Positions 1 through 64,000 of a stretch of DNA of 64,000 nt are shown in pieces. Under the pieces are notes generated by a model that saw nothing but the letters and a program-made list of their open reading frames with translations, did no database searches and was not told the DNA's origin. The position numbers were made by a program, and so were the translations under genes. Within the stretch, counting starts at the first letter, position 1. The number at the start of each line of letters is the position of its first letter. Source of the stretch: Atopobium sp. oral taxon 416 (lineage in GTDB: Bacteria; Actinomycetota; Coriobacteriia; Coriobacteriales; Atopobiaceae); NCBI RefSeq assembly GCF_018128285.1, contig NZ_CP072380.1, forward strand, positions 310,001-374,000, given 5' to 3'.

Positions 1-228
1 ACCACTTTTTTCGACACAACCCATTCTAACATCGGGGCATGGACGGCGCAGGAGTGCTTCTGAAAGCCTGCCATCGGCGTCTTGCGAGGCAGGCTGCACG
101 AGACTTGTCCCTGCCGGATACTCAAGACTAAGGATGTAAAGGTCGTGCCCATAGCGCCCTCAAGGATGTCCACCTTCTGCCTACTCCCGCACGAGGGAAA
201 ACGACAGGAACGACTCCATGAGGCTCAC

Positions 229-890
229 AAGACATGGCAGATGCAGACAAGCTTTACAGGGTGTGGGTGCCCACACAGGAGATAGCAGAGCTAAAGGGAC
301 GCGGTGTGTGCCCTTAAGGACCTCAAGGAACAGCAGAAGAAGGCACATCAGCGCGTGCTCGCCCTGCTTGCCGCCACGGGATCGTCTGGGTGGAGAGGAC
401 GCCCGCAGACAGGCAAAAAGAGGCTTTGGGGAGTCGACTTCTGGGCATGGCTGCGTGCCTGCGCCCTTGTCAATCCAGGCTCGCAAGCGACGCTTCTTGC
501 CGACATTCGGGCTGCGAAGTCCGCAGACGAGCAGTACGGCGCGATGATGGAGAGGGTGCATCCCCTTGCATCCTCATGCACGCTCGCCCCTGCCCTTAAG
601 GTGCTCTTATGCCTTTCGGGCGTCGGCTTCAGGTGCGCCTTTACCTTCTGCGCAAAGATGTGTGACTTCTCCAGGTTCTGTTCGGGGAGGAGGGTCACAT
701 CCTGGCTGGGGCTCGCTCCCGTCGCAGTCGTCAAGCGCCGCCTCCCACAGGATGGCAGGCATATCGAAATGCGGCCCCAGGCTGCTGAGGGCGCTCCTTA
801 TGGGATGTGCCTGGGCGTGCGCAAGGGCGAGACCTACTTTTTCGAAGAGCTGCCCTACGTCGGTGGATCTACACATCAGGGAACGTGCAC
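229..890 (+). pseudogene. Degenerate IS110-family transposase
   Basis: The plus strand reads through several frames as the central and C-terminal parts of an IS110 (DEDD plus Transposase_20) enzyme. A helical stretch beginning near VWVPTQEIAELKG at about 243-290 resembles the linker of IS110 transposases. Around 595-720 a segment with LSGVGF, FSRF and SWLGLAPV corresponds to the C-terminal domain, whose usual form is IPGIG...RF...AYAGLAP. The N-terminal RuvC-like domain and the end are not recognisable. It is certainly broken. The 365-residue open frame at 304-1401 runs across this relic and unrelated sequence and is not a gene in its own right. Confidence 0.55.
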
Positions 891-1265
891 GGCTGCTCTC
901 GGAGGAGGCAGTTGCTCGAGAGGGACGTCTTACCCTGCAAGGCTAATGCCGCCACGGCAGCCGAGCTGGGAAGGTTCATGCTCTTCATCGGCCAGCAGGT
1001 ACAGGAGCGGGCCTCAACCCAGGCTGCATAGCGCCACGCCGCCATCCATCCGCTCCCTTCGTTGCCTTATACTGCCAATCTCCACGAAAGCCCTGAATGC
1101 CGCTGTGTGCGTGAGACTCAAGGCGGCAGGGACGCCCGCATGTCTCATATACAGGATGCGTCCGCAGCGGAATTCGTCGAATATCCTTCATCCCTGCAGT
1201 TCAGGAAGCCTTGTAGGCGCCTGTTTCGCGACTGCATTGCCACTTGACAGGGGTTTAAGACGTAT

Positions 1266-1400
1266 GAGAATCGCGGAATTACAGGTTCGTGGAAAGGACG
1301 AAAGACCAATGGAAAGCATAGCAGAGCAGCTCATAAACGCTGTGATGGACGTGGAGGCGAAGGAGATGTGCTCCGCCTGCGGCAACAGCAGGAACGCATA
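1266..1400 (+). pseudogene. IS256-family transposase N-terminal fragment
   Basis: A short plus-strand stretch reads ESIAEQLINAVMDVEAKEMC. This matches the N-terminal part of IS256/Mutator transposases, which usually have a conserved ELF..L...VNAVMDAE..EMCG segment. A similar segment occurs in the larger IS256 relic at 47106-48353. Nothing downstream continues the protein, so only about 45 residues survive. It lies between the IS110 relic and the IS30 relic. Confidence 0.5.
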
Positions 1401-1548
1401 GCGCCCGAGGACTCTCAGCGCCTGCGTGAGAACGATGAGCCTTAGGATCCCGGGATTGAGGAAGGAACGCTATTTTCCGGTACTTCCTGATGCACTCAAT
1501 TGCTGATTGAAAAGACTGTTATTGCTAGCTGTGCGAATAATCATTGGG

Positions 1549-2646
1549 GCGACAGATTGTCAAGCTGAGTGCACCATCTCCCTAAAGACCTCGTTGGCTG
1601 TCCTATATCCAAGGACCTTCCTCGCTCTGTCGCAGATCAGCTCCACTGTATGCTGCACCTCCTCGTCTGTGACCTTGTCGAAGTCGCTGCCCTTAGGGGA
1701 AGAACTCTAGCAGGAGCCCGTTGGTGTTCTTAACTGTTAGCTTCTGCCATAGATGGTGGGGGTCGCAGAAGTAGAACTGCACGCCTCCCAAGGCCTCTGT
1801 GAGCCCTGTATGCCCTGCGAACTGCTTGCCCCTATCCGGAAGTGAGCGTCTTGAGGGGACGTCCCTGCAAAAGCCCGAAGGCGGCCTTAGAGACACTCCC
1901 GCTGTCGTGGTGGCATCTTCTCGCGGCAAGCAGCCTCACTGCCCTGTCGGCAAGCACGAGCAGGCACACGGGTCCTGCTGCCACGAGCGTGTCGTCTGCC
2001 CACTCTCCGAGACGAGACCTTGCATCGGCCTCTTGGACCTCTCATCCACGGTGTGTAAGATCTCGATCTTGCCCCTCGTCGTAGGCCTCTTGCTGCGCAG
2101 GTGGCGCCGCACCTGGCCTTGCGGGCCGGATCCCGGCAGGTCGAGCGTGGCGGCCTGGACCTGCCGGTAAGAATAGTCGGCAGGCTCAACGGTGCACCTG
2201 CCGCCACCCTCGAGCCTGAGATGTCGTCTATCTGCTCCAGGGACCAGTGTCTGTCCATGATGAGCAAGCGCACCTTCTGCGTAAGCGCAGGGTCTGAGCG
2301 CTTCCTTTTCGGCCTTTATCTGCCGTGGGCGGGCTTGCCCTCCTTTGGGGCAGTACATGCCCTAAAGCGTCCGTGGCGTGCGTTTCTCTTGAGCTTGTGG
2401 CAGACGCTGGAGCTGTCCCTGCCGATCTTTCCCGCGATATAGGCGATTGGCCTTCCCTTGTGCCACACAGTACGGCTATGCAGTTCCTCTCCTGAGGGCT
2501 AAGATGTTTGTAGTGGCACATTCCTTTTAGCTTTCGACGTTGACTTGGACAACCAACATCGTAGCCTTCCGGAGTGTGCCACGCTTGCATTCAGCGGGCT
2601 ATCCTGTTGCACTCAGAATGCTAATCCGCCGTCCGAAATATTGACA
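1549..2646 (-). mobile_element. IS30-family element, copy 1, frameshifted
   Basis: The minus strand encodes an IS30 transposase of about 320 codons (2521 down to 1560) spread over three frames. The N-terminal part begins MCHYKHLSPQERNCIA, the centre has LIMDRHWSLEQI, and the C-terminal part has the family hallmark PHHLWQ...NTNGLL.EFFPKG ending in a TANEVF-like segment. The ends are imperfect inverted repeats: the left end holds CAGATTGTCAAGCTGAGTGC and the right end GCACTCAGAATGCTAATCCG. Copy 2 lies at 28732-29851 and a C-terminal scrap at 46866-46982. Several frameshifts make it inactive. Confidence 0.8.
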
Positions 2647-2782
2647 CAGGTCAAGCGTTTTTTTCCGGAGACTGCACTGATGATGACGGAATCGAGCTGG
2701 GCACCGAGGGACTCGATGACATTGATCAGAAGGTTGTGCGTCATGGACCTGTCCATCGTGCGGTGAGAGTCGTTCACCCATT
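2633..2782 (-). pseudogene. Possible bifunctional nuclease (DUF151) fragment
   Basis: Immediately outside the IS30 copy the minus strand reads RSMTHNLLINVIESLGAQL followed by DSVIISAVSG. This resembles the conserved core of the DUF151 bifunctional nuclease family, usually R-P-x-T-H-D/N-L-L...LG..V..V.I. About 45 residues remain. The match is by eye and no upstream part is visible, so this is a remnant if the reading is right. The IS30 end abuts the end of the similarity, which suggests insertion followed by decay. Confidence 0.4.
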
Positions 2783-3070
2783 ACAGTGAGAGACAGTCCC
2801 TAGGAGCCTCTCCAAGCTTTGGGGTTTTCGACAATGCATTGCCTGCGGATTCCCTAACCTTGTATATAGCCCCTGAAGGGGCTGCTGGCCGACCTCCCCC
2901 GGACAGCCGTGTGCCCCTGTCTCTTACGAAGGCCCGAGGGGATGTTGCTGCCAAGGGATGGTGGTCTGTCTGAGAACGGCTGATAGGGATGTGCCACACG
3001 ATAAGCAGGGTAGTGTGGATGTCGTCCCTCAGACACGCTGGCCTGCCGGCAAAAGAGGAGATGACCACCA

Positions 3071-4257
3071 TGGAGTGCAAGCAGAAAGACTAGTTCGGGC
3101 CGCAGCGCTTCTATCTCGGGATAGATGTCGGGAGGCCATTCCTCCGGGCAGTGAACCTGAAACTGGGTGGCACCATCGCGATCAGCCGCAGGCAGGACAG
3201 GTGCCAGGAGAACATCGAGGCGCTGCTCGACGAGGCAGGATCGGGCGCCCTGGTCAATTGTGGACCAGAAGAACAACATCGGCTTGCTTATCGTGTACAG
3301 GTGGTGCGCGAAAAGGATTGATGTTAGATACCTTCCCGGGGAAGGCGATGAAGTACGCCCGGGAGATGTTTCCCGGAACGGTCAAGAACGACCGAACAGA
3401 TACCGATCTCATCGCGCAGGCAGGGATCGGCAGCAGGACGGCCATCAGGCCGATCGCCGAGACCGACGACCTCAGCACCTGCGTCTCGCTGCTGTCCTTG
3501 CAGCTCTCATATGCCACGAGGCGCTCCGGCCTGCAACAGGCTCCATGCGGTGCTTCTTAAGTCCGAGCCGCAGCGGACCTCTCGAGCGCATGGCAGCTCG
3601 TGGCCATGGCCGACGGAGGGGCAACAGGGCTTGCCGCTGCAGGCAGGAGGTACTACTGCACGCTGTGCGCGAGACAGGGCGTGCCTGTACAGGCAAGGGA
3701 TGCCTTCTGGAAGCTGTCCCACGCTCTTCCCCTCCTCGCCCTTCCATCCCGATGCAAAGGACATGCTGGCAAGCAGCCTTGCCAGGGAGATCCTTGCGGC
3801 CAGCTCCGAGAGGGCAAAGCTCTTCTCCAAGCTGGGCCGCCTGCTCCAGGACGATAAGACCTACCGCTGCCTGCTCACCATCCCGGGCATAGGGCCTCAG
3901 AGCACCTCGATGTTCGCCACCTCGCTCTTCCTAAGAGACAGCAAGCTCGCCGCATACTGCGGCTTCGTGCCTGCGGACCACGACTGCAGATCCTCCATAA
4001 AGTCGCAGAAGGACGCCCATAAAGGCAACAAGGCGCTGAAGATCCTCCTCATATTCAGCTGCAACTCCCTCGTGGGGACGAAGAGGTGCTTCGGAAGGTA
4101 CTACGATGCCTGCGTGGCGCGGGGCATGAGGCACAACAAGGCGCTCAAGGCAGTGGTCCGCAAGAGGCTCCGTGTCATCTATGCGGTGATGCGCGATGGG
4201 GTGCCGTATGTGGAGCCGCCGGCTGAAGATGTAGAAAAGTCACCTGCTACGGCTTGA
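3071..4257 (+). pseudogene. IS110-family transposase, frameshifted
   Basis: An almost full-length IS110 transposase on the plus strand, broken into at least three frames. The N-terminal part at 3100-3550 has YLGIDVGRPFLRAVNL and KYAREMFPGTVKNDRTDTDL, the RuvC-like DEDD portion. The C-terminal part at 3730-4257 keeps the Transposase_20 core with LLTIPGIGPQSTSMFATSLF, AAYCGFVP, KGNKALK and a basic tail with HNKALKAVVRKRLRVIY. A stop soon after the start codon and frameshifts near 3340 and 3550-3730 inactivate it. It differs from the two other IS110 copies here (6410-8105 and near 48739). Confidence 0.75.
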
Positions 4258-5006
4258 CAGGACTATAGGGACACTCCCCCTGCCTGTTGTCATGGCCTCC
4301 ACAGGGTCGATCTTGTTCGGCAGCTGCGCGTCGTGTGGAACCTCTTCGAGACACGGGGCTTCAGCGCCAGGAGGGAAGCCACGGGACCTCCGCCTACCAC
4401 AATCGTCTGTATGTCCATCTGTATCAATGCCATGCTATCAGCCTCGTTCATATGCTTCTTTGCGGAGATATGGTACCTGTCTTCAAGCCTTTGCCGAGAT
4501 GCTGTGGGAATGCATGGTGTGCCAATGCCCGTGTGGTTTCCACGGTGGCAGACCTTTCCTGCTGCTCGTAAGAGACTCGTCGATATACATCCAGCCTGTC
4601 TGGCACGAGACAGAAGAGCCGTTTCAGAGTGGCTGCAGGACTGTCTCCATCGCCTTGAAGCGAGTCCGTCAACAGTGCGTCAACAGTGGGATTTAGGATT
4701 TTCATGCAACCCGCGTTGCTTCTGGACCCAACGAGAATACTCTTTCGAAGCGCCCGTAGAACTCTGTGCGTGTCTGTCGGCAGTTGCAGGCACCCCTTGA
4801 TACCAGAGACTTTCCATTCATACCTGAGTTTCATAGGACTCTCGAGGAGTTCTGCCGGCATGCAACAAAAGAGCGCGGCAGCTGCTCCCAAAGTAGGAAC
4901 GCTTGCCGCGCTTCTTGCTATAAATAGAGTGTCAAGGGAAAGTGAATCTGTCCAGCCTATCTGCCCTTATCCCCTGATGTTACTGATTGCTTGTATTGTC
5001 TGTGGC
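4258..5006. other. Region without a recognisable gene
   Basis: The longest frame is on the minus strand (4448-4891, with a segment TVETTRALAHHAFPQHLGKG). It has no domain that I recognise, lacks a convincing ribosome-binding site, and is bordered by transposase relics. It may be the remains of another mobile element. No RNA gene or repeat array was seen. Confidence 0.4.
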
Positions 5007-5690
5007 TTACGAATCTGCGTTGCGGTAGGTGAAGTTGATTGTGTAGTAATCCTTGCCGAAAGCTGCATTGTAGAGGTTCGTAATTTCCTTCTCTGCATTG
5101 GTTTTTGCGTCGTCCAGGAGTCCCCCTGCGGTAGCTTCCTGCTCACTTCTCTCGATGCATTTCTTTTGGAAAGCATCAGACTCTCCGATGCTTATCGGAT
5201 TAAGAAGGTTGTTGTTCTCTTCCAGTACGCCTGACAGATCCATATTGGGGGTATTCGAGACTATCGACGGCTGGTCGAGGGTGACATTGAGTACGTTTGA
5301 ATTCTCGGAATCCTGTTCAATGGAGGCGGTCTTCAGGTTAACGCCGGCTTTGAGTGTCCCAGAGTAGCGGTACCAGAAGCTGTTCTCGGTGAAGGGGACA
5401 TCGAACTTGTTGAAGAGGTCACGATTCGAATCGGTGACCTTGTCGACGTATGTATAGTCCTGCGACGCGCTGACGAGTTCGCCCTGGTCTTGGACACGTG
5501 AGAAGACAACGGTCGGCGAGAGCGTCTCGACCTGTGCAGTCGTCCCCTCTTTGGAGGACACGGCGAAAATGTAGTAAATGACTGCGCCACATGCCACTGC
5601 TCCTAATACCAGGCCGATGAGGAACATGAAAATACCGTGCTTGATGTTCTTGGCCTTGGTAGTCTTGGCCGGTTCTTCTTGCGTTGCCAT
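5007..5690 (-). CDS. DUF4230-family membrane-anchored protein
   Basis: A 227-residue protein with a short charged cytoplasmic N-terminus, one transmembrane helix at about residues 19-43 (rich in G, V, A and I) and an extracytoplasmic domain that fits the DUF4230 family, including the segments YTYVDKVTD, SFWYRYSGTLKAGV and DFTYRNAD-like ending INFTYRNADS. The function of the family is unknown. I chose the ATG at 5690 rather than the longer frame from 5735 because AAGGAG lies 7 nt before it. The gene stands alone, with IS relics on both sides, but is intact and appears functional. No clear terminator follows. Confidence 0.85.
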   Translation of the reverse strand: MATQEEPAKTTKAKNIKHGIFMFLIGLVLGAVACGAVIYYIFAVSSKEGTTAQVETLSPTVVFSRVQDQGELVSASQDYTYVDKVTDSNRDLFNKFDVPFTENSFWYRYSGTLKAGVNLKTASIEQDSENSNVLNVTLDQPSIVSNTPNMDLSGVLEENNNLLNPISIGESDAFQKKCIERSEQEATAGGLLDDAKTNAEKEITNLYNAAFGKDYYTINFTYRNADS

Positions 5691-5814
5691 GGTGGGTCTC
5701 CTTATCCGTAAAGTTTCCTTCTCACTATATGGCATGTTATTTTCGCGAGGATGTGACCATACGTGACATAAGTGACGATTTTATCTCAGAATTGCAGCGA
5801 TTCTTGTATGGAAT

Positions 5815-6039
5815 TTGGAGGTGCCGGCAAAAAAATCTGTACATCTGACTCAAAGATTGGAATGTCAGATATATCAAGAAGATCAAAAGAAATGCTTCAT
5901 TGAAGAATATGAGTGTAACGGTCACTTCATTGGCAAAGCAATGCAGACGCTAGGGTATCCACGTGATAGGAAAACAGCGCACAAGTTCTTACAAGGACAC
6001 AATGTGGATTATGTTCTCTGTTGCAAGAAGGCGGCGTGA
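5815..6039 (+). pseudogene. IS3-family OrfA-like remnant
   Basis: A 74-codon frame with FIGKAMQTLGYPRDRKTAHKFL. This resembles the helix-turn-helix of IS3/IS150-type OrfA proteins, where the recognition helix normally reads ALGYPSR..L..W. There is no downstream OrfB at this position and the frame has no good start context. It ends just before the left inverted repeat of the IS5 relic. The similarity is moderate and could be coincidental. Confidence 0.35.
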
Positions 6040-6050
6040 GCATCTCTCTT

Positions 6051-6409
6051 AGGGAAACGATGATTAATTCGCCTCGATGAGGCCAGTGGAGCTGTACACT
6101 GTATGACATCGGCTCAAAATGTCTTGAACCACGCAGTGCCCATACCCACATAAATGCCTATCTGTCTTTCTGGATATGGTATAGCTACATCCACACATTC
6201 CAGCATATCTAAAAGGCAGATATGGACAGATAGATGAGCTTTGGGTACTTTAAATTCCAGGGTCTGAGGAGAAAGACTGGGCGGGAGGCACGCCTGGAGC
6301 GGGTGGATGCGATCGTTGTGTGGGATAGCTGGATTGCACTGGTAGATACCAGCTACCACTGACAGGCGCGTGGCAGGCATGTGCGCGCTGCAAAGACAAA
6401 GCTTTAGAT
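6051..6409 (+). mobile_element. IS5-family element copy A, left part
   Basis: Begins with the terminal repeat GGGAAACGATGATTAAT preceded by TTAG. It continues with the same sequence as the left part of the IS5 relic at 18152 (shared GCTCAAAATGTCT, GTGGGATAGCTGGATTGCA and others). It encodes the N-terminal region of an IS5-type transposase in broken frames. The element is interrupted after AAGCTTTAGAT (6409) by the IS110/IS1111-like element and resumes at about 8106. Confidence 0.8.
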
Positions 6410-6512
6410 AATATGAAGTGACCTCACATTAGTAGCAACGTGGATTTGCCGCTATACGATAGGTGTTTAACATAAAGTAAGCTGGTTTACCACATACAAA
6501 AGGAGATCACTA

Positions 6513-7660
6513 ATGAATAGAGTACTCAAAATCGCAATGGATGTCCATAGTTCGAATTACACTTTGTGTGCAATGGAGCCTGTGGTTGGGGCAGAGGACA
6601 GGGTCTTCGCCAACATCCAGGTACCCCTGATTATAAAAACGTTCTCCAATTTATTGAGAACCTTAAAAAGAAACTTGGCCTTACCGATACTTATTCTGTT
6701 GAATGCGGCTACGAAGCCGGATGTCTTGGATACTCCTTATACCATCAGCTAACGAACGCCGGTGTAAAATGCGTCATTCTTGCGCCGAGCACAATGCTAG
6801 CCCCTCAGGGCAAGCGGGTGAAGACGGATGCACGTGATGCCAACATGATCGCTCAGTGTCTTTGCCTCAGTGTCTTTGCTATGGCGGGTATCATGCGGTT
6901 CATGTTCCCACCGATAAGGATGACTCTGTAAAAGAATATCTCCGTATGAGGGATGACCACAAACTGGCACTCAAGAAGATCAAACAGCAGATCAATGCTT
7001 TCTGCCTGCGTCATGGCTTTTTCTATGATGGCAACAAATGGACAATCAAGCACTGGAGCTAGCTGAAGACACTTGGAGGTGGATGATCTGCTGCGTAAGA
7101 CCCTCGACGAGTATCTGGCATCCTATAAGGAACACTCATCAAAGATCGAACGCTTCGACAAACGGATCGAGGAACTTGCTGGCGATGATGATTACAAGGA
7201 AAGTGTCAAAAAGCTTGGCTGTCTTCTCGGTATAAAGACTCATACGGCACCTTCACTGATTGTAGAAACCGGCGATTTCAGTCGTTTTGCCAAAGGCAAT
7301 ACCTACGCTGCATTCCTCGGGCTTGCGCCGGGAGAATCTTCCAGTGGAACAAAGATCCAACGTAGCGGAATTTCAAAAGCTGGCAACAGTCATCTTCGTA
7401 CGCTTCTCATTGAAGGGGCAAAAGGAATCTGCAAGGGACAGATCGGACATAAATCCAAGGAACTGCGCTGCAGGCAGGACGGGAATACAGCTGATGTCAT
7501 TGCATATGCTGACAGAGCAAACACAAGACTTCAAAGCAAGTATTACCGCATGATCCGCCATGGGAAAAAAAGAAATGTAGCGGTTGCTGCGGCTGCCAGG
7601 GAACTTGCCTGCTTTATATGGGCAATGATGACAGGCACTATCGCTTTCAGAGAAGCCTAA
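6513..7660 (+). pseudogene. IS110/IS1111 transposase, frameshifted
   Basis: About 380 codons. The DEDD RuvC-like domain is recognisable from MNRVLKIAMDVHSSNYTL, through SVECGYEAG and KTDARDANMIA, and the C-terminal Transposase_20 domain from LGCLLGIKTHTA, AAFLGLAPGESSSG and GISKAGNSHLR. The start ATG at 6513 follows AAAGGAGATCACTA. The reading frame is broken near 6617, at a 14-bp tandem duplication (6852-6865 repeated at 6866-6879) and near 7062 where AGCT is doubled. The catalytic D and E residues and the serine-rich SSSG motif survive across frames. The protein is therefore probably inactive in this copy unless the frame is restored. Confidence 0.8.
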
Positions 7661-8105
7661 AAGAAGGCAGCATGAGTAACATCTGGTCCATTTGTCTGTC
7701 AAGGGTGCTACGCACCGCTTACGCGGCAAGTCCTGTGACAGCTATCTGTCCATGATGTCTATGGGCAGCCAAGGCATAAATCCACAGGAATCTGCGGATT
7801 TATGCAGTAATAGACAAAGTAAATACCTGACAGCATCTGGAGGGAGCTGTGATCACTGTAAGGTTTAAGCCATCCGCGTCCATCCTATGTTGGCACTGGA
7901 AACAGAAATCCACGCTTTTAGATCGCAGAGCTCATGGCAAAACCATTAGCCTGTTGGTAGCCAATCCACGTATAACAGAGTGGCCACATGCCGGGAACTG
8001 TTAAATCAGAGCTCTTTCCAGATGCTGTCAGAGAAACACAAATGTGGCTAGCCAGGGGGGGAAATTTCCTGAAATTGCCTCTTGACAACGGTCACTTCAT
8101 AACAG
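7661..8105 (+). ncRNA. Candidate bridge-RNA region of IS1111-like element
   Basis: This 445-bp non-coding right end follows the transposase stop. It shows several short dyads, for example GCATAAATCCACAGG facing CTGCGGATTTATGC near 7773-7806. The assignment is by position only: in IS1111-type IS110 elements the guide (bridge) RNA is encoded downstream of the transposase. The donor- and target-binding loops were not resolved by eye. It also contains CAATCCACGT (about 7961), which is complementary to ACGTGGATT in the left end (about 6435). Confidence 0.4.
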
Positions 8106-9098
8106 GATGTAGCCTGCTTTAGGTCATGTTCGCTCTCTTAAGACGAGGAAACCTAAGGATGCTATCCTGGATTGCCACTCCTGGCAGCGCTTCTGTGCAC
8201 GCAGACCTCATGCAAGCGCAGGTGCCAGATGCAACGACGAGTGCGAAGATGCGCCATAGCCTTAAAGCGAGAGGGACTCGGTAAGGCTTGTGCTTCACGC
8301 CTGAACTTAGAGCTTGAAAAGGCAGGGATCACGGCGCGGGGTGGCTCCATTGTGGATGTGACCTTCACCTGAGCCTTAAAGCTCCACGAAGAACCACGAC
8401 CATGCGCGCGACCCTTAAAGCGCACCAGTCTAAGAAAGAGAGAGCCTGGCGTATCGGATACAAGGCGCATATCGGCGTGGATGCCGCAGGTGGCCTTGTG
8501 CATGGTGTGGAGACGACCGCCTAGAATGTGTCCGACATATCCTGTGGCACACGTACTCGTAAGGGAAGATGATAGGTTCTGCTGCGCAGACTTTAGGCTA
8601 TAGAGGTATAGCGAAGCGCCCTTAAGGACGCATAAAGACCCACACCTCTCATCTATGCGCTAAAGTGTTGCAAGGAAGCCTTCGACTACAGAAGGCCTTG
8701 CCTGTGCACTCTCAGCCGAAAAAGGCATCGAGTCCAGGAAGGCCTCCGTTCGCTCAAAGGTAGAGCATCCCTTCCTTATCGTGAAGCGGCGCTTCGATCC
8801 CCTTAAGGAAGCGCTACTAGGGGATAGAGAAGAGCTCCTGTATGCTCGAGTCTCTCTCGCCCTTGCAAACCTTACCATGTGCATCTTTTGCCGGCAGGCT
8901 GCACCTCCCGGCTCCCGGAGTCGCCTGATCCGTCTTGGGGCCTTATTGCGGTGCATGGGGCAGGACGGATGTAAGGATGGCGGCTCCTGTACGTGCTGGA
9001 TGGGCATCCTTCCCTGCCTTTCCCGCATTCCGGCCTAGAAAAGTCGTGTGGTCGGTCCCCTCTAACACGTTATGGGGCATTAATCATCGTTTCCCTAG
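8106..9098 (+). mobile_element. IS5-family element copy A, right part
   Basis: Continuation of the IS5 relic after the IS110 insertion, ending at the right terminal repeat ATTAATCATCGTTTCC followed by CTAG at 9095-9098. The transposase is in pieces. The core that survives reads [21 protein letters not shown] in one frame (about 8455-8515), the IS5-type KAHIGVDA signature. It is preceded by [13 protein letters not shown]. Stops and frameshifts are frequent, so it is inactive. Copy B at 18152-19503 and partial copy C at 49987-50687 are close relatives. Confidence 0.8.
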
Positions 9099-9113
9099 AG
9101 GCCACAAAGCGAT

Positions 9114-9184
9114 GTTCGAGTCGAAAACTCGATAACTCGACGTTATTGTCGAATATTCGACGATACTTGCATCGAATATTCGGT
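9114..9184. promoter_or_regulatory. Palindromic operator cluster before AlbA_2 gene
   Basis: A 70-bp stretch is built of TCGA-rich dyads. GTCGAATATTCGAC at 9148-9161 is a perfect 14-bp palindrome, ATCGAATATTCGGT at 9171-9184 is a second near-palindrome, and CGAGTCGAAAACTCG at 9117-9131 adds half-sites. The spacing and repetition suggest a binding site for a dimeric regulator, possibly the downstream protein itself, which carries a C-terminal winged helix. The binding is inferred. Confidence 0.55.
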
Positions 9185-10712
9185 GAATATATCATCGAGC
9201 TACCGAGTTTTATTGGACCTGCGAGAGCAGGGGGAGGTCCCTATAGCGATACCCATCAACTTCAAGGAGCTAGTGAGTGGTTCCGTTGTCGAGTCGTCTC
9301 GCATCGAGGCAAAGGAGGACTTCAATCCCGAGCGCGTCGTGCATACGATTTGTGCTTTCGCCAATGATATCGACAACATCGGTGGCGGTTACGTGCTCAT
9401 AGGGGTTGCTGAGAAGAACTCTTTGCTCCAGTTGCCACCGAAGGGGATATCACGCGAGCAGGTCGACAGCGTTCTCAAGAGGCTGTCCCAGCTATGCCGG
9501 GGGATCGAGCCTCACTACGAGCCTATCGTGGAGCCGAAGCAGGTTGCCGAGAACAGGTATGTAATCGTCATATGGTGTCCCGGCGGACAGGGTAGGCCAT
9601 ACAAGGCGTACAAGAACGTTTACAAGAAAGGCTCGACCGAGAGGCTCTACTACATTCGAAAGATGGCCAGCACTCCTGTGGCTACGTCCGAGGAGGAGAG
9701 AGAGCTTTACTATGTGTCCAGCACCATTCCCTTCGATGATCAGGCCAACCTTGCCGCTTTTCCCAGCGACCTGAGCCTTGCGTTGATGCGTGATCACCTA
9801 AAGGAAATTGGAAGCAGCCTCTACGAGCAGTCCGAGCACGCAACTCTTGAAGAGCTTGCTGACGACCTGCAGCTGCTGTCAGGGCCACCTGAGAGCCTTC
9901 GTCCGCGCAACGTCGGTATCCTCATGTTTTCGGACCACATCCATACGTATTTTCGTTACGCGAGAATCGAGGTCGTCGATCTGCCCGACCCCACGGGTCA
10001 GAATATGGTCGAGAAAACCTTCACCGGACCTATCCAGCGCCAGCTGCGAGATGCTCTTACTTACATCAAAAACTACATGCTTGAGTCCAAGATCGTGAAG
10101 TTCGCCGATAGGGCAGAGTCTCAGACCGTGTTCAACTATCCCTATGCTGCTGTAGAAGAGATACTCTCCAACGCCGTGTACCACCGGTCCTACAAGGTCA
10201 GTGAGCCAATCACGGTGCGAAAGACGCCTGACGCGCTCGAGATCACCAGCTATCCCGGATTCGACCGCAGTATCAAGGATAGCGACATCCAGTCTCGCAA
10301 CATCCGTGGGCGCATCTACCGTAACCGCCGTATCGGTGACTTTCTCAAGGAGCTCCACCTCATCGAGGGAAGGAACACAGGGTTCCCCACGACGTTTAGG
10401 GCTCTGGCGGACAACGGTTCTCCCATGCCCGACTTCCAGATGGACGAGAATCGCAACTACCTCTCGGTAATACTGCACGTCCACCCGGCGTTCCAGCCGC
10501 AGGAAAGCAGGAGGGACGCGGGGCGGCGGGAACTGGAGCAGCGGATACTCGACGCGCTGCCGGAACGACCGGTGCTCATCTCTGAGCTCGCGAGGCTCCT
10601 GGGCTATAAAGGCATCACGAAGAGGCTCCGCATCACGGTTGATGCGATGCTGTCGGAGGGAACTCTTCGATCCGTGCGGGACGGTGCTAGGAATAGGATC
10701 GCCAGGCCATAG
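9183..10712 (+). CDS. AlbA_2 (Schlafen-type)/HATPase_c_4 protein
   Basis: A 509-residue protein of the group often annotated as putative transcriptional regulator, ATP-binding or RecG-related. Residues about 28-180 form the AlbA_2/Schlafen domain (ESSRIEAKEDFNPERVVHTI, GGGYVLIGVAE, CPGGQGRPYKA). Residues about 320-420 form a HATPase_c_4 region (VEEILSNAVYHRSY, GRNTGFPT). Residues 445-505 look like a winged helix. The role is uncertain: such proteins occur in regulation and in defence loci. The start is ambiguous. The GTG at 9183 overlaps the second palindrome, while homologues usually begin near the LPINxxEL segment, and GGGGGAGG lies 10 nt before an ATA codon at 9249; a GTG at 9273 is another option. 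The gene stands alone after an IS5 relic. Confidence 0.75.
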   Translation: MNISSSYRVLLDLREQGEVPIAIPINFKELVSGSVVESSRIEAKEDFNPERVVHTICAFANDIDNIGGGYVLIGVAEKNSLLQLPPKGISREQVDSVLKRLSQLCRGIEPHYEPIVEPKQVAENRYVIVIWCPGGQGRPYKAYKNVYKKGSTERLYYIRKMASTPVATSEEERELYYVSSTIPFDDQANLAAFPSDLSLALMRDHLKEIGSSLYEQSEHATLEELADDLQLLSGPPESLRPRNVGILMFSDHIHTYFRYARIEVVDLPDPTGQNMVEKTFTGPIQRQLRDALTYIKNYMLESKIVKFADRAESQTVFNYPYAAVEEILSNAVYHRSYKVSEPITVRKTPDALEITSYPGFDRSIKDSDIQSRNIRGRIYRNRRIGDFLKELHLIEGRNTGFPTTFRALADNGSPMPDFQMDENRNYLSVILHVHPAFQPQESRRDAGRRELEQRILDALPERPVLISELARLLGYKGITKRLRITVDAMLSEGTLRSVRDGARNRIARP

Positions 10713-10796
10713 AGCAGAGATGGGCGCAGGAGTCTACCGCCCGTCAAAGCTACGCTCCGTTGCTGGAGGTGACGGTAGCGGAAGAGAAGGACTTCC

Positions 10797-11333
10797 CTAC
10801 GCCGCCTGCATGAACTTGGCCACCGCGCCGGCCGTCTGCTCTTGCTGATCCTCGGCGCTCACGATCATCGTGCCGCCTCCGTCCTGTGTTCCGTAGTCTC
10901 CAAACTGTGTATGGTTGTCGCCCTCAATGACCACCTCGGTGTAGTCGTCTGGGCGCAGGCCGGCGTACACGGTGGCCATGGTGCCTCCCAGCGAGTGCTC
11001 GCCTACGCACCAGTGCAGGTAGTGGTATGCGCCGCTGTCAATCACCCTGTCGGCTGCGTCTATGTCCAGGAAGGCGAAGTTCAGGGGCGTGCGTACCAGG
11101 AACACGTCGGTGCCCCTCTGGGCAATGGCCAAAAGCTGGGCGGCGTAGGTCTCGCACTGCACCTTGCCGCTGGGGTAGAACACCAGCGCGTCGTCGCTGC
11201 CGGCAAGTGCCGCCTCGGCCCGCGGTATCGCCCAGGAGTACGCGCTCGTGTATGTAAGGAACACTACAATTAACACGGTGATGGCGGTCAGGACACTGAT
11301 CGCGACGCGTCGCAGAATCGTCCTGGGTCTCAA
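10797..11333 (-). pseudogene. Alpha/beta hydrolase with internal deletion
   Basis: A 178-codon frame. A TTG start at 11333 is preferred because GGAGGA lies 8 nt upstream; a GTG at 11432 would add 33 residues. It starts with a transmembrane helix (about residues 9-30), followed by LVFYPSGKVQ and VRTPLNFAFLDIDAADRV. The nucleophile elbow is HSLGG, and the end is GDNHTQFGDYGTQDG. In this family (alpha/beta hydrolase fold 5) about 55-70 residues separate the HSLGG elbow from the NH.QFG.YG motif, including the GS.DG segment with the acidic catalytic residue. Here only about 25 remain, so an in-frame deletion has removed part of the catalytic core. The protein may be made but is probably not an active hydrolase. 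Confidence 0.6.
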
Positions 11334-11621
11334 TGGCTTTGTCCTCCGCGCGCACTTCTTGGCGCCTATGTATTCTCTTTCGCCTGTAAAGTCAGCTCGT
11401 GGTATCCGACCCAGATGATTTTGTGATAACACAGATGCTCTTTTTGGCTGCGAGAAACCCCGCTATCTGCACCTTAGATACTCGAAGACGAATTCAGCAG
11501 TGTATTTCTTTCCCCATAGCCCCAATGCTAATGGATAGCAGGGGAAACGCGGACATGGCCAAAGCATGGGCTGAGACATCCGAACGAACGCCAGAGTGCG
11601 AAGTGCCCACAGGGGAGGACC

Positions 11622-12728
11622 ATGAGGGAATCGATTACTCGCAGGCAGCTTCTGCGCGGCACTGTGATAGATGTCATGGGGCTTGGGGTTAACGAGAGCC
11701 CTGGGGGCCTGCTCGTTCAACACAGTTGACGAAAGCGTCCCGGTGGTATCCGATAGCGGCGTGCAGGCTACCGATATCGTCTCTACGGCAGGTGTCCCCC
11801 TGCTGGACCTTTCGAACCAGGCGCAGCTCCCGCAGTTTGGACTGAGTACACAGGCGCAGGCGCTCGAGTCTGACTCGAGTGAGTCCGGTCGTGACCGCCT
11901 GAACGAGACTGTCAGACAGTCGGTCGTCACCGCGCTGTCGGTGGGGATCACCACCTGGACACAGTCCATGGCTACTACAACGAGCGATACGTGGGACAGG
12001 GAATCATTGACAGCGGTGTTCCTCGCGAGTAGATTTGGCTTACGAGCAAGCTTTAGCCCAGTGACTACGCTAACGCCTCTCGAACTATCGACGAAAGGCT
12101 CGACCGTCTGCTGGTAAACTACCTCGATTGTCTGTACTTGCACCATCCGGCTGGCGACTACATGGGCACCTGGCAAGCCTTAGAGGATACCTATCGCCAC
12201 GATAAGATGCGTGCTCTGGGTATCAGCAACTTCGACAACCTGCCGGGCGCCTTCCAGCAGGTTGTGAACAAGGCACAGGTAAAGCCACAGATCATGCAGA
12301 TCGGATGCCATCCCTACGCCCAGCGTCACCAGACGCAGCAGCTGGCGTCACAGTATGATATGCAGGTGTATTTCCTGGGCCATGCCGACCCAGCCCTGCT
12401 GGGCAACGACACGCTCATCGACATAGTTCAGGAGTACAACAAGAGTGTGGTACAGACAATCTTACGCTGGCACCTGCAGGAGAGCTTCTCCGCCATCCCT
12501 GGGCTCACGAATCCCGACCACATCCAGAAGCATATCGACGTCTTTGACTTCGAGCTCACCAACGACGACATGGCGCACATCAGGGCGCTGGACCGGGGAG
12601 AGGGAGGTCGGTACTTCAACATCGACTATCGCACTGCTGGCATCTTCTTCATGTCGCTGAACGAGCAGAGGGATGCATGGGGTCCTCTTGCTGGAGATCT
12701 CGTACGCATTCATGTGGATGGACTTTGA
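11622..12728 (+). pseudogene. Tat-exported aldo/keto reductase, frameshifted
   Basis: Read across frames this is an aldo/keto reductase of about 365 residues. AGGGGAGGA precedes an ATG at 11622, which opens with MRESITRRQLLRG, a twin-arginine-type signal. Downstream fragments in different frames give GDHHLDTVHGYYNERYVG (the catalytic Asp/Tyr region, with D and Y preserved) and LHHPAGDYMGTW. The last frame (12138-12728) is uninterrupted and contains IQIGCHPYAQR-like and VVQTILRWHLQ segments and the C-terminal FELTNDDMAHIRALD. At least three frame changes between 11690 and 12140 make it a pseudogene. It is convergent with the HAD relic. Confidence 0.75.
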
Positions 12729-12751
12729 CGTACAGGAGTAGGAACCGTGGG

Positions 12752-13400
12752 CTACTCGCCAGCCGCGGGCAGGACGATCTTCTCGAGGATCTCCTCCAGC
12801 ACGCCGTCGTTGTTGGTCGACTGGGCTTGGTAGTTCGCCACCTGGTCCAGGCCGTCGCGGGCGCTAGCGACGCAGACGCCCACGCTGGCGGTCGCGACCA
12901 TGCTGGCGTCGTTAGCGGCGCCGCCCGCGGCTATTGTGTCGGCGAGGTCGACGCCCAGGAGCTCTGCGAGCTGTTGAAGGCCTGCGCCCTTGTCGACGCC
13001 CTTGGGGTTGAACTCCAGGTAGCGCCCCGATCTGGAGGTCGTGGAGGTGCCCACTTTGAGGTCAGCCGGTATGCCCTTCTCAATACACCACAGCTCATCG
13101 GTGCCGTCGGGGATGCAGTAGAGCACCTTCGTGATGGGCACGTCCTTCAAAAAGTTGAGGGTGGGCTCGTCCATCAGCTCGTAGTCCATGTGGCCCGCCA
13201 GGTAGCTAATCTCATCCGGCTGCAGTCTCCAGGTCCAGGCCTTACCGGACACCTCGCAGAGGTGCAGGCTGACGCTGCCCAGGCCCATGCCGTAGAGAAA
13301 GAGCGCCTCCGCCTTCTGGTGTGACAGCGTGTGGTAGGTGCGGGCCTGGGGTCACCGATGCGGTTCAGGCAGCCGCCATTGTAACTATAAGGTGGGCCCT
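12752..13400 (-). pseudogene. Cof-type HAD phosphatase, 5' part lost
   Basis: The minus strand encodes the C-terminal two thirds of a Cof/YbjI-type HAD sugar phosphatase: a cap segment with VPITKVLYCIP, then YLEFNPKGVDKGAGLQQLAE and the motif IV region IAAGGAANDASMVATASVGVC. The family normally has GD..ND there, so AAND is a degenerate motif. A scrap in another frame (PYSYNGGC, about 13370-13395) corresponds to the family's PYISYNG segment. Everything upstream, including the DxD nucleophile motif, is missing, and the similarity stops at the MITE at 13401. Confidence 0.75.
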
Positions 13401-13496
13401 CTAGGGAAACGATGATTAATTCCCAATGATGTGCCAGAAAGGACCAGCTACGTGGCCTTTCGCGGCCAGCATAGGCATTAATCATCGTTTCCCTAG
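13401..13496 (-). mobile_element. 96-bp MITE copy 1
   Basis: A short non-coding element with terminal inverted repeats CTAGGGAAACGATGATTAAT. The CTAG at each outer edge is the likely target duplication of an IS5-type YTAR target. The interior is rich in GGCC and GCCACGT-type dyads. It is the same length as copies 2 and 3 and almost identical to copy 3 in the reverse orientation. It shares its terminal repeats with the IS5 relics at 6051, 18152 and 49987, which are the likely source of the transposase that moved it. Confidence 0.85.
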
Positions 13497-13590
13497 AGGG
13501 ACTCTCGGTAGCATGAGTCAGTAGCTAAAATAGGTATGCCGTGGATCAGATTTCTATACTTCTTGGTATTTGAACGACTACGAGTAACGC

Positions 13591-14841
13591 CTACGCTAGT
13601 TTGTACTTAGATGCCCTAGCCTTTCCGATGCGTTTGACAGTGCCGTCTTTGATGAGGGCTCGTATAGCTGTGAGCGTGCGATCTCGGGTGAGGTTGCACA
13701 CGACCTGTAATTGCGCACGGGAGAGTTCTGTGCCACCTTGAAGTGCCCGCACGATATCTTGTTCATCTTTTGTGCCCTTGTGTGCTGTTACAAATGGCAG
13801 CATAACTGAGATACTCTCTGGTCCAATCCGAAAGCTTGGAGTACATGATGTCTCTTCGTATGCGGCTTTTATTCGAGGTATTCCTGACCCCAAACTCTCA
13901 ATGAGCTGTAGGCGCAAAAACAGTCCGGCCAAGATAGGGTTTCTGAGAACGGATACTCTGCCTTCTCGATACTCGAATTCAGTTATGCCAGAAGGAAGTC
14001 CTCCAGGGGAAGTGATGGAGACCTGCCCATTGTTGATGGCAACTTGTACATTTGCGTTGACATCCCATGTCCTGTGGACGATGGCATTAACGTAGGCTTC
14101 ACGAAACGCACGTGCTGGCACTAATTCCCGCCGCTCTCTGCGGGTTCTGTCTATCACTTCGACAACGCAGTATGTCTCGTAATAGTCTAAAGCTAGTTGA
14201 TACTGCTGGAGAACAGAGACGCCAGAGTTGCTGGAACGGGAGGCAATCACATCAACTGTCGAGCCATATCTGACAAAATCTGTGCCTGGGAAGGAATTCT
14301 TATCTGCTACAAGTGCGGCTGCGTTGGTATAACCGTCTCTGTTGAGCAGGCCCAGCGACTTCAGAACGTTGTCATCTGTATTCTCGATGTTTAGAGACTC
14401 TCGCAACGTGGAATCCAAAATCGAAAAAGATAGATCTTGCTGGGAGGAGGGAAGCGAGTCGAATGTTCTATTTTCCCCTTCTAGCACAAGACGAGATAGG
14501 GCAAGACGATCTACTGGCGCCGACGCTGAGTCGTTTCTGCAATATGCCTTGCCATGATAGAGGTAGGGCTTATCTAGGCCCTCTTCTACTGTGAGCGTTA
14601 CAATACTCGATTGCAGATCGGGAAGTAGGCTGAAACGGGGTCGTGGCTCGATTGAATCATTAATTTTGTTTTCTATGTCCAGGCAAGCTTGAATCGGATT
14701 GGCAAGAGGCGCAGGGGAGCCATCGTCAGCGATGCCAAAGATTATTTTCCCGCGCCCATAGTTGGCATATGCGCTTACTGTTTTTAGAAATGATGATGTG
14801 ATGGCAGCTTTGTATTCAAGGCTCGGTCCCTCACGGTTCAT
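13591..14841 (-). CDS. AlbA_2/HATPase_c_4 RecG-like protein
   Basis: An intact 416-residue protein. Residues 5-110 form an AlbA_2/Schlafen domain starting SLEYKAAITSSFLKTVSAYA and GRGKIIFGIADDG. Residues about 240-330 form the HATPase_c_4 region (REAYVNAIVHRTWD, GGLPSGI, ESLGSGIPRI). Residues about 360-416 form a winged helix (LSRAQLQVVCNLTRDRTLTA). ATG 14841 is preceded by AGGAGCACCC. Families of this build are annotated as transcriptional regulators or ATP-dependent DNA helicase-related proteins, and direct function is rarely known. The strong palindrome upstream suggests autoregulation. It is a second, shorter relative of the 9183-10712 protein, and not a tandem duplicate. Confidence 0.8.
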   Translation of the reverse strand: MNREGPSLEYKAAITSSFLKTVSAYANYGRGKIIFGIADDGSPAPLANPIQACLDIENKINDSIEPRPRFSLLPDLQSSIVTLTVEEGLDKPYLYHGKAYCRNDSASAPVDRLALSRLVLEGENRTFDSLPSSQQDLSFSILDSTLRESLNIENTDDNVLKSLGLLNRDGYTNAAALVADKNSFPGTDFVRYGSTVDVIASRSSNSGVSVLQQYQLALDYYETYCVVEVIDRTRRERRELVPARAFREAYVNAIVHRTWDVNANVQVAINNGQVSITSPGGLPSGITEFEYREGRVSVLRNPILAGLFLRLQLIESLGSGIPRIKAAYEETSCTPSFRIGPESISVMLPFVTAHKGTKDEQDIVRALQGGTELSRAQLQVVCNLTRDRTLTAIRALIKDGTVKRIGKARASKYKLA

Positions 14842-14883
14842 GGGTGCTCCTATCTACTGGGGATAGCATCGTAGAGAATCATA

Positions 14884-14926
14884 GCATACGATAGCTACGA
14901 TAAAGCGCATCGTAGCTATCGTATGC
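14884..14926. promoter_or_regulatory. 18-bp perfect inverted repeat upstream of AlbA_2 gene
   Basis: GCATACGATAGCTACGAT (14884-14901), a 7-nt spacer, then ATCGTAGCTATCGTATGC (14909-14926). It lies 43 bp before the ATG at 14841, in its promoter region. Further partial copies (AGCATCGTAG at 14867, CCTACGAAACTGAG at about 14926) flank it. It could be a multi-dimer operator or form a cruciform. No U-tract follows, so it is not a terminator. Confidence 0.65.
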
Positions 14927-14994
14927 CTACGAAACTGAGATTCGTATGAATGTGGAGAAAGACAGTACAGGGCATTTACTGCTGCGTGGCGATC

Positions 14995-15090
14995 CTAGGG
15001 AAACGATGATTAATGCCTATGCCGGCCGCGGAAGGCCACGTGGCTGGTCCACTTTGGCACATTATTGGGAATTAATCATTGTTTCCCTAG
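14995..15090 (+). mobile_element. 96-bp MITE copy 2
   Basis: The same element as at 13401 and 50185, with CTAG on both sides and 20-bp terminal repeats; the right one reads ATTAATCATTGTTTCCCTAG. It lies directly against the surviving part of a DUF4256 gene, which has no 5' half, so the insertion and a subsequent deletion may have caused its loss. Confidence 0.85.
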
Positions 15091-15329
15091 GAGCTTGCAG
15101 AGGCTCATGGGCTTGAGCTCGTATCGGAGGAGATGTATCTCACACTCGAAGAGGTAGAGCCACTCGACGAGAAGACGACGAGCTAGATCCTGAGACCTCG
15201 GGATATGCGGGAGCAGGGAGCTGCTCTCTTCGGATCCAGGAGATATGGCCGTACCTTCATCTGCTGCAATGGCGCCGATGTCTACTATGCGTCGCGCGGC
15301 TTCAGAGCCTGCCTGCCGCTTGGATAGGC
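15091..15329 (+). pseudogene. DUF4256 protein C-terminal remnant
   Basis: The plus strand reads ELAEAHGLELVSEEMYLTLE, then an in-frame stop after TTS, then RPRDMREQGAALFGSRRYG and NGADVYYASRGFRACLPLG. This is the conserved C-terminal part of the DUF4256 family, where the segment GGALF.DRR...V...HNGA..YYA.RGFRG is diagnostic. The 5' half is missing up to the MITE. It is a decayed gene of unknown function. Confidence 0.6.
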
Positions 15330-15410
15330 GAGATCAGAATAGCGAACCATGAAGAAAGGGCACCCGCCTCTGCGGACGCTCAACGTGTGCACTACGGTAT
15401 GTCGCGGATC

Positions 15411-16014
15411 CTAGAACTTGATGAGCGGAGTCTGTCGGGCTGCCGCATCTCCTACCTTGAAGCCTTCACACTCCTGGAAGGAGGAGCCGACAACGATGTT
15501 GCCCGGGGAGGTCTGGGCTGCATTGTCGTAGGAGAGCATGCAATCGTTGTAGCTCTGGCGAGCATAGAAGACACGGTTCTCGGCGTCGATGAGCTCTGCC
15601 CGGAGCTGCTGGAAGTTTGCATTGGCCTTGAGGTTGGGATAGGCCTCGGAGACGGCGAAGAGCTGGCGGAGGACCGCAGTGAGTTAGTTGTCGGCAGCAA
15701 GGTACACGCTGGTCGTCGTGGTGCTCGTCGTTAGTGGCACGTGCTGCCACCACGGCCTCAAGCGTCTCGGACTCGTGCTTCGCATAGCCTTTGACGGTCT
15801 CCACGAGGTTCGGGATCTGGAGCTGGGTGTCGATTGTCTTCAGCGCATTGTTGCACTGGCTGTTCTTCTCGACGATGCCATTGCGTAGAGTGATGAACCA
15901 GATAGCGAGGATAATTACGATTGCAGCGATGATGAGTGCGGCTGCCGTCGAACGTCCTTTCTGACTGGGACACCGCGTGATGCAGTACCTGTGACATACA
16001 ACAGGTAGCTGCAT
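15411..16014 (-). pseudogene. LemA family protein, frameshifted
   Basis: From about 16014 the minus strand gives a single membrane helix (AAALIIAAIVIILAIWFITL) and then the LemA core NNALKTIDTQLQ, IPNLVETVKGYAKHESETLE and AVVAARATN. The R-x-D-L-I residues that normally join TQLQ to PNLV are absent. After a frameshift near 15720, a second frame continues with VLRQLFAVSEAYPNLKANAN, LIDAENRVFYARQSYND and SPGNIVVGSSFQECEGF. LemA proteins have an N-out, C-in membrane-anchored four-helix fold with no settled function. The combination of deletion and frameshift indicates a pseudogene. Confidence 0.7.
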
Positions 16015-16028
16015 TGCAAAAATGACGG

Positions 16029-16116
16029 AGGGGGGGGAGGAATTTGAACCCTCGAGATGGCTAGGCCGCCTGGCGGTTTTCAAGACCGCTGCATTCAACC
16101 GCCCTGCCATCTCTTC
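16029..16116 (-). tRNA. tRNA-Ser(UGA), acceptor stem degenerate
   Basis: On the minus strand the anticodon arm GCGGT-CTTGAAA-ACCGC gives anticodon UGA. The D-arm GCAGGGCGGTTGAATGC and T-arm GAGGG-TTCAAAT-TCCTC are typical of class II tRNA-Ser, with a long variable arm. The acceptor stem is odd. The 5' strand reads GAAGAGA, but the 3' strand is a run of seven C, leaving four mismatches, and no CCA-compatible discriminator G follows. It is either a decaying tRNA or a sequence error in the homopolymer at 16030-16037. Confidence 0.6.
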
Positions 16117-16272
16117 GTGGGCGTTTAACATCGTGCCCCAAACAGCATGTCTTCAGAACAGGCATCTGCTGTAGGGGAGTTCTGTACAGATTCCTGAATC
16201 CGCTCAGTGAAAATTGCTGGCCGTTCGCAGACTGAACTGAGGCGATTCCGAGAAGGGGCTCGATGTTGTGCT

Positions 16273-16300
16273 TATAAACAAAAAATATGTTTATAATATC
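16273..16300 (+). promoter_or_regulatory. AT-rich promoter region of AAA-ATPase operon
   Basis: A TATAAT hexamer at 16292-16297 overlaps an inverted repeat ATAAAC (16273-16278) / GTTTAT (16289-16294). It lies about 70 bp before the AAA-ATPase start and is clearly more AT-rich than its surroundings. No convincing -35 box was found at the standard distance, so activation or a weak promoter is possible. Confidence 0.4.
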
Positions 16301-16368
16301 TATATGCTCGGCTTTGAAACAGTATTTTTGACTGCTTGAATACAGAGAAATGGTGGGCGGAGGCTACA

Positions 16369-17574
16369 ATGAGGATTCTAAAATTCGAGATTGACGGTGA
16401 CAGGCTTTACAAGGATGGAAAATTCTTGATGGATCTCTATGCGACCGATCGCGTTGCACAGCCAAGAGATGGGAGTGCGCTGCGTGGTGTCATGCGTTTA
16501 GGCAATTCGAATATCTATACGCAGAATGTCATCGCGCTTTCCGGTATAAATGCTTCCGGCAAGACTACCACTATCAACCTGCTGAGGATGGTTGCTGATT
16601 ACCTCTCTGTGTCTTCTGACATGCGTTACGATCGGTATTCCTCTGCGACAATTCCGGCAAAGCTAAATAAAAGCTTTGGACTGAAGGCAATATTTTGGCA
16701 CAGGGACAAGTACTATGCGCTGGATGCAGAACTTGGCAGAGGCGCGGCAGATTCGATAGTCCCGTATGTCATCCAGGACGAAAGGCTCTACAGATTTAAA
16801 AAGTCGTATCCGACAAAAAAAGAACTAGCTACGTTTGATGGCTTCATTGCTCAATCCGAACTGCTGATACATCGCGCCGCGCAGGATAATGAACCTGGTG
16901 CGCTTTCTGCCGCAGAGAAGACGTTCCTGCAGGACAACATGAGTGTCGTTTCCGCAATTATTGGCAAACGCGTGAAGAAGTACGGGATTGTTACAGGGCA
17001 TCTCGAGGAAAAATCATACGCAACACCCTTGGTCAATGCCTTCGATGGAAGTATCGAGTCTCTTGGATGGGATCCGGAGAGCGAAGTATATCGTCTCAAG
17101 TTCTACAGAGAGCCAGAACGTCAGCTTAGCCGCAATGCCGCAGAGAGCCAGCTTTCAAGCGGCACCTTGGTTGGTGCCGATCTCGTTCAGCATGCAATCT
17201 ATGTTCTCAATCATGGCGGCATCATGATTGTGGATGAGATTGAGAGGGGACTCAACAAGTCTCTGGTCGAGACTATCATGAACATCTTTCTCTCTCCCAC
17301 AATCAACAAGAATGGCGCCCAGCTCGTCTTCACGACGCACTATCCGGAAATCATTGATGGGCTGCCCAGGAAAGACAACGTGTACCTGCTGGTACGCGAT
17401 GAGTCCTATAGGACAGAGGTCGTCAAATATTCTGACCGGGTCCACCGCATCGAGAACAAGAAGAGCGAAGTCATTCTCTCGAACCTTATCAGGGGCTCCA
17501 TGCCCAGCTATCCCAAGGTACGCGATCTCATGGCTTATGTCCTTGCTTCTGTGAAGGACGGTGTCAATGAATAG
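16369..17574 (+). CDS. AAA15/OLD-like ATPase of putative defence pair
   Basis: A 401-residue ABC-type AAA ATPase. The Walker A motif GINASGKTTT is at about residues 60-69, an ABC-signature-like segment SQLSSGTLVGADLV at about 258-271, Walker B IMIVDEIERGL at about 284-294, and a switch histidine in VFTTHYPEI at about 320-328. This arrangement is that of the AAA15/OLD/AbiL-type ATPases found in phage-defence operons. ATG 16369 is chosen because GGAGG lies 6 nt before it; a TTG at 16336 would extend the frame. The downstream gene overlaps by 8 nt, so the pair is translationally coupled. The likely role is an ATP-driven sensor or clamp that controls the partner effector; this is inference from architecture. 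Confidence 0.75.
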   Translation: MRILKFEIDGDRLYKDGKFLMDLYATDRVAQPRDGSALRGVMRLGNSNIYTQNVIALSGINASGKTTTINLLRMVADYLSVSSDMRYDRYSSATIPAKLNKSFGLKAIFWHRDKYYALDAELGRGAADSIVPYVIQDERLYRFKKSYPTKKELATFDGFIAQSELLIHRAAQDNEPGALSAAEKTFLQDNMSVVSAIIGKRVKKYGIVTGHLEEKSYATPLVNAFDGSIESLGWDPESEVYRLKFYREPERQLSRNAAESQLSSGTLVGADLVQHAIYVLNHGGIMIVDEIERGLNKSLVETIMNIFLSPTINKNGAQLVFTTHYPEIIDGLPRKDNVYLLVRDESYRTEVVKYSDRVHRIENKKSEVILSNLIRGSMPSYPKVRDLMAYVLASVKDGVNE

Positions 17575-18139
17575 TAGAAGAGAACAGCTCCGAAGCGAGC
17601 TTTCATCAAAATATGTTCTCTTCAGTTGCGAAGGCACAGCCGAGGCAGTGATCGTACAAAAGCTACTGGAAGACGATGCGTTGGTTGTGCCTCATGACAA
17701 TGTTGTGTTGGATTTCGATACGCAGAAACCTTATACGCGGCTCAGGAAAGCAAAGGACATTGAGAGCAGGTTCTTCGGATACGATTATCCGAACGGACTT
17801 CTCATAGCCAGGATTGTCGACGTCAATCCTGACAAGTTTGTCATTTCGAAATGCTATAAGGATACGGTTGTGTACCATGACATCATTACGAGACAGGAGA
17901 TCGAAGTCCTGATTCTTGTCAGCGAAGGTGAGTATGACGAATGGTATAGGCATGGCAAACAGAAGGTGAAGGCCAGCGACTGGTGCAAGCAGAAGCTGAA
18001 GATGGGTAGAGTCAAGGAACGCGTATTCCTGGAGGATTACTGGCAGCAGCATGACCTGGTTGCTGCCATTCACGGCTACACGCATCATCTAGGCAGCCAG
18101 AAGAATGCGCAGTTCAACCTCGAGGACCTGCTGAAGTGA
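17567..18139 (+). CDS. Small TOPRIM-like partner of AAA ATPase
   Basis: A 190-residue protein whose ATG lies within the last codons of the ATPase gene (a GTG at 17561 is in frame, but AAGGA fits the ATG better). It begins KYVLFSCEGTAEAVIVQKLL at about residues 18-37, a beta-strand with a conserved glutamate as in TOPRIM/RloB-type nucleases. An acidic strand ARIVDVNPDKF lies at about 80-90 and RQEIEVLILVSEGEYDEWY at about 109-127, with SDWCKQKL soon after. I do not recognise a named family with certainty. By its position next to an OLD-like ATPase it could be a nuclease effector comparable to AriB, GajA's TOPRIM part or AbiLii. The DxD pair typical of TOPRIM is not clean. Confidence 0.65.
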   Translation: MNSRREQLRSELSSKYVLFSCEGTAEAVIVQKLLEDDALVVPHDNVVLDFDTQKPYTRLRKAKDIESRFFGYDYPNGLLIARIVDVNPDKFVISKCYKDTVVYHDIITRQEIEVLILVSEGEYDEWYRHGKQKVKASDWCKQKLKMGRVKERVFLEDYWQQHDLVAAIHGYTHHLGSQKNAQFNLEDLLK

Positions 18140-18151
18140 GACAAATCACAT

Positions 18152-19503
18152 CTAGTGAAGAAACGATGATTAATTCGCCTCGATGAGGTAGCTGGAGCCG
18201 CACGCTGTATGACATCGGCTCAAAATGTCTCGAACCACACAGTGCCCATACCCACATAGATGCCTATCTGCCTGCGGATATGTTATAATTACAGCAACGT
18301 ATTCCAGCATATCCAAAAGGAAGATATGGACAGCCTGATGAGCTTTTAGGACCTTAAATCCTAAGGTCTTAGGAGAAAGACCAGGCGAGAGGCACACCTG
18401 GAGCAAATGGATGTAATCGTTGTGTGGGATAGCTGGATTGCATTGGTAGAACCCAGCTACCACGGACAGGCTCCTGTCAGGCATGTGCGCGGTGCAAAGA
18501 CGAAGCTTTGGATGTATCTGTTGCAGGTCATGTTTGGGCTCTTAAGACGAGGGAACTTAAAGATGCTATCTTGGATTGCCACTCCTGGCAGCGCTTCTGT
18601 GCACGTAGACCTCATGTCTGAGCAGGTGCCAGATGCGACGACACTTGCGAAGAGGCGCCATAGCCTTAAAGCGAGAGGAGTTCGGCAAGGCTTGTGCTTC
18701 ACGACCTGAACTTAGAACTTGAAGAAGCAGGGATCACGGCGCGGGGTGGCTCCATAGTGGATGTGACCTTCACCTGGGCTCTAAAGCTCCACAAAGAACA
18801 AGGACCATGCGCGTAACCCTTAAAGCGCACCAGTCCAAGAAAGGGAAGGAGTGGCGTATCGGATACAAGGCACATATCGGCGTGGATGCCGCAGGTGGCC
18901 TTGTGCATGGTGTGGAGACGATTGCTTAGAATGTATCTGACATATCCTGTGGCACACACACTCGTAAGGGAAGATGACAGGTTTTTCTGCGCAGACTTTA
19001 GGCTATATAGGTATAGCGAAGCGCCCTTAAGGACGCATAAAGACCCACACCTCTCATCTATGCGCTAAAGCGTTGCTAAGGAAGCCTTCGACTAGAGAGG
19101 ACCTTGCCTGTGCACTCTTCTCCGAAAAGGACATCGAGTCCAGGAAGGCATCCGGCCGCTCAAAGGCAGAAGCACCCTTCCTTATCGTGAAGCGGCGCTT
19201 CGACCCCTTAAGGAAGCGCTACAGGAGGATAGAGAAGATGCCTGCACACTCAAGTCTTTCTCGCCCTTGCAAACCTTACCCATGTGCATCTTTTGCCGGC
19301 AGGCTGCACCTCCCGGCTCTCAGCGTCGCTTGATCCATCTTGGAGCTTTCTTGCGGTGCATGGGGCAGGACGGATGTAAGGATAGCGGCTCCTGCACGTG
19401 TTGGATGAGCAACCTTTTCTGCCTTTCCCGCATGCCGACCCAGAAAAGTCGTGTGGTCGGTCCCCTCTGACACGTTATGGGGCATTAATCATCGTTTCCC
19501 TAG
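18152..19503 (+). mobile_element. IS5-family element copy B, degenerate
   Basis: A 1.35-kb relic. The left end is a damaged repeat (AGAAACGATGATTAAT preceded by CTAG) and the right end is intact (ATTAATCATCGTTTCC then CTAG at 19500). The plus strand encodes an IS5-type transposase in pieces. From 18407 it reads VVWDSWIALVEPSYHGQ and LWMYLLQVMFGLL, then [19 protein letters not shown] and a [17 protein letters not shown] segment at about 18868-18920. Stops and frame changes throughout make it inactive. It starts 12 bp after the defence-pair gene and ends inside an IS30 relic, which shows that it inserted into that element. Confidence 0.8.
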
Positions 19504-19977
19504 ATACTATCGTCGCTTGCGGCAAGGTCCGGGCGCTCCTCCGAGATGCGCCCTGCTATCTCCTCCGAAGACCAGTGCTCGTCCCGCATGAGCCCCACGG
19601 ACCAGCGAGCACCTATGTGGATCGTCCATGAGCCTGAGGGGCCTGCAGCGTAGCCGTGAGGGGCCTGCAGCGTAGCCGCCTTACATCCGCACGCCTTTGC
19701 GCGCTCGATGCGCGGCAGGGCCTTCCCACCCATTGCGCCTGATCTTGTGGGATATGGTCGACTTGTCCCGTCCGAGCTCCCTTGTATCTGGCTGACCCCC
19801 TCCTCATGGCCCTTCCAGCAAACCATGATGTCCTCGCGCTTCTCGATGCTAAGATGGCTGTAGAGCCGTCCATGGTGCCTGCAATGGATGCATGTCTTTG
19901 CAAGCACCATCATAGGTCGCGCCTGGGCGGCTAGCTCGTATTTCCCTGTTGCACTCGGAGTGTAGATTCGCCAATGT
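19504..19977 (-). pseudogene. IS30-family transposase N-terminal fragment
   Basis: The minus strand has YSHLSIEKREDIMVCWKGHE followed by GVSQI, the N-terminal helix-turn-helix of an IS30 transposase. After frameshifts it has LMRDEHWSSEEIAGRISEE, the segment preceding the DDE core. The fragment ends at the IS5 border (19503). On the other side, TTGCACTCGGAGTGTAGATT at 19951-19970 resembles the terminal repeat of the other IS30 copies in this window. The C-terminal DDE part is missing. Confidence 0.65.
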
Positions 19978-19996
19978 TTCGTCACCGATATTTATG

Positions 19997-20055
19997 TTGA
20001 CAAAGATAATGCGAGGTAATATAAAGTCATATAACGTAATATAACAATAAGGAGG
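19997..20055 (+). promoter_or_regulatory. Sigma70-type promoter and RBS of fructosamine operon
   Basis: TTGACA (19997-20002), a 17-bp spacer and TATAAA (20020-20025) form a near-consensus promoter. Two copies of TAATATAA (about 20018 and 20036) flank the -10 region and could be part of a GntR-type operator. AAGGAGG at 20049-20055 is followed by the ATG at 20066. Confidence 0.65.
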
Positions 20056-20065
20056 TATAGACAGG

Positions 20066-21058
20066 ATGAAGCAGGAACACATGCAGCAGATAGCGGCAGC
20101 TCGTCAGGCGATCGAAGGCCGCATGAAGGAGGGGAAGATATCGCGCATCTATTTCGTGGCATGTGGCGGTTCACAGGCAGTCATGATGTCAGCTCAGTAC
20201 ATGTTTGACCGTGAGTTGAATATCCCGTCTGCTACCTACACATCCAATGAGTTTAACTACGGTACTCCGAAGGCATTTGACGCAAGCTCGATCGTTATCA
20301 CAATCTCGCATTCTGGGGCGACACCGGAAACCGTTGCAGCTGCTCAACGTGCTACCGATAGCGGTGCACTTTCGATTGCATTCAGCAATGTTGTCAATTC
20401 TCCGCTTTGGAGAGCTGCAGGATATCCTATCCATTATGATCACGGCGAGGAAGCTGACGAGGTCGACAAGGGAGGAACCGTCGAGCTCAGGGCATGGTTC
20501 GAATTCCTGAAAGCGCTGGATCCGCAGAATGTTGCCCGTTGGCAGGCTGCTTCAGATGCAGTCGAGAGCCTTCCTGACCTCAAGGCGAAAGCTGCAGAAC
20601 TGTATCGTACCAAGTGCACAGAATATGCAGACAGAACAAAGCGCGAGAAGCTTATCTATACCATGGGCTCTGGCGCAAACTACGGTGAGATGTATTCGCT
20701 TGCTATCTGCTGGCTTATGGAGATGCAATGGGTCAATTCTAACTGCATTCATTCGGGAGAGTATTTCCATGGTCCCTTTGAAGTGACGGACTTTGATGTC
20801 CCCTTCATCATTTCAGTCGGAAATGGCGCTACTCGCCATCTTGATGAACGTGCACTGGCTTTTGCCAGCGAGTTCTCCAAGGAACTCCTTGTGATTGACG
20901 AGCGGGCCTTCGACTATTCTGGTGTGCCCGAAAATGTGCAGGAATACTTTGCGCCTGAGCTGCTTGGCGCTGTCATCCGCGTGTTTGTTGAAGCTCATGC
21001 ACATGACACTGGACATTCGCTTTCTGTCCGTCGCTATATGTGGCAGATGAAGTACTAG
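20066..21058 (+). CDS. frlB: SIS-domain fructosamine-6-phosphate deglycase-like protein
   Basis: A 330-residue protein with two SIS (sugar isomerase) domains. The phosphosugar-binding loop of the first is at VACGGSQAV (residues 30-38) and ISHSGATPET (about 79-88). The second has MGSGANYGE and the GEYFHGPFE motif (about 231-239), which is shared by FrlB and GlmS-like isomerases and supplies the catalytic Glu and His. FrlB splits fructoselysine-6-phosphate into glucose-6-phosphate and lysine; the substrate here is inferred from the adjacent PfkB kinase and transporter. It is the first gene of an operon that runs to 28717. A GlmS-like sugar isomerase role remains possible. The gene symbol denotes similarity only. 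Confidence 0.75.
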   Translation: MKQEHMQQIAAARQAIEGRMKEGKISRIYFVACGGSQAVMMSAQYMFDRELNIPSATYTSNEFNYGTPKAFDASSIVITISHSGATPETVAAAQRATDSGALSIAFSNVVNSPLWRAAGYPIHYDHGEEADEVDKGGTVELRAWFEFLKALDPQNVARWQAASDAVESLPDLKAKAAELYRTKCTEYADRTKREKLIYTMGSGANYGEMYSLAICWLMEMQWVNSNCIHSGEYFHGPFEVTDFDVPFIISVGNGATRHLDERALAFASEFSKELLVIDERAFDYSGVPENVQEYFAPELLGAVIRVFVEAHAHDTGHSLSVRRYMWQMKY

Positions 21059-21105
21059 AACATACTATACAGCATGAGAGTGCGCAAAGGAGGGAGGGAA
21101 TTGCG

Positions 21106-21921
21106 ATGAAGCTTATATCGGTTGGCGACTGTGTCTGCGATTGCTACCTGGATGATGGAATCTACTATCCAGGTGGTCAGGCAGTCAATATTGCCGTCGA
21201 CGCACGTCGCTCCGGTGCGGAGGCTTCAGAGTTCATTGGAATCTTCGGCAATGATGACGCTGCGCGCCATATTGAGTCTTCCTTGATGGAGGAAGGAGTT
21301 TCCACCGGGCGCTGCCGGAGAGCCATAGGCGCCACTGCCATGCCTGGAGTTCGCATTATTGATGGCGACAGAGTGTTCTTCAGAGGAAAGCGAGATACCG
21401 TTGCCCATCTGTTGCGCATGAGGATTTCGCAGGAAGATCTGGACCGTATTGCAAGGTTCGATGTCTGCCACGCTACCAATGAAGCGGGGATTGACGATGA
21501 GCTCGCCCGTATCCACGGTGTCACTTCTCTTTCATATGACTTTTCAACCGAGTACGAGCGCTCGATGCTGGAGAGGCTCTGCTCCACGGTTGACATCGCC
21601 TTCTTCTCTGGTGCAAGCCTGCGTGAAGAGGAGTGCGAAGAGCTCGCAAGAACGGCGGAAGGCTTCGGATGTACTGTTGTGATCGTGACACGTGGAGCTG
21701 AAGGCAGCATTTGCCTTGCAAAAGACGGTATGCATCATCAGGGCATTGTGAGCTGCGATGCAATCGATGCGATGGGTGCTGGAGATTCCTTTGCTGCGGC
21801 ATTCCTTGTTCTCTATTTCGAGACGCATGATGTCGATAGGGCACTTGCATTTGCAGCCGAAAGAGCGGCCCTGACCTGTACTTACCACGGAGCCTTCGGC
21901 CATCCTCACCCTTGCAATTAA
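21106..21921 (+). CDS. frlD: PfkB-family fructosamine kinase
   Basis: A 271-residue ribokinase/PfkB-type sugar kinase. It has the N-terminal GGQAVNIAVDARRSGAE substrate-binding segment (about residues 22-38) and the C-terminal DAMGAGDSFAAAF motif (about 220-232), which carries the catalytic aspartate and anion hole. The size fits FrlD (about 260 residues), the fructoselysine 6-kinase that produces the substrate of FrlB. ATG 21106 is preceded by GGAGGGAGG, so it is preferred over the upstream in-frame extension that overlaps frlB. The gap to frlB is 47 bp. Kinase plus deglycase next to an uptake system indicates phosphorylation of the imported amino-sugar adduct. Confidence 0.75.
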   Translation: MKLISVGDCVCDCYLDDGIYYPGGQAVNIAVDARRSGAEASEFIGIFGNDDAARHIESSLMEEGVSTGRCRRAIGATAMPGVRIIDGDRVFFRGKRDTVAHLLRMRISQEDLDRIARFDVCHATNEAGIDDELARIHGVTSLSYDFSTEYERSMLERLCSTVDIAFFSGASLREEECEELARTAEGFGCTVVIVTRGAEGSICLAKDGMHHQGIVSCDAIDAMGAGDSFAAAFLVLYFETHDVDRALAFAAERAALTCTYHGAFGHPHPCN

Positions 21922-22038
21922 CTGTTATTCAATAAATTGCCCAACTGGGTAGGCGGAGTCTTTCTGCCTGTTTTTGATAGCTATTTTTATTGCTCTGACC
22001 AAATGATCGTTAGGCTCGTTGGCAGATTGGAGTACAAG

Positions 22039-23712
22039 ATGAACTTCAAGTATGGTATACCCACTATGAGTAGGCGTGACTTCCTGAAGGTAGGCTCTAC
22101 TGTCGGTCTTGTGTTTCTGGGCGCGGGACTTGCTGGATGTGGTGGCGGTACAAAATCGGGAACCTCTGCGAACATATCAGCTCAAAAGACGGTGAATATT
22201 GCCGTATCAAGTGCTGTCATGGCGCTCGATCCTATTGTTGCAGGAGATTCCGTCTCGATGGGCTTAATCTCGAACTGCTGTGAGGGGCTCTTCGTCAAGG
22301 ATATCGACAATCAGTCGGTAAATGGCCTCTGCGACACGTATGAAGTGTCGGATGACCAGATGACGTATACATTCCACATTCGCGATGGTGTGAAATGGAG
22401 CAGTGGCGATCCTGTCACTGCAGCTGATTTCGTCTATGCCTGGCAGCGCAATGCCGAGGCGGAGAATGGTGCTGCTGACTTCCAGTACCAGATCGAAATG
22501 GCGGCCATCAAGGACTACAGTGACGTCCTTGCAGGCACAAAGGATGTGAGCGAGCTTGGTGTAGAGGCCAAGGATGGCAGCACCATCGTCATGACCCTTG
22601 AACACCCTGTGCCTTTCCTGCTTGACCTGCTTGCATTTACGCCTTGGGCTCCGGTCCAGCAGAAATTCCGCGAGGACAAGGGAAGCAGCTTTGCGCTTAC
22701 GAAAGATGACATGCTGTGCTGCGGCGCTTATACGCTGACGCAATACGATATTTCTGGTAATACCATTACGCTTACAAAGAATCCTGATTATTGGGATGCC
22801 GTGAACGTCGATGTCGATGTCATCAATCTGCAGGTCATCTCGGATACCCAGCAGGCAGTCATGGCATTTGAAAATGGCACGGTAGACTATGTGCAGCTGA
22901 CGGGAGACCTTGTCAACCAGTACAAGGATACTGATGGATTTGTAAAAGAAGCAGGCAACTTCAACTACTACCTGATGATCAATACGACGCTTCCGGGTCT
23001 CAGCAACCTCAATTTCCGCAAGGCAATTGCATATGCCCTGAATCGTGAGGATATCTGCAACAACGTCTTGAAGGACGGATCCACTCCGGTCAATCAGATG
23101 TGCATGGTGGGGCTCTTTGCCAAGGAAGATGGTACAGACTTCGCAGCGGCAAGCCCGCAGCTCTATACATACGACGTGGAAAAGGCACAAGAAACCTGGA
23201 AGCAGGCGCAGCAGGAGACTGATGTGAGGGAATTCACGATTCTTTACGATCAGGAGAAGGACTTCGCTCAGACAACCTGCGCCTATATACAGGACACTCT
23301 GCAGAAGACATTGGATGGTTTGACCATTAACCTGGAATCCACGCCGAAGAAGAATAGGATTGCCCGGGAGGGAACGCATGATATTGAGGTCTGCTTCCAC
23401 GCCTGGGGTCCTGACTACGCCGATCCTACAGCAATTCTTGCCATGTATGAATCTGATCATCCTTCCAACTATTCGTGCTGGAAGAACGACGAGTTTGACA
23501 GCGCCTATGAGAAGGCCAACACGACTGATGCTGGCAATGCCGATGCGCGCTGGGATGAGCTTATGCGTTGCAATGAGATCTGCACCGAGCAGGCGGTCTG
23601 CATCCCTATCTATCAGACAGGGGCTGCAACCATTACGCGCAGCGGTATCGAAGGAGTGACGCAGCATATCACTGGCATTCCTTGCTACTATAAGTTCGTG
23701 ACTTCGAAGTAG
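22039..23712 (+). CDS. Peptide/fructosamine ABC transporter lipoprotein
   Basis: A 557-residue family-5 extracellular solute-binding protein (DppA/OppA type). The N-terminus combines a twin-arginine motif (SRRDFLK, residues 11-17) with a lipobox (GAGLAGC), so it is probably exported by Tat and lipid-anchored. The mature part has the family signatures FHIRDGVKWSSGDPVTAADF and LTKNPDYWDA, and a C-terminal segment HAWGPDYADPTAILAM. ATG 22039 has GGAG 8 nt upstream; the frame is open up to 21937 but without a better start. In this operon it most likely captures glycated amino acids or glycated peptides. Its true ligand cannot be read from the sequence. Confidence 0.85.
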   Translation: MNFKYGIPTMSRRDFLKVGSTVGLVFLGAGLAGCGGGTKSGTSANISAQKTVNIAVSSAVMALDPIVAGDSVSMGLISNCCEGLFVKDIDNQSVNGLCDTYEVSDDQMTYTFHIRDGVKWSSGDPVTAADFVYAWQRNAEAENGAADFQYQIEMAAIKDYSDVLAGTKDVSELGVEAKDGSTIVMTLEHPVPFLLDLLAFTPWAPVQQKFREDKGSSFALTKDDMLCCGAYTLTQYDISGNTITLTKNPDYWDAVNVDVDVINLQVISDTQQAVMAFENGTVDYVQLTGDLVNQYKDTDGFVKEAGNFNYYLMINTTLPGLSNLNFRKAIAYALNREDICNNVLKDGSTPVNQMCMVGLFAKEDGTDFAAASPQLYTYDVEKAQETWKQAQQETDVREFTILYDQEKDFAQTTCAYIQDTLQKTLDGLTINLESTPKKNRIAREGTHDIEVCFHAWGPDYADPTAILAMYESDHPSNYSCWKNDEFDSAYEKANTTDAGNADARWDELMRCNEICTEQAVCIPIYQTGAATITRSGIEGVTQHITGIPCYYKFVTSK

Positions 23713-23850
23713 CAGTTTCACTCCAATAATCTGCCGGATCATGCTGGCGGGCAGAGCAGATTGATTGCTACTGCTCGCTAGCTATTGCAGAGGGGCATTG
23801 CGGTTTGCCAGGAGCGTTGAGCATCTCGGCATAAATGCAAGGAGGGCTTC

Positions 23851-24837
23851 ATGACAGCTAGAGCCATAAAACAGGAGAGAAAGTTTGTCAGGCGTAATGG
23901 CATGGGACGCTATATAGTGAAACGACTCAGCATAGCAGCGATTACGCTGTTCCTCATCCTTTTCATCCTGTTCTTGCTGCTGTCATTCATGCCAGGATCT
24001 CCATTCAACAACGAGGAGAAGCTGTCGTCCGATCAGATAGCCGCGCTTAAGGCGTATTATGGGCTTGATAAGCCTCTACTTGAACGGTTCTTCATCTATA
24101 TCGCTAATATGTTACATGGCGATTTTGGTGTGTCCTATAACATCCAGATCAATATGCCTATTTCGGCAATGGTCGGGCCCAGAATCTGGACTTCCGTCTC
24201 CATTGGTCTCGAAGCCGGTATCTTGGGAGCGCTTGTTGGCCTGGTGCTCGGCGTTATTGCGGCACTGAAACAGCACACTGGCTGGGATACAGCTGCAACT
24301 ATCATTGCTGTTCTCGGTGTGAGCCTGCCGTCATTCGTCTTTGCGCTGGCGCTTTCTTATTTCCTTGGATTCAAGGCAAAGCTCTTTCCTCTGATCTTCG
24401 ATTCAACGCATCCCTTCATCTCGTCAGTTCTGCCTGTGATCGCGCTTTCGATGTTTACTCTCGCCAGTGTCGAGCGCTATACGCGTTCAGAAATGGTAAG
24501 CATCATGGAATCGGATTTCATGCTGCTCGCTGAATCGAAGGGCCTTTCGAGGGGGAAGCTCATCCTGCATCATGCGCTGCGGAACACGCTTATCAGCGTG
24601 ATAACGGTGCTTGTACCGCTGTTGGTGAGCCTTATGACAGGATCGCTAGTCATCGAGAAGATATTCTCGATTCCAGGATTGGGAAGCCTCTATATCACTG
24701 CAATCCAGTCGAACGACTACAATGTCGTCCTTGCAATCAGCTTCATCTATAGCGTGGTGTTCATTCTTGCCATGCTGCTGGTCGATGTCTTCTATGTGGT
24801 TATCGATCCACGCATCCGTATCACTGGAGAGGAATAG
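23851..24837 (+). CDS. Dpp/Opp-type ABC permease 1
   Basis: A 328-residue DppB/OppB-type inner-membrane permease. The first helix lies at about residues 30-52 and is followed by the family-typical periplasmic segment with MPGSPF and LDKPLLERF. Several further helices follow, and the cytoplasmic EAA loop is ESDFMLLAESKGLSRGKLI. ATG 23851 has AAGGAGG just upstream. The 138-bp gap after the lipoprotein gene contains weak dyads (TCTGCC...GGCAGA and GAGCAG...CTGCTC). These could reduce downstream expression relative to the binding protein, as is common in such operons, but there is no U-run. Confidence 0.85.
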   Translation: MTARAIKQERKFVRRNGMGRYIVKRLSIAAITLFLILFILFLLLSFMPGSPFNNEEKLSSDQIAALKAYYGLDKPLLERFFIYIANMLHGDFGVSYNIQINMPISAMVGPRIWTSVSIGLEAGILGALVGLVLGVIAALKQHTGWDTAATIIAVLGVSLPSFVFALALSYFLGFKAKLFPLIFDSTHPFISSVLPVIALSMFTLASVERYTRSEMVSIMESDFMLLAESKGLSRGKLILHHALRNTLISVITVLVPLLVSLMTGSLVIEKIFSIPGLGSLYITAIQSNDYNVVLAISFIYSVVFILAMLLVDVFYVVIDPRIRITGEE

Positions 24838-24840
24838 CGC

Positions 24841-25833
24841 ATGGAAACCACTAATGACCTGTTCCGACTGAGCACAGCATCTCATGAAGAGGCAGACAAC
24901 CGCGAATATACAAACTACTCATTTGCGAGAGAGACCATCAATCGCTTTCTCGCAAATAAGGGTGCAACTGTCGCCGTTGTCATTATCTTTCTGATCATTC
25001 TGCTCGCTATCATATGCCCTATGCTGAGCCCCTATACCTATTACGATGTGGATTCCTCTCAGGCGAACCTGCCTCCACGTATCCCTGGTATTGAACAGCT
25101 TGGAATCTTTGATGGCACACGCAATGAAGTCGACTATTATGCTACTTGTGACGCTCAAGATGCCTACCACTATTTCGGCACAGATTCGCTGGGACGCGAT
25201 ATCTGGACCAGAGTCTGGTGCGGCACGCGCATTAGCTTGGCCATCGCATTGGTTGCCGTCATAGTCGATGTGGCAGTCGGAGTCGTCTATGGACTTGTGA
25301 GCGGATACTTTGGTGGCAAGGTCGATCTGGTCATGCAGCGAATCTGCGAGATTCTGAGCTCCATTCCGCAGCTTGTCATCGTCACTCTGATGATTGTGGT
25401 GCTTCAGCCTGGTCTCGGCAACATTGTTATAGCCCTCTTCATTACAGGATGGATAGACATGAGCCGCATCGTGCGTGCTCAGGTGCTCAAGCTCAGGAAT
25501 CAGGAGTTTGTGCTGGCTGCAAGAACCTTGGGCGTGAAGCCGCATGACATCATCCTCAAGGAGATACTTCCCAATACACTTGCGCAGATTGTGGTCACCT
25601 TCATGTTCAGCATCCCGAACGCAATCTTCCTTGAAGCCTTCCTTGCGTTTGTCGGTCTGGGCGTGCCAGCACCCACAGCTTCACTGGGCACGCTCATCAA
25701 TGATGGCTACAAAGCAGCGACCATCTTCCCGTATCAGGTAGTCGCTCCTGTTGTAGTGCTTGCTGTGCTCATGCTCGGATTCAATCTGTTCGGCGATGGG
25801 CTTCGCGACGCTATCGATCCGGAAAGGTCGTGA
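24841..25833 (+). CDS. Dpp/Opp-type ABC permease 2
   Basis: A 330-residue DppC/OppC-type permease. It has an N-terminal cytoplasmic tail and a first helix at about residues 40-62 (VAVVIIFLIILLAIICPML), followed by HYFGTDSLGRDIWTRVWCGT, the signature that precedes the transport domain. The EAA loop is EFVLAARTLGVKPHDIILKE. The C-terminus ends with NLFGDGLRDAIDPERS, typical of the family. It starts 3 bp after permease 1 and overlaps the first ATPase gene by 4 bp, so the three are translationally coupled. The two permeases form the heterodimeric channel of the importer. Confidence 0.85.
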   Translation: METTNDLFRLSTASHEEADNREYTNYSFARETINRFLANKGATVAVVIIFLIILLAIICPMLSPYTYYDVDSSQANLPPRIPGIEQLGIFDGTRNEVDYYATCDAQDAYHYFGTDSLGRDIWTRVWCGTRISLAIALVAVIVDVAVGVVYGLVSGYFGGKVDLVMQRICEILSSIPQLVIVTLMIVVLQPGLGNIVIALFITGWIDMSRIVRAQVLKLRNQEFVLAARTLGVKPHDIILKEILPNTLAQIVVTFMFSIPNAIFLEAFLAFVGLGVPAPTASLGTLINDGYKAATIFPYQVVAPVVVLAVLMLGFNLFGDGLRDAIDPERS

Positions 25834-26918
25834 CGAGCATGGGAAATGCACGGCAGCAGGTTCTGAAAATGCGCGACCTCAAAGTGTCGTTCAAGACGGC
25901 AAATGGCATCGTGCATGCTGTCAGAGGTGTCAATCTCGATGTATACCGTGGCGAAACTGTCGCTATTGTTGGGGAATCGGGCTCAGGCAAAACAGTTACC
26001 GTCAAGCAGGTTATGGGCATCAGGTCGCATAACGAGATTGTTGAGTCCGGAACGATTGAGTTTACCTATACAGCAGACAATGGCAGTATTAAGATAGTCG
26101 ATCTTATGAAGCTTTCAAACCGGGAGCTTACATCGCTCAAAGGCTGCCATATCGCTATGGTCTTCCAGGACCCGCTGACTTCTCTCGATCCAACTATGAC
26201 CATCGAGCGGCAGCTGGCAGAAAGCATCGTAGGGCATACCGATCTGCATGGAGACAAGCTGCATGAACGCTGTGCGGAGCTTCTTTCTTTGGTCGGTATC
26301 ACTGATGTGGAAGCACGCTTGAAGAGCTATCCCCATCAGCTGTCAGGTGGCATGCGTCAGCGTGTTGTCATTGCTGTTGCACTGTCCTGCAATCCAGATC
26401 TTCTTATCTGCGATGAGCCGACCACTGCCTTGGATGTGACCATCCAGGCACGCATACTCGAGTTACTACTGGAGCTCCAAAGAAAGCTCGATATCGCGGT
26501 CATCTTTATCACGCACAATCTGGGTGTTGTCGCAAAAGTGGCTGACTATGTGAATGTGATGTATGCAGGGAAAGTCATCGAAGCCGGAACAACTGAGGAT
26601 GTCTTTTTCAATCCCCTGCATCCCTATACGTGGGGGCTGCTGTCCAGCATGCCGTCAGTTACTGCCAGCAGGGATACGCGCCTCTACACCATCAAAGGCA
26701 ATCCACCCAACCTTCTGAATGAGATTGTCGGAGATGCGTTTGCACCGCGCAATCCCTATGCACTCGATATCGATTTTGTTCAGGAACCACCTGCATTCAA
26801 GGTAAGCGATACGCATTGGGCGGCGACATGGCTTCTTGATCCAAGAGCGCCCAGAGTCGAGATGCCTGAACAGCTGAAGCAGCGTATTGCTACGATGCGC
26901 AGGGAAGGAGAGCAGTGA
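25830..26918 (+). CDS. Dpp/Opp-type ABC ATPase 1
   Basis: A 362-residue DppD/OppD-type ATPase. Walker A is GESGSGKTVT (about residues 49-58), the Q-loop VFQDPLTSLDP, the signature LSGGMRQRVVIA, Walker B LLICDEPTTALDV, and the H-loop ITHNLGVV. The C-terminal oligopeptide/dipeptide domain carries LYTIKGNPPN. The start GTG overlaps the permease stop (GTGA); an ATG at 25839 is an alternative. It energises the importer together with ATPase 2. Confidence 0.85.
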   Translation: MTSMGNARQQVLKMRDLKVSFKTANGIVHAVRGVNLDVYRGETVAIVGESGSGKTVTVKQVMGIRSHNEIVESGTIEFTYTADNGSIKIVDLMKLSNRELTSLKGCHIAMVFQDPLTSLDPTMTIERQLAESIVGHTDLHGDKLHERCAELLSLVGITDVEARLKSYPHQLSGGMRQRVVIAVALSCNPDLLICDEPTTALDVTIQARILELLLELQRKLDIAVIFITHNLGVVAKVADYVNVMYAGKVIEAGTTEDVFFNPLHPYTWGLLSSMPSVTASRDTRLYTIKGNPPNLLNEIVGDAFAPRNPYALDIDFVQEPPAFKVSDTHWAATWLLDPRAPRVEMPEQLKQRIATMRREGEQ

Positions 26919-27859
26919 TGTGCGAGACGAAGAATGATGGCACGAAGGCCCTCCTGTCCGTACGCGATTTGAAGCAGTATTTCGAGATTCCTGGTGGACA
27001 CATCGTCAAAGCGGTCGACGGCATCTCGTTTGATATCTACCCAGGAGAGACCTTTGGGCTGGTAGGTGAGTCCGGTTCCGGAAAATCTACAACGGGTCGG
27101 GCAGTGATCCGGCTCGATGACATTACATCGGGATCTATCACGTTCGAGGGGATGGATATATCAGGCAGGCTGATGCCTGATGTGGAGCAAAAGCTCCGCA
27201 CTGACATGTCGATGGTCTTTCAGGATCCCATGGCTTCGCTCAATCCCTATCACAAGGTCATCGATACCATAGCAACTGGATTGGACGCTCATTTTCCACA
27301 TATGAATCTCAAAGAACGGGAGACGAAGGTCTTCGAGATGATGGATCGTGTCGGTCTTTCGCACTCGCAGGCAAACCGCTATCCCAGTCAGTTCTCAGGC
27401 GGACAACGACAGAGGGTCGGCCTTGCGAGAGCCCTCATTATGAACCCGAAGCTTCTCATTGCCGATGAAGCCATATCGGCACTTGATGTCTCGATCCAGG
27501 CTCAGGTCGTCAATCTCATGAAAGATATCCAGGAGGAGACGGGAACTGCCTATCTCTTCATTGCACACGACCTGTCTATGGTCCGCTACATTTCTCAGCA
27601 TATTGCCGTCATGCATTTGGGCCATATCGTGGAGCAGGGGACCACTGATGAGATTTTCAGGAATCCTATCCACCCCTATACAAAGTCATTGATATCGGCA
27701 ATCCCACGTCTCAATCCCATCACTGAGCGCATGAGAAAGCCTCTCTCATATGACAAGGATGACCTTGGTATAAAATACGAGGAGGGCTGCTATCATCTGG
27801 TGGCTACTGGACATGCTGTACTGGGTACAGATGATGAGCTTACTCAATGGGTGAATTGA
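26918..27859 (+). CDS. Dpp/Opp-type ABC ATPase 2
   Basis: A 313-residue DppF/OppF-type ATPase. Walker A is [14 protein letters not shown], the Q-loop [12 protein letters not shown], the signature [15 protein letters not shown], and Walker [15 protein letters not shown]; the usual P after DE is A, but the catalytic Glu is present. The H-loop is IAHDLSMV. The ATG shares its first base with the stop of ATPase 1 (TGATG), and GGAG lies 7 nt upstream. The C-terminus beyond the nucleotide-binding domain is short and less conserved ([14 protein letters not shown]) and keeps the cysteine-bearing GCYH segment of this subfamily. Confidence 0.85.
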
Positions 27860-27883
27860 AGTTCTTCTCTCACGGGAGGATAT

Positions 27884-28717
27884 GTGAATAGCATCAGGCA
27901 GGGGCACGAGCAGGAAGCGAGATCTCATACCTTCGATTCCAATACCAATGGGCTTCTGTATCTCCAGCTTGAGACAGAGCTCAAGCAGGCAATTCTGGAT
28001 GGAAAGTACGGCGTAGGAGAGCGCATACCCACAGAGCAGGAACTCTGCGATATGTTTGGCATGAGCCGCATCACGGTACGGCGGGCTGTGCAGGACCTTG
28101 TGGAAGAGGGCCTCTTAAACAAGGTCCGTGGCCGTGGCACGTTCGTTGCAGTGCCCAAGCACATACTCGGTGCACAGCCAGCACCTGAACGCGGCTTTGG
28201 CGATATGTCGAGCACCGGAAAACGAACTGTTCATAAGGTTCTTGAGAAAAGTGTCGAACATGCAGATACAGATTTGGGCAAGCTTCTTGGGATAGCTCCT
28301 GGAGCCGAGGTGTACTACATACGTCGTCTAATCCTCGAAGAGAACTTCCCGATGGCAATTGACAATCTCTTTGTTTCGGCGAAACGCTTCCCTGATCTTC
28401 CTGATCTCCTGCATGATGACACGTCGTTCTATGAACTTGTAGACGAGCACTATCAGTATAAGTTTGGGATGGAGAGTCTTACACTGGATGCCTCTACGGC
28501 GCGTGGAGACGAAGGAACTCTCTTAAGGTGTCCTGTCGGATCCCCCCTCTTCATTTTGCGCAAGAAGATGTACTGCGCCAATGGAGTCCCGATGCACTAT
28601 TCGAAGAGCATCGTACGGGCGGATAGGATTTCGTATCACTTCGAAGTCGATCGTGATGGACATGTTGTCAACCAAGGCAAGGAGTTCTCTCTGACAGTTG
28701 GAGGATCAGCCGTATAG
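27884..28717 (+). CDS. GntR-family regulator of fructosamine operon
   Basis: A 277-residue GntR/HutC-subfamily regulator. A winged helix lies at about residues 23-90 (GERIPTEQELCDMFGMSRIT, RRAVQDLVEEGLL, VRGRGTFV). A UTRA ligand-binding domain lies at about 110-265 (VYYIRRLILEENFPMAID, PLFILRKKMYCANG). GTG 27884 is chosen because GGGAGG ends 4 nt upstream. It is the last gene of the operon, as in the Bacillus and enteric frl operons where FrlR is also GntR-type. It probably represses the promoter at 19997 and responds to a phosphorylated fructosamine; this is inferred by analogy. An IS30 relic begins 14 bp after its stop. Confidence 0.8.
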   Translation: MNSIRQGHEQEARSHTFDSNTNGLLYLQLETELKQAILDGKYGVGERIPTEQELCDMFGMSRITVRRAVQDLVEEGLLNKVRGRGTFVAVPKHILGAQPAPERGFGDMSSTGKRTVHKVLEKSVEHADTDLGKLLGIAPGAEVYYIRRLILEENFPMAIDNLFVSAKRFPDLPDLLHDDTSFYELVDEHYQYKFGMESLTLDASTARGDEGTLLRCPVGSPLFILRKKMYCANGVPMHYSKSIVRADRISYHFEVDRDGHVVNQGKEFSLTVGGSAV

Positions 28718-28731
28718 CTGTGCCTGACCTG

Positions 28732-29851
28732 TGTCAATATTTCGGACGGCAGATTGTCAAGCTGAGTGCAACATCTCCTTAAAGACCTCGTTGGCTGTCC
28801 TGTATTTCAGGACCTTCCTCGCCCTGTCACAGATCAGCTCCACCGCATGCTGCACCTCCTCATCCGTGACCTTGCTGAAGTCGTTGCCCTTAAGGGAAGA
28901 ACTTGCGCAGGAGCCCGTTGGTGTTCTTAACTGTCGGCTTTTGCCATAGATGGTGAGGGTGGCAGAAGTAGAACTGCACGCCTCCCAAGGCCTTTGTGAG
29001 CCCTGCATGCCCTGCGAGCTGCTTGCCCCACTTAGGCGTGAGCGTCTCGAGGGGACGTCCTTGTAGCAGCCCGACCTCAGCCTTAGAGACACTCCCGCTG
29101 TCGTGGTGGCATCTTCTTGCGACAAGCAGCCTCACTGCCCTGTCGGCAAGCACGAGCAGGCACACGGGTCCCGCTGCCACGAGCGTGTCGTCTACCCACT
29201 CTCCGAGGCAAGACCTCGCATCGGCCTGCTTTGGTCTCTCCTTTACGCTGTGTAAGATCTTGATCTTGCCCTTTGGTCTTAGGCCTCTTGCTGCGATCCT
29301 CTTCCCCTTCCTGCGCAGGTGGTGCCGCACCTGGCCTTCGGGGCCGGATCCCGGCAGGTCGAGGGTGGCGGCTTGGACCTGCCGGTAAGAATAGTCGGCA
29401 GGCTCAACGACGCACCTGCCGCCACCCTCGAGCCTGAGATATAGTCTATCTCCTCCAGGGACCAGTGTCTGTCCATGATGAGTAAGCGCACCTTCTGCGT
29501 AAGCGCAGGGTCTGAAAGCCGCCTTTTCGCCCTGCATCTCCTGCGGCGCTCATCCGCCCTCCTTTTGGGCAGTACATGCCCTAAAGCGTCCGTGCCGTGC
29601 GTTCCTCTTGAGCTTGTGGCAGACGCTGGAGCTGTCCTTGCCGATCTCTGCCGCGATATAGGCAATTGACCTTCCCTTGTGCCACGCAGCTTGGCTATGC
29701 AGTTTCTCTCCTGTGGGCTAAGATGTGTGTAGTGGCACATTCCTTCCAGCTTTCGACGTTGATTGAGACAACCAACATCGTAGCCTTCCGAAGTGTGCCA
29801 TGCTTGCATTCAGCGGGCTATCCTGTTGCACTTAGAATGCTAATCCGCCGT
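28732..29851 (-). mobile_element. IS30-family element copy 2, frameshifted
   Basis: Same element as copy 1. The transposase runs on the minus strand from an ATG at 29740 (MCHYTHLSPQERNCIAKLRG) to a stop at 28757, across at least three frames. The middle frame has LIMDRHWSLEEIDYISG and the last frame AKLLG-like TANEVFKEMLHSA. The left end TGTCAATATTTCGGACGGC is the same sequence that lies outside the right end of copy 1 (2631-2646, reverse strand), so it is probably the outermost part of the terminal repeat. The frameshifts make it inactive. Confidence 0.8.
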
Positions 29852-30188
29852 GGCAAAGAAAGACCTCGCCACGGCACTATCGCAGCAGGTGCCCAAGCGG
29901 CTGCAGGAGAGCCTCACATCGTTGTTTTTAAGCCCATAGAGCAGGCAAGACAAGTGCCCCAGCCACTTCGTAGAAGACCCCATGGAAGAAAAGCAGGAAC
30001 TCGCGCAGCCTTCGCTGCATCGCATTGACGAGCCCGAGCTCGCCGTGCACGGCCTTCTTCGCCACGCTCGCCGTGTGCTTGAAGACCCCAGGCGAGGAGA
30101 GCCACGCGCGCATATCCTGCATGGTCGTCAGTGGCGACCCATAAGCTGTCGATGATGCCTGAAAGGGCATCTGTCAGCTCTTCTGAGC
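29852..30188 (-). pseudogene. Fragments of IS3-type transposase and unknown ORF
   Basis: Right after the IS30 end the minus strand reads DVRLSCSRLGTCCDSAVARS followed by FFAT. This is the IS3 DDE-domain segment containing the catalytic region before the final Glu (compare VRLSVGRTGSCHDNAVAKSF in the adjacent IS3 copy). The rest, up to 30188, contains a minus-strand frame with VNAMQRRLREFLLFFHGVFY that I cannot assign. Both are debris trapped between two insertion sequences. Confidence 0.4.
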
Positions 30189-31583
30189 TGTAATCTTTTG
30201 GTGGACAGTGGGATTCAGGGACTGGCAACAGATATGCTCTGTCCAGATACCCACCTACCAACACCAGCAGATTGAAGCGATGAGATGTCAGTGAGCGCAA
30301 GCGAGATAGAGAAGGCAAAGTCCCGCACGAAGCCAGGGACACCCAAACACTACACTGAAGGAGTATTGCCTCGAGGCCATCGACTACTACAGGAAGGCAC
30401 GTAAGGCCAACCCGAAGAAGAGCATCAGAGGATGCGCCGCGAAGCTTAAGGGTCAACGACAAGACCTTAAACGACTGGATCATCAAGCACTCAAAGACCA
30501 AAAGGGTCACCCAGGAAAGGACCGACGAGCACAAGCAGCTCGACGCAGTGAACAGGCGCATACACGAGCTCGAAAGCGAGAATAAGTTCCTAAAAAGTGG
30601 CAGCCTTCTTCGCCGGAAGCCTCTGACGAAGGACAGGTTTTAGCTCATGCTGGAGAAGAGGGCAACCTACAGCGTCTCGATGATGGAGCGCGTACTGGAG
30701 GTGAGCAGGGCTCACTTCTACAGATGGCTCAAGGCCAAAGGCGGCGAGGACCTATGGGGTCCTATCAAGGAAGCCATCTGCGCGATATGGGAGGAAAGCG
30801 ACAGGCGCTTTAGCTTTTGCTAGGTCTGATCCAAGCTCACAGGTGACCCGAAGTTACGCAAAATTTACAGGCACGACCCGCTACCGTGTGCGCAGGTGCA
30901 TGGCTAAGCTAGGCATCTGCGGTATCTGATCCAATGCCTCCAAGAGAACGATACTGCCCGCACCGGATACCCCCGAGCGCCCCGCCCTCACCCGGCGCGA
31001 CTTTTCGTGTCTTGTGCCGACAGCCAAGCTCGTGGGTGATACAACCTATCTCAAGACCACGGCAGGCTTTATATATCTTACCGTCGCGCACCATCTGTGC
31101 ACACACATGGTGGTGGGCTGAAGCATACAGGACAACATGAGGGCAGGGCTTGTCGTCTTTGCCCTGAAGATGGCATATTCGCGCGGATACGTGGCTGGAG
31201 GGGCCATATTCTAAGCAGCCCAGGCAGCCAGTACATAAGCTCAGAGCTGACCGCCTGCTCAGCCGTACACGACGTGAGGCTCTCCGTGGGGAGAACCGGA
31301 AGCTGCCACGACAATGCTGTAGCCAAATCCTTCTTCGCCACGCTCAAGAACGAGTAGTACTACCACAAGCGCCTCTCGGATGCATCCACGACCAAGCACA
31401 AGGCACACGAGTTTATCGAGTCGTACTACAACCGCTTCCGCCCGCATAAGTCCATAGGAGATCGCGTACCGGCAGAGGTGATGCAGGAGTTCTTCGAGCG
31501 CTTCGAGAGAGGCCTTACATACGATCCAAAGGTGATGCAGACCGCATAAAAAATCTGAGATTCCTCTGTCCATTATATTGACA
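30189..31583 (+). mobile_element. IS3-family element copy 1, degenerate
   Basis: A 1395-bp element. The left end TGTAATCTTTTGGTGGACAG and the right end, read inwards TGTCAATATAATGGACAG, are imperfect inverted repeats. OrfA remnants start near 30287 (MSVSASEIEKAKSRTK). OrfB starts at 30647 (MLEKRATYSVSMMERVLEVS) and reaches SVGRTGSCHDNAVAKSFFAT and YYNRFRPHKSIGDRVPAEVM near the end. Stops and frameshifts occur after FSFC, around 31120 and 31210, and at NE-stop-YYH. Copies 2 and 3 at 58663 and 61570 share most of these lesions, which suggests spread of an already damaged or programmed-frameshift element, or shared decay. Confidence 0.8.
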
Positions 31584-32148
31584 GGGCTCAATTTGCTTCA
31601 AGTTCTCTGCCAGCACAGAAAGTGCCCGGCAGATGTGGTGGACATCGCAGGAGGGTCCTTCTGTCAGCTCACGTGCGAACTGTGCAGTCGCCCTTTTGGA
31701 CGAGGGCTCTATCACACGTCCGTATATGAGTCTGGACAGGATCGAGTCCAGATCGTCTGGACAGGATCGAGTCCAGATCATATTCGGCCTTGCTTCGCGA
31801 CTGTATGCCCTTGCATATCTCAGGAAGCCCGAGTGCTGTGTAGATATCCTGCAAGAAGAGGTAGCCACAGTTGAACGTACGTCGTTTGCCGGCCTCTATC
31901 TGTCTTGTGGGGTCATAGAAGATAGTGACTTTGCGGGTGAGTTCGCCCTCCTGCTCTGTCATCCGCCTTGCCTCTTCCCTGGCCCAGCCCATCACGTCCG
32001 TGCCCGAGGGGAGCATCCCCTCGAGCTCGGATCTGGTCCCAAGTCTCCTTACGATCTTTGAGGTGGACCTGCCGGTCCTCCTGTCCCGATAGGTCTTGGC
32101 TATATAGAAGGTCTCGCTGGCCTTGGTCCTTGTTAGCTGAACCTTCAT
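31584..32148 (-). pseudogene. IS1634-family transposase N-terminal fragment
   Basis: The minus strand begins at ATG 32148 with MKVQLTRTKASETFYIAKTY, then STSKIVRRLGTRSELEGMLP and RQIEAGKRRTFNCGYLFLQD, the typical N-terminal half of an IS1634 (IS4-like) transposase. A second frame continues DSILSRLIYGRVIEPSSKRA and EGPSCDVHHICRALSVLAEN. The frame is broken by a precise 25-bp tandem duplication (31730-31754 repeated at 31755-31779). The catalytic C-terminal half is lost at the IS3 end (31583). Confidence 0.8.
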
Positions 32149-32675
32149 ATCTTTACCCAATCCACATGCAACTGACACCAAATACCACAGATACATCTAC
32201 CATAAACCGACGCATAAGAAAAGCCACAAATCCCAGGTAGATCCAGAAATTTGTGGCTTGAATTAGTTCGATGATTGTCGGCTAAGTGTCAAAGTCCCGG
32301 GATGCAGCAGCAGAATGATGTGTCTTGGCATAAAGGCACTTTGGGCATGTGGCCACGATAATCTTTGTGGCGTTTTGTGTAGCTCAAGTGCAGACATGAT
32401 ATGGAAACGGCTTAATTGCCATGCTGGCCTATAATTCTTCTAGCTGGTATTTAAAAACAAACAAGCAAATCGCTGTGCCGTTCATATGGAAGCTGGCTTG
32501 CGAATTGCTCCCGCTGCATGGGTGGACCAGTCTGCGAGGCATATGTTTTCTGGCGTTATAGATATCGAGGTTCTTCTGTCCTCTCAGGAAGGTAGCGGAT
32601 ATGCTTGCAATGATGCTTGTACGGATGGATGTGGTGTGAGTCGTTCATGCGCCAGGCGTCTGCGCGAGGTGGAAG
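32149..32675. other. Intergenic region before polysaccharide cluster
   Basis: No convincing gene. A 65-codon plus-strand frame (32486-32683) overlaps the start of the glycosyltransferase gene, but it has no recognisable domain and unusual composition. A TATAAT at 32430-32435 could be the -10 box of the cluster promoter, although no good -35 is present 17 bp upstream. A small dyad GAAATTTGTGGC / GCCACAAATCCC-like pair lies at 32220-32260 and could be the 3' end of a transcript from the left. Confidence 0.4.
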
Positions 32676-33575
32676 ATGAGTGACGCCATCTCGCTTGTCA
32701 TTCCTACACTGAATGCAGAGTCTGAGATTGTCGCTTTGCTGGAAAAGCTGTGCAGTCAGACCCGCCATATCGATGAAATTGTGGTTGTTGATTCATCCTC
32801 TGACGATGGAACAGCTGAGAAGGCCGCAGCTTTTGCAGCAAAGCATGATCAGGTATCCGTGCACTCAATCGACCGCAAGGACTTCCGCCATGGCGGAACG
32901 AGAGACCTTGCGTTGCGCGAATGGACGACTGGCGACTTTGTGCTGTTCATGACACAGGATGCGGTTCCGGCTAATGACAGATATGTTGCAAGCATTCTTG
33001 CACCCTTCGAGGATGAAGCAGTTGCGGTATCTTCTGGCAGGCAGCTGCCTAAGGCTGATGCACGTTGCTTCGAGCGTCTGGTGCGAGGATTTAACTACCC
33101 AGAAGAGTCCTTCGTTCGTGGCAAGGATGATCTGCCGATATACGGAATCAAGACGTTCTTCATTTCTGATGTTTGCTCAGCCTACCGGCGTTCTGCTTAT
33201 CTGGAATGCGGCGGCTTTGCCAAAGAACTTATGATGAGCGAAGATATGTACATGGCAGCAAAACTCGTTGTAGATGGCTATCATGTAGCTTATGCGGCTG
33301 ATGCGCAGGTATACCACTCTCACAATCTCACTCCGAAACAGCAGTACTCGCGCAATTTCGCTATCGGGAAGTTCTTGGAAGAAAACAAGGACATCCTGAT
33401 GGGTACATCGGAGATTGGCGACGGCAAGAAGCTTGCGACTCATGTAGCAGGTGAGCTTCTTCGCAGCGGACATATCGGCGAGCTCTGCGCATTCGGCGCC
33501 GATTGCACGGCTCGCTTTCTCGGAAACAGAGCCGGGCGAAAAGCTGCCCGCAAAGACATGACGGAAGGACGATAG
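32676..33575 (+). CDS. Family 2 (rhamnosyl-type) glycosyltransferase
   Basis: A 299-residue GT-A glycosyltransferase. The nucleotide-binding start ISLVIPTLNAESEI is at residues 5-18, IVVVDSSSDDGTAE at about 35-48, and DFRHGGTRDLAL at about 68-79. The HGGTRN/D motif and the later FFISDVCSAYRR and MSEDMYMA segments are characteristic of bacterial rhamnosyltransferases that use dTDP-L-rhamnose. The catalytic ED pair is in MSEDM. There is no signal peptide or clear membrane span, so it is probably cytoplasmic and membrane-associated. It lies directly before rmlA, with the stop 3 bp away, consistent with use of the rhamnose donor made by the next three genes. GAGGT precedes the ATG. Confidence 0.8.
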   Translation: MSDAISLVIPTLNAESEIVALLEKLCSQTRHIDEIVVVDSSSDDGTAEKAAAFAAKHDQVSVHSIDRKDFRHGGTRDLALREWTTGDFVLFMTQDAVPANDRYVASILAPFEDEAVAVSSGRQLPKADARCFERLVRGFNYPEESFVRGKDDLPIYGIKTFFISDVCSAYRRSAYLECGGFAKELMMSEDMYMAAKLVVDGYHVAYAADAQVYHSHNLTPKQQYSRNFAIGKFLEENKDILMGTSEIGDGKKLATHVAGELLRSGHIGELCAFGADCTARFLGNRAGRKAARKDMTEGR

Positions 33576-33578
33576 GAT

Positions 33579-35502
<1,924 letters not shown>

Positions 35503-35514
35503 GGAGACAGGTAC

Positions 35515-36981
35515 ATGTCTGAGTTCGCATTCGAAAAAGATCTTGAAGTCCACGAGACCGACATAGACGGCCTCAAGGTCGTGGAGCTCTCCGTGCATGG
35601 AGACTCGAGAGGCTGGTTCAAGGAGAACTGGCAGAGGGCCAAGATGGTGTACTTGGGAATCCCCGACTTCCATGTCGTGCAGAACAACATCTCCTTCAAC
35701 GCGGAGAGGGGCGTCACGCGTGGCATCCATGCGGAGCCATGGAACAAGTTCATCTCCGTCGCCACGGGTTCCATCTTTGGCGCATGGGTCGATCTCAGGG
35801 CCGGCTCTGCCACCTTCGGGAAGGCCTACACCACGACGCTCGATCCCTCCCGTGCCATCTATGTCCCGAGAGGCGTTGGCAACTCCTTTCAGGCCCTGGA
35901 GGACGGCACGGCCTATACCTACCTCGTGGATGCGTACTGGTCGGCGGAGCTCAAGCGCACCTACACCTTCGTGAACCTAGCGGACCCCGATCTTGCTATC
36001 AAGTGGCCCATCCCGCTCTCTAAAGCCATACTCTCCGAGGCAGACCTCCACCATCCGTATCTCAAGGATGTCGTCCCCATGGTCCCGAAGAGGACGCTCG
36101 TGACAGGATGCAGGGGACAGCTGGGACGGGCCGTGCGGCAGCTCGCCGAGAGCAGGGGCCTCCTCACCTCCTTCGACTTCTGTGATATCGATACCTTCGA
36201 CTTCTCGGATCCTTCTTCCTACTCCGAGTACGACTGGGACCTCTATGGTACCGTGATCAACTGCGGTGCCTGGACAGCGGTGGATAAGGCGGAGACCCCA
36301 GAAGGCCGCGTCTCCTGCTGGGAGGCGAACGCCCAAGGCCCGGCCCTGCTCGCACGCACCTGTGCAGAGCATGGCATCGTGCTCGTTCACATCTCCTCCG
36401 ACTACGTCTTCGACGGGACGAAGGAGCCCCACACGGAGACAGAGCCCTTCAGCCCGCTTTCCGTCTACGGCCAGTCCAAGGCAGCAGGAGACCTCGCCGT
36501 CGCAGGATGTCCGAAGCACTATATCCTGAGGAGCTCTTGGGTCATAGGGGACGGTCACAACTTTGTGAAGACCATGGCTTCGCTCTCCGACAGGTGCGCA
36601 GACCCCGATGATACCCTTGACCACGTCACCGTCGTGGACGACCAGCTGGGACGTCTCACCTTCACGCGTGACATGGCGGCAGCTATCTTCCATCTTCTGG
36701 ACACCCATGTGGCATATGGCACCTACGGCTGCACAGGATCGGGGGCTGTGAAGAGCTGGGCGGACATAGCACGTGCCGTCTTCCAGCAGAGGCACGGCAA
36801 CGGCAGTGCTGTTGTGCCCGTCTCCACCAAGGAATACTACGCATCCGCTAAGGGACCCATAGCCCTCAGGCCGGTGCACTCTGCCCTTTCGCTCGCCAAG
36901 CTCGAGGCTGCAGGCTTCCACATGCCCGACTGGGAGGAAGAGCTCACGAAATACCTTTCTTCACTTCTGGAGAGCCGTTAG
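35515..36981 (+). CDS. rmlCD: Fused dTDP-rhamnose epimerase/reductase
   Basis: A 488-residue fusion. Residues 1-185 form an RmlC-like cupin epimerase (FKENWQRAKM, GVTRGIHAEPWNKF with the catalytic His at about 72, GAWVDLRAGSATFGK, VPRGVGNSFQALEDGTAYTY). Residues 193-488 form an RmlD reductase (LVTGCRGQLGRAV, VINCGAWTAVDKAE, VHISSDYVFDG, and YGQSKAAGD with the YxxxK pair). The two parts catalyse the last two steps to dTDP-L-rhamnose. Such fusions are known in Coriobacteria, Bifidobacterium and some Firmicutes. GGAGACAGGTAC precedes the ATG. The epimerase half has AEPWNK where stand-alone RmlC usually has YQ.P..Q.K, so it is a divergent variant. Confidence 0.9.
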   Translation: MSEFAFEKDLEVHETDIDGLKVVELSVHGDSRGWFKENWQRAKMVYLGIPDFHVVQNNISFNAERGVTRGIHAEPWNKFISVATGSIFGAWVDLRAGSATFGKAYTTTLDPSRAIYVPRGVGNSFQALEDGTAYTYLVDAYWSAELKRTYTFVNLADPDLAIKWPIPLSKAILSEADLHHPYLKDVVPMVPKRTLVTGCRGQLGRAVRQLAESRGLLTSFDFCDIDTFDFSDPSSYSEYDWDLYGTVINCGAWTAVDKAETPEGRVSCWEANAQGPALLARTCAEHGIVLVHISSDYVFDGTKEPHTETEPFSPLSVYGQSKAAGDLAVAGCPKHYILRSSWVIGDGHNFVKTMASLSDRCADPDDTLDHVTVVDDQLGRLTFTRDMAAAIFHLLDTHVAYGTYGCTGSGAVKSWADIARAVFQQRHGNGSAVVPVSTKEYYASAKGPIALRPVHSALSLAKLEAAGFHMPDWEEELTKYLSSLLESR

Positions 36982-36984
36982 AAA

Positions 36985-38388
36985 ATGAAATACGTACAGA
37001 TAAACGCCTACTCTGGCGGATGGGCAGAAAACATCGTATTCAAGAAGCACAAGGAGCTCATCGCCAACGGCAACGAGTCTTGGGTCTTTTGGGCACGCGG
37101 TGACCATGAGCAGGATGAACACATGCAGAGGATTGCGTCTCTGCCCGAGGTATGCCTGGATGGCGGGCTGACACGCCTCGACGGTAGGCCTGGTTTCCAC
37201 TCTAAGGGAATCACGCGGCGTCTGCTTTCAAAGCTTGATAAGATTGATCCCGATATCGTCCATCTTCACGTGCTCACTGGCTATTACATCAATGTGGAGA
37301 TGCTCTTCGAGTGGCTTGCTCGCCATCGTTGCAAGGTCATCTGGACTCTCCATGATTGCTGGGATTTTACAGGTCACTGCACCCACTTCACCTATGTAAA
37401 GTGTGACCAGTGGAAGAATGGTTGTGCGTTCGCTGCATCTTGTCCCCAGAAGCGGGAGTACCCGGAGACCATTGCGGGTGACGCTGCCGTGCAATGGTCC
37501 TACGAGCACAAGAGGAAGCTCTTCACAATGTTGCCTCCCGAGCGGGTGCAGCTCATCACACCATCGCAGTGGCTAGCTGACCTTGTGAAGCAGAGCTATC
37601 TTGCCAAATACGATGTGGAGGTCGTGCACAACACCATCAACACGGACATCTTCAAGCCGACGCCCTCTGACTTCAGAGAGCGATACGGACTGGGAAATCG
37701 CTTTGTCGTACTTGGTGTCGCTTCCAAGTGGAGTGAACGAAAGGGCCTCAAAGACTTCGTGCGATTGGCGAATGATCTCGACTCTGAACGCTTTGCTATC
37801 GTTCTCGTTGGGCTTTCTGAGAAACAGATCAAGCAGATTAAGCACGAGGCAGAGAACATTGTGGCCCTGCCGCGTACGGAGAGTCAAGAAGAACTCGCGA
37901 AGGCTTATACGGCGGGAGACGTCCTCCTCAATCCGAGTGCGGAGGAAACCTTTGGGATGAATGTTGCCGAGGCGGAAGCATGCGGTGCCGACGCTGTCGT
38001 TGTTGAGGGTTCAGCTTGTGCCGAGGTAGCTGACCCGGCCAAGACTGTGACCATTCCCATGGATCTTTCGGGCTTGGAAGTCACCATTGTAAAACTCGCG
38101 AGGGGGGGTCGCATGATTCTGATGCCTAAGACACAGAATGGATTGCAGCTGGCGGCTATCTACAGCGCAGTGGATGTGCTCTTCAACCCGACGGTAGAGG
38201 ACAACTATCCAACTGTCAACTTAGAGGCCGAGGCTTGTGGCACGTCCGTAGTGACTTATGACACGGGCGGGTGTCGGGAGACTGTTGCTCGATATCCCCT
38301 ATCGTCGTATGTGGTGGATGGTTACGAGCCTGCGCTAAGGGTTCTTTTTTTACTGATGACCGGAACGGTGAATTATGGACAATGCTAA
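36985..38388 (+). CDS. Chimeric family 4 glycosyltransferase
   Basis: 467 residues with GT-B fold features. The N-terminal acceptor domain (VQINAYSGGWAENIVF, DIVHLHVLTGYYINVE, WTLHDCWDFTGHC) resembles WcaC/Rhamnan-type GT4 enzymes. The donor domain is at about 200-370 (NTINTDIFKP, GVASKWSERKGL). The EX7E-type motif appears twice: LLNPSAEETFGMNVAEAEAC at about 313-332 and LFNPTVEDNYPTVNLEAEAC at about 395-414. A normal GT4 has one, so the end (from about residue 376) appears to be the tail of a second GT4 gene joined by recombination. It then stops without the usual C-terminal helix. Whether it is active is uncertain. Confidence 0.7.
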   Translation: MKYVQINAYSGGWAENIVFKKHKELIANGNESWVFWARGDHEQDEHMQRIASLPEVCLDGGLTRLDGRPGFHSKGITRRLLSKLDKIDPDIVHLHVLTGYYINVEMLFEWLARHRCKVIWTLHDCWDFTGHCTHFTYVKCDQWKNGCAFAASCPQKREYPETIAGDAAVQWSYEHKRKLFTMLPPERVQLITPSQWLADLVKQSYLAKYDVEVVHNTINTDIFKPTPSDFRERYGLGNRFVVLGVASKWSERKGLKDFVRLANDLDSERFAIVLVGLSEKQIKQIKHEAENIVALPRTESQEELAKAYTAGDVLLNPSAEETFGMNVAEAEACGADAVVVEGSACAEVADPAKTVTIPMDLSGLEVTIVKLARGGRMILMPKTQNGLQLAAIYSAVDVLFNPTVEDNYPTVNLEAEACGTSVVTYDTGGCRETVARYPLSSYVVDGYEPALRVLFLLMTGTVNYGQC

Positions 38389-39793
38389 AGGTTTGATGCC
38401 ATGCGAGGCCTTGCCGCCTTCCTTCGTCGGTTCTGGAGGAAGGCACTCTTTGACTTGTCGTAAGTCTGCCAATGCTCGTTTCGGCGACGACACAGCGGTA
38501 CTTTCCGCGTTCATAATTCTTTCGACGCTATCGTCTACTTTCATTGGGGCGAAGTTCCTGGGCATATCTGTCCCTGTTGCCCTTCAACTTCCATTCATCA
38601 TCTATGTCACGGTGAAGTACGGTGCCAGCCTTAGGATTCCATACAAGCAATCTCTTTTTTGGTTCGTTTGTCTGGGTCTTTTTTCCTACCTTTATTCGTT
38701 GCTTCTCTCTTACGCTGATTTGAAAGGTTACGTGTCCGACCACATTACCTACTGCGTCGAATACACCATCTGTATCATTCCTCTCATAGTGTGCTATAGC
38801 AATATTCCAGATGGTCGAGATCGCCTTCGATGGGGAATTGTCTGGGCGTGCAGACTCGAATGCATATGGGGAATACTGCAGCTCCTTCTCTACACTATCG
38901 CGGGCGTCAATATCAGCCAGGTTGTGTTTGGCGATTTGCTACACCTCACCAATACTAACGACTGGCTAACTACCTATAATGCAGGAGACGCCACTCACAT
39001 TCGAACTGAATTGCGGCTCACTGGTACCACATCGGATGGAGCTTTTCTAGGACTCTTCCTTGTTGTGGGCCTTGTACTCGACCGTTCATTACTCATGAGA
39101 GTCGTTTACATTATGGCCGCCATGCTGAGTGTACAGCGTGCAACTGTTGTTTGCATGGTAGTTGTAATTGCGGTCTATGTTTATAGACGGATTAAAGCCT
39201 CGTTGAGCGAACAGAAAAAACGCTCGCACCTGCGAGTTAGGAATATCGCAATAGTCCTTGCGATTAGTGTAATCATTATTTTTTTCTTGTATCGATACTC
39301 GGATATTGTTATTTCTCGTTTCGGGCTGATGCTGGCCCGATTTAACACCTCAGGTACAGATGGAACCTACAGGCACGTGATGTATATACCTTGGGTCTTA
39401 CAAGCGCTCATCTCCACGAATCCATTCGTGGCACTTTTCGGTGTTGGCTTAAGATCATCTGGTGTGCTGCTTTCTGATCCGGATGGCCCTTTCTGGCAGT
39501 ATCTTAATGCCTACATGCAGAGTGGTAGGAGCTGGGCAATCGAATCTGACATCGCCTGCGTCTTTGGTGGATGTGGGCTTGTTGGAGGTCTTGTATATCT
39601 ATACATGTTCGGCATGTTTTTTAGCCGATGCAGCAATGATTACAGAGTATTGGTACTGGCGGTCTTCTGCTTTGCATTTATGTACGACTTCAGCTCTCTT
39701 ATTGTTGGCTACCTAATCTACACGCTTTTGATGCTTGATTCGATGCGAAATAGCGGTTACAAAATCAGATATGAGGGGATTGCTAGTGTTTAA
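38375..39793 (+). CDS. Wzy-like O-antigen/capsule polymerase
   Basis: A 472-residue integral membrane protein with about 10-11 predicted helices. The first starts at about residue 43, and a large loop follows helix 9 (LARFNTSGTDGTYRHVMYIP). Layout and composition match Wzy/O-antigen ligase-type polymerases, which join repeat units on the outer face of the membrane. Family sequence conservation is low, so the assignment rests on topology and context. The start overlaps the end of the chimeric GT4 by 14 bp. GC content is lower than that of the rml genes, a common feature of the variable part of capsule clusters. Confidence 0.7.
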   Translation: MDNAKGLMPCEALPPSFVGSGGRHSLTCRKSANARFGDDTAVLSAFIILSTLSSTFIGAKFLGISVPVALQLPFIIYVTVKYGASLRIPYKQSLFWFVCLGLFSYLYSLLLSYADLKGYVSDHITYCVEYTICIIPLIVCYSNIPDGRDRLRWGIVWACRLECIWGILQLLLYTIAGVNISQVVFGDLLHLTNTNDWLTTYNAGDATHIRTELRLTGTTSDGAFLGLFLVVGLVLDRSLLMRVVYIMAAMLSVQRATVVCMVVVIAVYVYRRIKASLSEQKKRSHLRVRNIAIVLAISVIIIFFLYRYSDIVISRFGLMLARFNTSGTDGTYRHVMYIPWVLQALISTNPFVALFGVGLRSSGVLLSDPDGPFWQYLNAYMQSGRSWAIESDIACVFGGCGLVGGLVYLYMFGMFFSRCSNDYRVLVLAVFCFAFMYDFSSLIVGYLIYTLLMLDSMRNSGYKIRYEGIASV

Positions 39794-40721
39794 TAGCCTT
39801 GTCCTCTCCACCTACAACGGGGCACGATATGTACGTGATCAGCTTGATTCGCTGGTTGCGCAGACGCTGCCTTTCGACGAAGTACTCGTCTCGGACGACT
39901 GTTCAACCGACGAAACGGCCGAGATTGTGCGATCCTGCATTTGCGAGCGCGAACTGAACAATTGGTTTCTCTCGGTAAATCCGGAGAACAGGGGTTGGAA
40001 GCGGAACTTCCATGACCTGATCCGCCGGGCCTCTGGGGATTATGTGTTCCTCTGCGATCAGGATGACATCTGGCTTCCCGAGAAGGTCGCGTGCATGGTG
40101 GGGGTCATGGAGACCCATTCTGACATTGATTTACTCGCCTGTGACGTCGAGCCCTTCTACGAGGAGGGTTCGCAAAAGCTGACAGATATGCGGGGGACAC
40201 TCTGTGATTGTGATGGGCGTATTGAGGCCGTTCAGGTGGACAACCATGCGGTGTACGTGCAGCGTCCGGGCTGCTCCTACTGCGTACGCGGTAGTTTCAT
40301 CGGCCAAGTCGAGCCTTACTGGGACGAGAGCTGGGCCCATGATGCCGTCCTGTGGATGCTTGCTGAGTCCAAGGGATCGCTAGCACTCTATCGCAAGCCC
40401 TTGGTGCGGTTTCGACGGCATGAGGGGAATGCCTCTGCTCGCAAGAAGATGACCCGCGAGGCGAGGACTGCCGATATCAGGGACCTTCTCTCTCGAGTTG
40501 ATAAGATGGAGATGTTCTCTCGTGACCTCGGGTGCTTGACACCAGAGAAGGAGGAGACGCTCGAGAACTTCCGCGCGTGGCTTGACGCGCGGGAGGGGCT
40601 TTTGGAATCGAGACGACTTGACCAGCTGGGGAAAGTCCTCAGTGGTCATTCACGATATGTGAGCACCAAGGGGATGCTCGTTGACCTTATACTGACCCTG
40701 TTCAGAAACGCAAGATTATGA
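39786..40721 (+). CDS. Family 2 glycosyltransferase
   Basis: About 311 residues from GTG 39786 (an ATG at 39771 is in frame, but AGGGGA fits the GTG). GT-A motifs: NSLVLSTYNGARYVRDQLDS at the N-terminus, VLVSDDCSTDETAEIV, NPENRGWKRNF, and FLCDQDDIWLPEKV containing the DxD-like metal site. A later AHDAVLWMLAE and RKPLVRFRRHEGNAS match the rhamnosyl/hexosyltransferase group. It overlaps the Wzy-like gene by 8 bp, and its stop overlaps the following flippase start (ATGA). Its acceptor and donor are unknown; the donor may be a nucleotide sugar other than dTDP-rhamnose. Confidence 0.8.
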   Translation: MFNSLVLSTYNGARYVRDQLDSLVAQTLPFDEVLVSDDCSTDETAEIVRSCICERELNNWFLSVNPENRGWKRNFHDLIRRASGDYVFLCDQDDIWLPEKVACMVGVMETHSDIDLLACDVEPFYEEGSQKLTDMRGTLCDCDGRIEAVQVDNHAVYVQRPGCSYCVRGSFIGQVEPYWDESWAHDAVLWMLAESKGSLALYRKPLVRFRRHEGNASARKKMTREARTADIRDLLSRVDKMEMFSRDLGCLTPEKEETLENFRAWLDAREGLLESRRLDQLGKVLSGHSRYVSTKGMLVDLILTLFRNARL

Positions 40722-41488
40722 ATAAGCATGCAATCCTGCAGAACATGTCAGTGGCCTTCTTGGCTCAAGGCGTGAGCCTATCGCTGTCCGTCTTGCAAAC
40801 TTTACTGGTACCTAAGCTGCTGGGTGTAGAGCAGTACGGCTACTGGCAGCTTTACATCTTCTACGTAAGCTATGTTGGCTTTTTCCATCTTGGGCTCTCT
40901 TCGGGCGTGTATCTGGCCACGGGTGGGCAGACGCGTGAGGAGATGGACAAGGCCTCCATCAAGAGTCAGATGCTCTTCGGAGCCTTCTACGAAACGATCA
41001 TGGCCGTGGTAATCGTCTTGCTTTCGACTTTTCTACGGGCGGGTGCTGAGCGCACCTTCGTCATTGTGATGACGGCCATCTACTTGGTGCTGCAGAATCT
41101 GGCTACGTTCATGATGAATGAGCTGCAGTGTATGAACGAGACCAAGAAGTCGTCCTACTCGACCATCATTGAGCGATTGGCCTTCTTGGTACCGTTGCTT
41201 GTATTCCTGGTGATGAAGGTCGATAGCTTCTACCCCTACGTCTTCGCCTATACGGCCTCGACTGTAGTGCAGCTGGCCTACTGTGCCTGGAATCTGCACG
41301 ACTTTTGGAAGGCCTCTTGGCTGGGAATGCGCCGAGCGGCAGAGTTGAGCTGGGAGAGCATCAAGATAGGATTTCCCATGATGCTAGCCAACATCATGAG
41401 CATGCTGATACTGGGCATCGGTCGTTTCTTGGATGTAACGAACCAAAGGAGGTGCCCATGCTTGAAGCGGCATTCTGGGCAACGTTAG
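40718..41488 (+). pseudogene. Truncated Wzx flippase (duplicate 5' part)
   Basis: The first 238 residues equal those of the full flippase at 42725-44128, except for the few after the start (MNKHAIL here, MNKRYIL there). After LGIGRF the frame runs into unrelated sequence (LDVTNQRRC) and stops at 41488. It is a remnant of a 698-bp direct duplication (40733-41430 equals 42740-43437). At least seven helices would still be made, but the C-terminal half of the MATE/PST fold is missing, so it is probably non-functional. Confidence 0.85.
40733..41430 (+). repeat. 698-bp direct repeat, copy 1
   Basis: Appears base-identical with 42740-43437 in every line compared, including the antisense frame. Offset 2007 bp, which is a multiple of three. 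The unit contains the 5' part of the flippase gene, and the two copies flank the second polymerase gene. Confidence 0.9.
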
Positions 41489-42732
41489 CAGTATGGCTTT
41501 TGACCGTCTTCTTCCGGCGGAAGCGCTTCAAGATATACGGCATCAACAGTCTGATGCTTGTTGGTGTCGTCCTGCCGCTTGTCCTCTACTTCGCTGACTG
41601 GTCCATCCTCATTGACCCTATTGTCAGCCCTAACTTCTACATCATCTTCCTGTTGGTCAACCTCAGTATGATAGTCTATTCTCTGGTGGCGGATGAGACC
41701 CTCCCCGATAGTACGAGCAACATGCTCTCGCGGATGTCCGTTCGCTACCTCGATGGCATCAACATCGTGTTCCTATTTCTGTACGTCCTCGAGACATATC
41801 TCCTCTCTGGGCAGTTTGCCCCAGCGCTGCATGGGGTGGATGTGCACACTGCCTCCTTCCCCGTGGTCTCCTTTGTGACTAGGAATCTTGCTGTCCCTGC
41901 CCTTCTCGACCTTATCTGCTTCAGAAACACGCATAGGAAGCGCTATCTTTTCTATGTTGCCGCCATCGTCCTTTTGCCAATCCTCACACGAAATGCCCGC
42001 ATGGTCTCATTCGAGGTCCTGCTTGCGCTCGCAGTCATGGCAGCGGTCATGTATTCTACGTCACCTCACAAGTGTTTGCGCAATATCCTTTACGTTAAGG
42101 TTCGCAGAATCGTCGGGGTCTTCGTTGTCTGCGTAATGGCAGTGAGTCTGGTTTTGTACGCCGTACAGCTCACGAACGAGCGCACGATAAGGAACGGCGC
42201 CGTTGGCTTTGACTATGGTGACTCGATAGGCTATACGGGTCCTCTCGGTAACGTTGGGGCAGTCTACTATGGATACTTCCCAATCTCCTATAACAACCTC
42301 AATATGCGGCTCAAGTACGATGTGTCGAACCCGAACCCACTCGGGTTCTACAGCTTTGCATCGCTGTGGTTTGGCGTGCTCGAGATCGACAACGTGTTCG
42401 ATATATCGACCACGCAAGACGTGGCAAACCGCATCGTTACGACGAGTTCCGCCACCGTGCCCACGGCGTTCTGGACCTATTGGTATGACTACGGTATCTT
42501 CGGGTTTTTCCCAGTGTTAGTGATGGTGTGGCTCACCTACACCGTACTTACGAAGTGCAGAAAGAACGCGCGCGCGGGGGGTTCTCTCTTAGTCTATACC
42601 TTTCTTGGCTCGAAGATCTTCTTTGAGTCTTTCCAGAATACCTACTTTGCTACTCCTGTAATTTGGGGTGTCTTCATCATCTGGGTTATCTGCAAGCTTT
42701 GTGTGACGTACGAGGGCAATACGCATGAATAA
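41458..42732 (+). CDS. Second Wzy-like polymerase
   Basis: A 424-residue multi-pass membrane protein with about 10-12 helices. The N-terminal helix lies at residues 3-18 and the first strong motif is LPLVLYFADWSILIDPIVS. A large loop with TNERTIRNGAVGFDYGDS lies in the second half. The pattern and lack of catalytic motifs fit the oligosaccharide repeat-unit polymerase (O-antigen polysaccharide polymerase Wzy) family. AAAGGAGG lies just before ATG 41458, inside the unrelated tail of the truncated flippase. Its last codons overlap the start of the full flippase by 8 nt. A cluster rarely keeps two polymerases, so only one may be used at a time. Confidence 0.7.
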   Translation: MLEAAFWATLAVWLLTVFFRRKRFKIYGINSLMLVGVVLPLVLYFADWSILIDPIVSPNFYIIFLLVNLSMIVYSLVADETLPDSTSNMLSRMSVRYLDGINIVFLFLYVLETYLLSGQFAPALHGVDVHTASFPVVSFVTRNLAVPALLDLICFRNTHRKRYLFYVAAIVLLPILTRNARMVSFEVLLALAVMAAVMYSTSPHKCLRNILYVKVRRIVGVFVVCVMAVSLVLYAVQLTNERTIRNGAVGFDYGDSIGYTGPLGNVGAVYYGYFPISYNNLNMRLKYDVSNPNPLGFYSFASLWFGVLEIDNVFDISTTQDVANRIVTTSSATVPTAFWTYWYDYGIFGFFPVLVMVWLTYTVLTKCRKNARAGGSLLVYTFLGSKIFFESFQNTYFATPVIWGVFIIWVICKLCVTYEGNTHE

Positions 42733-44128
42733 ACGATATATCCTGCAGAACATGTCAGTGGCCTTCTTGGCTCAAGGCGTGAGCCTATCGCTGTCCGTCT
42801 TGCAAACTTTACTGGTACCTAAGCTGCTGGGTGTAGAGCAGTACGGCTACTGGCAGCTTTACATCTTCTACGTAAGCTATGTTGGCTTTTTCCATCTTGG
42901 GCTCTCTTCGGGCGTGTATCTGGCCACGGGTGGGCAGACGCGTGAGGAGATGGACAAGGCCTCCATCAAGAGTCAGATGCTCTTCGGAGCCTTCTACGAA
43001 ACGATCATGGCCGTGGTAATCGTCTTGCTTTCGACTTTTCTACGGGCGGGTGCTGAGCGCACCTTCGTCATTGTGATGACGGCCATCTACTTGGTGCTGC
43101 AGAATCTGGCTACGTTCATGATGAATGAGCTGCAGTGTATGAACGAGACCAAGAAGTCGTCCTACTCGACCATCATTGAGCGATTGGCCTTCTTGGTACC
43201 GTTGCTTGTATTCCTGGTGATGAAGGTCGATAGCTTCTACCCCTACGTCTTCGCCTATACGGCCTCGACTGTAGTGCAGCTGGCCTACTGTGCCTGGAAT
43301 CTGCACGACTTTTGGAAGGCCTCTTGGCTGGGAATGCGCCGAGCGGCAGAGTTGAGCTGGGAGAGCATCAAGATAGGATTTCCCATGATGCTAGCCAACA
43401 TCATGAGCATGCTGATACTGGGCATCGGTCGTTTCTTCATTGACGCAGCGTGGGGTATCGAGACCTTCGGGCGTCTCTCGTTGGCGCTCTCTCTGGTGAG
43501 CTTCTTCCTCGCCTTTGTGAGCCAAGCCTCGATGGTGCTTTTCCCGTCGCTGCGCCAGGCGAGTGGGGGCGAGGTCCGAGGCTTCTATAAAGCCGCACGG
43601 GATGCGATGGGCCTCCTTTTTCCGATGGCCTACGCGTTCTACTTCCCGCTGGCGTGGATTTTGTCGCTCTGGCTTCCCGCTTACGCGGACACTTTCGTGT
43701 ACCTGATTTTTCTGTTGCCCATATGCGTCTTCGATAGTAAGTACAACATAACTGGTGTGACCTACTACAACGTGTTACGGCGCGAGCGGACGATGCTGGT
43801 CGTAAACTCGGTTGCTGCTGCGGCGTCGCTCGTGCTGACATTGTTGGCGGTGTATGTGGTGAAATCGGTCTTCGCGGTAATAGCGACGATGACTTTTGTA
43901 ATAGCTGTGAGAAGCGTGTGGTCTGAGCTATATATGAACCGGCTCCTCAGTGTGGCTGCGAGCAAGATTGGGGTCGTAGAACTAGCACTGACGGTGGAGT
44001 ACATAGCTGTGGCATACTTGCTGCCAGCGGTGCCGGCGTTTGCCGTGTATACAGCAAGCTACACGGTGTTCCTGGCGGTGTTCCGACAGGAACTGACAGA
44101 GACGGTGCAGAAGCTGCGAGCGTCATAG
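42725..44128 (+). CDS. Wzx-like polysaccharide flippase
   Basis: A 467-residue protein of the PST/MATE-type exporter family with about 12 helices. Members move lipid-linked repeat units across the membrane before Wzy polymerises them. It starts MNKRYILQNMSVAFLAQGVS and contains the loop LVPKLLGVEQYGYWQLYIFY that is common to flippases. The sequence from codon 6 to codon 238 is duplicated at 40733-41430. The start overlaps the second polymerase stop by 8 nt. A gap of 59 bp separates it from licD. Confidence 0.8.
   Translation: MNKRYILQNMSVAFLAQGVSLSLSVLQTLLVPKLLGVEQYGYWQLYIFYVSYVGFFHLGLSSGVYLATGGQTREEMDKASIKSQMLFGAFYETIMAVVIVLLSTFLRAGAERTFVIVMTAIYLVLQNLATFMMNELQCMNETKKSSYSTIIERLAFLVPLLVFLVMKVDSFYPYVFAYTASTVVQLAYCAWNLHDFWKASWLGMRRAAELSWESIKIGFPMMLANIMSMLILGIGRFFIDAAWGIETFGRLSLALSLVSFFLAFVSQASMVLFPSLRQASGGEVRGFYKAARDAMGLLFPMAYAFYFPLAWILSLWLPAYADTFVYLIFLLPICVFDSKYNITGVTYYNVLRRERTMLVVNSVAAAASLVLTLLAVYVVKSVFAVIATMTFVIAVRSVWSELYMNRLLSVAASKIGVVELALTVEYIAVAYLLPAVPAFAVYTASYTVFLAVFRQELTETVQKLRAS
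42740..43437 (+). repeat. 698-bp direct repeat, copy 2
   Basis: Partner of 40733-41430. Recombination between the two would remove 2007 bp including the second polymerase and leave one intact flippase gene joined to the glycosyltransferase 39786-40721. Confidence 0.9.
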
Positions 44129-44187
44129 GCTTCCTGCTGCCTATTGATATGGTGGACGCGGGTCCCGAGATCTGAGGAGTGATTGCA

Positions 44188-45027
44188 ATGTTACAGGAAC
44201 AAGTTCCGTGCGTGAAGGGCGAGCTTTCCCTGCGTGAGGTCCAGCTGGCATCGCTGGCCATACTGAAGCGCATAGACGCTATCTGCCGGGCTGAGGGTAT
44301 CAGGTACTGGGTGATGTACGGAACGCTCATAGGCGCCATTCGGCACCACGGATTTATCCCTTGGGACGACGATCTGGATATAGCCATGCCGAGACCTGAC
44401 TACGAGCGATTCCTGGCATACTTTGCGGAGCACTCTGACGAGCTGCGGCCCCTGGTTGCCCTACGCGGTGACGGGTCGCCGACGCTGCCTTTCCTCATCA
44501 CGCGGGTGAGCGACACTACCTACAGGATGGTCGGTGAGTACGGAGATGAGGTACCTGACCTCGGTGCGTTTGTTGATGTATATCCGATGGACGGAGCTGG
44601 AGACACGCTGGAGGGGGCACGAAAACACAAGGTTGAGTGTATGAAAGCCAGTCACAAGTACCTCCAGGCGGGAGATTTTTCTTATAACAACCGTGAGAAT
44701 GGCGCGTTGAAACGCACCTTCAAGAAAATCCACTCGACGATGCTTGGAGATGCCAGTAAGTGGGCAAATCGTGTGGTTGAGATGTCGAAGAAGCTCTCCT
44801 TTGACGAATCGACTTTTGTGGCGTGCCTTGAGTGGGACTGGGCGCTAGAGGAGATTTATCCTTCAAAGCTTTTCTCCAAGGTGGATGACGTCACCTTCGA
44901 GGACATGAAGGTCTCTGTCCCTGTTGGCTACGATAAGATTCTTACCGCTGATTATGGTGACTATATGCAGCTGCCTCCCGAGCCAGAACGCGTGGGACAC
45001 CATTTCTATGCGATTGTGAGGCGATGA
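44188..45027 (+). CDS. LicD-family phosphotransferase
   Basis: A 279-residue LicD/FKTN-type nucleotidyl- or phosphotransferase. The core motif YGTLIGAIRHHGFIPWDDDL at residues about 46-65, followed by DIAMPRPDYERF, carries the catalytic/metal-binding aspartates. A later FVDVYPMDG and the C-terminal DYGDYMQLPPEPERVGHHFY match the family. LicD-type enzymes transfer phosphocholine or polyol phosphates from CDP-activated donors to glycans. The next gene looks like a CDP-ribitol/CDP-alcohol-forming cytidylyltransferase, so a polyol phosphate is more likely than choline. ATG 44188 has GAGGAG 9 nt upstream. It overlaps the next gene by 4 bp. Confidence 0.85.
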   Translation: MLQEQVPCVKGELSLREVQLASLAILKRIDAICRAEGIRYWVMYGTLIGAIRHHGFIPWDDDLDIAMPRPDYERFLAYFAEHSDELRPLVALRGDGSPTLPFLITRVSDTTYRMVGEYGDEVPDLGAFVDVYPMDGAGDTLEGARKHKVECMKASHKYLQAGDFSYNNRENGALKRTFKKIHSTMLGDASKWANRVVEMSKKLSFDESTFVACLEWDWALEEIYPSKLFSKVDDVTFEDMKVSVPVGYDKILTADYGDYMQLPPEPERVGHHFYAIVRR

Positions 45028-45761
45028 CGTTGAAATACATGGTAATTGCCGTTATTTTTGCTGGGGGTGTAGGGACGCGTATGCGCTCCAAAGATACGCC
45101 CAAGCAGTTCCTCGTGGTACACGGGGAACCCATTATCGTACGTACGGTGCGCCACTTCCATGAGCACCCTTGCATCGATTCCATTGTGGTCGTGAGCGTG
45201 GCCGATTGGCTCGGCTATTGTCGCGATTTGCTGGCCAGTTACGGTATGAGCAAGGTCACTGCTGTGGTACCGGGCGGGACTACAGGGCAAGAGTCGATAT
45301 ACAAGGGCCTCTGCGAGGCAGAGCGTAATGCGGACGGTAAAAGAGCCGTTGTTCTTGTCCATGATGGCGTGCGTCCACTCATCGATAAAAAGACAATTAC
45401 TGCTAATATCAAGGCTGTTGAGAGGACGGGCTCCGCTGTCACCTGCGTGCCCGCCAAGGAGACTGTGCTCATGCGCGATGCATCGAGGGATGTCGTCTCG
45501 ATACCGGACCGTTCGGCATTGGAACTGGCGCGTGCTCCGCAGAGCTTCTGGTTGGATGAGCTTCTGACCGCTCATCGCGACGCCATTGGCCGTGGTAGAT
45601 GTGACTACATCGACTCAGCTTCGATGATGTTCGAGCGTGGCGTACACCTCACGCCTGTTGAGGGGCCCGATGAGAACATGACGGTAACGACGCCGGATGA
45701 CTTCTTCCTGCTGCAAGCTATCCTCAATGCTCAAGAGAATCGGCAGATCTATGGGATATAG
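45024..45761 (+). CDS. TarI/IspD-type cytidylyltransferase
   Basis: A 245-residue CTP-dependent sugar-alcohol-phosphate cytidylyltransferase. Signature VIFAGGVGTRMRSKDTPKQF at about residues 10-29, then VPGGTTGQESIYKGLCEAE, VHDGVRPLIDKKTI and a C-terminal GPDENMTVTTPDDF. IspD itself makes CDP-methylerythritol, but in a polysaccharide cluster next to LicD this subgroup normally makes CDP-ribitol or a related CDP-polyol. Start ATG/ACG: the frame opens at ATGACG (45024), overlapping the licD stop. The following reductase or epimerase would supply or modify its substrate. Confidence 0.8.
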   Translation: MTLKYMVIAVIFAGGVGTRMRSKDTPKQFLVVHGEPIIVRTVRHFHEHPCIDSIVVVSVADWLGYCRDLLASYGMSKVTAVVPGGTTGQESIYKGLCEAERNADGKRAVVLVHDGVRPLIDKKTITANIKAVERTGSAVTCVPAKETVLMRDASRDVVSIPDRSALELARAPQSFWLDELLTAHRDAIGRGRCDYIDSASMMFERGVHLTPVEGPDENMTVTTPDDFFLLQAILNAQENRQIYGI

Positions 45762-45768
45762 GGGAACC

Positions 45769-46836
45769 ATGAGGTCAGAGATACTCGACAATCTTCTGGG
45801 CGACTTAGACGGCGCCCTCCTCGAGCCCTTCCGAGACAAGGCGGTCGTGGTGACTGGGGCCACGGGGCTTATAGGCTCGCTCGTCTGCAAGGCGCTCCTG
45901 TTAGCCGACGGGAATATTAGCCTGGGGTGCGTGGTCGTGGCCGTAGTGCGCAATAGAAAGAAAGCGGAGGACATCCTCGGAGACTATGCATCCCTGGGCG
46001 ACCTTCGCATAGTTGTCTGCAACCTCGCGGAAGGTGAGGCTCCTGAGTTAGCTGAGTTAGATGGCGCAGATTTCATATTACATGCGGCTTCTGTGACCAA
46101 GTCCAGGGTGATGGTCGAGAGGCCCGTAGACGTTATTCGCACCTCCTTGAACGGTACTAAGGCCATGTTGGGACTGGCTCGTGACGCGGATGCTCGTCTG
46201 GTGTACCTCTCCTCCATGGAAGTCTATGGAACTCTTGTAGAGGGGCAGGTGGCCGACGAGTCATCTCTGGGCTGGATTGATCTCACAAGCCCCCGTACCT
46301 GTTACCCTGAGTCTAAGCGTATGTGCGAGTGCCTCTGTGCAGCCTATGCCAGCCAGTATGGGACGCAGGCGTGCTCCGCTCGCCTCGCACAGACCTTCGG
46401 AGCGGGTGTACTGCCGGGGGAGAACCGTGCCTTCGCGCAGTTCGCCCGGTCAGCCATGGCGGGCGAGGACATAGTGCTTAGGACGCGAGGCCTATCTGAA
46501 GGCAACTACGTGAACTCAATTGACTGTGTGGCCGGACTCCTCGTTCTGCTTGCGAGGGGGGAAGCCGGGCAAGCTTACAATGTGGCCAATGAGGAGTCGC
46601 ATGGGACTATTCGTGAGGTGGCACAACTGGCCGCTGATGTGCTGGGCGACGGACATTCCAATGTTGTCATCGATGTGGACGGGGAGAACTCAGCTGGCTA
46701 CGCGCCCGACGTACATCTGCGGCTCTCGTCCAAAAAACTCCGTAGACTCGGCTGGGAGCCTAAGATTTCGCTTACAAGCTCTTTCCGTCAGCTGGGCACT
46801 TACATGACTGAGCAGGAAGATGACTGTATAGACTGA
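45769..46836 (+). CDS. NAD-dependent epimerase/dehydratase
   Basis: A 355-residue extended SDR. The N-terminal dinucleotide-binding motif is VVVTGATGLIGSLVCKALL at about 28-46. The catalytic YLSSMEVYG and CYPESKRMCE (YxxxK pair) are at about 145-185, followed by RLAQTFGAGV and SIDCVAGLLVLLARG. The C-terminus has RLSSKKLRRLGWEPKISL. It probably modifies the nucleotide sugar or polyol used by LicD and the cytidylyltransferase, but SDR substrates cannot be read from sequence. ATG 45769 has AGGGGA upstream; earlier in-frame starts overlap the previous gene. It is the last gene of the cluster, followed by an IS30 scrap 30 bp after the stop. Confidence 0.8.
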   Translation: MRSEILDNLLGDLDGALLEPFRDKAVVVTGATGLIGSLVCKALLLADGNISLGCVVVAVVRNRKKAEDILGDYASLGDLRIVVCNLAEGEAPELAELDGADFILHAASVTKSRVMVERPVDVIRTSLNGTKAMLGLARDADARLVYLSSMEVYGTLVEGQVADESSLGWIDLTSPRTCYPESKRMCECLCAAYASQYGTQACSARLAQTFGAGVLPGENRAFAQFARSAMAGEDIVLRTRGLSEGNYVNSIDCVAGLLVLLARGEAGQAYNVANEESHGTIREVAQLAADVLGDGHSNVVIDVDGENSAGYAPDVHLRLSSKKLRRLGWEPKISLTSSFRQLGTYMTEQEDDCID

Positions 46837-46865
46837 CGACAACGGTGTCAAGCATTCTCGATAAG

Positions 46866-46982
46866 ACCGTCAGATTGTCAAGCTAAGTGCAACATCTCCC
46901 GATAGACCTCGTTGGCCGTCCTGTAGTCTAATACCTTCCTTGGTCTGTCGCAGATCAGATCGAAGACATGTTGTACCTCCTA
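46866..46982 (-). pseudogene. IS30 C-terminal scrap
   Basis: The minus strand reads VQHVFDLICDRPRKVLDYRT then ANEVYREMLHLA-stop, the last 35 residues of the IS30 transposase found at 1549 and 28732, with the left terminal repeat GTCAGATTGTCAAGCTAAGT. The rest of the element is lost. Confidence 0.8.
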
Positions 46983-47105
46983 TCTTTTAGTTGTTGCATT
47001 TGAGAGCTGGGTCGTGTCGAGAATGTTGGTGTAGGTCTGATTCTGCCCGGGGCGAGGAGGCCGTCCTGGATCTGGAATGCTAGGCGCTACTCTATGCCGA
47101 CTCCA

Positions 47106-48353
47106 TCACGTCCACAAGCTCAAGGCTGGCATTATTGCCTTCCTGGCGAGCTCCCTGAGCTCTGCCAGCCTCTCCGGCGTGGGAGGCAGCGCAGGCTTCC
47201 GCTTCTCGAAGAGCTCTGCGAGGACCGATCCCACAAGCCTCATGAGCGACTTCTGCGAGGGGAACACCTGCACGACCTTCGTGCGGCGCTTGATCTTGTG
47301 GTTGGTGCGCTCTTGTAGGTTGTTGGTGCGCAGGCGCTTCCAGTGGGATGCAGGGAAGTCCAGGTAGGCGAGGGCATCCGCCTCGGCATCCTCCCAGATC
47401 TCTGCCACCTTGGGGCAGCACTTCTCAAGCATCTTAGCCGCGAGGTGGAAAAGGGCGCGCACCTGGTTGGTGTCCTTGGCACGAAAGACTGGAGCCATGA
47501 TCCTTGCCACCCTCTTCTTCAGGCTCCTGGAGCCTGTGGCGGCTATGCAGTTCCTCATGAGATGGACGACGCACCTTCTGCCATGTGAGAGCTCCCAGGA
47601 ACACCTTCGATATCGCCTGTCTGAGGCCCTCGTGGGCATCGCTTGTGACCAGCTGCACGCCCGAGACACCCCTGTGTCGCGGATCTTCTCCAAGAACCCC
47701 TTCCAGGAGCCGTACAGCTCGCTATCCACGACGGCAAGGCCCCAAGATGTACCTCCAGCCGTTAGCATCGCAGCCTATGGTAGTGACAATAGCCGTGGAG
47801 AGACATGGCCCTCCCGTCTGCACTTCACGTAGTAGCATCGAGCCAGATGTAGGGCATGTCAAGGTCTTTCAGGGGACGTTCCAGTAGCTCCTCGACATCG
47901 GCATCGAGGCTTTTGGCTTATGCTGCTCACCTGGTCCTCCGAGAGCCTGTCTTGTGCCCATCCACTCGGCTATCCTTTAGACCTTCCTGGTGCTCGTGCC
48001 CATCGCATACATCTCGGCCACGGCGGCTATGAGTGCCCTGTCCGTCCTCTGGTAGTGCTCGAGGATGTCGTCGGGGAAGAAGCTTGCGCCCCTGAACCTG
48101 GGGATTTTGAGGTTCAGTGTTCCCACGCAGGTGTTGAGCGTCCTCGGACGCTATGCGTTCCTACTGTTGCCACGGGCCGAGCATATCTCCTTCGTCTCCG
48201 GCGTCCATCACGGCGTTTACCACCATCTCGGCGAGCTGGCAGAAGAGCTCCTGGAGGTTGATTGATCCGTCTGCCAGCTTCGGCATCTCTGCCGCCGCAG
48301 CCGCGCACACGGCCTGCTTTGCTATGCTGTCCTTTGGCCTTTGTCCTTTCCAT
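47106..48353 (-). pseudogene. IS256-family transposase, frameshifted
   Basis: A nearly full-length Mutator-type transposase on the minus strand, from an ATG at 48353 (about MERTKAK) to a TGA at 47106. Readable parts are PKLADGSINLQELFCQLAEM with VVNAVMDAGDEGD, RRCVVHLMRNCIAATGS (the usual CQVHFMRN), KVAEIWEDAEADALAYLDFP and the C-terminal RTNNLQERTNHKIKRRTKVV. The frame changes several times between 47700 and 48300, and the first two catalytic Asp positions fall in shifted frames. It is inactive. Confidence 0.8.
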
Positions 48354-48738
48354 AGACCTGTTATGTTGCGATTCCAAATTCCAGGACGCAGGCCTCCTTC
48401 TTTCCTTCGGGAAGCCCTTCAGGCAGTCAGGCGCTTACACCAACACTGATAATGATATCGCGGTTGCAATTGCGCCAACACTCGCGCAAAGTCGATCGTG
48501 GGAGCGCATGCTCCCATCGTAGTAGCTTGCGACAGGGCGCTGGCCCATACACCAACCGTCGTCGCAAGGACTGACCTTGAAATGACTTGCCGCGCCCTGC
48601 CGCGAGCATCCCGAAGGCCCGCCATGACTTCACAGGAGCATAGGCGCTGCCAGCAGGCCGAACAGCCTGATTCTAGCGCCCCTTTCAGTGTTGTGTCTGG
48701 CTCACCGGCGGGGTGCCCGATGAAGATGGGGAGGCTGC
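48354..48738 (+). ncRNA. Non-coding left end of IS110, bridge-RNA candidate
   Basis: 385 bp without a gene between the IS256 start and the IS110 transposase. A perfect hairpin TGGGAGC-GCAT-GCTCCCA lies at 48499-48516, with further GC-rich dyads to 48730. In the IS110 subgroup the guide RNA is encoded in the left end just upstream of the transposase, so this stretch is the expected place. The loops and their complementarity to target and donor were not checked. Confidence 0.35.
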
Positions 48739-49954
48739 ATGGAAGGCACGTCTGTCGTTTACGCCGGCATCGACACGCACAAGGACAAGTATGTGCTGTG
48801 TGTGCTGAATGCGCTCGGCAGGATCGTCTACGAGGGCGGGTTTGCCACCGACGGCGCCGGATATCGATCGCTCGCCCACACCATCAGCGACGCCGGCCGC
48901 TGCGCGCTTGTCGGTATCGAGGGTACAGCCTTATACGGCGCTGGGATCTGCTCTTACCTGTGTGAGCGCGGCTACACTGTCATGGAGATCCTGCGGTCCA
49001 AGCGCGACAAGAGGCGCAGGGGCTCCAGCAAAAACGACGCCATAGACGCGGGGACCACCGCGCGGAACGCGGCAGCGGGGCACGGTACCTGTGTCCTAAA
49101 GTCGAGGGACGGGTGGTCCGAAGCCGTCAGGGCACTGCTGGACTTAAGAGAGCTATGCGTGAGGACCTCGACGGCGGCATCCAGCGCCGCGAAGTCCCTG
49201 GACAACATCGCGCCGGAGCCCATAAGGTCGAAGTACGAAAAGATGAGCGTTTTAGCGATGATGAAGTCGCTCGCCAGGAAAAGGTCCGCAACCGGCAGTG
49301 CCGTCACGGATGCGCTGCACACTTCGCTCCATGTTCTCGCGAAGACGTGGATCGACGCCAAGCAACGGGCCGACGAGCTCGAGGTGCTCATATCCGACCT
49401 GGTGCGCGACAACGCGCCGGCCCTGCTGGAGATCGACGGCTGCGGCGCTCGGCAACGCCGCGGGCGACAACCCCGAAAGGCTCCGCTCAAAAGCAGCACT
49501 CGCCTCGCTTTGCGGCGCCTTGCCGATAGAGGCGTCGAGCGGCAAGATCGTCAGGCACAGGCTCAACCGGGGAGGTAACAGGCAGGCCAACAGGGCCCTG
49601 CACACCATCGCCCTCAACCGGATGAAGTACGATGGGCGCACGCAGGAGTATGTCGCGAAGCGGATGGCCGAGGGCACATCGAAGCGCGAGGCAATCAGAT
49701 GCCTCAAGAGATACATCGCCCGGGAAGTCTGCTGCGCACTGATGAACCCGACAGCTAAAACCCACGAGGACGAAAGGTCGCTCAGGGCGAAAAGGGCCGA
49801 AGCCGCGATGACGCAGGAAGAGGTCGCCGCCGCACTCGGCACCGACCACATCCGCATAAGTAAGATCGAGCGCGAGGCCAGCAAGCATTACGAGATTCGC
49901 GATAGGTACTCCGCATTCATGAAGAGCAAGTTAGCGAACCTGAAAATGACTTGA
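48739..49954 (+). pseudogene. IS110 transposase with C-terminal HTH, small deletion
   Basis: A transposase of actinobacterial IS110 type, in two frames. The first runs from ATG 48739 (MEGTSVVYAGIDTHKDKYVL) to LLEIDGCG at about 49443. The second frame, from about 49447, continues GNAAGDNPERLRSKAALASL and CGALPIEASSGK. The junction lacks about ten residues of the usual GVGP.TAA.L segment, so a small deletion or frameshift has hit the start of Transposase_20. The RuvC-like residues (D in GIDTHKD, E in VGIEGTA, D in NDAIDAG) are intact. The C-terminal tail carries a Xre-like helix-turn-helix (TQEEVAAALGTDHIRISKIE), which is unusual for this family. Confidence 0.8.
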
Positions 49955-49986
49955 CACAGCATAGGAGCGTCATTCTCGACACGATC

Positions 49987-50687
49987 GTGGATGCCGGCAG
50001 CGGCCTTGTGAATGGTGTGGAGACGACCGCTTAGAATGTATCTGACATATCCCAGGCACACGTACTCGTAAGGGAGGATGATAGGTTCTGCTATGCAGAC
50101 TCCGGTTATACCGGTATAGCGAAGCGCCCTTAGCAGACCCACACCTCTCACAGATGCGCTGGAGTGTCGCAAGGAAACCTTCGACTAGGGAAACGATGAT
50201 TAATGCCTATGCCGGCCGCGAAAGGCCACGTGGCTGGTCCTTTCTGGCACATCATTGGGAATTAATCATTGTTTCCCTAGAGAGGGCCTTGCCTGTGCAC
50301 TCTTGTCCGAGAAGGGTATCGAGTCCAGGAAGGCATCCGTTCGCTCAAAGGTAGAGCATCCCTTCCTTATCGTGAAGCGGCGCTTCGACCCTTTAAGGAA
50401 GCGCTACTAGGGGATAGAGAAGATGCCTGTATGCTCGAGTCTGCCTCGCCCTTGCAAACCTTACCCATGTGCATCTTTGCCGGCAGGCTGCACCTCCCGG
50501 CTCCCAGCGTCGCTTGATCTGTCTTGGAGCCTTCTTGCGGTGCATGGGGCAGGACAGATGCCAGGATAGCGACTCCTGCACGTGCTGGATGAGCAACCTT
50601 TTCTGCCTTTCCCGCATACCGGCCCAGAAAAGTCGTGTGGTCGGTCCTCTCTAACACGTTATGGGGCATTAATCATCGTTTCCCTAG
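49987..50687 (+). mobile_element. IS5-family element copy C, right half
   Basis: Collinear with 18873-19503 and with the copy A right half (GTGGATGCCGGCAGCGGCC, ACTCGTAAGGGAGGATGATA and others). Its left half was lost at the border with the IS110 element. The right end ATTAATCATCGTTTCC is followed by CTAG. A 96-bp MITE with the same terminal repeats is inserted inside it at 50185. No transposase frame survives. Confidence 0.8.
50185..50280 (+). mobile_element. 96-bp MITE copy 3, inside IS5 copy C
   Basis: Interrupts the IS5 sequence TTCGACTAGAGAGG, leaving CTAG on both sides, which shows a 4-bp CTAG target duplication. Inverted repeats: CTAGGGAAACGATGATTAAT and ATTAATCATTGTTTCCCTAG. The undisturbed site is visible in IS5 copy B at about 19087-19097. 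Confidence 0.9.
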
Positions 50688-50768
50688 CGTATGAACCAAG
50701 AGCTCCACGAGGGGACGGTACTGTCCGATACTGGTGCTTGCACGTGCAAATACTCAGCTGTAGATATA

Positions 50769-51503
50769 CTATGCGCGTTGTAACACGGAAACTAATACGT
50801 ATTTATTTGCAGGCAGCCATATGTTACCCCATTCTGTAGATGAATTATCTTCTAGATAGCAGATCTGATCAATATTCAAGACCGGAGCTGTTTCATCGCA
50901 GTTCAATAACTTGCCCAGCATCTTGCCGGCTATCCTTGCGCCATAGCGTACCTTCGCATATCCAAGTTTTTTCCCAGAAACTTCTTCGATGGCGCTGAAG
51001 AGTGTTTTGTCCGCATAGTCAAACTTATCTATGCCGGGGCAAGTCAGCATATTGATACGGCTTTCCATATAGAGAAGGGGTCCGTCAGAGGTAGACCGGA
51101 CACGCCTCAGATAATACACTGGTGCGTTTAGGGGGATGCCTAGACGTTGCGAACATGTCTTGTCAGCAGGAATGACTTCTGATCCAATGACCTCGGTTGA
51201 AAAATCTATGCCTTGCATACGTAATGATTCAGCAAAAGAAAGCAAGCTATTGCCGGTGAGGTGCTCGATATTGGGCTTTATTACGAAACTTCCCTTGCCT
51301 TTGACCTTCGTTATGAGGCCCTCGTTGACTAATATTTGAATTCCCTTTTGCACGGTACCTCTGCTGTACCCGAATTCATTCATGAATTCGTGCTCTGATG
51401 GAAGCTTCGTGCCTTCGGGCCATTCCTGAGAATAGACTTTATCCCGAATGTAGTCAGCTAGTTGGACGTGCAGAGGCGAAGAGCTATCAGATGAATATCC
51501 CAT
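50769..51503 (-). CDS. GntR/UTRA regulator of sugar PTS operon
   Basis: A 244-residue HutC-type GntR protein. Winged helix at residues 10-75 (PLHVQLADYIRDKVYSQEW, GTKLPSEHEFMNEFGYSRGT, VKGKGSFVIKP) and UTRA sensor domain at about 90-235 (PVYYLRRVRSTSDGPLLYME). It lies downstream of the small membrane-protein gene on the same strand and divergent from the epimerase-PTS operon, so it most likely controls that operon and perhaps itself. The ligand may be a phosphorylated sugar of the pathway. The GTTGA-N7-TCAAC dyad in the divergent promoter region (51962-51978) is a possible operator. Confidence 0.8.
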   Translation of the reverse strand: MGYSSDSSSPLHVQLADYIRDKVYSQEWPEGTKLPSEHEFMNEFGYSRGTVQKGIQILVNEGLITKVKGKGSFVIKPNIEHLTGNSLLSFAESLRMQGIDFSTEVIGSEVIPADKTCSQRLGIPLNAPVYYLRRVRSTSDGPLLYMESRINMLTCPGIDKFDYADKTLFSAIEEVSGKKLGYAKVRYGARIAGKMLGKLLNCDETAPVLNIDQICYLEDNSSTEWGNIWLPANKYVLVSVLQRA

Positions 51504-51534
51504 TTTATATCACTCACTCAATCCAATGTTGAGC

Positions 51535-51924
51535 CTAGGTCATTTCTGTAACAGCCCAAATTATAAGAGTAACCCCTCCAATAAAGAGGAGGAGAATAGT
51601 CAGGCCATTCAACCCTAAGAAAGTTGAATGGATAGCATTATACAATCCACTCTGCCATGTTTCTCCAGGCAGCGTGTTGCCTTTAATGACAACGATACAT
51701 GCGCGAATCGCGAAGATAATAATAGCAATGCCAAGCGCAATGCGCACAACTCCCAAGGCCGTTTTCTCTTGTGCCAATGAGCGTACGTCAATGCCATAAA
51801 TGTTAGGCAAGACATATGCAAGCAAGGCAATGATCGTCAAGGATGCCGCAAGATACGACAGCCCCCTCTGCATGCTATGGTCAAATTCTTTTGTAACGCC
51901 CTGCTGCTGGCGATTCGATTTCAT
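51535..51924 (-). CDS. Small three-helix membrane protein, unknown
   Basis: 129 residues with three predicted helices (about residues 24-44, 60-82 and 103-127). No family was recognised. ATG 51924 follows GGAGG at 5-6 nt; a GTG at 51936 would add four residues. The gene lies between the divergent promoter region and the GntR gene, 31 bp from the latter, so the two are probably cotranscribed. It may be associated with the PTS or with regulation, but nothing in the sequence shows this. Confidence 0.7.
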   Translation of the reverse strand: MKSNRQQQGVTKEFDHSMQRGLSYLAASLTIIALLAYVLPNIYGIDVRSLAQEKTALGVVRIALGIAIIIFAIRACIVVIKGNTLPGETWQSGLYNAIHSTFLGLNGLTILLLFIGGVTLIIWAVTEMT

Positions 51925-51936
51925 AGTTGCCTCCAC

Positions 51937-52029
51937 CTGCTGAATATAAATACATAGTCAAGTTGATATGGTTTCAACATAGATATAATTGTCCACAAAT
52001 AAAAGAACAAGTTAGGGAGGTTTAGGTAA
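51937..52029. promoter_or_regulatory. Divergent promoter region of sugar operon
   Basis: A 93-bp AT-rich region between the ATG codons of the two divergent operons. Plus-strand TTGATA (51963-51968) and TATAAT (51984-51989) lie 15 bp apart. An inverted repeat GTTGA...TCAAC (51962-51978) overlaps the -35 box and may be the GntR site. TTAGGGAGGTT precedes the ATG at 52030. Confidence 0.5.
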
Positions 52030-52725
52030 ATGGTAAAGATTGCACCTTCACTAATGAACATGAGCTTGCTCCAAGTAAAAGCTGACTTGGAGCAATTGGA
52101 CGCCATTGCTGATCTCTATCATGTTGACATCATCGATGGCCACTACGTCCATAATATGTGCCTAACTCCACACTTCATAGAGCAGATTCGGCCAATCACG
52201 TCGAAGCCGATAGAAGCTCATCTCTATGTTGAGGGCGTAGATAGGCAAATGATAGATGCGTGCATTGATGCCGGCGCTACGCTGCTCACCTTGCCTGCAG
52301 ATGATGTCGCCCGGTCCATTCATAGAATGGCTGACTATATACATAAACGGGGAGCCGAGGTTGGAATCTTTCTAAACCCAACAATCCCGGTAGAGTCGAT
52401 TATGGAATATGCCATTGAGCTTGATTCTCTTTTGATACTCTCAGTGGATCCTGGATTTACTGGCCAGAAGTTTCTTGAAGGGACGTATCGCCGTATAAGG
52501 AAGGCAAAAGAGATCCGAGTGCAGACCAAGGCACACTACAAGATTGCTATTGACGGAGGCTGCAATTCTGAGAACTTCTTTCAGCTCATTGAAGCAGGAT
52601 GTGATGTGCTGAATCTCGGGAGAGGTTTATTTGAGAATGGAAGTAATCTCAAAGAGGCAGCCTACCGTACGAAGAAGGGGATAGAGGTTGCTGAGTCGCA
52701 GGTTCTGCGTGAGCACAAGGTATAG
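52030..52725 (+). CDS. AlsE-like ketohexose/pentulose-phosphate 3-epimerase
   Basis: A 231-residue TIM-barrel protein of the ribulose-phosphate 3-epimerase superfamily; AlsE (allulose-6-phosphate 3-epimerase) has about the same length. Motifs: VKIAPSLMNM with the metal/phosphate-site start, HVDIIDGHYVHN with metal-binding D and H, VDPGFTGQKF and IDGGCNSENF for the phosphate. The usual NLHLMV segment is AHLYVEGVDR, which separates it from classic Rpe. It likely converts allulose-6-phosphate or a similar ketose phosphate to fructose-6-phosphate. The assignment to AlsE rather than Rpe rests on context. It is the first gene of the operon and has a strong GGGAGG ribosome-binding site. Confidence 0.75.
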   Translation: MVKIAPSLMNMSLLQVKADLEQLDAIADLYHVDIIDGHYVHNMCLTPHFIEQIRPITSKPIEAHLYVEGVDRQMIDACIDAGATLLTLPADDVARSIHRMADYIHKRGAEVGIFLNPTIPVESIMEYAIELDSLLILSVDPGFTGQKFLEGTYRRIRKAKEIRVQTKAHYKIAIDGGCNSENFFQLIEAGCDVLNLGRGLFENGSNLKEAAYRTKKGIEVAESQVLREHKV

Positions 52726-52873
52726 ATGCCACAATGTTACAAAAACGTAGACAGGAACCATCCATCTTCAAATTGCAGCCGTCTACAGAATATCAAACAT
52801 GACTATGAAATAATATACAAGAATATACACAGGTGCGGCACATTAGAAAGTCGACGAGGAGGTGTGTAATTTA

Positions 52874-53302
52874 ATGGTAGGGATTGTCATCGCATCGCAT
52901 GGCAGTTATGGGGACGGTCTTGTTGATGCATTGGAGCTGCTGACTGGCAAGCAGGAGAGGGTATGCGCCGTAGGTCTAAGGCGCGGCGAGGTACCCGACG
53001 ATTACAAGCGAAAGCTGCAAAATGCAATCGCTGGTGTAGACGATGGCGACGGAACGCTCGTGCTAGTCGATTTGTTCGGAGGCACACCGTCAAATGTTAC
53101 TGCGCAAAGCCTGCTGGATCCAAATGTAAGCGCAATAGCTGGAGTAAATCTAGCAATGCTGCTGGATGTTGTGTTCAGCCGCGATGAAATGAACCTCTCT
53201 GAGCTGACAAGCGAGGCATTGACTGCTGGGCACGGAGGCATCGTTGATATACGTCAGAAGCTTTCTGAGGTAGATGCAGAGAATGACGATGCCGATTTCT
53301 AA
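52874..53302 (+). CDS. PTS mannose-family IIA component
   Basis: 142 residues, EIIA-Man fold. The phosphorylated His is in VIASHGSYGDG (residue 9), and the family segments LVDLFGGTPSNVT and AGVNLAMLLD follow. It carries phosphate from HPr to IIB. ATG 52874 is chosen over an in-frame GTG at 52862; GAGGAGG lies about 11 nt upstream. A 148-bp gap after the epimerase gene shows no terminator. Confidence 0.85.
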   Translation: MVGIVIASHGSYGDGLVDALELLTGKQERVCAVGLRRGEVPDDYKRKLQNAIAGVDDGDGTLVLVDLFGGTPSNVTAQSLLDPNVSAIAGVNLAMLLDVVFSRDEMNLSELTSEALTAGHGGIVDIRQKLSEVDAENDDADF

Positions 53303-53317
53303 GGGAGCGTGGTGTTT

Positions 53318-53812
53318 ATGCAGGCTGTAGGTATGAATAATGTCGTTTTGACACGAGTAGATGATAGGCTCGTTCATGGCCAAGTTATGACTTCTTGGCA
53401 AAAGGCGACTGGTGCGAATAAGTTCATGGTGGTTGACGATGAAGTCGCTGCCAATGACTTGATGAAGACCGTTTTGAAAGGCGTGGTCTCGAGCAACGTG
53501 AAGCTTGGCGTCTTCACTATTCAAAAGGCTGCTGACAGGTTAATTAAGGGGTTCAAGCCAACTGACAAGGTCATCATTTTGGTTAAAACACCTCTCACAA
53601 TTCTTGAGCTTTCGGATGCAGGGATAGATTTTAAGACCCTGAATATCGGTGGTATGGGCATTTCCGGAAACCGCAAGACCTTCTACCAGAATATTGCTTG
53701 CTCTGATGAAGAGCTCGATGCGATGCGCACTCTTATCAAGAGAGGCTGCAACATCACGGTTCAGATTGTGGTTGACGATCCCAAGAAGGACGTCGCTGAA
53801 CTTCTGAAGTAA
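53318..53812 (+). CDS. PTS mannose/sorbose-family IIB component
   Basis: 164 residues (ATG 53318 preferred; ATG 53333 is possible). The signature TRVDDRLVHGQVMTSW at about residues 12-27 contains the phosphorylated His20. KVIILVKTPLTILEL and LNIGGMGISGNRKTFYQN are typical of the sorbose/mannose IIB group. It passes phosphate to the sugar during import. It lies 15 bp after IIA. Confidence 0.85.
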   Translation: MQAVGMNNVVLTRVDDRLVHGQVMTSWQKATGANKFMVVDDEVAANDLMKTVLKGVVSSNVKLGVFTIQKAADRLIKGFKPTDKVIILVKTPLTILELSDAGIDFKTLNIGGMGISGNRKTFYQNIACSDEELDAMRTLIKRGCNITVQIVVDDPKKDVAELLK

Positions 53813-53858
53813 GCGCTTGTCTTATTGGTCATGGTAATAAAGGGAGGTGCTCTGATCT

Positions 53859-54710
53859 ATGCAGATTACTCTGTTACAGGCATTCTTGGTTGGTGTCGTG
53901 TACTACATGGGTTTTGTCGGCACGCCGTGGTTGATCGGTTGCCTTGGTAGCCTTTCGACAATCCAAAAGCCACTTGTGGCTGGCGTATTGGTCGGGGTAA
54001 TTCTGGGTGACCCAGTACAGGGGTGCATCATTGGTGCAGCTGTGCAGATGCCGTTCATTGCTTATATCTTTGCTGGCGGTGCGCAGCCTAACGATCCTGG
54101 TCTTGCCGGTACTCTGGGCGTGGCGCTTGCTTTGGCAGCAGGTCTCGAACCAGACGCCGCGGTGGCAATTTCCGTGCCTATTGCGCTTGTTGGCACTATC
54201 GTTAACGTTATTCGCATGACTTTCGACGTAAGCTTCGTGCATATGATTGATCGCGCATGCGAACGTGGCGATATGAAGCGTGCGGTATTTCTCCACATTG
54301 TTCCTCCTCAGATTCTTTGCTTCATCCTCTGCGTTGTGCCGGTTACTTTGGGCTGCTATTACGGTGTCGATGCCGTTACGAGCATGATTAATGTCATGCA
54401 GGGAAGGCCGCTCTATACCCTCGAGGTTATCGGCGGAATCCTTCCTGCGCTCGGAATCGCTATGAATCTTCGCACCCTTGATCGTCCGGGTACGCTGCTT
54501 TGGTTTGTCTTCGGATTCGTCCTTAGCTCCTACCTCGGATTGGGCTCTATGCCTGTTGCAATCATCGGCTTCATCATTGCGTTCTTCTATGTCCAGCTTG
54601 AGATGAAGGCAGAAGAAGATCGTTCGTTGACTGAGGTACCAAAGCAGATTGTGACATCCGCTTCGACTTCCAGCGTCGCATCTGAAGATTCCGATGACGA
54701 CTTCAAATAG
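53859..54710 (+). CDS. PTS mannose/sorbose-family IIC component
   Basis: A 283-residue membrane protein with about seven to eight helices. LVGVVYYMGFVGTPWLIGCL at the N-terminus and LVAGVLVGVILGDPVQGCII with the GDP/GDV-type motif are the IIC-sorbose domain hallmarks. The C-terminal tail is cytoplasmic and acidic. Together with IID it forms the sugar channel of the permease. Confidence 0.85.
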   Translation: MQITLLQAFLVGVVYYMGFVGTPWLIGCLGSLSTIQKPLVAGVLVGVILGDPVQGCIIGAAVQMPFIAYIFAGGAQPNDPGLAGTLGVALALAAGLEPDAAVAISVPIALVGTIVNVIRMTFDVSFVHMIDRACERGDMKRAVFLHIVPPQILCFILCVVPVTLGCYYGVDAVTSMINVMQGRPLYTLEVIGGILPALGIAMNLRTLDRPGTLLWFVFGFVLSSYLGLGSMPVAIIGFIIAFFYVQLEMKAEEDRSLTEVPKQIVTSASTSSVASEDSDDDFK

Positions 54711-54722
54711 GAGGAGATTGTC

Positions 54723-55595
54723 ATGGCAGAGAATGTTGAGAATGTAGCAGTTACCGCTAATGCAGGAACCGGCCACCATCTTGACAAGAAAGATGTAACT
54801 AAGGCTTGGTTCAAATGGGTATGCTTGTCGAATACGAATTACAACTATGAGCGGTTGATGGCATCTGCCTTACTAGCATCGTTCTCTCATGTTCCAGACA
54901 AGCTTTATCCTGGTGACAAGCAGAAAAAGATTGAATTCATGAAGCGCCAGATGGAGTTCTACAATACAGAGCCTCACTTTGGATGCATTATTAATGGTCT
55001 TGCCCTTTCGATGGAAGAGGAGATGGCAAATGGCTCTGCGGTGACTCCAGAGGCAATCACTGCAGTGAAAACCGGCCTCATGGGACCATTTGCCGGAATC
55101 GGCGACACTCTGTGGCAGGGAACCCTCACGCCAATTCTCCTTGCAATAGCGATGCCGCTTGCTTCCCAAGGCAATCTTCTTGGCCCACTGCTCTACTGTA
55201 TCCTGATGTACGCAATCATGCTCTTTATTTCTCACTCTATGTTCTTTACGGGTTATAACTCGGGCAAGGAAGGTATTGAATCGATGATGGCATCGGGTTC
55301 GATTAAGCGCCTGATTGCCACTGCATCTACAATGGGCGCTATCGTTCTTGGCTGTTTGGCGAATAGCTACGTCACCTGCACGTCCTATCTGCAAATTCCT
55401 GTCGGTGAGGGATACATCGATCTCCAAACTACCCTTGATTCAATCCTGAAAGGTGGAGTGCCGTTGGCAATTACACTGCTTGCGTGGTATCTTCTCAAGA
55501 AGAAGAACATGAATTCTACTCTTGTTCTTGTGATTCTTGTAATTATCGGTATTATTCTTGGCGCGACTGGCCTGTTTGGCGGTTCTGCTGCATAA
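54723..55595 (+). CDS. PTS mannose-family IID component
   Basis: A 290-residue protein. Family hallmarks include the N-terminal NYERLMASALLASFSHV, FYNTEPHFGCIINGLALSME, KTGLMGPFAGIGDTLWQGTL and membrane helices over the last 150 residues. It is 12 bp after IIC. IIA-IIB-IIC-IID are complete, so the system is likely functional; the substrate is not visible from sequence, and the surrounding enzymes suggest a ketose or an uncommon hexose. Confidence 0.85.
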   Translation: MAENVENVAVTANAGTGHHLDKKDVTKAWFKWVCLSNTNYNYERLMASALLASFSHVPDKLYPGDKQKKIEFMKRQMEFYNTEPHFGCIINGLALSMEEEMANGSAVTPEAITAVKTGLMGPFAGIGDTLWQGTLTPILLAIAMPLASQGNLLGPLLYCILMYAIMLFISHSMFFTGYNSGKEGIESMMASGSIKRLIATASTMGAIVLGCLANSYVTCTSYLQIPVGEGYIDLQTTLDSILKGGVPLAITLLAWYLLKKKNMNSTLVLVILVIIGIILGATGLFGGSAA

Positions 55596-55601
55596 GTAGA
55601 A

Positions 55602-55635
55602 GGGCCTGGCCTTGGTTGATTCCAAGGCCAGGCCC
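55602..55635 (+). terminator. Strong 14-bp hairpin between IID and TIM-like gene
   Basis: GGGCCTGGCCTTGG - TTGATT - CCAAGGCCAGGCCC, a perfect stem of 14 bp immediately after the IID stop. There is no U-tract, so it is more likely a partial terminator, a processing site or a 3' stabiliser of the PTS mRNA than a full intrinsic terminator. Confidence 0.6.
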
Positions 55636-55696
55636 ATGTAGATGATGATTCAGCTGCTATATACCATCTCAATATAGATGAGAAACGGTGCATATC

Positions 55697-56389
55697 ATGG
55701 ATAAGATCACGCTTAAGCGTCCATTCTTTGTAGTAAATCCCAAATCGTATCTTTATGGTGAGAAACTGCATCAGCTCGCAAAGAAGACGGATGAGCTTTG
55801 CGAAAAGTATAATCTCCAGTCACTATTTACCGCCCAACTTGTTGATTTGCCCTGGGTAGTTGCGAATTGTTCACATGTTATCCCCTGTGCACAGACTATG
55901 GAAAGCCTCAAGCCAGGTAGGGGTATGGGACATGTATTGCCTGAGGCGTTGGCGGCGGCTGGCGTAAGAGCGACGTTTCTCAATCATGCAGAGAACCCAA
56001 TGACAATCGGTGAGCTTGCACGAACCATACAACGTGCACGTGAAGTGGGAATACTTACATGCGTTTGCGCCGACTCTGTTGAGGAGGCCCGTGCGATTGC
56101 AGAACTGCACCCAGATATTGTGACATGCGAGCTTAATAATCTGATTGGTACCAGTCAGATAGCGGGTAAGGATTACATTCGTAAGTCTACCGAGGCTGTA
56201 AAATCGGTGTCCCCACAGACAATGGTCCTTCAGGCTGCTGGTATCTCCACTGCGCAAGATGTCCACGATGCAATCTTCTATGGCGGCGATGCAACGGGCG
56301 GAACATCCGGCATTGTATGCGCGCCGGATCCGCTTGTAAAGCTGGATGAGCTGTTTGCCGTACTCGACCAGGTCCGTAGCGAAATTTAA
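55697..56389 (+). CDS. Archaeal-type triosephosphate isomerase homologue
   Basis: About 230 residues from ATG 55697, shorter than classical bacterial TIM (about 250). The catalytic Lys is in VNPKSYLYG (K16), the His in FLNHAENP (H97) and the Glu in CELNNLIGTS (E145), in the arrangement of archaeal TIM, where the loop is NHAE/NHSE and ELIG. Near the end AAGISTAQDVHDAIFYG and GGTSGIV form the phosphate-binding part. It could interconvert DHAP and glyceraldehyde-3-phosphate from the aldolase, or act on a tetrulose phosphate like EryH; the substrate is undetermined. The ribosome-binding site is weak. It lies behind the hairpin. Confidence 0.75.
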   Translation: MDKITLKRPFFVVNPKSYLYGEKLHQLAKKTDELCEKYNLQSLFTAQLVDLPWVVANCSHVIPCAQTMESLKPGRGMGHVLPEALAAAGVRATFLNHAENPMTIGELARTIQRAREVGILTCVCADSVEEARAIAELHPDIVTCELNNLIGTSQIAGKDYIRKSTEAVKSVSPQTMVLQAAGISTAQDVHDAIFYGGDATGGTSGIVCAPDPLVKLDELFAVLDQVRSEI

Positions 56390-56404
56390 AGGTGAATACG
56401 AACG

Positions 56405-56926
56405 ATGAGCATATATAAAGATGAAGTAATAGTAAAGACAGCCGCAGACAAACCGACATATGTGAACATCACAATTGATGTATCGCAGGCTGTTGAAAAA
56501 TCTGGAATTAAGGAAGGTATCGTTGCGGTAATCAGCGAGCATACTACCTGTGCTGTCTACTCGGATGAATATGATCATGACCGTACTCCAGATGGAGATA
56601 CATTCTTGCAGGCAGATCTTTCTGACGGGCTGGAAAAAATCTTCCCAGAACAGCATGACTGGAAAACATATAGATATCCAGGAGTGGTGCATTTCAGCGA
56701 AGTTGAATCATGGCCCAATGTGGATTCCTATCTTCCAAATGGCGATCGCACGATGCTTTGGAATGGAGATGCTCACCTCCGCTCTACGCTGATTGGCGGG
56801 AGCCAGATATTCGAAGTCGCAAAGGGCAAGCTGCAGATGAATGGACTGGCAAGCATATTCTTTGCTGATTTTGATAGAACGCGTGAGCGTGTGAGAAAGA
56901 TCAGAGTAATTGTACTGGGCGATTGA
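56405..56926 (+). CDS. YjbQ/UPF0047 family protein
   Basis: A 173-residue protein of the YjbQ fold, which is reported to have weak thiamine-phosphate synthase activity. The family's ligand-binding motif SEHTTCAVYSDE (residues about 44-55) is present. Further on are WPNVDSYLPNGDRTMLWNGD and IGGSQIFEVAKGKL, comparable to the usual N.DAHL.A.LLG.S..vPv segment. It is somewhat longer than typical (about 135-140) because of an insert near residues 56-110. Its role in a carbohydrate operon is unknown; it overlaps nothing and sits 15 bp after the TIM-like gene and 31 bp before the aldolase. Confidence 0.75.
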   Translation: MSIYKDEVIVKTAADKPTYVNITIDVSQAVEKSGIKEGIVAVISEHTTCAVYSDEYDHDRTPDGDTFLQADLSDGLEKIFPEQHDWKTYRYPGVVHFSEVESWPNVDSYLPNGDRTMLWNGDAHLRSTLIGGSQIFEVAKGKLQMNGLASIFFADFDRTRERVRKIRVIVLGD

Positions 56927-56957
56927 TTGCTCGCCAAGAAGAAACGAGGAGCATCCT

Positions 56958-57833
56958 ATGCTTATAAATCTCAAGGACATGTGCACAATTGCTGAACAAA
57001 ACAATATGGCAATTGCTCAATTTGACACTCCAAGTTTGGAAGCAGTTAGAGCTGCATTGGATGCCGCTGAAGAGCTCGGCTATCCTGTTATATTGGCACA
57101 TGCTGAGGGGCATGAACCTTTCGTTCCCCTTGATGCTATTGGTCCAGTAATGGTTGAGCTGGCAGAGCGTTCGAGTGCGTTTGTTTGTGTGCATCTTGAC
57201 CACTGTGAGCGTCTTTCCTATATGCGGCGCGCGCTTGAGCTTGGCTTCAATGGAGTTATGTATGACGGATCATATCTTCCATATGATCAGAATGTTGAGA
57301 ATTCGCAGTATGCAGCCGAGATGTGCGCTGGCTTTGATGCTGGCCTGGAATGCGAACTGGGCTCAATGGGTTCTCGAGAGGCTGGCCAGCGTGCTGAGGG
57401 TGGTACCGCAGAGGAATCAGGCGCAATATACACTGACCCGAAGCAGGCAATGGACTTCATTACATCCACAGGCCTTGATGCTCTTGCATGTTCGTTCGGA
57501 ACTGTTCATGGCTTATACAAAGGAAAGCCCAATCTCAATTTCGATGTTCTGAGGAAAATAAGAAAGCAGTGCAAAATTCCGCTTGTTATGCATGGCGGGT
57601 CTGGGGTTTCTGATGATGACTACGTCAAGTCTATAAATGTGGGAATCAGGAAGATCAATTACTACACATACGGGGTATTGTACGCAGGCAACGCGGTCAA
57701 AAAGATTGTCAATGAAGCTGGCGAGGAGCCTGTTTATTGGCATGATATGACAATGGCTGCTTATGATGCGCTCTTGGCTGATTTCAAGTCTACAATGAAG
57801 GTATTTGCGAACGGGGCCAAGCCGCTGGTTTAA
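56958..57833 (+). CDS. Class II ketose-bisphosphate aldolase
   Basis: A 291-residue Zn-dependent aldolase of the FbaA/GatY/KbaY group. It has the zinc-binding VCVHLDHCER (about residues 76-85), ECELGSMGSRE, GTVHGLYKG and MHGGSGVSDD in the usual order; the last two carry metal and phosphate ligands. It cleaves a ketose-1,6-bisphosphate or a 1-phosphate into DHAP and an aldehyde. ATG 56958 has GAGGAG upstream. No 6-phosphofructokinase-like gene lies in the operon, so the substrate may be made elsewhere. The operon ends here; no clear terminator. Confidence 0.85.
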   Translation: MLINLKDMCTIAEQNNMAIAQFDTPSLEAVRAALDAAEELGYPVILAHAEGHEPFVPLDAIGPVMVELAERSSAFVCVHLDHCERLSYMRRALELGFNGVMYDGSYLPYDQNVENSQYAAEMCAGFDAGLECELGSMGSREAGQRAEGGTAEESGAIYTDPKQAMDFITSTGLDALACSFGTVHGLYKGKPNLNFDVLRKIRKQCKIPLVMHGGSGVSDDDYVKSINVGIRKINYYTYGVLYAGNAVKKIVNEAGEEPVYWHDMTMAAYDALLADFKSTMKVFANGAKPLV

Positions 57834-58135
57834 GCTATCCATGGAAAGTAATTGACTGAGCTTTAAGTGAGCAGTGAGGCAGGAGTCGCACCAATCGTTT
57901 GAAGCAATTGACTGATGTCTTTCATTCCCAATAGAGATGGAAGGCATTATTATGTCATAAGGACATATATTACATATGCCTGATGGATGCTTCGAAGTTC
58001 TTTGAACGTTCTTCTGCACCGATATGTTGTTGGCGCCGGGCGATAATCGCCAGCGGGGGTGGTAACGAGAATCCGTACATGCCTCGGTCCCGTCAATAGT
58101 CTTTCGCACTTTCTCCAGCCGGGGTCCCGCCCCGG
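57834..58135. other. Intergenic, no gene recognised
   Basis: About 300 bp after the aldolase gene. AT-rich first half, then GC-rich (small dyad GGCGATAATCGCC at about 58040). No frame above noise. It is the junction between the sugar operon and the IS region. Confidence 0.5.
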
Positions 58136-58662
58136 TAGTCGAAGCTAGCCTTCCTGTCTCTTGAGCACCTCTCTGTCGTCCCATCTGTCCAGCAGGTCGG
58201 TGTCGAGGTAGCGCCTGGAGCCCCAGCCGCCCTCGGCCACGTACTTGCACTTCGCCGCCGCCAGCTTCCCCGCAGCGTCTTCCGCCGGGAAGCTGCCCAC
58301 GGCGGCGCTGCGCCTCTTGATCTGCCAGCTCAGCCGCTCTATGCCGTTGTCCGTGCGGATCCTCCTTCAAGTGCTCCGGCATCAAGAGCACGTAGGTGAG
58401 CGTCTCCTCGACGCCCTGAGCTCTAAGGCTACCTCCTTTGCCTTTGCCAGGTACTTCGCGTAGCTCTTTTGTGATCGCCTTGAGCAAGGCCGCGACGGCC
58501 TTGTAGCGGGTCCTGGGCAGCTTGTCGAGCACGGTGCGCGTGGGTGGCAGCGCTGCTACATCGCGTGCAGGGACACCTCCTGTATTGCCCCAGCATACCT
58601 GCGGAGTTGTCGGCGCTGAACATGCACACTCCCGACAGGGCGCGCTCGTGCAACCTGACCCC
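58136..58662 (-). pseudogene. IS256-like transposase C-terminal fragment
   Basis: The minus strand reads, after a frameshift, GIERLSWQIKRRSAAVGSFP and GWGSRRYLDTDLLDRWDDRE, the C-terminal RxNNxIERLN..IRRR...FP segment and end of a Mutator-type transposase. A fragment upstream (ALLKAITKELREVPGKGKGG) belongs to the same domain. The rest was cut off by the IS3 right end at 58663. Confidence 0.55.
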
Positions 58663-60058
58663 TGTCAATATAATGGACAGAGGAATCTCAGATTTTTTAT
58701 GCGGTCTGCATCGCCTTTGGATCGTATGCAAGGCCTCTCTCGAAGCGCTCGAAGAACTCCTGCATCACCTCTTCCGGTACGCGATCTCCTATGGACTTAT
58801 GCGGGCGGAAGCGGTTGTAGTACGACTCGATTAAACTCGTGTGCCTTGTGCTTGGTCGTTGCTGCATCGAAGAGGCGCTTATGGTAGTACCATTCGTTCT
58901 TGAGCGTGGCGAAAAGCGATTCGGCGAGCGCATTGTCGTGGCAGCTTCCGGTTCTCCCCACGGAGAGCCTCACGTCGTGTGCGGCTGCCCAGGCGGTCAG
59001 CTCTGAGCTCGTGTACTGGCTGCCACGGTCACTGTGGAATATGGCCCCTTTGGCCACGTATCCGCGCGAATATGCCATCTTCAGGGCAAAGACGACAAGC
59101 CCTGCCCTCATGTTGTCCTGTATGCTTCAGCCCACCACCATGTGTGTGCACAGATCGTGTGCGACGGCGAGATATATAAAGCCTGCCGTGGTCCTGCGAT
59201 AGGTTGTATCGCCCACGAGCTTGGCTGTCGGCACAAGACACGAAAAGCCGCGCCGGGTGAGGGCGCTGCGCTCGGGGGTATCAAGTGCGGGCAGCGTCGT
59301 TCTCTTGGAGGCATTGGATCAGATGCCGCAGATGCCAAGCTCGACCATGCACCTGCGCACGCGATAGCGAGTCGTCACTGTAAATTTTGCGTAACTTTGG
59401 ATCTCCTGTGAGCTTGGATCAGACCTTGCAAAAGCTAAAGCGCCTGTCGCTTTCCTCCCATATCGCGCAGATGGCTTCCTTGAGGAGACCCCATAGGTCC
59501 TCACCGCCTTTGGCCTTGAGCCATCTGTAGAAGTGAGCCCTGCTCACCTCCAGTATGCGCGCCATCATCGAGACGCTGTAGGTTGCCCTCTTCTCCAGCA
59601 TGAGCTAAAACCTGTCCTTCAACAGAGGCTTCTGGCGAAGAAGGCTGCCTCTTTTTAGGAACTCGTTCTCGCTCTCGAGCTCGTGTATACGCCTGTTGGC
59701 CCTGTCGAGCTGCTTGTGCTCCTCGGTCCTTTCCTGGGTCACCCTTTTGGTCTTTGAGTGCTTGATGATCCAGTCGTTTAAGGTCTTGTCGTTGACCTCA
59801 AGCTTCGCGGCGCATCCTCTGATGCTCTTCTTCGGGTTGGCCTTACGTGCCTTCCTGTAGTAGTCGATAGCCTCAAGGCAATACTTCCTCAGTGTAGTGC
59901 CTGGGTGTTTCCGGCTTCGTGCGGGACTTTGCCTTCTCTATCTCGCTTGCGCTCACCGACATCTCATCTCTTCAATCTGCTGGTGTTGGTAGGTGGGTAT
60001 CTGGACAGAGCATATCTGTTGCCAGTCCCTGAATCCCACTGTCCACCAAAAGATTACA
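58663..60058 (-). mobile_element. IS3-family element copy 2, degenerate
   Basis: Same element as 30189-31583 in the opposite orientation (1396 bp). OrfB begins at 59601 (MLEKRATYSVSMMARILEVS). A frame from about 59111 covers FALKMAYSRGYVAKGAIFHS, DRGSQYTSSELTAW and SVGRTGSCHDNALAESLFAT, the DDE domain with D in HSDRG and E in AESL. The C-terminal part is in another frame (YYNRFRPHKSIGDRVPEEVM). It is the least damaged of the three copies in the catalytic domain but still has stops (after FSFCKV) and frameshifts. Confidence 0.8.
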
Positions 60059-60877
60059 GCTCACATCTCGGCGAGCTTACTGCACAGCCCGGCCCTGAGC
60101 CCCTTCGGGGCGGCCTCGGCCACGTTGCGCGAGAAGTGGCCCCGGGCAGCGCCGAGTGGACGGCCGCCACCAGCCCCTCGCAGGCGTCGGAGGTGACCAC
60201 GCGCATGCTCGCCAGGCCGCGCGCGGCGAGCGAGGACAGGAAGCTCGACCAGGCCCCTTAAGTCTCGCCGTCGGCGAGCTCGACGCCGAGCACCTCCTTG
60301 CCACCCGTCGGCGTCAGCCCGGCGTCCACGAGCAGCGCCTTCGGCTTGACGCGGTCGTCCTTGCGCGCCTTGAGGTAGGTCGCGTCGACCATAACGAAGG
60401 GGTGGGCGCCCTCTATGGGGCGGTTGCGAAACCTCTCGAGCGCTTCGTCGAGCTCGGAGCAGGCCTGCGAGACGGCCTGCTTGGAGAAGCCCCTGCCGCA
60501 GATCTCCTCCATCATACGGCCGACCTTGGCTATCGAGCGCCGCCGACGACCATCTCGGCCATCACGAGGACCAGGGCGGCCTCGGCACGCCTGTAGTTGT
60601 CGAACACGAGCGTCTTAAACGAGACGTTGCGGTGGCGCGGGACGGCGAGCTCGACCGTGCCGACCCTGGTGACGAGGGAGCTCTTGCGGGTGCCGTTGTG
60701 GAAGTCAGTCCGCTCCTGCGTTTGCTCGTAGGGCTCGGCGCGCAGCTGCTCGGCGGAGTTTGCCGACAGGATCGCGTTGAGAAACTCCTGCAAGAGGAGC
60801 CGAAACGCGTCCCCTCTAGAATCCGTAAGGACCTGCGCTATCTTGTCGCTTTCGAGGGTAATATTGATTCGAGCCAT
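60059..60877 (-). pseudogene. IS256-family transposase, 3' part lost
   Basis: From ATG 60877 the minus strand reads MARINITLESDKIAQVLTDS, LTRVGTVELAVPRHRN, then after a frameshift near 60540 FSKQAVSQACSELDEALERF and HPFVMVDATYLKARKDDRVK, the first catalytic Asp region of the Mutator family. The next frame has LASMRVVTSDACEGLVAAVH with the second catalytic Asp (TSDA). The end is removed by the IS3 left end at 60058. It is head to head with the next copy, with about 107 bp between the two start codons. Confidence 0.75.
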
Positions 60878-60984
60878 GCCCGGCCTTCGATTCTCTGTGC
60901 CTTTTGGTGATTGCAAGTTTACTTGGAAGACGGGCCTCTGGCTCGCTCCCGTTTTTACACCACTTTACGGACGTAACCCCGAAC

Positions 60985-61569
60985 ATGGCTCAGATCAATA
61001 GTACACTTTAACCAGGACGAGATAATGCGGCTGCTCGAAGATTCCAGCGGGGAGGCGTTCAAGCTCATGCTGCAAAAGTCGCTCAACGCCGATCTGAGGG
61101 CGGAGTCGACCGAGCAGATCGGTGCGGGGCGCTTGCGAGCGCGCCGACAGCCGCAACGGCACGAGGGCGGCGCAGTGTGCCCTTCAAGACCAGGGTGTTC
61201 GACAACTACAAGCGCAGCGAGGCCGCCCTTGTGACCACCATGGCGAAGATGGTCTTGGGCGGCGCATCGACGGCGAAGGTGGGCAAGCTCATGGAGACAA
61301 TCTGTGACAGGGGCTTGCCCAACTCGACGGTCGCCGAGGCCTGCGCCACGCTCGACGGGGCCGTCGAGGAAGTTCCACACGCAGCGCATCGAGGGCGACT
61401 AGCTGTTTGTCATGGTGGACGCGACCTACCTCAAGGTCAGGGTCGACCACAGGACCCGCCCGATGGCGCTCATGATCGCGACGGGGATGACCATGGACGC
61501 GATGAAGGAGCTCATAGGGTTTAGGCTTAAGGCCTGCGAGTCGCGTAAGACCTGGGGGAGGTTCTGAGC
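60985..61569 (+). pseudogene. IS256-family transposase, 5' part
   Basis: The plus strand begins MAQINSTL then a frameshift to QDEIMRLLEDSSGEAFKLML. A later frame reads VFDNYKRSEAALVTTMAKMV, LGGASTAKVGKLMETICDRG and FVMVDATYLKVRVDHRTRPM. The element is split by IS3 copy 3 at 61570. The 3' part resumes at 62967. About 35 codons expected between the two parts are missing. Confidence 0.75.
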
Positions 61570-62966
61570 TGTAATCTTTTGGTGGACAGTGGGATTCAGG
61601 GACTAGCAACAGATATGCTCTGTCCAGATACCCACCTACCAACACCAGCAGATTGGAGAGATGAGATGTCGGTGAGCGCAAGCGAGATAGAGAAGGCAAA
61701 GTCCCGCACGAAGCCGGGGATACCCAAACACTACACTGAAGAAGTATTGCCTCGAGGCTGTCGAGTACTACAGGAAGGCACGTAAGGCCAACCCGAAGAA
61801 GAGCATCAAAGGATGCGCCGCGAAGCTTAAGGATCAACGACAAGACCTTAAACGACTGGATCATCAAGCACTCAAAGACCGGAAGGGTCACCCAGGTAAG
61901 GACCGAGGAGCACAAGCAGCTCGACGCAGTGAAGAGGCGCATGCACGAGCTCGAGAGCGAGAATAAGTTCCTAAAAAAGAGGCAGCCTTCTTCGCCGGAA
62001 GCCTCTGACCAAGGACAGGTTTTAGCTCATGCTGGAGAAGAGGGCAACCTACAGCGTCTCGATGATGGAGCGCGTACTGGAGCTGAGCAGGGCTCACTTC
62101 TACAGATGGCTCAAGGCCAAAGGCGGTGAGGACCTATGGGGTCCTATCAAGGAAGCCATCTGCGCGATATGGGAGGAAAGCGACAGGCGCTTTAGCTTTT
62201 GCTAGGTCTGATCCAAGCTCACAGGAGATCCGAAGTTACGCAAAATTTACAGGCACGACCCGCTACCGCGTACGGAGGTGCATGGCTAAGCTGGAGATAC
62301 GCGGCATCTGCCCGAATGCATCGAAGAAGACGACGGTGCCCGATCCGGACGCCCCCGAGCATCCCGACCTCATCGGACGGGACTTCTCGTGTCCCGTTCC
62401 GACAGCCAAGCTCGTGGGCGATACAACCTATCGCAGGACCACGGCAGGCTTTATATATCTCGCCGTCGTAGACGATCTGTGCACGCGCATGGTAGTGGGC
62501 TGAAGTATTCGGGACAACATGAGGGCAGGGCTTGTCGTCTTTGCCCTGAAGATGGCATATTCGCGCGGATACGTGGCTGGAGGGGCCATATTCTAAGCAG
62601 CCCAGGCAGCCAGTACATAAGCTCAAAGCTGACCGCCTGCTCAGCCGTACACGACGTGAGGCTCTCCGTGGGGAGAACCGGAAGCTGCCACGACAATGCT
62701 GTAGCCAAATCCTTCTTCGCCACGCTCAAGAACGAATGGTACTACCACAAGCGCCTCTCGGATGCAGCAACGACCAAGCACAAGGCACACGAGTTTATCG
62801 AGTCGTACTACAACCGCTTCCGCCCGCATAAGTCCATAGGAGATCGCGTACCCGCAGAGGTGATGCAGGAGTTCTTTGAGCGCCTCGAGAGAGGCCTTGC
62901 GTCCCGATCCGGAGGTGATGCAGACCGCATAAAAAATCTGAGATTTCTCTGTCCATTATATTGACA
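61570..62966 (+). mobile_element. IS3-family element copy 3, inserted in IS256
   Basis: 1397 bp, ends as in the other copies (TGTAATCTTTTGGTGGACAG and, inverted, TGTCAATATAATGGACAG). OrfA remnants from 61665 (MSVSASEIEKAKSRTKPG). OrfB from about 62030 (MLEKRATYSVSMMERVLELS). It shares the in-frame stop after RRFSFC with copies 1 and 2. The frame 62389-62964 runs to SVGRTGSCHDNAVAKSFFAT and NEWYYHKRLSDAATTKHKAH; the NEWYY here is NE-stop in copy 1, so this copy retains the end better. Confidence 0.8.
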
Positions 62967-63370
62967 GGGCTCACGTCGCGCGCAACGTCTCCGACGCGGC
63001 CCCCAAGCGGCTGCGGGCGGGGCTTTGCTTAGAGCTCGTGGAGATGTTCAACTGCGCCACGCTTAAGGAGGCCAGGGCCCGCCGCGACGAGATCGCCGAG
63101 GAGGCGCCCGAGGCGGTGGCGCGCCTGGACGCCGGGTTCGAGGATGCGATGACGGTCATGGCCCTTCCACCGGCGATGCGCAGGTGCACCAGGACGTCGA
63201 ACTACCTCGAGAGGCTCAACACAGAGGGGATGCGCCGGGCGAAGGTCATCAGCGTGTTCCCGAGCGAAGGCTCGCTAATAAGGCTCGTGGGGACCTACCT
63301 CATCGAGGAGAACGACAGGTGGGCCGCCAAGAGCAAGCAGTACTACCTGCCGGCGGTCGAGGAGCTATGA
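62967..63370 (+). pseudogene. IS256-family transposase, 3' part
   Basis: Continues the copy starting at 60985: HVARNVSDAAPKRLRAGLCL, EMFNCATLKEARARRDEIAE, RTSNYLERLNTEGMRRAKVI and FPSEGSLIRLVGTYLIEEND to a stop at 63370. The RNVSD region is the conserved H..RNV....K segment, and the end is the C-terminal domain. The catalytic Glu segment SNYLERLN survives. The uninterrupted stretch suggests recent interruption. Confidence 0.8.
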
Positions 63371-63795
63371 GAGGAGGAAGGGGGATCTCGAGGAGATAGC
63401 CCGCACACAGCGGCGGATGAGGTTCGCTTCGTGACGGCTCGCAGGGGCGTTTGCTTATGAGGCAATTTACACACGATTTCGGACTTGACTTGACTGAGCC
63501 ATGACAGGGGAATGATTCCCCCATAGTGCCCTATTGACAGTTTGGCAAGGCGAGTATAGCGTTATAAAATAGACTCTGGTACACGTCTCCCAGAAGATGG
63601 CGATATAAGGACATGTATTTCGGCTGGGGCTGGCTGTGCCTATATTTTTTCGTGGGTGAAACACAGTGCTGTTCTTTTTTGTATGCATATTGCTATGGTC
63701 TTTAGTGGGGGTTGGGGTTCTGTTGAGACGGCCTGACAATCACATCGTGTCGTTTGACGGGCGAGAATAGACAGAAGGGCAATCATACTCTCATC
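63371..63795. other. Non-coding region with IS256 end
   Basis: Contains the probable right terminal repeat of the IS256 element (TTTACACACGATTTCGGACT at about 63467-63486), which resembles GTTTTTACACCACTTTACGG at about 60948 near the other copy's 5' end. Downstream, TTGACA at 63534 and TATAAA at 63563 are too far apart for a standard promoter; TATAGC at 63555 is 15 bp away. No gene. Confidence 0.4.
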
Positions 63796-64000
63796 ATGAA
63801 GTTCGAGGATTCTGTGACTAAGCTTGAAAACTGTGGGGACACGCTTGTCGTGGCGCATAATGGATCCCATGGTGCCTACGAAGTGGGCAAGCGTACCTTT
63901 GACGTCCTGTCCCCCCTCTTTGTGATTGTGGAGTTCTCGTGGCTCTTCGCTCTGATAGCCCTTGCCATCAAGTTGGATGATTCCCAGGGGGTCGTTATCT
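63796..64000 (+). CDS. Partial gene, predicted membrane protein
   Basis: An open frame from ATG 63796 to the window end (68 codons seen). It begins MKFEDSVTKLENCGDTLVVA, contains YEVGKRTFDVLSPLF, and then a hydrophobic helix (VIVEFSWLFALIALAIKL) at about residues 45-62. AGAAGGGC upstream is a weak ribosome-binding site. No family recognised. The frame is uninterrupted and differs from the IS debris before it, which suggests a real gene that continues beyond the window. Confidence 0.5.
   Translation, partial: MKFEDSVTKLENCGDTLVVAHNGSHGAYEVGKRTFDVLSPLFVIVEFSWLFALIALAIKLDDSQGVVI

Follow-up and report, generated by a model that had tools for sequence, protein, structure and literature searches.

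A perfect direct repeat and two candidate polymerase genes suggest an unfinished polymerase exchange in a polysaccharide locus of Atopobium sp. oral taxon 416

Introduction

Why should one polysaccharide cluster encode two candidate polymerases, one of them held between perfect copies of half a flippase gene? This arrangement lies in a 64,000-nucleotide stretch of Atopobium sp. oral taxon 416 (NZ_CP072380.1, positions 310,001 to 374,000; here, the window), in whose numbering all coordinates are given; every feature described is on the forward strand. A first-pass annotation, made from the letters, regarded the polymerase gene between the repeats (wzy2) as a switchable or recently acquired cassette. 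We instead regard the site, at a probability of about 0.55, as a Wzx/Wzy-type polysaccharide locus that recently underwent a heterozygous partial tandem duplication and is midway in a polymerase exchange, with the roles of imported and resident polymerase probably the reverse of those first proposed. Polymerase change without a polymerase-less state has so far mostly been inferred from finished products, and a chromosome with both candidate polymerases and a resolving repeat makes such an intermediate directly testable.

Results

A copy-to-copy comparison of positions 40733 to 41430 and 42740 to 43437 found 0 mismatches in 698 bp at an offset of 2007 bp, as the first-pass annotation had reported. 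At this offset, the exact match cannot be extended on either side, and identity outside it falls to background. The 15 bp preceding the copies (40718 to 40732 and 42725 to 42739), which include the flippase start codons, differ at six positions. No other exact repeat in the window comes close in length (the runner-up, 114 bp, lies within IS-like copies), and the organism's own genome (one contig, 3,004,013 bases) contains the stretch at these two places only. Zero differences in 698 positions place a 95% upper bound of 0.43% on divergence, which makes the earlier suggestion of a recent event or gene conversion reasonable. Between 30 and 55 kb, we found no further direct repeat family of at least 30 nt and no inverted repeat pair of at least 30 nt (seed 14), and the locus does not show the inverted repeats adjoining a variable gene that typify invertible phase variation. 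It does show the marks of a heterozygous tandem duplication, or merodiploid: a segment repeated in direct order, a novel joint, and no extra copies.

The repeat copies belong to two flippase frames of unequal length. The full copy, wzx (42725 to 44128; 467 amino acids; about 11 hydrophobic segments), is a full-length membrane protein that matches PF01943 of the MOP superfamily (E = 1.5e-11; 44.7 bits against a cut-off of 28.2), as a Wzx flippase should; no PDB sequence matched it at E = 0.1. The truncated copy, wzx' (40718 to 41488; PF01943, E = 8.8e-9), consists of about 238 flippase codons and an unrelated tail, is coupled to the preceding GT2 glycosyltransferase gene through ATGA, and is probably dead. 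At the novel joint (41431 to 41457), the flippase sequence breaks off near codon 238 and gives way to a short leader, which contains a stop codon and AAAGGAGG and precedes wzy2. The wzy2 start sits within wzx' (31-nt overlap), and its stop is overlapped by the wzx start by 8 nt. Flippase residue 4 is lysine or arginine in 23 of 26 relatives read by tblastn, a non-independent sample (several come from one genome or genus) in which four starts fall outside the alignment (two K, two G). Copy 2 has R at this position and copy 1 has H, and copy 2 thus carries the family-typical start. Relatives of wzx occur in 24 of 139 other genomes of the family, two of which have further wzx matches, every one on a separate contig. 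Neither wzx nor wzy2 has a match in the two other genomes of the genus, both draft assemblies.

The claim that the cluster holds two polymerases is supported for wzy2 by remote homology and for wzy1, the gene at 38375, by position only. The product of wzy2 (41458 to 42732; 424 amino acids; about 9 hydrophobic segments by a simple hydropathy count) is a polytopic membrane protein in a Wzx/Wzy cluster. It matches no polymerase model in Pfam or NCBIfam and falls outside TIGR04370 by the NCBIfam cut-off. However, its relative in Paenibacillus (29% over 327 columns), the sole plasmid match, exceeds that cut-off (70.7 against 40), and a profile of this relative and two TIGR04370 members matches wzy2 at 94.8%. 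By this remote homology, wzy2 is likely a TIGR04370-type oligosaccharide repeat-unit polymerase and likely works as one. It is present in 1 of 395 genomes of the order, its own included. Its single NCBIfam match, to an unrelated enzyme, scored 18.3 where the cut-off is 470; this match and the single PDB-sequence match (E = 0.82) were taken as chance. Of five viral-contig stretches that fitted the search pattern, none proved a relative. The polymerase profiles found no matches among PDB sequences.

We regard wzy1 (38375 to 39793; 472 amino acids) as a putative polymerase from its position between the GT4 and GT2 glycosyltransferase genes and its roughly 11 hydrophobic segments. It has no noteworthy match in Pfam, NCBIfam, or PDB sequences and belongs to no known polymerase family by these searches; one Pfam match at E = 9.8 was dismissed as chance. 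A stretch near its C-terminal half is Wzy_C-like, which we take to be resemblance only, and its profile showed no similarity (0.4% probability) to a relative's multi-transmembrane (multi-TM) protein with a subthreshold Wzy_C match. Among 391 other genomes of the order examined, one contains a clear relative (30%), whose gene is also followed by a GT2-family gene and lies near rml-like genes; counting its own genome, wzy1 was found in 3 of 392. Plasmids yielded no relatives.

Upstream in the locus (33579 to 36981) are genes that we read from their Pfam matches as dTDP-rhamnose genes: an rmlA-like nucleotidyltransferase (PF00483), an rmlB-like dehydratase (PF16363/PF01370), and an rmlC-rmlD fusion (PF00908 and PF04321). 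Downstream (44179 to 46836) are LicD-family, IspD-like cytidylyltransferase (162 against a TIGR00453 cut-off of 181), and SDR-type dehydratase/epimerase genes, the first and last by Pfam. The GT2 gene (39735 to 40721; PF00535, E = 8e-23) has a 328-amino-acid frame whose first ATG, a possible start, lies at 39771, and the frames of the GT4 remnant described below, wzy1, GT2, and wzx' overlap one another in operon-like fashion. From 36.5 to 47.2 kb, promoter-like sites number 6 against 7.3 expected and terminator-like sites 13 against 8.0 (SD, 3.0), and Rfam matched nothing in the window. The GC content of wzy1 (46.5%) is the lowest of the genes measured, compared with 51.5% for wzy2 and about 60% for the rml genes. 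The values for GT2 (56.0%) and the GT4 remnant (51.6%) mean that GC content does not mark the whole block as foreign.

The left border of this block lies within the GT4 gene (36985 to 38388), which by its alignments is a chimera: residues 1 to about 372 to 376 form a near-complete GT4, and residues from about 377 to 448 are what remains of the C terminus of a second. The alignments of homologues G134 and G131 span residues 1 to 349 and 1 to 372, respectively, and two homologues end (at 370 and 374 amino acids) where the first part ends. Three others align twice: G137 with residues 1 to 313 and again 378 to 448 (67%), G103 with 1 to 305 and 381 to 436 (64%), and G135 with 2 to 323 and 380 to 440 (61%). 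BLAST gave 71, 57, and 47% for these three, in part over longer stretches; G085, a sixth homologue, matched both parts (44%). The chimeric GT4 carries a 90-residue extension. We placed the junction approximately at 38101 to 38116, from the end of the complete-GT4 homology and the start of the homology to the second C terminus. A comparison of the GT4 end with the remnant gave 36/60 as the best ungapped match over 60 nt and 8 bp as the longest common exact word. The leader GGATGTAA would give GT4 an in-frame stop at some cut points, although 18% of random stretches would be expected to contain a stop in one frame or another within three codons.

Gene order in relatives provides parallels for both halves of the locus. 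Of the six GT4 homologues' loci examined, one (L103) places a multi-TM gene, GT2, a flippase, and a LicD gene in succession behind GT4, which is how the supposed import, wzx, and LicD are arranged here. As support for an import, this parallel is thin. In L105 and L106, the place of GT2 is taken by a pyruvyl transferase, and the order is absent from L101, L102, and L104. The flippases of these loci belong to the same broad family and have no BLAST match to the wzx of the window. We also surveyed 20 wzx neighborhoods, 18 of which show wzx (in L044 it was missed by the ORF picker, and L038 has another flippase type). A multi-TM ORF directly precedes wzx in four of the 18; it matches TIGR04370 in L046 and L050, DUF2142 in L043, and no family in L052. 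The TIGR04370 polymerase immediately before wzx in L046 and L050 mirrors wzy2-wzx, and both arrangements therefore exist among relatives.

Removing positions 41431 to 43437 (2007 bp) in silico leaves one open flippase frame of 467 amino acids. Apart from residues 4 and 5, this frame is identical to the present full copy, and it keeps the ATGA overlap with the 328-amino-acid GT2 frame. The predicted loop-out product, an intact, in-frame, coupled flippase, is thus borne out at the level of sequence, and one round of ordinary recombination could suffice to delete a polymerase. The reversibility that "switchable" suggests is not supported. Neither the direct-repeat search of 30 to 55 kb nor the comparison of the GT4 end with the remnant found a repeat that would allow wzy1 to be lost instead, which would make loop-out one-way without outside DNA. 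It would act as a ratchet rather than a reversible switch.

Discussion

In the exchange that we favor, the native order would have been GT4-wzy2-wzx-LicD. A 2007-bp stretch (the short leader, wzy2, and the first half of wzx) would have been duplicated in tandem, or an equivalent donor piece inserted, and in the upstream copy an imported block (the GT4 remnant, wzy1, GT2, and roughly five codons from the start of wzx) would have replaced wzy2. The present cell would then encode two candidate polymerases, both possibly active, with one full and one half flippase. If RecA-type recombination joined the two 698-bp copies, wzy2 and the surplus half flippase would be lost and GT4-wzy1-GT2-wzx-LicD would remain; this would delete the native polymerase and complete the swap to the imported module. 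Unequal sister exchange could also amplify the wzy2 unit. The sharp-ended repeat, the chimeric GT4, the L103 gene order, the overlapping frames from the remnant to wzx', the TIGR04370 polymerases ahead of wzx in L046 and L050, the typical start of copy 2, the low GC content of wzy1, and the open flippase frame after loop-out lead us to this exchange. The evidence leans, although not conclusively, toward the remnant-wzy1-GT2 block as the import and wzy2-wzx as the older pair. DNA uptake by this organism is conjecture: a ComEC-family gene is present, as it is in 10 of 14 control genomes, E. coli included. Ku-type end joining was considered as the maker of the joints and set aside, with no Ku match in the genome and a control search positive in 1 of 14.

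The first-pass annotation implies the opposite history, which we hold as a tentative and rather unlikely alternative. The resident locus would have been GT4-wzy1-GT2-wzx-LicD, an order that L103 matches, and wzy2 with the first half of wzx would have arrived on a small circle, or its equivalent, that integrated through a single crossover. Such a crossover in wzx yields exactly these direct repeats around an insert, and loop-out, with its open and coupled flippase frame, would restore the ancestor. This history, however, requires a circle closed by a nonhomologous joint and a separate GT4 chimera on the left, and the family-typical flippase start is in copy 2, not copy 1.

Maintained phase variation appears improbable. 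Gene conversion would keep the repeats identical, and polymerase loss would be programmed and frequent, for example, as an escape from polymer-using phages; in Salmonella Typhimurium, a wzy between perfect direct repeats, shorter than those here, does excise (PMC12074656). Nevertheless, nothing comparable occurs in the other 24 family genomes with a wzx match, the half gene wzx' looks like debris, and both inverted repeats and a route back are wanting in the searches above. That the locus is an assembly artefact, in which a common wzx stretch fused two strain haplotypes or two genuine loci, seems very improbable. The 698-bp identity does exceed short-read length, but the assembly is a single 3.0-Mb contig and the 15-bp heads of the copies differ. 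Moreover, the wzx'-wzy2 and GT4-remnant junctions lie in sequence that the copies do not share and would need chimeric reads, so simple mis-assembly of the repeat would not explain them.

The polymerase exchange that we favor might exemplify something broader, although we think this doubtful: loci of this kind may commonly change polymerase by first adding a second gene and only then looping one out, anchored on a flippase gene that both modules share, which would spare the cell any stage without a polymerase. If so, the swapping route would be a general one, and the window would show an intermediate frozen on a one-way ratchet toward the import.

Duplication of capsule genes has precedent in the cap duplication of Haemophilus influenzae type b. 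A wzy between flippase halves is not described in the titles and abstract openings of the literature matches listed. Four reports offer partial parallels. Among the Salmonella O-antigen clusters B1, D1, and D3, B1 arose from B2 when a new wzy was acquired and the old one decayed, and D3 has part of wzy duplicated (PMC3715488). Such polymerase replacement resembles the exchange proposed here, but the new Salmonella wzy lies outside the cluster, whereas here both candidates share one operon with a loop-out route. The meningococcal cps island carries an intact galE1 and a truncated galE2, a truncated sugar-gene duplicate proposed to mark capture of a capsule block by illegitimate recombination, as may be the case here; its repeats are inverted and surround the whole island, while ours are direct and surround one polymerase (PMC5349592). 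In Streptococcus pneumoniae, transformation makes unstable binary-capsule merodiploids, which would share with this locus two polysaccharide modules per cell after DNA uptake and unstable tandem duplications; the duplication characterized is 107 kb, in contrast to a single 2-kb polymerase unit here (PMC3784515). The fourth is the S. Typhimurium DT8/DT30 wzy locus, where 113-bp repeats permit reversible excision of 2558 bp. When one strain was grown to stationary phase, wzy and deleted forms stood at about 500:1, and the deleted form reverted in coculture (PMC12074656). Both loci hold a polymerase gene between perfect direct repeats in a deletable piece of 2 to 2.6 kb. The Salmonella repeats are intergenic and excision is demonstrated, while ours are half a flippase gene and excision is predicted from sequence; unlike in Salmonella, a cell that lost the piece here would still have a complete flippase and would be left with a different polymerase. 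Binary-capsule pneumococci and Salmonella wzy excision serve as working precedents.

Repeat structure and gene content of the cluster

Two identical 698-bp stretches with sharp ends lie at a spacing of 2007 bp, one (40733-41430) inside a truncated flippase gene, wzx' (40718-41488), and the other (42740-43437) inside the full flippase gene, wzx (42725-44128). No third copy occurs in the genome (one contig, 3,004,013 bases searched), and the repeat is by a wide margin the longest exact one in the window, the next being 114 bp. Over the 15 bp preceding the repeat, 6 positions distinguish the two flippase starts. In silico removal of 41431-43437 leaves a flippase frame of 467 amino acids, identical to the present full copy except at residues 4 and 5 and still coupled to the upstream GT2-family gene (GT2, 39735-40721). 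The repeat structure is real and tidy; the perfect repeats described in the first-pass annotation are confirmed with no difference between them, as is, on sequence, its loop-out product with an intact flippase in frame behind GT2.

The cluster comprises, in order, rmlA-like, rmlB-like, and fused rmlC-rmlD genes, GT4 (36985-38388), wzy1 (38375-39793), GT2, wzx', wzy2 (41458-42732), wzx, a LicD-family gene, an IspD-like cytidylyltransferase, and an SDR enzyme. In family-model searches, the candidate polymerase gene wzy2 has no direct match to any polymerase family. A Paenibacillus relative (29% identity over 327 columns) adjoins rml-like genes and scores above the TIGR04370 cut-off; comparison of wzy2 with a profile of this relative and two TIGR04370 members gives 94.8%; aligned pairwise with those two members, it reaches only 17 and 22% identity. 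The same searches found no family match for wzy1. Two observations lead us to call it a putative polymerase: the cluster has wzy1 as its other polytopic protein, and the single clear relative found in the order is likewise next to a GT2-family gene with rml-like genes nearby.

Using one genome per species, we found wzx relatives, none above 53% identity, in 24 of the family's 139 other genomes. wzy2 occurs in its own genome only (1/140 in the family, 1/395 in the order), and wzy1, own genome counted, in 1/140 and 3/392, one of the three being weak. Neither wzx nor wzy2 has a match in the two other genomes of the genus. One relative's locus (L033), on a contig whose title names an uncultured Eubacteriaceae MAG, has rml genes sharing 75-86% identity with those of the window and a wzx at 48%; perhaps the title misstates the lineage, or genes were exchanged.

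Three copies of a degenerate 1.4-kb IS-like element (30181-31590, 58656-60063, and 61562-62973; 91-94% identical), two with rve-type integrase domains in their ORFs, bracket the cluster. The first and third form a direct-repeat pair with a spacing of 31.4 kb, and the whole cluster could be deleted between them. Mutator-type transposase pieces and an IS110-type transposase ORF lie downstream (47106-47768, 48739-49578, 60258-60515, and 63038-63370). Long imperfect direct repeats pair 1544-2632 with 28741-29851 (88%) and 8105-9099 with 18510-19504 (89.6%).

A chimeric glycosyltransferase and a proposed order of events

GT4 (36985-38388) is an in-frame fusion outside the interval flagged in the first-pass annotation. 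Homologues in two relatives' genomes align with residues 1-349 and 1-372 and then end, in frames of 370 and 374 amino acids counted from the aligned start. Three others align with the first 305-323 residues, while their own C termini match residues 378-448, 381-436, and 380-440 at 67, 64, and 61%. These ends and second matches indicate a near-complete GT4 to which the last quarter of a second GT4 is joined in frame; a sixth homologue matches both parts about equally. The fusion is probably an import scar, and the chimera is a key to the history of the locus.

Among six loci with GT4 homologues, one (L103) has the order GT4, multi-TM gene, GT2, flippase, LicD, which corresponds to the remnant-wzy1-GT2-wzx' order here. 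A pyruvyl transferase occupies the GT2 place in two, and the other three do not show this order. The frames of the remnant, wzy1, GT2, and wzx' overlap one another. Given this overlap and the L103 order, the block between the GT4 joint and the right-hand break (41431-41457) resembles a segment of another operon of this kind.

The first-pass annotation took wzy2 to be the possible newcomer, and the evidence leans the other way. A TIGR04370 polymerase directly precedes wzx, as wzy2 does, in two (L046 and L050) of 18 relatives' loci showing wzx; two more have other multi-TM genes there. At flippase residue 4, K or R stands in 23 of the 26 relatives read and G in the remaining three, with four of the 26 starts outside the alignment; the residue is R in copy 2 and H in copy 1. 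wzy1 has the lowest GC content among the genes measured (46.5%), although GT2 (56.0%) and the GT4 remnant (51.6%) are not set apart from wzy2 (51.5%) and wzx (54.1%). A stop codon shortly downstream of the right-hand break is consistent with the former end of a GT4; we give it little weight because 18% of random stretches show one in some frame. On balance, wzy2-wzx appears native and wzy1-GT2 imported.

Two histories are compatible with the structure. In one, a 2007-bp stretch was duplicated in tandem and the upstream polymerase was later replaced by an imported block; in the other, a single insertion brought in donor DNA that began within a GT4 and ended within a near-identical wzx. We prefer duplication followed by replacement, since it accounts for the perfect identity and needs no donor with the same flippase. 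A ComEC-family gene is present, which is no proof of competence because 10 of 14 control genomes also have one; Ku has no match in the genome. As the locus now stands, recombination between the two 698-bp copies would delete wzy2. No matching repeat was found flanking wzy1 (direct repeats of 30 nt or more searched in 30-55 kb; GT4 end versus remnant, best 36/60 nucleotides, longest exact word 8 bp), so the native state would not be regained without outside DNA, and the proposed switchable polymerase would lack such a way back. We favour reading the locus as a stage partway through an exchange of polymerases.

Comparison with known systems

For Salmonella Typhimurium, loss of a wzy flanked by perfect 113-bp direct repeats is reported, at about 500:1 in one strain's stationary culture, as is its low-frequency regain in co-culture with a wild-type strain (PMC12074656). 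The repeats here are 698 bp, and the discussion of that paper indicates little gain for RecA-dependent recombination above about 100 bp, so this length should suffice. Among Salmonella O antigens, one wzy is reported to have taken the place of another, with the old one decaying (PMC3715488). In pneumococcus, transformation produces merodiploids, and there are early descriptions of cells carrying two capsules (PMC3784515). Capture of the meningococcal capsule island is proposed to be marked by a truncated sugar gene (PMC5349592). Among the titles and abstract openings retrieved, none describes a polymerase between flippase-gene halves.
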